The position numbers were made by a program, and so were the translations under genes. From a virus, in IMG/VR virus record IMGVR_UViG_3300005613_000286, positions 1-30,532 of that record: DNA of 30,532 nucleotides; one strand, 5' to 3'. Below are positions 1 through 30,532 of the stretch, one piece after another (the stretch's first letter is position 1; each line of letters begins with the position of its first letter). The notes beneath the pieces are model-generated. The model was not told the origin of the DNA, did not search any database, and saw nothing but the letters and a program-made list of their open reading frames with translations.

Positions 1-1
1 T

Positions 2-445
2 TTAAACGAAATTGACCAGTACGCCAAGCACCGCTTAAAGGCTCGTTACTACGGTAGATATGTTGATGACATTGTTATGTTTGGCGAATCAGGACAAGAG
101 CTATCAAACAAACTAACGCAGCTAGACACCTTCGCGCACAAGCACTTACATATTGCTTTTCATCCCAAAAAAACTTACGTCAACAAAGTTGAAAATGGCG
201 TTAATTTTGTTGGTTACATTATCCTTCCGCATCGTCGCTATCTCAGACGTTCCATTATTTCCAATTTGATGCAGAAGCTGGAAGATATAGACTTTATGAC
301 TAACGCAGACGTACCTGCATCGGTCAATAGCTACCTGGGAATGCTTCGTCATGTCGACGGCTATAAAGCTCGGCGCAAGGTCTGCCAAAGGCTCTCGTGG
401 TTAGGATACAAAACAGACAACCATTTAACAAAGGTGGTAAAATAA
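2..445 (+). CDS. Reverse transcriptase, C-terminal part, DGR type (5'-truncated by window edge)
   Basis: The reading frame is open from base 2, so the start lies outside the window; 147 residues remain. The fragment opens with a segment ending in RYVDDIVMF, the polymerase motif (Y-V-D-D) of a reverse transcriptase palm. It later has SYLGMLRHVDGYKARR, which resembles the thumb region of reverse transcriptases from diversity-generating retroelements and related phage enzymes. Such enzymes copy a template repeat with adenine mutagenesis into a variable repeat, usually in a tail-fibre or receptor-binding gene. The next gene looks like a tail-fibre assembly protein, which fits that setting. No template or variable repeat was found in the window, so DGR rather than another RT class (retron, abortive infection, group II intron) is inferred from the motif context only. 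Confidence 0.82.
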   Translation, partial: LNEIDQYAKHRLKARYYGRYVDDIVMFGESGQELSNKLTQLDTFAHKHLHIAFHPKKTYVNKVENGVNFVGYIILPHRRYLRRSIISNLMQKLEDIDFMTNADVPASVNSYLGMLRHVDGYKARRKVCQRLSWLGYKTDNHLTKVVK

Positions 446-448
446 GTC
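438..448 (+). promoter_or_regulatory. Putative late promoter element, copy 1 (TAAAATAAGTC)
   Basis: The 11-mer ends 17 nt before the ATG of the tail-chaperone-like gene and overlaps the last codons of the RT gene. It matches, apart from one missing A, the element found before the genes at 1348 and 6371. A promoter -10-like role is inferred from position and recurrence. Confidence 0.4.
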
Positions 449-464
449 TGTACTCTCTAGACCT

Positions 465-932
465 ATGTACGTCCTCGCTCCCAACCAGACCGTCGAGACT
501 TTTCCCTACTCAATCGGCGATCTGCGACGCGACAACCGCAACACCAGCTTCCCTCGCAATCCATCCGATCAAATGCTGGCATCCTGGGACGTTTTCCCAG
601 TTAAAGACCGTACAGCACCTTCATTTGATCCGGCAACAGAAAATTGCAATCAAGTTAACCCAACGCTAGAAAATGGCGAATGGGTCATGACTTGGAAGGT
701 AAGCCCCGCCAGTTCTGAAGAAATTGCAGAACGCCTAGAACGCAAATCTGCAGAAGTGCGCCAGCAACGCAATCAGCTTCTTACTGAATGCGATTGGACC
801 CAGCTCGCCGATAGCCCGCTAAATGCCGACGCCAAAGCCGCGTGGGCAGCTTACCGCGAGGAGCTTCGCTCTGTGTCAGAGCAAGCTGGTTTCCCTTGGG
901 AAATCGAGTGGCCCGCTCAGCCCGGTAACTGA
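465..932 (+). CDS. Phage tail-fibre assembly chaperone-like protein
   Basis: The product is 155 residues. Its C-terminal half has the pattern of the phage tail assembly chaperone family (Phage_tail_APC type): RNQLLTECDWTQLADSPL, then A-AW-AYREELR, then Q-G-P and a terminal IEWPAQPG. Family members help fold or attach tail fibres. The N-terminal half is less typical. The gene follows the reverse transcriptase by 19 nt in the same orientation and is preceded by a TAAAATAAGTC element. No clear Shine-Dalgarno site is seen before the ATG. An overlapping frame at 397-669 is a shadow. The family call is fairly secure; the exact partner fibre lies outside the window. Confidence 0.8.
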   Translation: MYVLAPNQTVETFPYSIGDLRRDNRNTSFPRNPSDQMLASWDVFPVKDRTAPSFDPATENCNQVNPTLENGEWVMTWKVSPASSEEIAERLERKSAEVRQQRNQLLTECDWTQLADSPLNADAKAAWAAYREELRSVSEQAGFPWEIEWPAQPGN

Positions 933-992
933 TATGGGCACACTTTAAGTACGACCGAGCTGAGTGTTGAAGTCGAGGTACCTATTATTTCG

Positions 993-1047
993 GAATGTTG
1001 TCTTGAAGTAACATAAAACTTACTTATGTAGCCTTTAAGCAACATTC
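993..1047. terminator. Nested inverted repeat between convergent genes
   Basis: GAATGTTG at 993-1000 pairs with CAACATTC at 1040-1047, and inside it ACATAA (1011-1016) pairs with TTATGT (1024-1029). The element lies in the 121-nt gap between the plus-strand chaperone-like gene and the minus-strand gene ending at 1054, so a bidirectional transcription end is plausible. There is no strong U-run. A DGR-type hairpin is an alternative, but no variable repeat lies beside it. Confidence 0.4.
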
Positions 1048-1053
1048 AAAAAT

Positions 1054-1254
1054 TTATCGACCCAAAATCTCTCGAATCATACGGTCTTGTTCTTGATTGC
1101 GTCGGTTCAGTGCGTCGACAACACCGCGAGTCTCCTCAATAAAACCACCAGGATTTACAAGAGTTTCAACATACTTCATCCTCAGGTCATCTTCAGGCGT
1201 GGACTTACCTACAATTTTTCGAATTGCTTCGTTCAGAAAATCTAAAGGATTCAT
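1054..1254 (-). CDS. Small protein of unknown function
   Basis: The product is 66 residues and mostly helical in appearance, with alternating charged residues and a C-terminal half rich in Arg, Glu and Gln (NRRNQEQDRMIREILGR). No signal peptide or membrane segment is visible. It is a lone minus-strand gene between plus-strand genes, converging on the tail-chaperone-like gene and diverging from the HNH gene at 1348. I do not recognise a family. The ATG is the only good start in the frame. Coding is supported mainly by the absence of any other gene here. Confidence 0.5.
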   Translation of the reverse strand: MNPLDFLNEAIRKIVGKSTPEDDLRMKYVETLVNPGGFIEETRGVVDALNRRNQEQDRMIREILGR

Positions 1255-1319
1255 CAGCGTAAACTTTTTAAATCAAGTATAGTTGACCAGTTTGTTTTCA
1301 TTTTAACCAAAAATTCAAC

Positions 1320-1332
1320 TAAAATAAAGTCA
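1320..1332 (+). promoter_or_regulatory. Putative late promoter element, copy 2 (TAAAATAAAGTCA)
   Basis: This 13-mer is repeated exactly at 6345-6357. It ends 15 nt before the GTG start of the HNH gene at 1348. An AT-rich stretch lies upstream (about 1288-1319). The function is inferred from recurrence at a fixed distance from start codons. Confidence 0.45.
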
Positions 1333-1347
1333 GGTCGCGCCGACATT

Positions 1348-1776
1348 GTGGCCGATTCCGAACAGGAACTCGTATTTAATTTACAGTGTCTAAATCGCAG
1401 AACTGCGCGAAAAAAGTTTCGTAAAGATATTTTAGATAGTTGGGACAATAAGTGTGCTTACTGCGGTTCTGATCGGGCTTTTACTCTGGATCATATCGTT
1501 CCAAAAGCAAAAGGCGGCGGAACTCGTAGAGGCAACCTTCTAGCTTGTTGTCCGAGCTGTAACTTAATGAAATCGGACACGGATTGGTTGGAATATTTTA
1601 GGCAACAAACCTTCTGGACTGAGGAAAGAGAAAGAGCTATCTGGGCGTGGCTGAGCTACAACCACGAATCCAGCATCGCAGCGAGAGAGTATGAGGAGGC
1701 TTGTAGGGAGCCGTTAAAGCTCCCCCCAAACAAAGAAAAATTATCGCTTAGCGACCTTAGTGACGATGCCAGCTAA
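1348..1776 (+). CDS. HNH endonuclease
   Basis: The product is 142 residues with a GTG start. It carries a canonical HNH fold signature: CAYCG (first zinc pair), then LDHIVPKAKGGG (the D-H and proline-lysine core), then NLLACCPSCNLMKSD (the Asn and second zinc pair). The N-terminal 40 residues are basic. The remainder (WLEYFRQQ onward) is a helical tail. Such enzymes nick or cut DNA; in phages they act as homing endonucleases or in packaging. The gene is free-standing, with the TAAAATAAAGTCA element just upstream. Its last 36 nt overlap, in antisense, a remnant gene ending at 1741. A packaging role is not supported because no terminase lies beside it. Confidence 0.88.
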   Translation: MADSEQELVFNLQCLNRRTARKKFRKDILDSWDNKCAYCGSDRAFTLDHIVPKAKGGGTRRGNLLACCPSCNLMKSDTDWLEYFRQQTFWTEERERAIWAWLSYNHESSIAAREYEEACREPLKLPPNKEKLSLSDLSDDAS

Positions 1777-1842
1777 TTTTTCGATGACCTTATAAACTTT
1801 GCCGTAAATTTCGTCATCCTTAGGGGTTGATTGTAGTAACAT
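1741..1842 (-). pseudogene. Truncated copy of the 58-residue membrane protein gene at 2505-2681
   Basis: The last 30 or so residues (TPKDDEIYGKVYKVIEKLAG and following) match the C-terminal half of the protein encoded at 2505-2681, whose equivalent is KKDDEFYNRFYKVIEVFAGL. The N-terminal membrane segment is missing. Upstream of about 1842 the frame runs into the 5' end of the HNH gene at 1865 on the other strand, and the residues there do not resemble the intact protein. Nucleotide divergence from the intact copy is substantial, so the duplication is old. A short functional peptide starting at the ATG at 1842 cannot be excluded. Confidence 0.55.
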
Positions 1843-1864
1843 AAGGAGCCTACGGTGATCCACT

Positions 1865-2515
1865 ATGGTTAGGCTCCGTGCCTCCGATCGAATAGGAGAA
1901 ATTTTAAACAATAGAAAAATTATTGATGTTATTAAAGTAAATAGTAAAAACAAATACGTTTGGGAGTGTTGCGAATGTGGCTCTGTAGCCCAGGGTGAGT
2001 ACTTAAATCTAAAAAAAGAAGTAAAAAATCACTGCGGATGCTTAGGTAGCTCGTACGGGGGCGTTAATAATCCTTCTTATAAACACGGAAAGAGAAAATC
2101 AAGCGAATATACTTCTTGGGTTCAAATGAAAAGAAGATTAACAGCTAAAAGTCATAAATCTTATGATTATTATGTGAATGTTCTAAAGCTTGATGCAGAC
2201 CCTCGTTGGCTCGACAGTTTTGAGGCTTTTTACGCCGATATGGGTGATAAACCAAACCCTAAATTTACACTTGAGCGAATAGATGCGTATAGAGGTTATT
2301 GGCCTGATAATTGCCGATGGGCCTCTAAAGAGGAGCAAGCTCAAAATAAAACTACAACTTTCTGGTGCGTTTACAAAAATGAAAAAATTTCACTAGGTTC
2401 GTTATGTAAGCGGTTAGGGCTTAAATACATTACTGTGTACATGAGAATAAAGAGGGGCCATAGCGACCCCTTCTTTGGTATTACTGATGTAAAAATCGTC
2501 GGTGTTATTTCTTAG
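1865..2515 (+). CDS. HNH-type homing endonuclease (AP2/HNH-like phage family)
   Basis: The product is 216 residues. Its N-terminal part has a small Cys cluster (WECCECGS, later HCGCLGSSYGG). The centre has YTSWVQMKRR, then WLDSFEAFYADMG, then FTLERIDAYRGYWPDN followed by CRW and EEQAQNK. This is the hallmark of free-standing phage endonucleases of the HNH superfamily. A C-terminal segment (ISLGSLCKRLGLKYITVYMR) looks like a helix-turn-helix DNA-recognition tail. The gene lies between a 5'-truncated and an intact copy of the same small minus-strand gene, and its stop overlaps the intact copy by 11 nt. GGAGCCTA/TAGGCTCC flanks its start at 1848-1875. This arrangement suggests insertion by homing. 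Confidence 0.85.
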   Translation: MVRLRASDRIGEILNNRKIIDVIKVNSKNKYVWECCECGSVAQGEYLNLKKEVKNHCGCLGSSYGGVNNPSYKHGKRKSSEYTSWVQMKRRLTAKSHKSYDYYVNVLKLDADPRWLDSFEAFYADMGDKPNPKFTLERIDAYRGYWPDNCRWASKEEQAQNKTTTFWCVYKNEKISLGSLCKRLGLKYITVYMRIKRGHSDPFFGITDVKIVGVIS

Positions 2516-2681
2516 CAGTTTTGGTTACGAGTCCCGCGAAAACTTCGATAACTTTATAAAATCTATTGTAAAATTCGTCGTCTTTCTTGGACTCGGTCGC
2601 GTTAACGATCGCCAGTGCAAGTAAGTGTAGAGCGCCTGCGATTCCCACGATCTCAGCCCAATTTTGAATCAGGAAGTCCAT
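2505..2681 (-). CDS. Small holin-like membrane protein
   Basis: The product is 58 residues, taken from the ATG at 2681. Longer upstream frames add only low-complexity residues. One hydrophobic segment spans about residues 9-27 (IVGIAGALHLLALAIV), followed by a charged KKDDEFYNRFYKVIEVFAG helix and a Lys-rich end. This architecture resembles small phage holin-like proteins with a KDD-to-YKVI C-terminal pattern, but the gene lies apart from the endolysin and on the other strand. A truncated relative sits at 1741-1842. A role in lysis is an inference; a generic membrane protein is the alternative. Confidence 0.65.
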   Translation of the reverse strand: MDFLIQNWAEIVGIAGALHLLALAIVNATESKKDDEFYNRFYKVIEVFAGLVTKTAKK

Positions 2682-2729
2682 CGTTTTTAAAACGGGTACA
2701 ATATAAATATAAGCCCATATCAGTGAAAA

Positions 2730-2990
2730 ATGCCAGCAATTTTGGAAGACGCTGTTAAATCGATCATGCGGGAAAACCCGAAGATGGATAAGTCTTCGGC
2801 GTATGCGATTGCGACTAAAACGCTTCAAAATTCAGGTGATCTTAAAGACGGCACTGTGGAAGCCACCAAAAAAGGAGATCGTCGCGGTGAAATGAGTAAG
2901 AAAACTAGGGCAAAAACCCGTTCTCGCAAATATCGAACCGAGCGTAAAATGGGGAAGAGGGAAGAGCGAAACACCTCGGGTCGAAACTGA
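2730..2990 (+). CDS. Conserved small phage protein, basic C-terminus
   Basis: The product is 86 residues. The first 45 residues (MPAILEDAVKSIMRENPKMD, then SSAYAIATKTLQNSGDLK) follow a pattern common in tailed-phage virion regions. The last 40 residues are very rich in Lys and Arg (KKTRAKTRSRKYRTERK). The basic tail suggests nucleic-acid binding. It is the first of five tightly packed genes: its stop overlaps the next start (TGATG). A TATAAATA sequence lies 28-21 nt upstream of the ATG. The function is unknown. Confidence 0.72.
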   Translation: MPAILEDAVKSIMRENPKMDKSSAYAIATKTLQNSGDLKDGTVEATKKGDRRGEMSKKTRAKTRSRKYRTERKMGKREERNTSGRN

Positions 2991-3214
2991 TGGCTGAAAC
3001 CGCTAAAAAGAAACACCCTGAAAAATGGGCTAGAGCCAAAGCAAAAGCGCGTAAGAAAATGGGTGGCCATTCTGCGCGAGCGATGCAGCTAGCTACGAAA
3101 TACTATAAAGATATGGGTGGAAAGTACGAGGGTAAAAAGAGCAGTAAAAATAAACTAAGCAAGTGGAGTCGGGAGGATTGGCAAACACGTGAAGAGTACG
3201 AAAAGAAAAAATGA
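2990..3214 (+). CDS. Small basic phage protein with SARAMQLA-KYYK motif
   Basis: The product is 74 residues with about one third Lys plus Arg. It contains GGHSARAMQLATKYYKDMGG and a C-terminal LSKWSREDWQTREEY. This pattern is familiar from small proteins of large viruses and phages with no assigned function; the charge suggests nucleic-acid or capsid association. Start and stop both overlap neighbouring genes (TGATG before, ATGA after), so translation is probably coupled. Confidence 0.7.
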   Translation: MAETAKKKHPEKWARAKAKARKKMGGHSARAMQLATKYYKDMGGKYEGKKSSKNKLSKWSREDWQTREEYEKKK

Positions 3215-3348
3215 AACAAACTAAATTTCGCAAAAAACTTACAAAGCTTTTTGTAAGAGCTGAAGAGGCGCTAGATCGTAGCGTTGCACAAAAATTAATT
3301 TCAAAGGCTGAACAATTGTACAAAAAAACCATTAACAAAGATGTCTGA
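3211..3348 (+). CDS. Very small basic protein (45 residues)
   Basis: This short gene starts with an ATG that overlaps the previous stop (ATGA) and ends 8 nt inside the next gene. The product begins MKQTKFRKKLTKLFVRAEEA and is amphipathic and helical-looking, with many Lys and few acidic residues. No family is recognised. The tight coupling on both sides, and the fact that without it the cluster would have a 126-nt hole, support it as real. Confidence 0.6.
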   Translation: MKQTKFRKKLTKLFVRAEEALDRSVAQKLISKAEQLYKKTINKDV

Positions 3349-3556
3349 CTTAGCTCGCGAAAAAGGACGCACTGAGCGTTATCTACCTAAAGCAGCGTGG
3401 GTTTCTTTATCCAAAGAAGAACGCCGTGCTACCGACGAAAAAAAGAAACGTGCCACCCGTGGCAAACCCCCGAATACTCACGTTGAGAACACCGAAGCTG
3501 CAAAACGTGCTGGCAAAAAAGCAAGGGCTTACAAAAAATCTAAGGAGAAGTCATGA
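3341..3556 (+). CDS. Small basic phage protein with KGRTERYLP motif
   Basis: The product is 71 residues. It begins SDLAREKGRTERYLPKAAW, continues LSKEERRATDEKKKRA and then NTEAAKRAGKKARAYKKSKE. Similar short basic proteins occur in phages and large DNA viruses, without known function. It overlaps the 45-residue gene upstream by 8 nt and the next gene by 4 nt (ATGA). The Lys/Arg-rich composition suggests DNA or capsid binding. An out-of-frame reading at 3426-3608 is a shadow. Confidence 0.68.
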   Translation: MSDLAREKGRTERYLPKAAWVSLSKEERRATDEKKKRATRGKPPNTHVENTEAAKRAGKKARAYKKSKEKS

Positions 3557-3684
3557 GCGAACAAAAGTGCTGGCCCGGTTACGAAAAGAAGGGTATGAAA
3601 CGCGGTAAAAGCGGCAAAATGGTCAACAACTGTGTGAGGGCTAAGAAGAAGGCTCGTTCTTATCGGAAGTCCAAGGGGCGCTGA
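3553..3684 (+). CDS. Very small Cys/Lys-rich protein (43 residues)
   Basis: An AAGGAG Shine-Dalgarno site lies 5 nt before the ATG. The product contains CWPGYEKKGMKRGKSGKMV then NNCVRAKKKARSYRKSKG, a layout (C-PGY, SGK-V, C) seen in many tiny phage proteins. It closes the five-gene basic cluster and overlaps the previous stop by 4 nt. Its last 44 nt overlap, in antisense, the end of the minus-strand gene at 3641-3970. The function is unknown. Confidence 0.65.
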   Translation: MSEQKCWPGYEKKGMKRGKSGKMVNNCVRAKKKARSYRKSKGR

Positions 3685-3970
3685 GGCGCATAGGTCCACC
3701 TAAAAGTTTTTGCGCGTCTGATCCGTCCGGTTCTTCCTCGATGAAAAGCGGCTCGAAATGCTCTGCTTCCTCGCGATCCCAAGCAGCGTGGAGTTCGGCG
3801 ATATCCTCATCTAGTTGCTCTATCGTAACCTGAGTTCTAAACTCTGCCCAGTCGTCTAGGCAGTTTCTACATATTCTTTGGATCCATGGTTTGTTCTTAA
3901 AACCTGGTTTAAATCTATCTATAAAGAGAATTAATTCGTAAATGAGAGCGTTAAATCTGTTGTAGTTCAT
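3641..3970 (-). CDS. Unknown acidic protein
   Basis: The product is 109 residues. The N-terminal half is aromatic and basic (LIYELILFIDRFKPGFKNK, later CRNCLDDWAEF), and the C-terminal half is strongly acidic (LDEDIAELHAAWDREEAEHF, FIEEEPDGSDAQ). No motif is recognised. It is a single minus-strand gene that converges on the small basic cluster with a 44-nt overlap. It fills an otherwise empty 286 nt, and its codon pattern looks coding. An accidental frame remains possible. Confidence 0.55.
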   Translation of the reverse strand: MNYNRFNALIYELILFIDRFKPGFKNKPWIQRICRNCLDDWAEFRTQVTIEQLDEDIAELHAAWDREEAEHFEPLFIEEEPDGSDAQKLLGGPMRLSAPWTSDKNEPSS

Positions 3971-4061
3971 CTGTTGATAATTATTTTTGTCACTCTAGAT
4001 CTGCGGTTTCGGTGTGTCTAGCTCAATTCAACCGTAAAAATTATGAAAATTAAAATTGGTC

Positions 4062-4076
4062 TAAAATAGATGAAGT
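4062..4076 (+). promoter_or_regulatory. Putative late promoter element, variant copy (TAAAATAGATGAAGT)
   Basis: This is a variant of the TAAAATAAAGTC element with a short insertion, ending 15 nt before the ATG at 4092. The surrounding 120-nt gap (3971-4091) is AT-rich and has no gene. The role is inferred from similarity of sequence and position to the copies at 438, 1320 and 6345. Confidence 0.3.
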
Positions 4077-4091
4077 AAGAGTCTGTTACCA

Positions 4092-4490
4092 ATGGCTGAG
4101 GCTACTTTTAACCGCGAACTTGGAGCAGCACCTGCTGGTATTACTCGATTTGGTCAGTTTCGTAATGATGACGGTTTGAATGTAACCGTTAATAGTTTTC
4201 GGTCTTTTGCGGCTGATGGTCGTTATGGGCTGGCTGACGTTTACGAAATAACTTACGGTTCTACCGGTACTGCTACAGTGTTATTAAACGCTGAAGCTTT
4301 TGGTGTTTCTGGTATAGCTGTTTATAAAGCTGACGGGACTCTGGCTGGCGAGGCGACTGCACCTAAAACGACTCGTCGTACCGGGATTGGCGTGGGTTAC
4401 GCGGTTACTTCCGGTGATACTGCGACTGTTTATGTGCTTCGTAAAGGGCGCAGTGAGAGCGAGTATCGCCTTACAGCTTTTGTCCTTTGA
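4092..4490 (+). CDS. Unknown beta-rich protein, possible virion component
   Basis: The product is 132 residues, rich in Gly, Thr, Val and Ala with alternating hydrophobics, suggesting a beta-sandwich. Examples are GTATVLLNAEAFGVSGIAVY and AVTSGDTATVYVLRKGR. There is no Cys, signal peptide or membrane segment. The gene is plus strand, starts the lysis-side group, and its TGA overlaps the TTG start of the next gene. Composition and place suggest a small structural or fibre-associated protein, but no family is recognised. A variant AT-rich promoter-like element precedes it. Confidence 0.65.
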   Translation: MAEATFNRELGAAPAGITRFGQFRNDDGLNVTVNSFRSFAADGRYGLADVYEITYGSTGTATVLLNAEAFGVSGIAVYKADGTLAGEATAPKTTRRTGIGVGYAVTSGDTATVYVLRKGRSESEYRLTAFVL

Positions 4491-4849
4491 TTAACCGTAT
4501 AGCGAGAGCAGTAGATTCTTTCCCAGAAAAATTCGGGGAAGCTTGGCTTAGCTGTATGGTGTTGATGTCGCAGGGCGATGTGTCAGGTTGGACTTGGGAA
4601 CACGTAAAAGTAGCTTATAACACAGGCATTGGTACAGCAGTTACTTATGCTATATGTTGTCTTCTTTTTAGAAGAATTACTCCCTTTAATTCAATAGTTC
4701 TTACAGGTGTTTTCACATTCCTCGCTGATTTGGTTAGCCATCCTACGCACTATGGTCATTTCCACTCGGAAGCGCTTTACACAGGTATTACGGCGTCCTT
4801 ATTTGCGTTGATATTTTATATTTTTACTGTCAGACTGAAGATTAAATAA
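4487..4849 (+). CDS. Membrane protein next to endolysin, holin candidate
   Basis: The product is 120 residues with a TTG start overlapping the previous stop (TTGA). There appear to be three hydrophobic segments: about residues 46-62 (NTGIGTAVTYAICCLLF), 68-85 (FNSIVLTGVFTFLADLV) and 99-115 (GITASLFALIFYIFTV), with short charged ends (RRITP, RLKIK). It lies 9 nt before the endolysin gene, the usual place of a holin. Position and topology support this role; no holin family signature is recognised. The start could be a later codon, but the coupling favours TTG. Confidence 0.68.
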   Translation: MINRIARAVDSFPEKFGEAWLSCMVLMSQGDVSGWTWEHVKVAYNTGIGTAVTYAICCLLFRRITPFNSIVLTGVFTFLADLVSHPTHYGHFHSEALYTGITASLFALIFYIFTVRLKIK

Positions 4850-4858
4850 TTTACTCTT

Positions 4859-6091
4859 GTGAGCATTTCACCTAAAGGTTTATCTCTAATTAAAAAGTTT
4901 GAGGGTATGCGTCTAATTGCATACCTATGTCCTGCTGGTGTACCCACAATTGGCTACGGCCATACGGAAGGTGTGAAACTTGGGGACAAGATAACGGAGG
5001 AGCAAGCTGAATCTTTTTTGAGATACGATCTCGTTAGTTTTGAGCAATGTGTCTCCACTTGGACAAGTGTAAAAATTAATCAGAACGAATTTGACGCCCT
5101 CGTTTCTTTCGCTTTTAACGTAGGTTGCACTGCATACAAAAACTCCACGCTTTTAAAGTTATTAAATCAGAATACTGACCGAAAGGTCGTGGCCGCTGAA
5201 TTCAGCCGATGGGTCAAAGATGGTGAAGGCAACACACTTCAAGGTCTTGTAAATAGACGTGAAGCTGAAAAAAAGTTATTTTTAGAGAATATAAAACATC
5301 CCAAATTGGGCATGTCGATTCTTGCCAAAAAGGATACTTGGCTTAAGAAACGAATGGCAGATTCCACGAGTCTTAAGCCAGAGGAAAAACTATTTGTCCC
5401 CAAAGGCTCCGCGTGGGAGTGGTCAGAAATTACGATGTTTGCAGGGTGTAAGCACAAGCAAGTTATACTTCAGGCAGACAACAGCAAATGGTACATCTGG
5501 GATGATCACTGGAAGATTATCAACGACACTGTAGAAGGATCCATCGGTGCTCCTAAGTCGAATGAAGTAAATCTAAAAGTTCCTTATTTTTCTCAACGCG
5601 ACAATTACAGGGACGCTGATCGTACGTGTTACTCAAGCAGCTGCGCAATGCTGCTAAGCTATCTCCGCTCGGAAGCTGTAAGCGGAGACGATGAATATAT
5701 TCGAACCGTTTTCGACATCGGCGACACAACCGAAGCGTGGGTTCAGATTAAAGCACTGGAGACTTATGGAGTCGAAGCTGAGTTTCGCCAGGATGGCGAT
5801 TGGGAGATGGTCGAAGAGTTATTGCGTTCCAATGTTCCTGTTCCCCTGGGTATTCTCCATCGCGGCAGTCTTGATAACCCAGTCGGCGGCCACTGGATCG
5901 TCTGTAAAGGAATCACAGCGGACGGGAAAGGATTGTTCATCAATGACCCCTACGGCGAACTGGATCTTATTGAAGGAGGATATCCGATTACTAACGGCTC
6001 CAATCTCGTCTATTCAAAGAAGAATCTTAGTAAGCGGTGGATGCCAGAAGGAAACGGATCTGGCTGGTTTATCAAAGCTTTAAAGTGGTAG
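4859..6091 (+). CDS. Modular endolysin: GH24 muramidase plus C39-like peptidase domain
   Basis: The product is 410 residues. Residues 1-145 form a phage T4/P22-type lysozyme (glycoside hydrolase 24). The catalytic pattern is E15-8 residues-C24-5 residues-T30, followed by IGYGHTEGV; it cleaves the peptidoglycan glycan strand. Residues 155-220 form a linker domain with aromatic-rich WYIWDDHW. Residues 238-410 resemble the C39-like papain-fold peptidases (PF13529 type): VPYFSQRDN, then RTCYSSSCAML with Cys257 as likely nucleophile, GGHWIVCKG with His345, and INDPYG with Asp363. GTG is chosen because the first internal ATG (Met17) would remove E15. No signal peptide is seen, so export should need the adjacent holin candidate. 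Whether the second domain cuts peptide or only binds is unknown. Confidence 0.9.
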   Translation: MSISPKGLSLIKKFEGMRLIAYLCPAGVPTIGYGHTEGVKLGDKITEEQAESFLRYDLVSFEQCVSTWTSVKINQNEFDALVSFAFNVGCTAYKNSTLLKLLNQNTDRKVVAAEFSRWVKDGEGNTLQGLVNRREAEKKLFLENIKHPKLGMSILAKKDTWLKKRMADSTSLKPEEKLFVPKGSAWEWSEITMFAGCKHKQVILQADNSKWYIWDDHWKIINDTVEGSIGAPKSNEVNLKVPYFSQRDNYRDADRTCYSSSCAMLLSYLRSEAVSGDDEYIRTVFDIGDTTEAWVQIKALETYGVEAEFRQDGDWEMVEELLRSNVPVPLGILHRGSLDNPVGGHWIVCKGITADGKGLFINDPYGELDLIEGGYPITNGSNLVYSKKNLSKRWMPEGNGSGWFIKALKW

Positions 6092-6115
6092 ATTTTTACG
6101 AGTCACAAAAAGCAG

Positions 6116-6265
6116 ATGAATACTGACTACCTCAAGGACTGGGATGTAAAAGAGCAGTTTGCTCGCGCAGTAAGGATGGAGCGTTTATATAAAGAATCTG
6201 GCCGCACGAATGGTCTCTATACCGGTCTCCACCAAACCGATCTAGAAAAAAAAGTAGAGGGATGA
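6116..6265 (+). CDS. Small unknown protein (49 residues)
   Basis: This short gene lies 24 nt after the endolysin. Its product begins MNTDYLKDWDVKEQFARAVR and ends TDLEKKVEG; it is charged and helical-looking with no Cys. No family is recognised. Its coherent composition and its position in an otherwise empty gap in a plus-strand run support it. The next 105 nt (6266-6370) hold only a short GAGC/GCTC hairpin and an AT-rich promoter-like element. Confidence 0.5.
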   Translation: MNTDYLKDWDVKEQFARAVRMERLYKESGRTNGLYTGLHQTDLEKKVEG

Positions 6266-6344
6266 GAACTGGCTCTCGCGCCTAACGCTCTCCACTGTGC
6301 TCCCTCGGGCAACGACTGACCATGAGCAATTGGCTCAGCCATAT

Positions 6345-6357
6345 TAAAATAAAGTCA
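6345..6357 (+). promoter_or_regulatory. Putative late promoter element, copy 3 (TAAAATAAAGTCA)
   Basis: This is an exact repeat of the 13-mer at 1320-1332. It ends 13 nt before the ATG at 6371, with a GAGGGG Shine-Dalgarno site in between. Both exact copies stand before genes of HNH type. Confidence 0.45.
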
Positions 6358-6370
6358 CGAGGGGTTAGTT

Positions 6371-6610
6371 ATGAGCAGGCAAAGAGATTACCGTAAAGAG
6401 TATGTAACTCACGGTGGTACAGAGAGGCAGAAGAAAAGGAGGGCTGCTCGAAATAAAGCACGCCGCCACATGGAGAAAAAAGGTCTAGTTAAGAAAGGAG
6501 ACGGCAAAGAAGTTGATCATAAAGATATGAATCCTGAAAATAATTCACCCACAAATCTCCGCGTGGTGAGTAGATCAGTAAACCGAGAACGTCAACCCAA
6601 AAGGAGTTAA
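6371..6610 (+). CDS. Small HNH-like phage protein
   Basis: The product is 79 residues. The N-terminal part is very basic (RRAARNKARRHMEKKG). The C-terminal part, KEVDHKDMNPENNSPTNLRV and then NR, carries a DH-to-N-to-N pattern like the HNH core of small phage nucleases, without zinc Cys pairs. Related short proteins are common in tailed phages; nuclease activity has to be assumed rather than seen. A GAGGGG site lies 7 nt before the ATG, and the repeated AT-rich element lies just upstream. The next gene follows after 9 nt. Confidence 0.75.
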   Translation: MSRQRDYRKEYVTHGGTERQKKRRAARNKARRHMEKKGLVKKGDGKEVDHKDMNPENNSPTNLRVVSRSVNRERQPKRS

Positions 6611-6619
6611 ACTAATACT

Positions 6620-7141
6620 ATGGATAGTCAACAGTTTCTACAAAGACCCGGCGGCCTCGGTCCGACCGTTCAGAAGCTCCAACCCCTTGGCGGCGTTGCT
6701 TCCACTCCGGGTGCTTACCAAGTCTTACCCGAAAACATCGAGTTTCGTCGTGCGACCCAGCTCGATGACATCAACCGAGTGATGACCCAATTCCAGAAGG
6801 ATCGAGGAGATTACTCTCGATCCGCTGTGGGACCCACTAACTACCAGATCGGTAATATTATGCCGAGTCAGGAGATGACCGGTGTCGCAGGCTATAACCA
6901 AGGATCAAGGACTGTGTTCCCTCTTAAGCCTGCTGATATGAATTACGCAGACTATATGGTTGCTGAGCAGAACACGATGAAGCCTTATCTTCGTCAGCAG
7001 CTTCAGCTACAGACTGTTTACCCGCAGCAAAACTTCTATTCGAAACAAGATATTTCCACAAGCGCATTCACTCAAGATTACAGGATGGGTGATTCTTTGC
7101 AGTTCAACGGCGCTATGAAAATGGAGAAGCCTGGTGAATAG
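6620..7141 (+). CDS. Unknown protein, possible virion-associated
   Basis: The product is 173 residues, rich in Gln, Pro, Tyr and Asn and nearly devoid of long helices. Segments such as QKLQPLGGVASTPGAYQVLP and YLRQQLQLQTVYPQQNFYSK suggest an extended or disordered structural protein. There is no Cys, signal or membrane segment. An AAGGAG site lies at -15 to -20. It overlaps the following 45-residue gene by 8 nt. No family is recognised; virion association is inferred from composition and late-block location. Confidence 0.62.
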   Translation: MDSQQFLQRPGGLGPTVQKLQPLGGVASTPGAYQVLPENIEFRRATQLDDINRVMTQFQKDRGDYSRSAVGPTNYQIGNIMPSQEMTGVAGYNQGSRTVFPLKPADMNYADYMVAEQNTMKPYLRQQLQLQTVYPQQNFYSKQDISTSAFTQDYRMGDSLQFNGAMKMEKPGE

Positions 7142-7271
7142 TTCTGAGCAGATGACAAGGATGGCTGGAATGCGATTAGGTGCTGGTCCTGCTGATGTTA
7201 TGCGAATGGTCTCAAATCCTTCTGAGATCACGAAGCGTCTGAAGTATCAACAAAGTTTCCCAAAAACTTGA
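7134..7271 (+). CDS. Small unknown protein (45 residues)
   Basis: This gene has a GTG start inside the end of the previous gene (8-nt overlap). The product includes SSEQMTRMAGMRLGAGPADV and NPSEITKRLKYQQSF, rich in Met and Arg and helical-looking. No family is recognised. The overlap with a same-strand gene and the absence of another frame in the gap support it modestly. Confidence 0.45.
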   Translation: MNSSEQMTRMAGMRLGAGPADVMRMVSNPSEITKRLKYQQSFPKT

Positions 7272-7305
7272 TAAACTAAGGCGCAACGCAAATCAACCGT
7301 CGATA

Positions 7306-7611
7306 GTGCCAGCAAGAAAATTTTATCCAGCTCCTTCCTGCCCTGAGTGCAGCGTAGAGGGAGCAGGCAGCTCTCATGTTAGGGATACAGTCTATTCAGA
7401 GGATGGTTGTATCCTCCGCTTCCGAGCTTGCGCGTGGTGTGAATGTAAGTGGTGGACGAAACAAACACCCGAAACCACAATCGATCCTTCAGAACATCGT
7501 GTTGTCCCTCCTTGTGACTATAAAGACTTACCTCGAAACCAAAAGCGAATCTATCGCATCGAAAGTATATCTAACTCTGCTAAGATGAAGACTTCTGACC
7601 AGCGGGCCTAG
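7306..7611 (+). CDS. Small zinc-ribbon-like protein
   Basis: The product is 101 residues with a GTG start. It has two CxxC knuckles, C12-P-E-C15 and C42-A-W-C45, separated by 26 residues, followed by ECKWWTK. This is the layout of a zinc ribbon like those in transcription-related or NrdR-type N-termini. The C-terminal half is charged with no recognisable domain. It is the last gene of the plus-strand block and converges on the minus-strand gene ending at 7608 with a 4-nt overlap. A nucleic-acid-binding role is an inference. Confidence 0.68.
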   Translation: MPARKFYPAPSCPECSVEGAGSSHVRDTVYSEDGCILRFRACAWCECKWWTKQTPETTIDPSEHRVVPPCDYKDLPRNQKRIYRIESISNSAKMKTSDQRA

Positions 7612-7790
7612 TTCAAGCCCGTTGAAGTGTATGCGTTAGCAGCTTCTCGGCGAATGCATTCGAGGAGTTGCTTTCGTTTATCTTCCACAAGATGCATCGA
7701 ACTCACGAAACAGTGAGCTTCAATTCCATGATTTATTACCGAAACTTTATATTTTTCATTAGATATAAATTCGACTTCTAATTCTCCCAT
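7608..7790 (-). CDS. Small unknown protein
   Basis: The product is 60 residues: a beta-like N-terminus (MGELEVEFISNEKYKVSVIN) and a helical C-terminus (DKRKQLLECIRREAANAY). It lies at the downstream end of the leftward block, 7 nt after the gene at 7798-8370, and converges with the plus-strand block. No family is recognised. Confidence 0.55.
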   Translation of the reverse strand: MGELEVEFISNEKYKVSVINHGIEAHCFVSSMHLVEDKRKQLLECIRREAANAYTSTGLN

Positions 7791-7797
7791 TCACAAA

Positions 7798-8370
7798 TTA
7801 TAAACCAGGCGCTTGCCAGGGATCACCACTGTTAACTTCTTGTTGCTGTTGCTGTTGTTGCATGTTGGCTGCTGCCTGTTGGGCGCGGAGCATTCCTATC
7901 GCTTTTTTGTGTTGTTCTAGCTCTTGCTGAATCGATTGAGTTTGAGCCTGCGCCCAAGCAGAAGCATTCTTCGAAAGACTGTCGAGAGCGTTCGTGGTGT
8001 GAGGGAAGTTAAAAAGAACTCCGATCCCTTGTTGAGATGGGATTTTTTGACCACCTGCGTCTTCACAGATCGAAGCAAGGAAAGCATGGGACTTATCGAT
8101 CGGAGAGTTGGAGAGAATCGCTAGCTCTACTGGATCGATCAAACCACGGTTTTTATCGTAGAGAGTGCGAAAACATTGAGTGACTCGTTCAGCTTCCTTT
8201 ATCTCGTCTTCCCGTTTGAATTTTCTTTCGGTGACAACTGAGGCACCTCCCGCAAGACCCCCCAGAAAGGCAAGAGCTGTTCCGGTGTAGAAAGGATTGA
8301 TGATCGCCGTGGCGACACTGGCACCTGCTCCGACGAGGAGGGCAATGTCGGAAAATTTAATTTGAGTCAT
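7798..8370 (-). CDS. Membrane-anchored protein with Gln-rich C-terminus
   Basis: The product is 190 residues from the ATG at 8370, which overlaps the primase-helicase stop by 14 nt; a longer frame to 8418 is less likely. Residues 8-47 are hydrophobic and small (IALLVGAGASVATAI, then GTALAFLGGLAGGASVV), suggesting two membrane helices or a hairpin. The rest is helical and soluble-looking, with a Q-run near the end (MQQQQQQQEV, from a CAA/CAG repeat at about 7841-7863). Similar glycine-zipper-like N-termini occur in phage virion or membrane proteins. The function is unknown. Confidence 0.6.
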   Translation of the reverse strand: MTQIKFSDIALLVGAGASVATAIINPFYTGTALAFLGGLAGGASVVTERKFKREDEIKEAERVTQCFRTLYDKNRGLIDPVELAILSNSPIDKSHAFLASICEDAGGQKIPSQQGIGVLFNFPHTTNALDSLSKNASAWAQAQTQSIQQELEQHKKAIGMLRAQQAAANMQQQQQQQEVNSGDPWQAPGL

Positions 8371-11137
8371 GTTTCTTGAAAGCTTTTTCCCAAAGTGTGA
8401 AGTCAGGGTTCTCAGCAAATTCCACCGGAGTTGGAAGCCGAGTGTCGCCTAATGATGCTCGGTCAGATGTTAGATCATATTTCTTTAGACGTAAACCTTG
8501 CACCGCCTGGACTCCTTCTTTAATTACAAGTTTGCAGAAAGGGAGTTTGAGGATATTGACAAGTGTTTCTTTGACACGTTCAACAAACCTAGGCTTTGTA
8601 CACGGCCTATAACCACATGAACGACAGTAGTTTGAGTAACTAGCATACAACTCAGTGTGAGCGTCTTTGTTGAACAGACCTCGCTCTGCTTCGTCAGCCG
8701 AAGGTTTAAACGCACCTCGTCCGATTTTTGTGGCTGTGTTAGGCGCATAAAGACAACACTCTGCCATCCATGCAACAAATTGATTGTTGAAAACAAGCGC
8801 TTCTAAGTTTGTGGAAGCGATAGCCGGGACGTGCTTAACTGGGTTTGCCAGGATATCGCGCATAGTCTCGTAAGAAAGACTCAGTGCCCACGAGACGATT
8901 CCACTCATTTCCGGCACAAAAACACCATCGATCCTGTCTTCGTAAACGTCGAGTAGCTGCTTTCTTTTGCTCGGAGGGACAACTTTGTCCATCACGATTG
9001 TCAAGCGACGACGCTCAAGACCACTCGTGGAATCATTCGATGTGATGTGTTCATTGGATGCGATGCAGACAAGACACTCCGGCTTAAACTGAATCATCTC
9101 TTTTCCGTACTTTCGCTCAGCTCGGAGTGTGTCAGAAGCAGAAGTTAGCTTCTTAAGAACGTCCATCCTTTTGTTGTAATTTGATTCGTCAGTAAGAAGC
9201 AAAAGACGCTTGCCCATGAGGTTGTAAGTTTCGAATTTATTCGTTTCAATAATTTCCAGACTCGAAGTGTGAGTCTGAGTGAACCCAGCAAGTGCAATCA
9301 TCAACTGCTGCATCGTTGATTTACCTGTGCCACCAGGGCCAACTAAGTGAAGAAATCTCTCTCCGGCTGTGTATCCAGTAAGAAGAGCACGGGCAAAAGC
9401 TTGAATCAGAAGTTCGTTACCTGGATTAAGTGAAGACTTTAACCAATTAAGAAACTCAGGACATTTAGCATCTGGGTCATAATCAAATGCCAGCTTTGAC
9501 CTTAAGTAGAGATCTTTGTGATGACCAGGCTTGAATTCCATGGTCTTGCTGTCGAAAACTCCATTTAAAAAAGGAATGTACGCCCTTGCCGTGGACCAGA
9601 TACTCTTTCTGCCACCTTCAAGAGATCGGAGAAGTTTTGACTTAAGAATCTTGTATACACTCTCCACATAAGCAGAGTTGTACTTAGGGAGTACACCAGC
9701 TTTAACAAGGGAGTCAAGAGCGTTTGTTACTCTTCTTTTGATGTGTTGCTCGTCTTGTGAGTACCAGACTCCTTGATCGTTGTCGTAGGTGTAAAACTTA
9801 TCAAGGTTGCTGTCGTATATAAAGTCTTTACCGCAGTTTGTGACGATGATATCGGCTACATCGTTTTCTGCAAACTGACGTTGCTGACCGCCTTGTTCGT
9901 CAGCATTATTCGACTGAAGGTTGATTAGCTCTGTGGGAGTTTTAGGGGTGGACATGGTTGATGTTGATGTTGATGTTGATGTTGATGTTGATGTTGATGT
10001 TGTTGTTTTGTTCTCTAAATTAAAAGAATCTAGAGATAGAACACTGTTTTTCGGGCTTGGCCTGCTTTTCCGAAGTTGTTCCTTGTCTTCTTCTGGTGCA
10101 AGTTTGTTAAAAAGATCAAAGTCTTGAGAAGAAACTTTCTTCCAACAGGCAGCTGCTCCGTTTTCAGATGCAAGTGCGATTGCAGGGAGTAACTCGTCCG
10201 CTTCTTTTATGGAGTCGAGGATCCGTGTGAACTTGTTGTCACAGTCGTATGGGTAACTGTAGATACTATAGAAGCAATCGTGCGCAATTGTCAAGGGTGA
10301 TACGCTACATGCTATTCCTTGCGCTGTGAGCCAGTTGGCCCAACCGATCAATTCTTTGAGGATCTTGGCCATTGTGGCGCTTCGATCTTCAACAGGATCT
10401 CCGTCTAAAACAGATTTGACTATCCGCGAGCAAAGTCGAACAATGTCTAACCCTGTATCTTTTGTAGGAGATGCTTTCAGTATCTCTTCGCTATTTACAT
10501 CCTTTGTGTTTTCTTTCTTTGGGGTTTTCGAGTAAGCGATATATGCCTCATCGATTTTACTGGAGGGAATGAATTTATCTGTAGTTAACAATATTCCTTC
10601 AGGTCCGTTAGCCCCGTAGAACAAGTTAGGAACAGTTGTGGCCCGAATATCTGCACCAGGGATACTTAGACAAATTGTTTTAAGAAACCACTGATAAAAA
10701 TCAGCGTCAATAATTGGTTTTTCAAGCCCGAAAACTAATCTGAAACGTGGCCACTCCTTGGTTCCAGAAGGTGAGTCATAAGCAACGCTGAGATACTTTT
10801 TGCATATATCGAGATCAAGAGCTTCGTCAAAGGTAAGTTCTTGCTTTTGAATCTTTTCGCCGTTTGGGCCTTTGCCATCTGCCTGATTATCAATGTCGAT
10901 TACTATAAGTCCTGCTTGTAAAACAAGAGTATTATTTTTTTCACGTTTCCCTTCTTTTAAATGCCACGCGCATAAGCCGGAGCGCATAGACATGTATTCT
11001 GCGATGGACTGAGCGTCCAAAAATTGCTCTGTCCAGCCCGTATTGAATACGCTGAAGTTTCCCCCGCTCTCTATCTTGCCTGTATTAGTATTGACGTGCT
11101 TCGAGACCTCTGTGTTTATAGAGCAAACGAACTTCAT
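8357..11137 (-). CDS. Primase-helicase (AEP-like primase plus D5/P4-type SF3 helicase)
   Basis: The product is 926 residues. The N-terminal part (about 70-190) has VIDIDN (D81, D83) and RFRLVFGLEKP, consistent with an archaeo-eukaryotic primase-like domain. A Thr/Ser low-complexity linker covers about 378-394. The C-terminal part has Walker A GPGGTGKS (600-607), Walker B LLLLTDE (645-651), sensor Asn in CIASNEH (about 695), and arginines at 709-711, matching the D5/P4 superfamily-3 helicase family. Such proteins prime and unwind DNA at phage forks. TTGGAG precedes the ATG. It lies downstream of a PD-(D/E)XK nuclease gene in the same block as PolA and an SSB-like gene. The helicase half is secure; the primase half is less so. 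Confidence 0.88.
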   Translation of the reverse strand: MKFVCSINTEVSKHVNTNTGKIESGGNFSVFNTGWTEQFLDAQSIAEYMSMRSGLCAWHLKEGKREKNNTLVLQAGLIVIDIDNQADGKGPNGEKIQKQELTFDEALDLDICKKYLSVAYDSPSGTKEWPRFRLVFGLEKPIIDADFYQWFLKTICLSIPGADIRATTVPNLFYGANGPEGILLTTDKFIPSSKIDEAYIAYSKTPKKENTKDVNSEEILKASPTKDTGLDIVRLCSRIVKSVLDGDPVEDRSATMAKILKELIGWANWLTAQGIACSVSPLTIAHDCFYSIYSYPYDCDNKFTRILDSIKEADELLPAIALASENGAAACWKKVSSQDFDLFNKLAPEEDKEQLRKSRPSPKNSVLSLDSFNLENKTTTSTSTSTSTSTSTSTMSTPKTPTELINLQSNNADEQGGQQRQFAENDVADIIVTNCGKDFIYDSNLDKFYTYDNDQGVWYSQDEQHIKRRVTNALDSLVKAGVLPKYNSAYVESVYKILKSKLLRSLEGGRKSIWSTARAYIPFLNGVFDSKTMEFKPGHHKDLYLRSKLAFDYDPDAKCPEFLNWLKSSLNPGNELLIQAFARALLTGYTAGERFLHLVGPGGTGKSTMQQLMIALAGFTQTHTSSLEIIETNKFETYNLMGKRLLLLTDESNYNKRMDVLKKLTSASDTLRAERKYGKEMIQFKPECLVCIASNEHITSNDSTSGLERRRLTIVMDKVVPPSKRKQLLDVYEDRIDGVFVPEMSGIVSWALSLSYETMRDILANPVKHVPAIASTNLEALVFNNQFVAWMAECCLYAPNTATKIGRGAFKPSADEAERGLFNKDAHTELYASYSNYCRSCGYRPCTKPRFVERVKETLVNILKLPFCKLVIKEGVQAVQGLRLKKYDLTSDRASLGDTRLPTPVEFAENPDFTLWEKAFKKHDSN
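9961..10002. repeat. Seven tandem copies of a hexanucleotide (ATGTTG) in the primase-helicase gene
   Basis: Seven perfect ATGTTG units (CAACAT on the coding strand) encode the Ser-Thr linker between the primase and helicase halves. Because the unit is 6 nt, gain or loss would change linker length by two residues without a frameshift. Confidence 0.9.
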
Positions 11138-11193
11138 GGGACTCCAAGTGTGACCGCTATTCTGAACCGTCTAGCGCCTTGTGGCAAGGACGC

Positions 11194-11213
11194 AAAGGTT
11201 AAGCTTAACCTTT
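11194..11213. promoter_or_regulatory. Perfect 20-bp palindrome upstream of the primase-helicase gene
   Basis: AAAGGTTAAG at 11194-11203 is followed directly by its reverse complement CTTAACCTTT. It sits in the 74-nt gap between the nuclease stop (11212) and the primase-helicase start (11137). A second small hairpin, CCTTG-TGG-CAAGG, lies at 11177-11189. A repressor operator is one reading; an mRNA processing hairpin is another. Confidence 0.45.
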
Positions 11214-12003
11214 AACCGCCCTTAACTTTGGCTTGCTGTATGTCATAATATTTTCGCACTAATTGCATCCAGTTATCTTCATCTTTTTCGATTTCTTTTT
11301 GCCCAAAAGTAAAAACTTGAGTGCTGAATCCTTCGATTGCTGTGGTGACGATAATTTGAGTTTTAGAGATTTTTACACCCAAGCACTCTTCAGCTGCGAG
11401 TTTATATGCTGCTAACTGGAGTCTTGTTTTTTTAGTTTTAAAGTTTCCTGCAATCAAAGCTTTTCGAGTTTTGTCGTCGATGTCAGCATTTTTGTTCGGG
11501 AACCTTGCTGCATAAGGTCCGTTTGAAGTTTTAAAATCCGCTAAAACGATTTCAGCATTAGCGTCCATATAGATTAAATCGCAACAACCTGCGTAACCAT
11601 AGCCAGTTATTGAGTCGTAGTAATGAATTCTTCCCACTCCATCGTCTCCGACATATTTGTTCCAAGTGGGTTGGTTAAAAGGTCTTTCTGACCACAAGAC
11701 CCTTCCGCCCTCCATAATTTCATCAAGGCGTTCCGGCATTCCTTTCCAGTAAGGAAGGTAAGAATCGGGGGGAACTACCTTTAACCCGGAAAGATAATTC
11801 TCAACAGCGTTGTGGATCCAAGTTCCGCGTGTTGCTGCAGCATCGGATGCCCCTGGGTTTAGCTTGTTCCAGTGAGCTAACTTTCGCTGCTGCTCCTCGC
11901 TCTGCGTGGCAGTCAGAATCGAAGTTACAGAAGGTAAAGGCTTAGGTACACCATTACAGAGATAATGCCTAAGACCATTAATCGTTACACGAGTATCTTG
12001 CAC
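11212..12003 (-). CDS. PD-(D/E)XK superfamily nuclease (RecB/Cas4-like)
   Basis: The product is 263 residues with a GTG start. It follows the RecB-like nuclease pattern: RGTWIHNAVENY with His64, AGCCDLIYMD with Asp142, VLADFKTS with Asp156 and Lys158, and LQLAAYKLA with the downstream Gln. These residues bind metal and cut DNA. In phages such enzymes act as exonucleases in recombination or DNA degradation. The gene lies 2 nt after the upstream gene and 74 nt before the primase-helicase, so a replication or recombination role fits. No helicase domain is fused. Confidence 0.85.
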   Translation of the reverse strand: MQDTRVTINGLRHYLCNGVPKPLPSVTSILTATQSEEQQRKLAHWNKLNPGASDAAATRGTWIHNAVENYLSGLKVVPPDSYLPYWKGMPERLDEIMEGGRVLWSERPFNQPTWNKYVGDDGVGRIHYYDSITGYGYAGCCDLIYMDANAEIVLADFKTSNGPYAARFPNKNADIDDKTRKALIAGNFKTKKTRLQLAAYKLAAEECLGVKISKTQIIVTTAIEGFSTQVFTFGQKEIEKDEDNWMQLVRKYYDIQQAKVKGG

Positions 12004-12005
12004 TA

Positions 12006-12317
12006 TCAGAATGAATTAACTAGATCATCACCATCATCGGACACCTGATCGTCGTCGTCGATAAAGAACTCAGACATCTGATAGAGATATTGCTTATTTC
12101 TTTGTTCTAGTTCTCCCAAAAGGCACAATCCTGCAGAAAAAGATTCAGAAACAATCTCAGCGCAGGTTTCTGCATCCCTTGGATGACCGTGGTGGTCGAT
12201 ACACTCTGTGAGGAGTTGTTGGCTCAGGATTAATGCGGCTAGCTTATCCAGCTTCGCATTTTGCTGGACCTGAGTCTCCAGAAGTTTCTGTAAAAGACCC
12301 TCTAACTTGCTGGCCAC
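12006..12317 (-). CDS. Unknown protein with N-terminal coiled coil
   Basis: The product is 103 residues using the GTG at 12317; a TTG at 12353 would add twelve residues but is a weaker choice. The first 40 residues form a likely coiled coil (LEGLLQKLLETQVQQNAKLD). The end is very acidic (FFIDDDDQVSDDGDDLV). It overlaps the 3' end of the methyltransferase-like gene and is followed after 2 nt by the nuclease gene. No family is recognised. The acidic tail could mimic an SSB-type interaction tail, but that is speculation. Confidence 0.5.
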   Translation of the reverse strand: MASKLEGLLQKLLETQVQQNAKLDKLAALILSQQLLTECIDHHGHPRDAETCAEIVSESFSAGLCLLGELEQRNKQYLYQMSEFFIDDDDQVSDDGDDLVNSF

Positions 12318-12834
12318 GGTTGATAACCTTAGGTCGGTCCCATTGTATAGCAAATTCGATATTTGTATAGCTGAAGAGGTTTGAATTAGTATCGAATATA
12401 AACCACGCAGAGGTCATAGAGTCCTTTAGTTGCTTACTATCCGCACGGAACGATGGACGGGGCGACAAAACAATCAAATTTGTTAATGATTTTGATTTCA
12501 GCAATGCTTCTCTGCCTCTCGTAGGTTCTAGGAATGAGAGCCTATCGAGCAAACACAGTCCTTTTGTTGCCATGCTACAACCTACGTCTATTACCCACTC
12601 AGACTTTCTTCCAAGACCTTGAGTAATACAGAGAACCCAATCTATCTCTGGAGCGTTTTCCCAAAATGAACTTTCTACGATGTCGTCTAGCGCCGCGTTT
12701 ATTATGTTGCAATCCTCGTCTTGGACCTGAACGGAGAGTTGATTGCTTCGATCATTTACGATTAAGATATTGCCGTTCAATATTTTCTTCTCTTTTACAG
12801 GGCTGAAAATGCGATCAGGGACTTTGTAGAACAT
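12244..12834 (-). CDS. Methyltransferase-like protein lacking a clear SAM motif
   Basis: The product is 196 residues. The central part, LLDRLSFLEPTRGREALL, then LIVLSPRPSFRADSKQL, then DSMTSAWFIFD, follows the pattern of short phage proteins related to DNA adenine methyltransferases. No glycine-rich SAM-binding loop or canonical NPPY/DPPY motif is seen, so the catalytic core may be missing. The last 20 residues are unlike the family and overlap the next gene. Its ATG (12834) overlaps the divergent nblA-like ATG (12833) within one CATG. Similarity is by pattern only; the function may be lost. Confidence 0.55.
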   Translation of the reverse strand: MFYKVPDRIFSPVKEKKILNGNILIVNDRSNQLSVQVQDEDCNIINAALDDIVESSFWENAPEIDWVLCITQGLGRKSEWVIDVGCSMATKGLCLLDRLSFLEPTRGREALLKSKSLTNLIVLSPRPSFRADSKQLKDSMTSAWFIFDTNSNLFSYTNIEFAIQWDRPKVINRGQQVRGSFTETSGDSGPAKCEAG

Positions 12835-13072
12835 GGATTCGAAGGAAATACTTGAGAAGCTCCAAGGTTATATGTCGTTAGAGATGAGCTTCACTCACAC
12901 TAGATTTAAGACGCAAGCCGAGAAGCTGGACAAGGAAGAACTGCTTGATATTTTAAACATCGTTCATACCAATTATCTCATTCGTAATGGGATGTTTAAG
13001 AAACTGGTAAAGCTCTGCATCGAGAAAGGAGTCTCACTGCCACCGATGAGTGAGTTGTGGGATCAAAAGTGA
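12833..13072 (+). CDS. nblA: NblA-like phycobilisome degradation protein
   Basis: The product is 79 residues. From residue 14 it aligns without gaps to cyanobacterial NblA over about 50 positions: MSLEMSFTHTRFKTQ matches LSLEQQF-----F-TQ, then helix D-L, then R51 and a terminal L-V-K (L58, K60) equivalent to the Leu and Lys used by NblA to contact phycobilisomes. NblA recruits Clp protease to light-harvesting phycobilisomes; phage copies are known from freshwater cyanophages. The N-terminus (12 residues) and the C-terminal extension KGVSLPPMSELWDQK are longer than usual. It is the only plus-strand gene in a 17-kb leftward block, flanked by its own terminator, like a moron gene. The family match is by eye but quite specific. 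Confidence 0.72.
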   Translation: MDSKEILEKLQGYMSLEMSFTHTRFKTQAEKLDKEELLDILNIVHTNYLIRNGMFKKLVKLCIEKGVSLPPMSELWDQK

Positions 13073-13073
13073 C

Positions 13074-13097
13074 AAAAAAAGGGGCCTAAGCCCCTTT
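13074..13097. terminator. Bidirectional rho-independent terminator
   Basis: AAAGGGGC (13078-13085), loop CTAA, GCCCCTTT (13090-13097) form a perfect 8-bp stem. On the minus strand the stem is followed by a run of seven U (13074-13080). It lies between the nblA-like stop (13072) and the minus-strand stop (13121), ending the leftward transcript strongly and the rightward one more weakly. Confidence 0.88.
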
Positions 13098-13120
13098 GTG
13101 TCTCGCAAGCAAAGTATAGT

Positions 13121-13948
13121 TCAAACTTCAAGCCCAGCGGCTTTCAAGGCTTCCTTCTGTTCGGCTGTTAGTTCCTTTGACTTAGCCGCCTTAGGTGCGG
13201 GTGGCTCAGCAGCCGCCTCAGCCTTAGTCCCAGGAACCCCGGCACCTGCCGGGAGAGATGCCAAGCCTTGAGGCGCATTCTCCAAACGTTTTGGATTGGC
13301 TTCGATAAAAGCCTCTTTAAGCTCCGCGTGGTCTGATCCAAGAGGTAACTCAATGAGATTCGAGCCGGGGATATGAGACTTAAGTGCAGCACCCACCAGA
13401 TCTCCACCATCTGAGCCCAGCCAGGTTGCAATATCTTCAATAAGTTTAAGTTCTTCATCTCCTTCTGCAGGGCGATCTTTGAATTCAACAGCGTTGAAGT
13501 TGATCTTAGCCCCATCTGCTCCGGTGATTGGATCTCTTTCGTTGAAGCTTTTTGTCACAAACTTAGTGCTTGTGATCACTTCCGCGACGTTAATGCGATT
13601 GTTGTAGAGCGTTTGGAAGTACGAGATGAAATTCTTTTGAGAAGACTTGCCGCTAATGATGCTGGTAGAAACACAGCGTGGAGGAAGAAGGCGATGGGAA
13701 GGGCTAACACCAATGTAAGCAATACGAATAAATTCCTCATGATTACGCATCCCAAGGTTGCCAAAGTATGGCGTGAAGCCGAGAAGAACGAATTCAATCG
13801 GAATGCCGTTGTCGTTCGCGTCCGTGATGGCAGAGTCAGGATCGTTATCGGATTTCCAACGACGCGCCTGTAAGTCGATTCGTAAGCAATGGGGCGGAAC
13901 TTGGCACAGGATTTCGTCAGCCGCGAATTTGCCAGCAATAAAGACCAT
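13121..13948 (-). CDS. Unknown phage protein, Ala/Pro-rich C-terminal tail
   Basis: The product is 275 residues. Residues 1-145 look folded and beta-rich (CLRIDLQARRWKSDNDPDSA, PIEFVLLGFTPYFGNLGM, FVTKSFNERDPITG). Residues 225-275 form a low-complexity Ala-Pro-Glu tail ending EALKAAGLEV. It follows the SSB-like gene by 39 nt and is the last gene before the terminator at 13074-13097, so a replication or recombination accessory role is plausible. No catalytic motif is seen. The ATG is preceded by a C-rich stretch rather than a ribosome site. Confidence 0.62.
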   Translation of the reverse strand: MVFIAGKFAADEILCQVPPHCLRIDLQARRWKSDNDPDSAITDANDNGIPIEFVLLGFTPYFGNLGMRNHEEFIRIAYIGVSPSHRLLPPRCVSTSIISGKSSQKNFISYFQTLYNNRINVAEVITSTKFVTKSFNERDPITGADGAKINFNAVEFKDRPAEGDEELKLIEDIATWLGSDGGDLVGAALKSHIPGSNLIELPLGSDHAELKEAFIEANPKRLENAPQGLASLPAGAGVPGTKAEAAAEPPAPKAAKSKELTAEQKEALKAAGLEV

Positions 13949-13987
13949 GGTTTGGAGGTAGGTAGGTAGAAGAAAGGATCGGAAAGA

Positions 13988-14635
13988 TCAAAGGGAGAAT
14001 TCAACTGACCCGATAGCGGCAGAGGCGACTCGACCTTTATCGGGATCGGCTGCTTTTTTAGGAGCAGCTTTCGTCCCTTTAGGAAGATAAAGGATTTTAT
14101 CGACGTTGTAATTTAAATACTGTTTATCGTCTTTTTCGCTGCATGAAACTTTACCTACAGCAATAGTAGGTGTGCCAGGTGCTAGTTCAGAAAGTTGCTT
14201 GCTTAACTCTCCCCAGGCCGTGAGCTTGAACCAGTTCGCATTCTGTTCTTCTTCTTTCTTCCAGGCAATCGATCTGTTGGTGACAGTGTTGTCCCCGAAT
14301 TCGACTTCTTCAGTCTTGGGACCGAGACCACCCGTGGCCATGAAGAGATTAAAAGCTAGAAGATCGTCAAAGTTTTCTTTAGTGACAATCAGCATGGGCA
14401 TCATCTGAAGCACACGGTCAGGCGTCTCCTTTGTCGGCCCAATCGCAAGAATGGTTTGACCTTCACTGAGTGAGTTAAGGAGTTTCCCAACGTAGTGGTC
14501 TGACTTTTGAATAAGCTGAACCGTTGTGGCCACCCGCTTTTCGCTGTTGGGGAGACACTCTGCGATGACGTTTGTTTTTCCGTCTGATTCGATTGATGAT
14601 TCTGTGACCCTAAGGCCCAGCATGAAGACGTTCAT
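13988..14635 (-). CDS. SSB-like single-stranded DNA-binding protein (OB fold)
   Basis: The product is 215 residues. Residues 110-185 look like an OB fold of SSB type: VTNRSIAWKKEEEQNANWF, then KLTAWGELSKQL, then GTPTIAVGKVSCSE, then YNVDKILYLPKG. The N-terminal 100 residues may hold a second OB-like barrel. The C-terminal segment is basic and Ala-rich and ends SVEFSL. SSB coats ssDNA at phage forks; this fits its place near PolA and the primase-helicase. It overlaps the upstream gene by 26 nt. Sequence is divergent from bacterial SSB, so the call rests on pattern and context. Confidence 0.6.
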   Translation of the reverse strand: MNVFMLGLRVTESSIESDGKTNVIAECLPNSEKRVATTVQLIQKSDHYVGKLLNSLSEGQTILAIGPTKETPDRVLQMMPMLIVTKENFDDLLAFNLFMATGGLGPKTEEVEFGDNTVTNRSIAWKKEEEQNANWFKLTAWGELSKQLSELAPGTPTIAVGKVSCSEKDDKQYLNYNVDKILYLPKGTKAAPKKAADPDKGRVASAAIGSVEFSL

Positions 14636-15167
14636 GATTCAGGTTGCGGTACACCGTGGAACGGTGGATGTTTAATGCCTTAGCGATCTGCTTTACGCTT
14701 ACGCCTTGACTTGCGAAAGCTAGCATCAATTTCAAGTCACCGCTAGACATTTTCTGAGCCTTACATGTCTTATATGAGAAATGGTATGGGTTAACGCAAC
14801 CTTTATTTTCACACTCCATTTTCACGATGTTATCTTTTTTAATGTCCATGTAATCGAGTATTAAGTTTCGCAGGTATAACCTCTCTCCAAAAACGTAGAC
14901 GACTGGGTGACCGTTGCAAAACGATCCTTCCCAGTTGCTGCATGATGCGTGTTGGAAGTTGTTAAAAGCTAGATCGCAGAATAATCTGCTGAGATCGTTG
15001 TATCGCAGTTTATTTTCGGTGCAGTAATCTAGCTTGGAACTCTCAAGGCTCAGCGCCCTTGCTATGTCAAAGGACTGAGCCTGAGCGTGGTTACTGTCGT
15101 TGGCTTCTACGAGTAGAGTTTTTTTCTTGTTGTTTTTTACTCCTGTGAGTGAGTAACTTTCTCGCAA
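14610..15167 (-). CDS. HNH-like protein with C-terminal helix-turn-helix
   Basis: The product is 185 residues; a TTG at 15167 is the only start that keeps the whole frame. The middle part has GSFCNGHPVVYVFGERLYLR and MECENKGCVNPYHFSY; the C-x(4)-CVNP-H pattern resembles the second half of HNH endonucleases with a CxNP-H ending. The C-terminus, GVSVKQIAKALNIHRSTVY, is a resolvase-type helix-turn-helix. Such proteins are probably homing-type or regulatory DNA-binding proteins. Catalytic competence is uncertain because the first His is not clear. It follows the gene ending at 15169 without a gap and overlaps the SSB-like gene. Confidence 0.65.
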   Translation of the reverse strand: MRESYSLTGVKNNKKKTLLVEANDSNHAQAQSFDIARALSLESSKLDYCTENKLRYNDLSRLFCDLAFNNFQHASCSNWEGSFCNGHPVVYVFGERLYLRNLILDYMDIKKDNIVKMECENKGCVNPYHFSYKTCKAQKMSSGDLKLMLAFASQGVSVKQIAKALNIHRSTVYRNLNHERLHAGP

Positions 15168-15168
15168 A

Positions 15169-16149
15169 TTAGAGTCCTAAGTAAGATCTTGCTCCCTCGC
15201 CGATTCTACCTCCTGGAGCACCTGAAGCAATTCTTTTAAGATCTTCTTTTGAAGCGCCTCGTGATTCAAGGGCTTTTACATCCTCTAGTCCGAAGCCGGA
15301 TCCGCCATATCTCTCATAAGCGAAACCAGATCCATCTCCTCTTCCGAGCCCGAAACCTACAATAGGAGCTTCTTTTGTAGCCTCTCTCTGTTTGGCCGGG
15401 GCTCCTATGTCTGATCGCCTATAGGCTTCAGCAAGTTGGCCCCCCGTGGGACTCAGACCAAGTTCTTTTGAAGCAGAAGACGATAATGTAGGAGCTTGTT
15501 TGGCGAGTCCTCTAATAATTTCGTCAGAGACTTTTCTCGCTTTTAGGTCTTTTAGATCTTCTTCATCAAAACCTGCTCCCCCAAATGTGCTGTAGTCATA
15601 TACACCCGGTGTGAGGCTCTCGTAGTCTGTAATTCCAAATTCCTCTCTCGCACCTGGCCCGATGTTGTAAAGCGAATCCCTGTTGGCGCGTAAATAATCG
15701 CCAATGGAATCACGGTCATAACCCGCTGCGATCGCAGTTTGGTAGTCTTTCATCCCAAATCCTTGTTCGCCAATATCTCGAATGCTCACCCCACCAACTG
15801 AACCTTGGAATATTTTCTTTTCTTGCTCTTCTTCTTCGGCGGCACTGCCGCTGCCGCTACCGCTACCGCTGCCGCTACCGCTGGTTTTTAAGAGGTCGCT
15901 AATATCCGAAGCTGAACCTTCATATGTAACGGTTGGTTTCCCACCAGTCCTATAACCTAAAACGTTCCCTCTACCCTTGGCGACAGTTGTTGCTTTTACA
16001 TTGTTAGTCTGGCCTGTTTGATTTGATGCGAAACTTTGAGGAAGAGTTCCTGATTCGATATAGTCTTCGTAATCAGCGTCACTAAGAATTTTTTGCAGCT
16101 CTAGAGGAGAAAGACCCGCGTAGCGAGTTCCTGCTAATGGGATAGCCAT
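15169..16149 (-). CDS. Repeat protein with Ser-Gly linker, unknown function
   Basis: The product is 326 residues. Residues 90-102 are a (Ser-Gly) run followed by an acidic stretch (AAEEEEQEKK). Residues 127-172, 189-231 and 281-325 form three related units of about 45 residues with a G-x-GF...D...L....G.S...L...A..AP......A...LG pattern, for example GGSGFGLEDVKALESRGAS and GRIGEGARSYLGL. The units look like helical pairs. The N-terminus (LSPLELQKILSDADYEDYIE) resembles short helical motifs of phage virion proteins. It is followed by an HTH gene and preceded by another Gly-rich small protein. The function is unknown. Confidence 0.65.
   Translation of the reverse strand: MAIPLAGTRYAGLSPLELQKILSDADYEDYIESGTLPQSFASNQTGQTNNVKATTVAKGRGNVLGYRTGGKPTVTYEGSASDISDLLKTSGSGSGSGSGSGSAAEEEEQEKKIFQGSVGGVSIRDIGEQGFGMKDYQTAIAAGYDRDSIGDYLRANRDSLYNIGPGAREEFGITDYESLTPGVYDYSTFGGAGFDEEDLKDLKARKVSDEIIRGLAKQAPTLSSSASKELGLSPTGGQLAEAYRRSDIGAPAKQREATKEAPIVGFGLGRGDGSGFAYERYGGSGFGLEDVKALESRGASKEDLKRIASGAPGGRIGEGARSYLGL
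15845..15880. repeat. Tandem six-base repeats (CTGCCG/CTACCG) encoding the Ser-Gly linker
   Basis: Six hexamer units, CTGCCG or CTACCG, run without interruption. On the coding strand they give alternating Ser and Gly codons. Change in copy number would be in frame. Confidence 0.85.
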
Positions 16150-16190
16150 CTAAAAACTTTGTGCAATACTTCTAGTTTATCAAAATTTAT

Positions 16191-16463
16191 TTACTTCCTC
16201 TCCATTGGCTTAAAACCTCCGAACTGAGGAACTTGAGTCAATTCTGATTTACTTTCGAATTTTTTAAACCCTGTAAAGGGTTCTATCGCTTCGTAGCCTC
16301 CCGTCGTTTTAGCGCCGCCGCTAGACTCACCGCTTATTCGTTTATCGAAATCTTTAAGTTCGGGGAAATAGCCAACGAGTTTAGATTTTTCTTCTCTTGC
16401 TTCACCTCCCCCAGAGAAGACATCTCCCGCAAAACGAAAAGGATTTTGAAAGTTTCGACTCAT
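16191..16463 (-). CDS. Small Gly/Lys-rich unknown protein
   Basis: The product is 90 residues from the ATG at 16463 (a TTG two codons upstream is less likely). It contains FRFAGDVFSGGGEAREEKSK and IEPFTGFKKFESKSELTQV, low in predicted structure. It lies 18 nt downstream of the gene ending at 16482 and 41 nt upstream of the repeat protein. No family is recognised. It may work with the neighbouring repeat protein. Confidence 0.52.
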   Translation of the reverse strand: MSRNFQNPFRFAGDVFSGGGEAREEKSKLVGYFPELKDFDKRISGESSGGAKTTGGYEAIEPFTGFKKFESKSELTQVPQFGGFKPMERK

Positions 16464-16481
16464 GATCAAGGATATCCTTTC

Positions 16482-17045
16482 TTAATCGTAAGGCACAAAA
16501 AACCTTTTTAGATCAAACCCAGGTCCTACAGTGCCTTTTAGCACTTTCATTAACCGCTTAGCTTCTTCGTGGCAATTAAAGAGTTTGGCTTGCTCTTTAT
16601 TTGGCTTTAATTTGACTAAAGATTTTTCTTCAGCATTTAAAGCGTCGGATACGAACTGATCCCCTCTGGTGATCACCCATACCTCTCGGAACGAAAGAAG
16701 CGGCATGTTATCGACTTCTTCGCTAAAAAATAACCGACTTGGAAATTTTACTTTCCTTTTGTTTTTAGCGCTACTCTTTTTAGTCCTTGGTTTTGATTGC
16801 TTAACAGTTACTTTAACTTTTTCCTTTACAACCAATTCTTTTTTTAGTTTTCTAGCTGCATTTGCGGCGGGGAGTGCCTTGGCAAAAACTTCAGATGTGA
16901 AAAAAATCCCTTGATCCGTGCGGAAGCACCCAACGAAACCATCGTCAGTTTTAGCAGTGAAGATCTCTTTTTCAACAGGGATCTCAGTAATTTCCACTTG
17001 TGACATCTGGTCGCGTAGTTGAAAGGATACCAAATTTCTACTCAT
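16482..17045 (-). CDS. Unknown basic protein following DNA polymerase
   Basis: The product is 187 residues from the ATG at 17045, which overlaps the polymerase stop (ATGA), implying translational coupling. The centre is strongly basic (KVKVTVKQSKPRTKKSSAKN, then KRKVKF). The flanks look folded (FTAKTDDGFVGCFRTDQGIF; MPLLSFREVWVITRGDQFV). The basic linker suggests DNA binding, and the coupling suggests a polymerase accessory role, but there is no recognised family. Confidence 0.6.
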   Translation of the reverse strand: MSRNLVSFQLRDQMSQVEITEIPVEKEIFTAKTDDGFVGCFRTDQGIFFTSEVFAKALPAANAARKLKKELVVKEKVKVTVKQSKPRTKKSSAKNKRKVKFPSRLFFSEEVDNMPLLSFREVWVITRGDQFVSDALNAEEKSLVKLKPNKEQAKLFNCHEEAKRLMKVLKGTVGPGFDLKRFFVPYD

Positions 17046-18940
17046 TTTTCTGCCCAAGAATCCCCAATTGACGCATCAGCTTTTACCGGCACGAGCTTTA
17101 AGATTTTCTCGCCTGCTTCTTTCATGCATTGTTCGAGGACAGTTTTGTAGTGTTCTGCTTTATCTTCAACTGCCTCTAGAACAATCTCGTCGTGGACACA
17201 CGCGAGGAGCCTTACATCATTCGTTTCGAGATGCTCGGCAAGGTTTGCTAGAGACAGTTTAAGGATGTCAGCACCTGCACCCTGCACTAAGGTGTTACAA
17301 GCGACCATAAAACTCGCATCGTCATAAGACAATAATCTCCTTCTCCCTATTGGAGTCCTTACATAAACCCATCCGTCAGCCACGAGATCAGCATTTTCTT
17401 TGTGCCAAGAACGGAGTCGCGGGTAAGCCCTATGAAACGCGGAGTGAGCCAGCTTAGCCTCTGAAAGTGAGAGTACTTTGCCACTCTGAGCACTGTATGT
17501 TCTATATTTTTTGTAACCCATTCCGTAAAGAAGTGCGAAGTTAAGAGTCTTACCCTCCTGGCGCTGGGATTTTGTGACCTCGTCGAGAGGTACGTGATAG
17601 ATCAGGCTTGCCGTCACGGTATGAAGATCGTGCCCGTTCTGAAAGGCATCAATCATCTGAGGGATGTTGACTAGCTCTGCTCCAAGCCGAAGCTCGATCT
17701 GAGAGAAGTCACAAACTATAAGTTTGTATCCGGGAGAAGGTATAAAGCATTCCCTGAACTCAGCACCTCGTGGTACTTGCTGAATGTTGACTCCGAATTC
17801 TTTTTTCTCTTTGCTGGCAGCGACTCTCTTGGCTCCAGAGGACGTAAAGCGACCACTATTCGCACCATATTGCTTGTAACCACTATGGATCCTGTGAGAT
17901 ATAGGATGCAAATTAGCGATGAGTTTTTGACAGTGCGCGAGTTTAGTTTCAATTTTTGTTCTTTGTCTGTAAAGATTTAAAGTAGGGTCTTCGCTGGCGA
18001 ATTCGCTAAGTGCGACTTGATTTAGAGTCGGTTTTCCCGTTCGAAAGTCTCTTGGTACATCAATTCCAATTGAATCAAATTTTTTGAGGACTTGTGCCCC
18101 AGAGCCGGGGTTAAACTCTTTTCGCGCATTTTTCCCAACGCAAATATCTCCTGAAAGATCTCGCGGCAGTTTTTCATGAGCTTCAAGGCGGCTATCGAGT
18201 CCCTCAACAAAAAGTTTAGTAAGTCTGTCAAGCTCCTCGCTTACCTTTGCTTCTAGTATTTTTAGTTTGTTTATATTGACACCGAAACCTATGTGACTCA
18301 TCTTCGCTACCTGGCGGATTATTTTACTTTCTAAGCCGTAAACATCAATTAGATTTTCTTCCGCTAGTTCTTTAAGTTGATCAGCTGCGATTGTTGGGAG
18401 TATGTCAACGTCGCCAGCTGCGTATTCGATCTGTTCTAGATCAAGATCTTCGACACCCCAATCAGACGTTTGTTGCGACTTATCAACTTCGATTTCTAGT
18501 CGTCGTTTGGCTACTTCTTTCAAACTGCACGATAAGTCTGCGAAGTAGGGTTTTCCAATACCTGGCGATATTTTTTTCTCTTTAAAACCTGCTCTAAGAA
18601 CACGTTCAGCGAGCATAGTGTCAAATATTTTGTTCTTGTAATCGCATCCCCAGCTAAATAAGAACCTTAGATCGAAGGCAGCATTGTGGATAACCAACAT
18701 CTCTCTGGATGCAACTAAGTCTTTCAAGCTCCTGTCATCATCAAGCTTAAATAAATCAAAAACAAAGATCGTTCGATCCACGATTGTGGGGGAAGAGTCA
18801 CACAGCTGAAGGAGACGTGGCTTGTGAAGCAATGGGTCCAAACCAGTCGTTTCAAAGTCCAAGCAAAGCTTTTTAACTCCCTGAAGATCAGAAATAGCTT
18901 TGTCAGCTTTTTCGTTCGTAGTGATGTAATGCAGTTGCAT
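17042..18940 (-). CDS. polA: Family A DNA polymerase with 3'-5' exonuclease
   Basis: The product is 632 residues. The exonuclease domain has CLDFETTGLDP (D28, E30), HNAAFDLRF (D90) and YAAGDVDIL (Y173, D177). The polymerase domain has motif A DFSQIELR (D411), motif B R460-K464-TLNF468-ALLYG and motif C VHDE (H583, D584, E585). All catalytic residues are present. There is no 5'-3' nuclease domain, as usual for phage enzymes. The residue equivalent to E. coli Phe762 is Phe (F468), not the Tyr or Leu seen in other viral groups. It replicates the phage genome with the primase-helicase and SSB-like protein. A terminator-like hairpin ends one base before the ATG and no ribosome site is visible. Confidence 0.96.
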   Translation of the reverse strand: MQLHYITTNEKADKAISDLQGVKKLCLDFETTGLDPLLHKPRLLQLCDSSPTIVDRTIFVFDLFKLDDDRSLKDLVASREMLVIHNAAFDLRFLFSWGCDYKNKIFDTMLAERVLRAGFKEKKISPGIGKPYFADLSCSLKEVAKRRLEIEVDKSQQTSDWGVEDLDLEQIEYAAGDVDILPTIAADQLKELAEENLIDVYGLESKIIRQVAKMSHIGFGVNINKLKILEAKVSEELDRLTKLFVEGLDSRLEAHEKLPRDLSGDICVGKNARKEFNPGSGAQVLKKFDSIGIDVPRDFRTGKPTLNQVALSEFASEDPTLNLYRQRTKIETKLAHCQKLIANLHPISHRIHSGYKQYGANSGRFTSSGAKRVAASKEKKEFGVNIQQVPRGAEFRECFIPSPGYKLIVCDFSQIELRLGAELVNIPQMIDAFQNGHDLHTVTASLIYHVPLDEVTKSQRQEGKTLNFALLYGMGYKKYRTYSAQSGKVLSLSEAKLAHSAFHRAYPRLRSWHKENADLVADGWVYVRTPIGRRRLLSYDDASFMVACNTLVQGAGADILKLSLANLAEHLETNDVRLLACVHDEIVLEAVEDKAEHYKTVLEQCMKEAGEKILKLVPVKADASIGDSWAEK

Positions 18941-18941
18941 G

Positions 18942-18966
18942 AAAAAAGGGGCAGCTTGGCCGCCCC
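18942..18966 (-). terminator. Rho-independent terminator abutting the polA start codon
   Basis: On the minus strand GGGGC (18966-18962) pairs with GCCCC (18952-18948), with an inner GC/GC pair, and is followed by six U (18947-18942). One base later comes the polA ATG (18940). It lies 11 nt after the upstream gene stop (18977). Confidence 0.8.
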
Positions 18967-18976
18967 AGATACTAAC

Positions 18977-19762
18977 TCACTTGCTCCGTTTGTTCCAAAA
19001 CTTTGCGATGTAATTCAGAGGATCAGCCCACATCTCAGCTGTGTCCCGGCCACGCCCACTCAAAGAGCATTTGTAGACCTTGCGGCAAAGATGTGACTGA
19101 GTTCCGGTTAGCTCGCGATCGTTAGAACCGAAAGCTACATCCTCGGTCATCAGCACTAAACCACTCTTTACAAGGAAAGCCAAGCCATCTCGAAGAGCGG
19201 TGTAGATCGGAGAAGCGTGGAAAGAATCACACCGATCGACTTCGGGTGATTTGTTGAGCGGAATCCACTCTTCATCTACACGCTTGAACCCACGAAGAAG
19301 ATCTGAATTAGGTGCTTTGATCAGCCACCAGTCGCTAAGGTAATTGACTTCATAAATCGCTATCTCACGAATAGTCTGATCGTTTCTCTCTTGAAGAGCG
19401 TGCAGGATCATGGCTGCTCCGACATGCTTAAGCGAAGGAGTACTCAGAATGGTGTGAAGCACATCCGTGGGCTCCATCGGGCTTACCTCGAGGGAAGTTA
19501 TCCGCTTATCTCCGGTTTTGCGGTATGTGCGCTTGGATGGTGTCTTGACTCCCTCAATAGCCATCTTCGCTGCTAGTGCCGCGAGTGCAGGGTTCTTTTT
19601 TTGTACGCTTAAACTGAATAGTTTTTGACTGTCGATGTATCGAGCATCAATATGCTTAGATAGATCGATCTTGATTGTCGGCTCAGACTCTGAGGCTTGA
19701 AAAAGGGTAGTAGCTTCGGACTTGTCGAGCGTTAGCTCTCCGATGGAAAATTCGAAATGCAT
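18977..19762 (-). CDS. Unknown phage protein
   Basis: The product is 261 residues. It begins MHFEFSIGELTLDKSEATTL, contains LAALAAKMAIEGVKT near the middle and a tryptophan-rich SDWWLIKAPNSDLLRG. Cys residues at DRCDSF, HLCRKVYKC are scattered rather than in a clear metal-binding pattern. It is followed by a strong terminator just before polA and preceded by the unknown gene ending at 19844. A repeated structural theme of alternating helices suggests a winged-helix or replication accessory protein, but nothing specific is recognised. Confidence 0.6.
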   Translation of the reverse strand: MHFEFSIGELTLDKSEATTLFQASESEPTIKIDLSKHIDARYIDSQKLFSLSVQKKNPALAALAAKMAIEGVKTPSKRTYRKTGDKRITSLEVSPMEPTDVLHTILSTPSLKHVGAAMILHALQERNDQTIREIAIYEVNYLSDWWLIKAPNSDLLRGFKRVDEEWIPLNKSPEVDRCDSFHASPIYTALRDGLAFLVKSGLVLMTEDVAFGSNDRELTGTQSHLCRKVYKCSLSGRGRDTAEMWADPLNYIAKFWNKRSK

Positions 19763-19843
19763 GAGGAAATGATTGCCACTAACAGAATGTATGGGATTGT
19801 TTGCTGTAAAGAAAGCCCCTTAGTGTTTTCTTTAGATTTGTTA

Positions 19844-20269
19844 TTAAACATCGTAGATCGGCATTTCGCACGCATTTATTTTTAGTGCTTCAGTGAGCAT
19901 GTGGTACATTTCAATTGCGATGGCTGCGTACTCTCCTACCTCAAGTCTTAAATGCTTCTTAGCTTCATCCACCGTCTCGCATCCCGTGGTTCGATACAGC
20001 GCTTCCTCCAACCTTAAACTGATGTCCCTTGATGCACCTCCATCACTGCAATAGATAACTACATTGAACAGTTTTGCTTGGGGGAGATAAACGATTTTGG
20101 AATCTCGATGTTCAAAGACCGAAACCCTTTCGGAATGAAAATCTGCGTAAAACTCGGTTAAGAGTATTTCATAAACAAACTGCAGGAGACTTGTCTTGTC
20201 TCCTGCGTAGTTGTAGTCTTTAGATATTTCTTGTACTTGATTTAACACTTCTGCGAGTCTGTAGGCCAT
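19844..20269 (-). CDS. Unknown protein downstream of the VWA gene
   Basis: The product is 141 residues from the ATG at 20269 (a TTG four codons upstream is possible). It is acidic and helical-looking, with YRLAEVLNQVQEISKDYNYA, SKIVYLPQAKLFNVVIYCSD and AIAIEMYHMLTEALKINACE. No family is recognised. It lies 57 nt after the VWA gene, separated by the hairpin at 20307-20339. It could be a fifth member of the MoxR-VWA module by position alone. Confidence 0.58.
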   Translation of the reverse strand: MAYRLAEVLNQVQEISKDYNYAGDKTSLLQFVYEILLTEFYADFHSERVSVFEHRDSKIVYLPQAKLFNVVIYCSDGGASRDISLRLEEALYRTTGCETVDEAKKHLRLEVGEYAAIAIEMYHMLTEALKINACEMPIYDV

Positions 20270-20306
20270 GGAGTTGTTCAATGATCAGACTCTACTCATC
20301 TATGCT

Positions 20307-20339
20307 AGTTCTCTTAGTGATGTAAATCACATTAGAACT
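20307..20339. terminator. Hairpin at the end of the VWA gene
   Basis: AGTTCT (20307-20312) pairs with AGAACT (20334-20339), and inside GTGAT pairs with ATCAC around a GTAA loop. On the plus strand it is followed by TTTT. It overlaps the last codons of the VWA gene on the minus strand, where the hairpin is not followed by a U-run, so it may stabilise or process the leftward mRNA. Confidence 0.4.
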
Positions 20340-21871
20340 TTTTGGAAAAGCTCAGAAGAGGAAGCGTCGTCATCCGTGTCAACCAACTCTACCGAGTCGC
20401 TGAAAAGCTCCAAAGTTTTTGACTTAGAACCAAGACAAAATGAATTCCACTCAATTTTCTTATCATCTTTCCAGAGTGAGATTTTGCGAATGTATTGGTC
20501 AGGGACTTCAGCATTACCATCAGTAATCATTAAAATGTCTGCTTTGTCATCAATGTTTTTGTGGTACATAGCGTCCATAATTACATTGGCGAAAGAAGTG
20601 CCACCCCGTGTTTGCCACGAGGCAACAAAGTCAAGCAAATCCTTGTGATTCTTTTTACCAGGCTCAAGCTCAACCCGCTCCTGAATTTTGTTATCAAAGA
20701 GCACGATAGAAACCTTGCGGTTCTGCTTAAGTGATTCTTCAGCAACCACAAGAGCGATTGCTTTCGACCACGTCTCAAACTCACCAGCCATAGATCCCGA
20801 GATGTCCACGTACATCACTACGGGGCCACGATCTAGCTCCTTGGTTGGTGCTTCGTAGTCTTTAGTAAGGATAGTTTTCTGCGCGTACTTGAGTGCGAAC
20901 AAAGCCTGACCTTCTTCCGTGGCGGCAAGTGCAATCTCAGAAGGGAATGCATTGATTACAGAGTCAGAGAACTTTGCGCCGACTATGTCACTATAGGAAG
21001 ACTGTGATCGGCGGGCACGCTTGCGGTTGTTCCAAGCGCGGCGCATTGCACCGAGACGTCGAGCTAGAAGCAGGAGCTTACGGTTGCTCTTGAGCTTTTC
21101 AGCAAGATCTCTCTTCGACTTGAGATCAGAGTGCTCGCCATTGCCATCATTGTCGCCTGCAAGATCTGAAATCGCATCTTCGAGCTTCGATGCCTCAGCG
21201 TCAGCACGGTCCATTGCCTGCTGCACCTGGGGCCTGATTTGTTCTCTAGCTTTGCTCATGGCCTCTTCGATCTGCTTGCCCAGCTGCTTGCCCTGTTCCC
21301 TCAGCTCAGCTGCCTTCTGATCGTCTCCTGCTTTTTTGGCTTCGACATACTGCTTGCGGATCTCCTGCAGCTGATCAGCCATCTGACCCAAAGCAGAGGG
21401 ATCAATCTGCTTCTCCTCAATTTGAACATCGATGATCTCGCTCAGTTTGTTGAGGATCACCACAGCGTTGTTACCTGCATTGAATTGATCGCCTATGCAC
21501 CGTGGCGCGATCGATGCCCATGCTGGAGAGCTGACGATGTCCGTCATCAGTCCAGTCCAGAATGCATTCTCAGGCTTGTAACCAGCAGGGAGAGAAGGGT
21601 TCAATCCATCTTGCTGATCCCTGAAATACTGCTCTGCCTCATCGATCGAGACAATCGGCGTGATGTTGTCGCCTTGGTAAAGGTGCTCGAACAGCTCTTT
21701 TCCAAAGCGGCTTAGTTTTCTGATGTCATAACGATCGATCAAGTAGTTGCACCGTGGAGATGTATCGCGAACAAAGTCACCCCAAAGGAAGTCACAAAGA
21801 GCAGAGCACGCAAGAACCAGAGGCTCATTATCGGAGAGCCTCAGGACTTCATTCTGAAATTGGTTTGTCAT
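20327..21871 (-). CDS. VWA-domain protein, ViaA-like
   Basis: The product is 514 residues. The C-terminal von Willebrand A domain has a complete metal-ion-dependent adhesion site: MYVDISGSMAGEF (D356, S358, S360), RGGTSFA (T425) and MITDGNA (D451). The spacing and flanks (GPVVMYVDISGSM, NRKVSIVLFDNKI, RGGTSF) resemble ViaA, the partner of the RavA ATPase. Residues 150-265 are a long charged helical region. Its start lies 2 nt after the stop of the MoxR/RavA-type ATPase gene. In the RavA-ViaA system the VWA protein recruits substrates to the ATPase; the same is inferred here. It is probably cytoplasmic. Confidence 0.88.
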   Translation of the reverse strand: MTNQFQNEVLRLSDNEPLVLACSALCDFLWGDFVRDTSPRCNYLIDRYDIRKLSRFGKELFEHLYQGDNITPIVSIDEAEQYFRDQQDGLNPSLPAGYKPENAFWTGLMTDIVSSPAWASIAPRCIGDQFNAGNNAVVILNKLSEIIDVQIEEKQIDPSALGQMADQLQEIRKQYVEAKKAGDDQKAAELREQGKQLGKQIEEAMSKAREQIRPQVQQAMDRADAEASKLEDAISDLAGDNDGNGEHSDLKSKRDLAEKLKSNRKLLLLARRLGAMRRAWNNRKRARRSQSSYSDIVGAKFSDSVINAFPSEIALAATEEGQALFALKYAQKTILTKDYEAPTKELDRGPVVMYVDISGSMAGEFETWSKAIALVVAEESLKQNRKVSIVLFDNKIQERVELEPGKKNHKDLLDFVASWQTRGGTSFANVIMDAMYHKNIDDKADILMITDGNAEVPDQYIRKISLWKDDKKIEWNSFCLGSKSKTLELFSDSVELVDTDDDASSSELFQKVLM

Positions 21872-21873
21872 GA

Positions 21874-23058
21874 TCAGTTAGAAAGGTTTGCAATTGAACG
21901 AGCTACCAACTGCTTGTCATTTTCAATTTCCTGAGCAGTTTTTACAAAGCGTTGGCGGACTTCCATTGTCATCCGGCAGGTTGTATCTTCGAGCATCCCG
22001 TCAACCTTAGTGCTCAACTTGTTGAGATCCTCGTGGATCTTCCTGAACTTTTTAACTTGTTCGTTAACGTCAGCAAGAGTCTCGAACTTCTTTGAGTTGA
22101 ATGCGTGGAACTCAGCCATCACACCAGAGGTAGCTCGCTTGATCTCCTTGTGGAGTTTGTCAGCCGTAGGAACCAACTGCTGAAGCACTTCTTTGATAAC
22201 ACTGATGTCGTCTGGTGTTTGGTACACGATGTGAATCAAAGTCTTGTGAAGGAACTCAGGGTAAATCTCTTTCTCACCCTGAACGATTGCGTAGCCTCTC
22301 AGAAATTTGAGGATCTGAACGCGACGACGATCGCTGATTGTGATGCCGCGAGTCGCAAGCATATCAATTACAGACGAGAAGACCTCAAGGAAGTTATCTG
22401 AAGGGAGAACCTCAGAGGCTTGACGCTGTAATTCTTCGAGATCAGCAAACGAAAGTGCAGACTCAACTTCAGGGCGCGGAGTGATACCCAGTGCCCAGTG
22501 ATCAAGAATCTTCTTGCTTGTTGGTTTAGAGAGAAGTTCCACCGTGGGCCTGAACAGGAAGCGATCACAGAATGCTTGCAACGCTTCTTCAGAAGGGAAG
22601 GAGTTAGTTGCAGCGACAATCGATTGAATCGGTGTCTTAATTGTGTCTTTACCGTTGTTGAATGTTCTCTCGTTCAGGATGGTTAGCAGAGAGTTAAGAA
22701 CGGCTGAGCTACCACGAAACAGCTCGTCCAGGAAAGCAACATTACTGCTTGGCAAGTAGCCTTCAACATCGCGAACGTATTCGTCTTTGAGCAGTCTGCT
22801 TACAGCTACTGGCCCGAACAGCTCAGAAGGGTCTGTTGTGGGAGAGAGCAGATAACCAAAGAATTTCGTATCTTTGAATCCGTTGCTAACCGAACGTACA
22901 AGTTCAGACTTACCAGTACCAGGAACGCCAAATAGAAAAGCGTTCTGTTTCGTGATGAGTGACGCCAGAAGTCCATCAACGATTGCTTCGCGCTCAAGGA
23001 AAGATTGATTGAGGGATGCGCGGAAGGATTGAAAATTCTTGAAGAGAGTGTTGTTCAT
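21874..23058 (-). CDS. MoxR/RavA-type AAA+ ATPase
   Basis: The product is 394 residues. Walker A is GVPGTGKS (44-51), Walker B is VAFLDE (107-112), sensor 1 is AATN (149-152), and candidate arginine fingers are CDRFLFR (R166, R170). The segment SPTTDPSELFGPVAVSRLLK and the LNSLLTILNERTFNNG following Walker B are typical of MoxR proteins, close to RavA in pattern. The C-terminal 130 residues form a helical bundle with a coiled-coil-like end. MoxR ATPases act as remodelling chaperones with VWA partners, and the partner gene follows 2 nt downstream. The gene is 32 nt after the long helical protein. Confidence 0.92.
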   Translation of the reverse strand: MNNTLFKNFQSFRASLNQSFLEREAIVDGLLASLITKQNAFLFGVPGTGKSELVRSVSNGFKDTKFFGYLLSPTTDPSELFGPVAVSRLLKDEYVRDVEGYLPSSNVAFLDELFRGSSAVLNSLLTILNERTFNNGKDTIKTPIQSIVAATNSFPSEEALQAFCDRFLFRPTVELLSKPTSKKILDHWALGITPRPEVESALSFADLEELQRQASEVLPSDNFLEVFSSVIDMLATRGITISDRRRVQILKFLRGYAIVQGEKEIYPEFLHKTLIHIVYQTPDDISVIKEVLQQLVPTADKLHKEIKRATSGVMAEFHAFNSKKFETLADVNEQVKKFRKIHEDLNKLSTKVDGMLEDTTCRMTMEVRQRFVKTAQEIENDKQLVARSIANLSN

Positions 23059-23090
23059 TTGAATAAGGAGTAAAGGGAAGCAGAGTGACT

Positions 23091-24281
23091 CTAGAAATCA
23101 CAGTCTTGCACGGAGCTTACAGGAAGCTCTCGCACTTCAGCAACTAGGTCATCAAGACTGACATTCGAGGCAGCGATAAGTTCACGACGTTTCTCAACGT
23201 GCTTTTGTAGATCTTTAATGCGTGTTGAATAAACCTTAACTTCAGTATCGACTTGAGCCATGAGAGCTTCAAGTTGTTCATCAGACTCAGCGTTGGTGAT
23301 TGCACTCATCAAATCTTTGTAAGTTCCGCTGAGAGCAAGAGACTTCTGAAGAGACTCAACTCCTTTAGAGGAGTCACGTCTGTCAACAATCTGCTTGAAC
23401 TCATCGCGCATCTCATTTTTGATCTCGCGATAACGCTGGAATGCACGATCTCGATCCTTTGGGTTGATCGCACCGTTCATTATCTTGCCGACTCTGAGAA
23501 GCTCGTTCGCAAGTTCCTTAGCTTTTTCAAGGCCAGGGACATGCTGTGAGATCAGTGAAAGATCTTGAGCAGCAATCTCCCAGGAGCCGCGACGTTTAGC
23601 TGAACCTGTCTGTCGTTCACCAACCTTGGAAGAAATACGAACATCGAGATCATCAATCAGCTCAGCACATTTCTCAAGCGCACGATCAGCGGCGGAATCC
23701 TGAGCAGCCTGATAAACCTCAGCAGTATTGGCAGCAGCCGTGGCAGCGATACGATCTTGAGAAGTTTCAGCTACCTCCATATCGACAGCGTGAGGGCCGA
23801 CGACATAGACATCAATAGGAGACTCAAACTCTTTAGCTGTAGGGAACAGTTTTAAATAAGCTTCGCGCACTATTGCACGATCATTTAGATCCTCAAACAG
23901 AGGCTCTACGAATCTGTTGATAGTGTTAGTCCACTTAGCTAACTCTTCTGACCAGAGGTTGCGAAGGATGGCATTGTTCTCTGATGCTTTACCACGGATC
24001 TGTTTGATGAGATCCATTGCTTCATCGAAGTCCTCAGCGCACAAAAAATGAGTGTCACCGTTATGGATGCAATATTCATCGTAAAGATGACGCTGAAGAA
24101 GCCTCAGTTCGTCAAGACATTTCTTGAGCGAACCTGAGAGGTTTGGACGCACAGACATACTCTGCTGTTTTTGCAGAGTATCAATCACATCCTTTGGCAG
24201 TTGCAGATCTTCCATTTTGATCTGCGTGGTTTGGCGCACATTTGCGCTGATGGAGCAGGAGAGAAGGAAGACGTTGTTCAT
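23091..24281 (-). CDS. Long helical protein of MoxR-VWA module (DUF3150-like candidate)
   Basis: The product is 396 residues, mostly helical with coiled-coil stretches (KLSTKV-like heptads; KDLQKHVEKRRELIAASN). The N-terminus (NNVFLLSCSISANVRQTTQI), a VYVVGPHAVD segment near 165 and the overall layout resemble the DUF3150 type of proteins that accompany MoxR and VWA genes on plasmids and phages. This is a judgement by pattern and neighbourhood. The ATG overlaps the previous stop (ATGA) and the ATPase gene follows after 32 nt, so it belongs to the same transcription unit. It may be an adaptor or substrate for the ATPase. Confidence 0.62.
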   Translation of the reverse strand: MNNVFLLSCSISANVRQTTQIKMEDLQLPKDVIDTLQKQQSMSVRPNLSGSLKKCLDELRLLQRHLYDEYCIHNGDTHFLCAEDFDEAMDLIKQIRGKASENNAILRNLWSEELAKWTNTINRFVEPLFEDLNDRAIVREAYLKLFPTAKEFESPIDVYVVGPHAVDMEVAETSQDRIAATAAANTAEVYQAAQDSAADRALEKCAELIDDLDVRISSKVGERQTGSAKRRGSWEIAAQDLSLISQHVPGLEKAKELANELLRVGKIMNGAINPKDRDRAFQRYREIKNEMRDEFKQIVDRRDSSKGVESLQKSLALSGTYKDLMSAITNAESDEQLEALMAQVDTEVKVYSTRIKDLQKHVEKRRELIAASNVSLDDLVAEVRELPVSSVQDCDF

Positions 24282-24703
24282 TTTTTGATACGAGTGAAAG
24301 CGGTAACGATTTTGTCAGTGGATTCGTGAATCTCCTGGCGAAGGAGAAGCTCCTCAATGAGAGCTTTGCGGCGAGCCTTGAGCACCTTCAGCTCAGTTTC
24401 GTGCTGCTGAATCCGTTCTTCAATCCGATCGAGTTTAGTGTGCTCGCTTGGTTTCTTGTAGATCTTCACCACGATGTTGGTGTTGATGTCCTCGAAGCGA
24501 AACTCTGAATCTTTGCCAGTGTAAAGACTGAGATCGAAACCTTCGCCGTCAGCAAGGATCAGATCCTTTGTGAGGTTTGTGCGGGCTGCTTCATACGTTA
24601 TGCCGTAGCTGTCGTTAAGCTCGGTGAGAGCAGTGTCGCATTCGTCATACGCTTCAGCAGCGATGCGACCTTGAGAACGTAGATGAGATTGATTGAGGAT
24701 CAT
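24278..24703 (-). CDS. Small coiled-coil protein, first gene of MoxR-VWA operon
   Basis: The product is 141 residues from the ATG at 24703. A GTG at 24745 would extend it, but that codon lies at the predicted transcription start and would be leaderless. The second half is a likely coiled coil (LDRIEERIQQHETELKVLKA, then RRKALIEELLLRQEIHES). The first half contains TNIVVKIYKKPSE. There is no recognised family. It overlaps the next gene by 4 nt and is led by a near-consensus promoter, so it is co-expressed with the ATPase and VWA genes. Confidence 0.65.
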   Translation of the reverse strand: MILNQSHLRSQGRIAAEAYDECDTALTELNDSYGITYEAARTNLTKDLILADGEGFDLSLYTGKDSEFRFEDINTNIVVKIYKKPSEHTKLDRIEERIQQHETELKVLKARRKALIEELLLRQEIHESTDKIVTAFTRIKK

Positions 24704-24752
24704 GGTCAAAGTGGTGTTGGTGTCGTTAGCTCGTGGGCGCCCCACGGATCTA

Positions 24753-24781
24753 AATATAGATCATGGGGGTTCCCTTGTCAA
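24753..24781 (-). promoter_or_regulatory. Near-consensus sigma-70 promoter for the MoxR-VWA operon
   Basis: On the minus strand TTGACA (24781-24776) and TATATT (24758-24753) are separated by 17 bp. The transcription start should fall near 24746, giving a leader of about 43 nt before the ATG at 24703. The 290-nt region 24746-25035 otherwise has no gene. Confidence 0.75.
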
Positions 24782-25019
24782 TTGGTTTGCTACGATATAA
24801 CTTGGTGTGCATGGAAATCCAAATAAACTAATTTTAAAACTTTTTGTGTATAGGAGAATTCTTGACGAATTGTCGTTGTATTTGAACAATTTAACTTTGT
24901 GCATTGTGTTAAATAGCATTGGAATAGTTTAAATAGTGCTAACGAAGCGTCATTCCGTCAAAAATCAGCCTTATATCGCGAAGAGTTTAAAAAGATACGT
25001 TTGAGTTTCGATACGTACA

Positions 25020-25041
25020 ACATAGTGCCATAGCACTATGT
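25020..25041 (-). terminator. Hairpin at the end of the dCTP deaminase-like gene
   Basis: ACATAGTGC (25020-25028) and GCACTATGT (25033-25041) form a perfect 9-bp stem with a four-base loop. It overlaps the stop codon at 25036-25038. No long U-run follows on the minus strand, so it could be a weak terminator or an mRNA 3'-end stabiliser. Confidence 0.5.
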
Positions 25042-25557
25042 GAGTCCCTTGCATCCCTTAACGGTCGCGTCTTTGTTATAGCGTCCAGTCTCGGCATAAG
25101 TCTTAAGCGGCATCGATGTGGTTTGGCTAAAGATAATTTGCCCGATTCTCATGCCTGGCCAGAGAGGTAACTCATGAAGACGACGAGCGTTCTTTAACTC
25201 CAGAGTCAATACGCTTCCATGGAATCCAGGATCAATCCAACCAGCCAGCAAATGCTCAAAGCCAGCACGGGCAAGCGAAGACTTCAATGCGAACTGGCCG
25301 CATACATTTGAAGGCATGTTGAAAGTCTCAAGAGTTTGAGCCAAGATAAATTCATCAGGCATGAGAAGAAAAGGCTTCTCTTTTGAATAACTCGTAATCG
25401 AAAGAGGGTGAAGCTCCTTCTGTTCTTCAATTTCGATCAGGACGTTATCACCAAGACGAACATCTAAAGATGCTGGATTAACTAACTCAAGCTCAAAAGG
25501 TGTAACCATTCCTGCCTCAACGCAGAGTTTTTGAATGGCGTGATCTGGAAGGATCAT
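25036..25557 (-). CDS. dcd: dCTP deaminase-like (dUTPase superfamily)
   Basis: The product is 173 residues. It has the family signature in order: NPASLDVRLGDNV, then FALKSSLARAGFE, then LAGWIDPGFHGSVLTLELKN with Glu120 as the likely catalytic residue, then PLWPGMRIGQIIF. dCTP deaminase turns dCTP into dUTP in the thymidylate pathway; some members also cleave dUTP. Length and motif order match the Dcd group better than dUTPase. In phages it tunes nucleotide pools for replication. It is 43 nt downstream of the MarR-like gene and ends in a hairpin. Confidence 0.92.
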   Translation of the reverse strand: MILPDHAIQKLCVEAGMVTPFELELVNPASLDVRLGDNVLIEIEEQKELHPLSITSYSKEKPFLLMPDEFILAQTLETFNMPSNVCGQFALKSSLARAGFEHLLAGWIDPGFHGSVLTLELKNARRLHELPLWPGMRIGQIIFSQTTSMPLKTYAETGRYNKDATVKGCKGLT

Positions 25558-25600
25558 TAATTTATTCTGGATTCAATTAAGAATACCAGCGTGGGCGAGA

Positions 25601-25903
25601 TTACTCAGTCATTTGTGTATAAAGTTTTTGGCCCACAGGAGTTAAGAGGATTATGTTCTGACGGGGATCATCTTCGAGAGGTTGTGAACGAACTAAATTC
25701 ATCTTTTCTAGTTGTTTTACATGCCTGGACACAGCTGACTTAGAGATGTTCAAATACTTTGGGACTTTCGCTTGCCGTGCTGCAAAGGCTTCAGAGTTGT
25801 AAAATCCGTGTTCGGCCACAAAGAAGAAGAGCGTGAGCGTGGCCACCGATGTTTCACGTGTACAATGCTCAAGGAAGATGTTTAATTCTTTGGAGGTGAT
25901 CAT
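25601..25903 (-). CDS. MarR-like winged-helix regulator
   Basis: The product is 100 residues. It contains KYLNISKSAVSRHVKQLEKM (recognition helix region) followed by LEDDPRQNIILLTPVGQKLY (wing and C-terminal strand), the typical MarR winged-helix pattern. It probably binds DNA as a dimer and may regulate early genes. Its ATG overlaps, in one CATG, the start of the divergent gene at 25902. No good Shine-Dalgarno site is seen on its side, while the opposite gene has one. Confidence 0.82.
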   Translation of the reverse strand: MITSKELNIFLEHCTRETSVATLTLFFFVAEHGFYNSEAFAARQAKVPKYLNISKSAVSRHVKQLEKMNLVRSQPLEDDPRQNIILLTPVGQKLYTQMTE

Positions 25904-26129
25904 GGACTTAAAGTTTGTAGATTACTTGAAGAGGAAAGCGCAGAAGCAAAATAGAATTAATAGGCAGTTTAAGAAAGATCGTGAGCAGTACAGAAAAGAA
26001 TACTTAGCTAATGATTCTGCTTTCTATCGTCGCAAGCGAGATAGACGAAAGGAAATTAAGACCGCGCTCGAGATGGTTGTCGTCGGGACGCTGATCTTTA
26101 TGTTGCTCTATGCGATGTTGAGCTTGTGA
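25902..26129 (+). CDS. Small basic protein with C-terminal membrane helix
   Basis: The product is 75 residues from the ATG at 25902, preceded by a strong GGAGGTGAT ribosome site. The first 55 residues are very basic (LKRKAQKQNRINRQFKKDRE, RRKRDRRKEIK). The last 20 form a membrane segment (MVVVGTLIFMLLYAMLSL), so it is a likely tail-anchored membrane protein. Its 3' part overlaps in antisense the minus-strand gene at 26004-26225. The ribosome site supports it; the conflict on the other strand lowers confidence. A longer frame upstream is a shadow. Confidence 0.55.
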   Translation: MDLKFVDYLKRKAQKQNRINRQFKKDREQYRKEYLANDSAFYRRKRDRRKEIKTALEMVVVGTLIFMLLYAMLSL

Positions 26130-26225
26130 GATGTCGTCCTGTAGCTGAGTGATTTGATCCGTGGACATACCATTGAGTGTGAATTCAATGGCAGCCACGA
26201 GATCACGGACTGAGAGTTCCTTCAT
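26004..26225 (-). CDS. Small unknown protein
   Basis: The product is 73 residues. The first part looks structured (MKELSVRDLVAAIEFTLNGM then STDQITQLQDDISQAQHRIE). The last 25 residues overlap the opposite gene and look less natural. Its ATG overlaps the stop of the 37-residue gene (TGATG), as expected for coupled early genes. No family is recognised. Confidence 0.5.
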   Translation of the reverse strand: MKELSVRDLVAAIEFTLNGMSTDQITQLQDDISQAQHRIEQHKDQRPDDNHLERGLNFLSSISLATIESRIIS

Positions 26226-26338
26226 CAGATTCGAAGCAGTTTGGCGATGATTCGTGAGAACTTATTTCGTAACCCTGGTGCTTCATATGAGTCCAAGGTC
26301 ACGAAGTTGTTTTTGCGGATGCGAAGTGATTGGATCAT
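26225..26338 (-). CDS. Very small unknown protein (37 residues)
   Basis: The frame starts 2 nt after the preceding gene's stop and ends overlapping the next start. The product, beginning MIQSLRIRKNNFVTLDSYEA, is basic with no recognised family. Tight spacing on both sides is the main support. Confidence 0.45.
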   Translation of the reverse strand: MIQSLRIRKNNFVTLDSYEAPGLRNKFSRIIAKLLRI

Positions 26339-26340
26339 GC

Positions 26341-26562
26341 TTATTTATTGTCGATTAGTTTTTCGAAGTGTTCTTTGAACTGATCTCGAACTTCACAAAC
26401 CATTTTGTAATTACTCATGCTGCCCTCCTGGATGTCTCTATTCTCGCTCTTTGTTGCGAACAGCAGCCACTGAGATGCGTGATCGGAAAGTGCGTTTTTG
26501 ATGACCTGTAGTTCTTTCTCGTCAATTTCGAGATTGAATCTGGACTTTTCTGTGATTTTCAT
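26341..26562 (-). CDS. Small unknown early-type protein
   Basis: The product is 73 residues. It contains FNLEIDEKELQVIKNALSDH and VCEVRDQFKEHFEKLIDNK, a helical acidic protein similar in style to many small early phage proteins. There is no motif that suggests a function. It heads a closely spaced three-gene run. About 120 nt upstream (26563-26682) show no gene. Confidence 0.6.
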   Translation of the reverse strand: MKITEKSRFNLEIDEKELQVIKNALSDHASQWLLFATKSENRDIQEGSMSNYKMVCEVRDQFKEHFEKLIDNK

Positions 26563-26682
26563 GAGTAGATAACGTGTTTGAGTTGTTGAATAGAGTGTGG
26601 TCCTGATCTGTAGTGAAAGTGCTTACTCACTGAAGTCAGTCATAGCAATGGGTTTGAGGTATTGGCAGGCGCTGGGATTTAG

Positions 26683-26847
26683 TCAATACTTGGCATACTC
26701 TTTTGTGCAGCGTCGAGAGATGTAGTAGTGAGCTGAATGATCAGCCATTTGATACTCTTGAAGCATCTTCATAGCTTCCTTGTGCGAGATAAACTCGTCG
26801 ATGGTTTCGATTTCGTTGTGGTTTGTTCGGCGGTTGATGTAAGGCAT
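26683..26847 (-). CDS. Small protein, paralogue of the one at 29027-29200
   Basis: The product is 54 residues from the ATG at 26847; the longer frame overlaps the YHCH-type gene. It reads MPYINRRTNHNEIETIDEF then SHKEAMKMLQEYQMADHSAH and YYISRRCTK. It shares most positions with the protein at 29027-29200, so the two come from a duplication. Short proteins of this pattern recur in phages; the function is unknown. Confidence 0.7.
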   Translation of the reverse strand: MPYINRRTNHNEIETIDEFISHKEAMKMLQEYQMADHSAHYYISRRCTKEYAKY

Positions 26848-26863
26848 TGATGACAGGATTTGA

Positions 26864-27004
26864 TTAGTGGCAGTGGTAGGCTTTGGAACCAGCATGACAG
26901 CCATTGCGATCAGTTCCACCACTATGGGCGAGACCGGGAACTTCTGCCGCTTGATAGCAGCAAATGATGACGGCCAGAAAGGCCAGGAATGCTTTGATGT
27001 TCAT
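26864..27004 (-). CDS. Small secreted YHCH-motif protein (46 residues)
   Basis: The product begins MNIKAFLAFLAVIICC, which looks like a short signal peptide (a positive residue then a hydrophobic run). It then has GLAHSGGTDRNGCHAG and ends AYHCH. The HSGGTD-GCH-YHCH pattern is that of the YHYH-type secreted domains, thought to bind metal through His and Cys. It lies 17 nt before the small gene at 26847. Export of such a peptide by a phage early region is unusual. The family pattern is clear; its task in the infected cell is unknown. Confidence 0.75.
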   Translation of the reverse strand: MNIKAFLAFLAVIICCYQAAEVPGLAHSGGTDRNGCHAGSKAYHCH

Positions 27005-27059
27005 GTTGTTAGGTGTGAACTGAGATAGTTTAGACTATTGTGTGAGCGGGCGCAAGGAT

Positions 27060-27761
27060 TCAGATCTGATTGACGTAACGTGCGCCAGTGCCATGGGCCT
27101 CAACCCAGATATCAGCCTTATCACCTTCACAGAGTGCGCAGGTTGCACACTGAGCCTGACTGTTCTCTACTGTTGCCGGGCATTGCTTACCGTGGCTGCC
27201 CTGCTCACCTTTAGGGGTTACGCGGAACGTCTTCCAGCCGTGGGCAGACGCCTCGAGATAGTCCTGCAAACCATCACAGGATGCCTGCATGGCACCCCGT
27301 GCCCACTGTGCAAACGGTGCTCTCCACTGATGAGTGTATGCGGTGTGCCCTACAGAGTGTTCGTTAATGGTTGTGAATAGTGTCGGTGAGATTAATGCAG
27401 GATCACCGTAAGCACCCCACCTAATCTTGCGCCCTTGTAACATCTCAGGCGTCAAGTCTGACAGTTTGCCATAGCTGCCACGTTTGTATGCCTTCCAGAT
27501 ACTATTAGGTGCCTGGCCTACATTGACGTAGCATGAACGTGTGCCGTCAGGTTGTTTGCGATGCGGACAATCTCCGCACACACTGATGTCTTCACCCGTG
27601 GCAACTGCTGCGACAGGGTTAACATCGTCGCGCAAGATCCACACTTGAATCATGTCACCAGTCTTACGATTGGTGGTACTCATTGTCATAATGACGACAA
27701 ACGGATTGCCGTCGATTGGTGATGTTCCGCGTTGCAGAATAAAGCCTTTAGGTTTGTTCAT
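27060..27761 (-). CDS. Cys-rich phage protein of unknown function
   Basis: The product is 233 residues. Two Cys clusters are visible: VCGDCPHRKQ followed by RSCYVNVGQAP, and later QCATCALCEGD, with KIRWGAYGDPA between them. This pattern is found in a widespread family of phage proteins (related in layout to gp88/DUF7227-type proteins) that may bind zinc or an iron-sulfur cluster. No catalytic role is known to me. It follows the gene starting at 27972 by 7 nt. The longest plus-strand frame in the same place is a shadow. Confidence 0.78.
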   Translation of the reverse strand: MNKPKGFILQRGTSPIDGNPFVVIMTMSTTNRKTGDMIQVWILRDDVNPVAAVATGEDISVCGDCPHRKQPDGTRSCYVNVGQAPNSIWKAYKRGSYGKLSDLTPEMLQGRKIRWGAYGDPALISPTLFTTINEHSVGHTAYTHQWRAPFAQWARGAMQASCDGLQDYLEASAHGWKTFRVTPKGEQGSHGKQCPATVENSQAQCATCALCEGDKADIWVEAHGTGARYVNQI

Positions 27762-27768
27762 GGGTCAG

Positions 27769-27972
27769 TTAAAGGATTGCGATTTTGGTGGCAAGTGCAT
27801 CCATAGCTGGCAAGGATGTGTCAAGTGCCACGTCTCGCCATTCGTTGTGTAGACAGGACAGAGAACAATCACGGTTCAAATCAAAGCTGGCGTGAAAGAA
27901 CGCCAACGCATTGACGATCATGTATTGTTCTTCGTCAGTGATGACGATGTGGTGGTTGATGCGTGGTGTCAT
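27769..27972 (-). CDS. Small unknown early-type protein
   Basis: The product is 67 residues: an N-terminal helix pair (ITDEEQYMIVNALAFFHASF) and a C-terminal LPAMDALATKIAIL. Two Cys (DCSLSC) lie in the middle. No family is recognised. The start overlaps the stop of a 26-residue frame upstream, and the next gene follows after 7 nt. Confidence 0.6.
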   Translation of the reverse strand: MTPRINHHIVITDEEQYMIVNALAFFHASFDLNRDCSLSCLHNEWRDVALDTSLPAMDALATKIAIL

Positions 27973-28049
27973 GAATGAAGTTGTTGGATTGAAGGTGGTT
28001 GTTGTTGGTAAATGTAGCTCTGTTCAGTTTGATCAGGCGTGCCGTTCAT
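27969..28049 (-). CDS. Possible 26-residue leader-like peptide
   Basis: A short frame beginning MNGTPDQTEQSYIYQQQPPS ends with a TGA that overlaps the next ATG (ATGA). It is polar and Gln-rich. No ribosome site is evident. It is listed because of the coupling only; otherwise the 148-nt gap 27973-28120 has no gene. Confidence 0.28.
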   Translation of the reverse strand: MNGTPDQTEQSYIYQQQPPSIQQLHS

Positions 28050-28120
28050 AGTTAAATGAATCAGCACTGCCCTGAATACAAAGCGAAAGAACACTTCTAG
28101 AAACTCAGTGATGATAAATG

Positions 28121-28432
28121 TCACTCGTAAGCTCCCAGTTTGAACTCAGAATGAAGCTGCTCAGCCAAAGTCTCAGCAGCATAATCACGCTCAGGTTTAG
28201 GGAATATGTCATTCCAAACTGTGCCCTTAGAACAACAGTCGATGACATATTGTTTAGCTGCTGGTGTCATCAGATAGCGACTGATGTAACCAATAGCACG
28301 ATCGTGATCGTAAACACCTTGCTTGAATTTCTTGAGCAGTGTGTGAAGAACAGTGTTGTATGTTTCGCCGTCAAAGTTGACAGCGTAGAGATGCAATTCG
28401 TCTGCTGCGGTTGTGTCGATGGTGCGGTTCAT
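28121..28432 (-). CDS. Small unknown early-type protein
   Basis: The product is 103 residues. It contains ADELHLYAVNFDGETY, then AIGYISRYLMTPAAKQYVID and a C-terminal ERDYAAETLAEQLHSEF. This ADELHLYA-to-AAK pattern recurs in small phage proteins with no assigned function. Its ATG overlaps the previous stop by 4 nt. Confidence 0.7.
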   Translation of the reverse strand: MNRTIDTTAADELHLYAVNFDGETYNTVLHTLLKKFKQGVYDHDRAIGYISRYLMTPAAKQYVIDCCSKGTVWNDIFPKPERDYAAETLAEQLHSEFKLGAYE

Positions 28433-28677
28433 GAGATTAGTGTGATGAAAAGGACTTGATTGTAGTTTGGAAAATCTACGCGAATGGTGTCACCATAATC
28501 ATCGGTTTTGCCACGCATTCCAGTGAGCCCCATGGCTTCCTTAGCCTTGCGGACAATCCAAGGGCCAGAATAGTTGGCGTTGATGCTTACTTCTTCACGA
28601 CAAACCCATGAATAGTTAGCCTCACCACCGAATGTGTCAGTTAATTCGAGTTGATAGCGGAGAATTGGTGTGCCCAT
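28429..28677 (-). CDS. Small unknown early-type protein
   Basis: The product is 82 residues from the ATG at 28677. It reads as a folded beta-rich protein (PILRYQLELTDTFGGEANYS, then WVCREEVSI, later DDYGDTIRVDF). It begins 5 nt after the upstream gene and overlaps the next by 4 nt. Similar small proteins occur in other phages; the function is unknown. Confidence 0.68.
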   Translation of the reverse strand: MGTPILRYQLELTDTFGGEANYSWVCREEVSINANYSGPWIVRKAKEAMGLTGMRGKTDDYGDTIRVDFPNYNQVLFITLIS

Positions 28678-28682
28678 GGTGA

Positions 28683-28991
28683 TCAAGAATAGTAAGTGCC
28701 GACAATAACAGACTCATTATCCTCACAGAGTTTGATAACAAGTCCGCTGAAGTAAGAATCGTTTGAGTAACCATCCCACTTCCTAAGTTCATCGTTTTGT
28801 GTGTCACTACACTTCAGGAAGTCCTGAAGGTGGTGATACATTCCGCGATACTTAAAGAACCCAAAGTTACAAGCGAGATCCCCATCGTTCATCCAATCGT
28901 ATTGATTGCGGATCTGTTTCTGTTCTGCCTCGGTGAAGTCGAAGATATACTTCAACTCCCGTGGTTGATGATTAGTTTTGATGGTGATCAT
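28683..28991 (-). CDS. Small unknown early-type protein
   Basis: The product is 102 residues with FDFTEAEQKQIRNQYDWMND, then FFKYRGMYHHLQDFLKC, then KWDGYSNDSYFSGLVIKLCE and ending VIVGTYYS. The FDFTEAE, DGY-DS-FSG and VGTYY landmarks recur in small phage proteins of unknown role. It is 35 nt downstream of the paralogue gene ending at 29027. Confidence 0.72.
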   Translation of the reverse strand: MITIKTNHQPRELKYIFDFTEAEQKQIRNQYDWMNDGDLACNFGFFKYRGMYHHLQDFLKCSDTQNDELRKWDGYSNDSYFSGLVIKLCEDNESVIVGTYYS

Positions 28992-29026
28992 TAGAAACCT
29001 CTGTTACGAATGTGTTGAGCCTTAGT

Positions 29027-29200
29027 TTAAGATTCGCGCCATGCTTTAGTCGAACGGTTGCTGATGTAATACGTTGCAGAATAATCAGTCATTTGATACT
29101 CGCTGAGCATCGCATTAGCTTCCTTAAAAGTAGGAAACTCATCGACAGTTTCCACACCCTGAGATGGGTGATTCACAGACTTGCGGTTGATGTAAAGCAT
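29027..29200 (-). CDS. Small protein, paralogue of the one at 26683-26847
   Basis: The product is 57 residues: MLYINRKSVNHPSQGVETVD then FKEANAMLSEYQMTDYSATY and YISNRSTKAW. It aligns along its length with the protein at 26683-26847 (YINR, ET-DEF, KEA, ML-EYQM-D-SA-YYIS-R-TK). It starts 2 nt after the stop of the gene at 29203, so it is in the same operon. The function is unknown. Confidence 0.72.
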   Translation of the reverse strand: MLYINRKSVNHPSQGVETVDEFPTFKEANAMLSEYQMTDYSATYYISNRSTKAWRES

Positions 29201-29202
29201 GA

Positions 29203-29508
29203 TCAGAAAGGAGTGACGTTTGTGTGTACTGCAAGTTGAGAATGACCGGCTTTAAGTGTTACCGGCTGGTCGATAAACTTATGGCGGATGTTGACATCGC
29301 CACTAATCCAACACTCGACAGCTTGAATGCGTCGAGCTGACACTTTCTTGTAGGAAACGTTGGACGAATAGATTAGTTCGCCCTGCACGAATTCACCATG
29401 AAAGTTGGTGAATCCAGGAACACGAACGTCATCGACAAACCTGAATAGTTCGCCGTTTTCGAGATGTTTGAGACGCAATTGTTGCGTGTGATGATACTTT
29501 GCAGTCAT
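29203..29508 (-). CDS. Small unknown early-type protein
   Basis: The product is 101 residues, beta-rich in appearance (LENGELFRFVDDVRVPGFTN, VSARRIQAVECWISGDVNI). An AGGTGA ribosome site lies 12 nt before the ATG, inside AACAGGTGAA, a sequence nearly repeated before the first gene of the cluster at 30166. No family is recognised. Confidence 0.68.
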   Translation of the reverse strand: MTAKYHHTQQLRLKHLENGELFRFVDDVRVPGFTNFHGEFVQGELIYSSNVSYKKVSARRIQAVECWISGDVNIRHKFIDQPVTLKAGHSQLAVHTNVTPF

Positions 29509-29560
29509 GATGAAGTTTCACCTGTTAAAGAACACAAATAGGCCACAAATAGTGACCAAA

Positions 29561-29604
29561 CCTAGGCAGGGGATTCGATCCCCCGCGTCTCGCTTGAGCC
29601 TAGG
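29561..29604. other. tRNA-like stem structure without D and anticodon arms
   Basis: CCTAGGC (29561-29567) and GCCTAGG (29598-29604) form a 7-bp closing stem. Inside lies GGGGAT-TCG-ATCCCC, which on the minus strand reads GGGGGATCGAATCCCCT, close to a tRNA T arm. The rest is only 13-14 nt, too short for a tRNA. It overlaps the stop codon of the gene at 29600. It may be a terminator, a processing signal or a tRNA-derived remnant or attachment-like sequence. Confidence 0.45.
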
Positions 29605-29854
29605 TGTGAGATTGGCCGTTAGGACTGACTGAACCATAAAGCCCACAATTAGGAAGTACGCCAAACAGAAACACTTCGCGACTGTCAGAGTTAATCTGCT
29701 CAGCCATAGGTTTCATTTCAAGCAAAAGATCACGCACAGACTTAGATTGTCGGCACGATTCGATTGCAAACCACTTCCATTGTGCGTCCGTGAATAGATC
29801 ACAAACGTCAGAATCTAGGTCGTCGTTAATGACAACGGGAGCACGATAAAGCAT
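29600..29854 (-). CDS. Small unknown early-type protein
   Basis: The product is 84 residues from the ATG at 29854; a TTG at 29872 would add six. It contains APVVINDDLDSDVCDLFTDA then QWKWFAIESCRQSKSVRDLL, and ends with a Gly/Ser/Asn-rich tail (GVLPNCGLYGSVSPNGQS). No family is recognised. The gene lies 14 nt after the one ending at 29869. Confidence 0.62.
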   Translation of the reverse strand: MLYRAPVVINDDLDSDVCDLFTDAQWKWFAIESCRQSKSVRDLLLEMKPMAEQINSDSREVFLFGVLPNCGLYGSVSPNGQSHT

Positions 29855-29868
29855 GGTGTTAATCAAAA

Positions 29869-30081
29869 TCAAAGTGAATAAGAATCGCCACGAGAATCGA
29901 CCAGATTGTCATAAATATCCTTGGCATTCTCAGTAAGTGATTCGTAACGAAGAAATGGACTCGGTTTGAAATACTCGAGCATCCGGCTCAAACGGTAATA
30001 AAAGTCTGAACCTTGGCCAGCGTGGTAATTAGTGAAGAACAAATAGTAAGCTTCACAAATGTCGAAACGATCGAAATACAT
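29869..30081 (-). CDS. Small conserved early-type phage protein
   Basis: The product is 70 residues from the ATG at 30081, beginning MYFDRFDICEAYYLFFTNYH then FYYRLSRMLEYFKPSPFLRY and LTENAKDIYDNL. This pattern (FDRFDICEAYY, ending NA--IYD-L) is one I recognise from many small phage proteins of unknown function. A longer frame to 30141 would overlap the 26-residue gene and adds atypical residues. It lies 4 nt after that gene. Confidence 0.75.
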   Translation of the reverse strand: MYFDRFDICEAYYLFFTNYHAGQGSDFYYRLSRMLEYFKPSPFLRYESLTENAKDIYDNLVDSRGDSYSL

Positions 30082-30085
30082 AATT

Positions 30086-30166
30086 TCAGCGGAGTTTGGT
30101 GGACTTATGGGTGCGAGTTTGCATTGCAGCTTGACGTGCAATGGCTTGAAGTTGTGCAGCAGTCAT
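30086..30166 (-). CDS. Very small protein (26 residues), first gene of the cluster
   Basis: The frame begins MTAAQLQAIARQAAMQTRTH and ends KSTKLR. An AGGTGA ribosome site lies 8 nt upstream, and the next gene follows after 4 nt. The peptide is helical and basic. Its good ribosome site right after a terminator-like hairpin suggests it could act as a leader peptide. No family is recognised. Confidence 0.48.
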   Translation of the reverse strand: MTAAQLQAIARQAAMQTRTHKSTKLR

Positions 30167-30187
30167 GAAAATTCACCTGTGATGTAC

Positions 30188-30209
30188 AAAAAAGAGGGTA
30201 ATTACCCTC
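30188..30209 (-). terminator. Terminator-like hairpin just upstream of the early cluster
   Basis: GAGGGTAATTACCCTC (30194-30209) is a perfect 16-bp palindrome. On the minus strand it is followed by six U (30193-30188), then the ribosome site and ATG at 30166. Only about 20 nt separate the U-run from the ATG, so no promoter fits between them. Confidence 0.7.
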
Positions 30210-30393
30210 AGAGAGTGAGCCTGAATAACAGGAATCACTCTGGGAGAGAATCACGCAAAACGTGAAGATCATAAATGATCTATCTTAAATAAGACATAAC
30301 CTATTTAATTGTCTGTTAAGTGTTACCTGGCTCCGCCACCCTACTAGAGGGATTTTGCCAGGATAACAAAAACAGTGGACAGAGCGCACTTAG
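30210..30393 (-). promoter_or_regulatory. Structured leader or intergenic region with stacked hairpins
   Basis: No gene is seen. Perfect inverted repeats follow one another: AGAGTGA/TCACTCT (30212-30241, with CCTG/CAGG inside), TCACG/CGTGA (30251-30265), AGATCAT/ATGATCT (30266-30281), and CCTGGC/GCCAGG (30326-30362, with CCCT/AGGG inside). Together with the terminator at 30188-30209 this resembles a regulated leader. A replication origin or small RNA gene is possible. Confidence 0.5.
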
Positions 30394-30417
30394 TTAATCA
30401 ATTGACACCAAGTGCGC
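30384..30417. repeat. Inverted repeat at the end of the right-most partial gene
   Basis: GCGCACTT (30384-30391) and AAGTGCGC (30410-30417) form a perfect 8-bp stem with an 18-nt loop. It spans the stop codon of the partial gene at 30394. It could be a weak terminator or part of the structured region to its left. Confidence 0.45.
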
Positions 30418-30531
30418 GGATTCCGTCCAGAAATTGCGTCCAATCCAGTTTGGCCGTGGTTGAAAACCGTTGGCATCACTGAAGTTTGGATTGTCGCGTA
30501 ACTGCATTAAACACAGGTACGCGAATGGTGA
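30394..30531 (-). CDS. Partial unknown gene running off the right edge
   Basis: A minus-strand frame is open from the window edge to a TAA at 30394, about 45 residues. It reads MQLRDNPNFSDANGFQPRPN then WIGRNFWTESAHLVSID. The rich and varied composition suggests coding, but an alternative frame ending DWTQFLDGIRALGVN also looks protein-like, although it has no start codon in the window. The frame is therefore uncertain and the function unknown. Confidence 0.35.
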   Translation of the reverse strand, partial: SPFAYLCLMQLRDNPNFSDANGFQPRPNWIGRNFWTESAHLVSID

Positions 30532-30532
30532 C

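Follow-up and report, generated by a model that had tools for sequence, protein, structure and literature searches.

Why should a phage carry genes for a MoxR-class AAA+ ATPase and a VWA protein, which in cells form chaperone pairs such as RavA–ViaA, and on what would the encoded machine act? The window analysed here is the whole 30,532-nucleotide stretch of the IMG/VR record IMGVR_UViG_3300005613_000286. The two genes lie in it behind two further genes, P4 and P3, and the features on which the argument depends are as follows.

24753–24781, minus strand: sigma-70 type promoter, TTGACA-17-TATATT, ahead of the operon (11/12 consensus match)
24703→20327, minus strand: operon P4–P3–MoxR–VWA (ORF calls)
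24278–24703, minus strand: P4, 141 amino acids, two long predicted helices, ATG at 24703
23091–24281, minus strand: P3, 396 amino acids, putative adaptor with a DUF3150-like predicted fold
23091–23099, minus strand: last codons of P3, Asp-Phe and the stop codon (homologue alignment)
21874–23058, minus strand: MoxR-class AAA+ ATPase, 394 amino acids, with a RavA-like AAA core (residues 8–293) and a helical C-terminus different from that of RavA
20327–21871, minus strand: VWA protein, 514 amino acids, with a helical N-terminal part and a C-terminal VWA domain at about residues 350–503 (profile searches and alignment)
17042–18940, minus strand: family A DNA polymerase, a context gene downstream of the module

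The layout agrees with that given in an earlier note on this DNA: the P4 and P3 ORFs share 4 nt, the MoxR gene ends 2 nt ahead of the VWA start and a spacer of 17 nt separates TTGACA (24781–24776) from TATATT (24758–24753). Among 75 relatives, 36 have a promoter-like site with at most two mismatches ahead of P4, compared with 14 of 375 shuffled upstream sequences. The ORF of P4 could also be read from a GTG at 24745, but it would then reach to about 8 nt from the −10 box, and the ATG at 24703 is therefore the more likely start. The description of P4 and P3 as coiled-coil proteins was only roughly right; P4 is predicted to consist of two long helices around a small β element (pLDDT 94.6), and P3 to begin with a mixed α/β region that gives way to helical bundles (pLDDT 87).

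The ATPase has the Walker A and B motifs, the sensor-1 asparagine, the conserved arginines and the core of the MoxR AAA+ proteins, and K50 (Walker A), D111 and E112 (Walker B), N152, R166 and R170 are invariant in 52 of 52 homologues. Its best Pfam match is bpMoxR (PF20030; 1.3e-55), with AAA_5 at 7.6e-20. The VWA protein has the complete metal site (MIDAS) that had been read from the sequence, with D356, S358, S360, T425 and D451 invariant in 53 of 53 homologues. RavA–ViaA of enterobacteria is similar in having an AAA core and a C-terminal VWA domain with a MIDAS, encoded by adjacent genes. RavA is the nearest solved structure to the ATPase (1e-42) and the sole one matched by its profile, over residues 11–299 of a chain of about 498; the VWA protein matches the ViaA model with 2.7e-17 and shares with ViaA the C-terminal VWA domain with a complete MIDAS and the position of its gene beside MoxR. 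The names ‘RavA-type’ and ‘ViaA-like’ used in the earlier note are thus apt for the AAA core and the VWA domain, and profile searches confirm the MoxR and intact-MIDAS VWA families, but membership of the RavA and ViaA families is not supported. The ATPase scores 124.7 bits against a cut-off of 681 for the NCBIfam RavA equivalog, over residues 12–298 only, and the VWA protein 63.1 bits against a cut-off of 500 for ViaA. Beyond the AAA core, neither the Pfam search nor the coverage of the PDB profile reveals a LARA domain or the C-terminal domain of RavA, and P3 and P4 are extra to the RavA–ViaA pair. In the MoxR tree, which was midpoint-rooted and contains some long branches, the phage proteins form a clade (100/100) that is sister to cyanobacterial plasmid MoxRs (95/91), and RavA falls into a separate supported group (96/99).

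These comparisons bear on a reading in line with the earlier note, in which the module is an analogue of RavA–ViaA and, early in infection, remodels a complex of the cyanobacterial host, be it respiratory, photosynthetic or metabolic. The matches to RavA and ViaA and the strong promoter of its own would suit such a role; the nearest relatives, however, lie on plasmids with a P3-like partner rather than in host metabolic operons, and because the LARA domain is missing, the scores fall below the cut-offs and RavA sits in another clade, the respiratory and decarboxylase complexes on which the bacterial pair acts are not the best guide. We consider a host-directed machine of this kind quite improbable. 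Cobalamin and magnesium chelatases (CobS/CobT and BchI/BchD) were set aside; none of the window genes searched was recognised as a chelatase large subunit, and RavA and bpMoxR gave the best profiles.

The order P4–P3–MoxR–VWA on one strand is found at 75 distinct loci, and nearly all of the exceptions lie at contig edges, so that the four genes are co-conserved in related phages. One contig, L107, has MoxR–VWA without P3 and P4, from which P3 may be dispensable, although L107 is a fragment. In comparison with L021, P4 has a dN of 0.36 and a dS of 1.15 and P3 has a dN of 0.32 and a dS of 3.5; dS is saturated for the MoxR and VWA genes. The phages are an uncultured cyanophage lineage, as had been supposed, and they have terminase, structural-block and replication genes in common with the cultured phage S-EIV1: its terminase (52%) and one structural-block protein (65–70%) have counterparts in relatives of the window, and its primase (30%) and exonuclease (39%) in the window itself. 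The entire module is absent from S-EIV1 and is therefore not essential to the lineage. The placement in a replication block also held: a 261-residue gene and then polA follow the module on one strand in 60 of 65 loci, and it shares its neighbourhood with genes for a primase, an exonuclease, an SSB-like protein and the polymerase; in those relatives that were examined, the structural block occupies the other strand. No P3 relatives were found in 50,697 phage records or, by a pattern scan, in 84,980 cellular species representatives, in which MoxR relatives are only 28–44% identical; the scan overlooks distant P3 homologues, as plasmids later yielded some.

Phage MoxR–VWA pairs are themselves already known, and the complete set that the earlier note singled out is not new in kind. 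A pair in group 2.2 jumbo phages has been proposed to function in virion assembly, and another has been reported in Acidianus two-tailed virus (ATV), where it is linked to tail development (PMC7824862). These viruses, Aphanizomenon phage CL131 and Moorella phage MTATph1 all encode MoxR and VWA proteins, with about 27–33% identity to those of the module; P3 is absent from CL131 and MTATph1, the two that were tested for it. Such precedents, together with the similar ATPases of ATV-type viruses, would favour a late-acting chaperone for the maturation of capsid or tail proteins. In the jumbo phages, however, the VWA protein is described as a fusion with an N-terminal metallopeptidase, and Pfam detects no peptidase domain on the VWA protein here; moreover, the module stands among replication genes opposite the structural block, and S-EIV1 does without it yet shares the terminase and other structural-block genes. 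A function in virion assembly is, in our judgement, unlikely.

The closest relatives of the ATPase are encoded on cyanobacterial conjugative plasmids (Acaryochloris and Chroococcidiopsis). On Acaryochloris pREC1 and pREC4, Chroococcidiopsis pCHRO.01 and CCNUC1 pA MoxR is immediately preceded by the gene of a P3 homologue (HMM 7e-18 to 7e-26; hhalign 98%) and followed by VWA, so that these plasmids match the phages in the three homologous proteins and in their order. We found no description of this trio in the literature searched. It differs from the phage operon in lacking P4, the intact plasmid P3 homologues end in Gly-Phe instead of Asp-Phe, and in Chroococcidiopsis MoxR and VWA are separated by an antitoxin gene or a toxin–antitoxin gene set. 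Only this phage group yielded P4; the plasmids with P3–MoxR–VWA have no homologue of it and a viral fold search returned nothing.

The pREC1 copy is followed by a gene for a NACHT-domain protein, and PF20030, the best Pfam match of the ATPase, takes its name from MoxR–vWA–β-propeller conflict systems. Both would fit a relative of the bpMoxR ternary conflict systems that serves in defence or counter-defence, by inter-phage exclusion or by inactivating host immunity. The module nevertheless has no effector domain, β-propeller or other sensor (P3 and P4 are predicted to be mainly helical and have no β-propeller Pfam match), a PADLOC scan for defence systems gave no meaningful match, and the stable gene content, in which partner genes are not swapped, is unlike that of typical conflict systems. 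We give this explanation little credence.

The C-terminus of P3 is exactly Asp-Phe in 89 of 89 distinct homologues and in none of 1600 other ORFs, although the linker ahead of it is a poorly conserved, variable tail; this invariant end is new here. In the same genomes the SSB-like protein ends in [DN]FxL or [DN]FxF (49/49), a neighbouring 275-residue protein in GL[DE]F/V/I (45/49) and a 115-residue protein in Phe (39/46). Acidic-Phe tails are fairly common, and the likeness of the P3 tail to SSB tips could thus be a coincidence. The earlier note had pointed to DUF3150, and the result is divided: Foldseek links the predicted fold of P3 to a phage DUF3150 protein (E of 1.5e-6, probability of 1.00, TM-score of only 0.46–0.59), but sequence profiles show no link (hhalign probability of 0.2%; no match to the Pfam model PF11348 among 13 P3 members), and the relationship is one suggested by predicted fold. 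A PDB fold search with P3 returned nothing. Other candidate relatives were rejected: CL131 gp148 (LPD29) has no sequence support, Mycobacterium phage Dylan gp94 is a weak Foldseek match, likewise without sequence support, beside a non-MoxR-like AAA gene, and the profile comparison with DUF6744 was not significant.

DUF3150 matches occur in 1102 plasmid records, and on conjugative plasmids the gene sits in SSB–RecT–exonuclease–MoxR–DUF3150–VWA cassettes with a lambda-type exonuclease. These are likewise three-component systems of MoxR, adaptor and VWA, in which the adaptor may be similar to P3 in its predicted fold and has a terminal aromatic residue (Phe or Tyr, 8/8). The order small–MoxR–DUF3150–VWA is unlike that of the phage operon, the MoxR and VWA proteins are distant from those of the phages (hhalign 81% and 44%), and P3 and P4 have no sequence-level match; P4 does not match the small gene (116–126 amino acids). 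Searches for viral relatives of DUF3150 yielded none, and the term ‘DUF3150’ is absent from 5.39 million open papers. P3 and the DUF3150 and DUF6744 proteins, both of which look unrelated to it, might still form one class of adaptors, marked by an acidic-Phe tip at the C-terminus, that serves phages and conjugative plasmids alike by coupling MoxR–VWA motors to SSB-type complexes of DNA replication or recombination. This idea is tentative and we doubt it more than we credit it; if true, it would point to a hitherto undescribed family of machines, carried by mobile elements, that remodel nucleoprotein complexes.

Our preferred reading, to which we assign a probability of roughly 45%, is that the operon encodes a MoxR–VWA remodeller of a kind carried by mobile elements, that P3 is its adaptor and that the machine probably acts on phage complexes for replication or recombination. 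The MoxR protein would form an ATP-driven ring, and the VWA protein would sit on this ring, its metal site gripping an acidic ligand. The best mechanistic model is NorQ/NorD, a MoxR ring with one VWA adaptor: the MIDAS binds acidic residues of the target, nitric oxide reductase, a finger of the VWA protein has been proposed as a plug for the ring, and the published account, as used here, describes no P3-like third component (PMC9976466). P3 would be the dedicated adaptor, its variable C-terminal tail carrying the obligatory Asp-Phe end, and the operon would be the phage branch of a P3-like–MoxR–VWA system that is also carried by cyanobacterial conjugative plasmids, with P4 added in the phages. 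While the phage replicates, the machine would most likely take apart or remodel the protein–DNA complexes that the phage itself forms for replication or recombination; the location in the replication block is consistent with this role and is no proof of it.

The metal site of the VWA protein could have the Asp-Phe tail as its ligand; alternatively, the tail could dock on replication proteins as SSB-type acidic-Phe tips do. Were it purely a metal-site ligand or an element of the ring pore, unrelated to DNA replication, the client would be another phage protein. The invariance of the terminal Asp would agree with this, as would the acidic sixth ligand that a MIDAS needs from its partner (PMC9976466), but this would leave unexplained why the module adjoins polA and why the plasmid DUF3150 cassettes contain SSB, RecT and exonuclease genes, and we see only a slim chance that the tail works solely inside the machine.

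Phage and plasmid MoxR–VWA genes are usually annotated after their cellular relatives, as chelatase or RavA. The constant partner P3, whose last two residues are invariant in the phages, provides a concrete experimental handle on them, and the link between the phage operon, the cyanobacterial plasmids and the DUF3150 cassettes suggests one testable function, the remodelling of replication or recombination complexes, for a set of widespread and unexplained genes.

The four genes described in the earlier note, their spacings and the promoter in front of them were all borne out by open-reading-frame calls and promoter scoring:

24703–24278, minus strand: P4 (141 aa), the first gene after the promoter
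24281–23091, minus strand: P3 (396 aa), the second gene
23058–21874, minus strand: MoxR ATPase (394 aa), the third gene
21871–20327, minus strand: VWA protein (514 aa), the fourth gene

No catalytic or metal-site residue is missing in the window, and all are invariant over 52–53 divergent homologues; P4 and P3 are both under purifying selection, and the sigma-70-like promoter before P4 is enriched among relatives. The operon is real and conserved. We searched 2.9 million viral contigs with P1, P2 and P3, each used as a bait by itself (P1 and P2 being the VWA/MoxR pair), and removed duplicates. All four genes lie in the order P4–P3–MoxR–VWA on a single strand at 75 deduplicated, phylogenetically non-independent loci, the co-conservation that had been expected. 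The scans also returned the window itself, contigs cut inside or near the operon, the Aphanizomenon phage CL131 and the Moorella phage MTATph1, whose records carry MoxR–VWA only, and one contig (L107) that has MoxR–VWA and lacks P3 and P4. In the L107 region 2986–8749 MoxR–VWA is kept, and several repeated-looking small ORFs (MTxEHPITPPPEL...) occupy the expected place of P3 and P4. As the P2 scan comprises the best 80 of 130, P3 or P4 may be missing in more distant variants.

A 261-aa gene and then a family A DNA polymerase follow the module on the same strand at 60 of the 65 loci that are long enough to show it. In the window a variable gene (19844–20268, minus strand; 22–35% identity in relatives where found) separates VWA from the 261-aa gene, and upstream of the module is a dCTP deaminase gene (25036–25557, minus strand), found in the same place in 22 of the 50 relatives that are long enough. 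The window is a 30.5 kb IMG/VR fragment; its relatives of 78–87 kb share with the cultured Synechococcus phage S-EIV1 a terminase (52%), a structural-block protein (65–70%) and replication genes, the PurM gene of one of them is 82% identical to its S-EIV1 counterpart, and the window shares the primase and exonuclease with S-EIV1. The host is therefore likely to be a picocyanobacterium. All four module genes are absent from the S-EIV1 genome.

The ATPase is of the MoxR class (PF20030, 1e-55). The pair had been read as RavA–ViaA-like, and in its general mode of working the likeness to RavA–ViaA, and to NorQ–NorD, stands. It is not, however, a RavA–ViaA: RavA is the sole match of the ATPase profile among solved structures, restricted to the AAA core; the last 100 residues are unlike RavA, and no LARA domain was found in Pfam or solved-structure profile searches; and the VWA protein matches the ViaA model at 2.7e-17, yet scores far under its cut-off. 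A maximum-likelihood tree (midpoint-rooted, with several long branches) unites the 14 phage ATPases sampled in a single clade (100/100). Its sister group is made up of Acaryochloris and Chroococcidiopsis plasmid ATPases (95/91), with CL131 next and RavA in a separate group with cellular ATPases.

P3 belongs to no family in a Pfam search and has no match among phage records or in the genome-contig scan. On cyanobacterial plasmids, a homologue of P3 (HMM 7e-18 to 7e-26; hhalign 98.4% over 315 columns) immediately precedes MoxR, and VWA comes after MoxR. In two Chroococcidiopsis plasmids (L360, 7364–10965; L361, 6463–10432) MoxR and VWA are separated by an antitoxin gene (HigA) or a toxin–antitoxin pair on the opposite strand. 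The AlphaFold model of P3 is confident (pLDDT 87); it has no match in the PDB, and among its viral Foldseek matches a DUF3150 protein ranks second (E 1.5e-6, probability 1.00, TM 0.46–0.59). Because DUF3150 sequence profiles do not match P3, this predicted link is structural and tentative. Of the 1102 plasmid records in which DUF3150 occurs, 962 are conjugative. Five annotated plasmid regions have a complete trio, and in four of these the cassette reads SSB (or, at that position, an unnamed gene), RecT or DNA recombinase, lambda-type exonuclease, small gene, MoxR, DUF3150, VWA; in the fifth, the upstream gene is a 3'-5' exonuclease. The small gene encodes 116–126 aa. Conjugative plasmid regions L268, L270, L271, L273 and L274 carry the MoxR–DUF3150–VWA trio, mostly behind SSB, RecT and lambda-type exonuclease genes.

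Each of the 89 distinct P3 proteins has exactly Asp-Phe as its last two residues, behind a stretch of ∼20 residues that differs between proteins in both sequence and length; among 1600 other ORFs of at least 150 aa from the same loci, not one ends this way. On the plasmids, P3 homologues that are intact terminate in DPxxGF, and DUF3150 proteins in Phe or Tyr (8/8), mostly behind an acidic stretch. A Pseudanabaena plasmid DUF6744 protein upstream of MoxR–VWA ends in EDNLFDLGF (L357, 4425–10578, where a second AAA gene and SSB follow); MTATph1 also has DUF6744 in this position. Bacterial SSB and T7 gp2.5 dock through acidic tails that end in Phe; the T7 work is cited in PMC9917605. In S-EIV1 the C-terminus of the ssDNA-binding protein reads TDEPF. 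The SSB-like protein of these phages (window 13988–14635, minus strand; PF00436, weak) ends in [DN]FxL or [DN]FxF in 49/49 homologues, whereas the usual tip is the acidic DDDIPF. The adjoining gene (13121–13948, minus strand) encodes a 275-aa protein of unassigned family (69–81% identity between distant relatives, at least 327 viral matches) ending in GL[DE]F/V/I in 45 of 49 distinct homologues, and a small protein beside the exonuclease gene (12006–12353, minus strand) has a very acidic tail, Phe-terminal in 39/46. The P3 tail might act as an SSB-type tip bringing the machine to replication proteins. By analogy with NorD, which uses acidic residues of its target at the VWA metal site (PMC9976466), it might instead supply an acidic sixth ligand there; the two readings are compatible, and either or both may hold.

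Group 2.2 jumbo phages are described as carrying MoxR–vWA pairs, for which a virion-assembly role is proposed by analogy with Acidianus two-tailed virus (PMC7824862), and cyanophage S-CREM1 as carrying a MoxR gene (PMC9964418); the literature searched gave no description of the four-gene module, P3, its tail or the plasmid trio. The operon very probably encodes a MoxR–VWA machine, a kind already known from mobile elements, with P3 as its dedicated partner (probability roughly 0.9). Mainly because the MoxR–adaptor–VWA trio sits in plasmid recombination cassettes and the phage module adjoins a polymerase, we propose from gene context that its client would be replication or recombination complexes; the whole mechanism, this client included, we hold at slightly under even odds.
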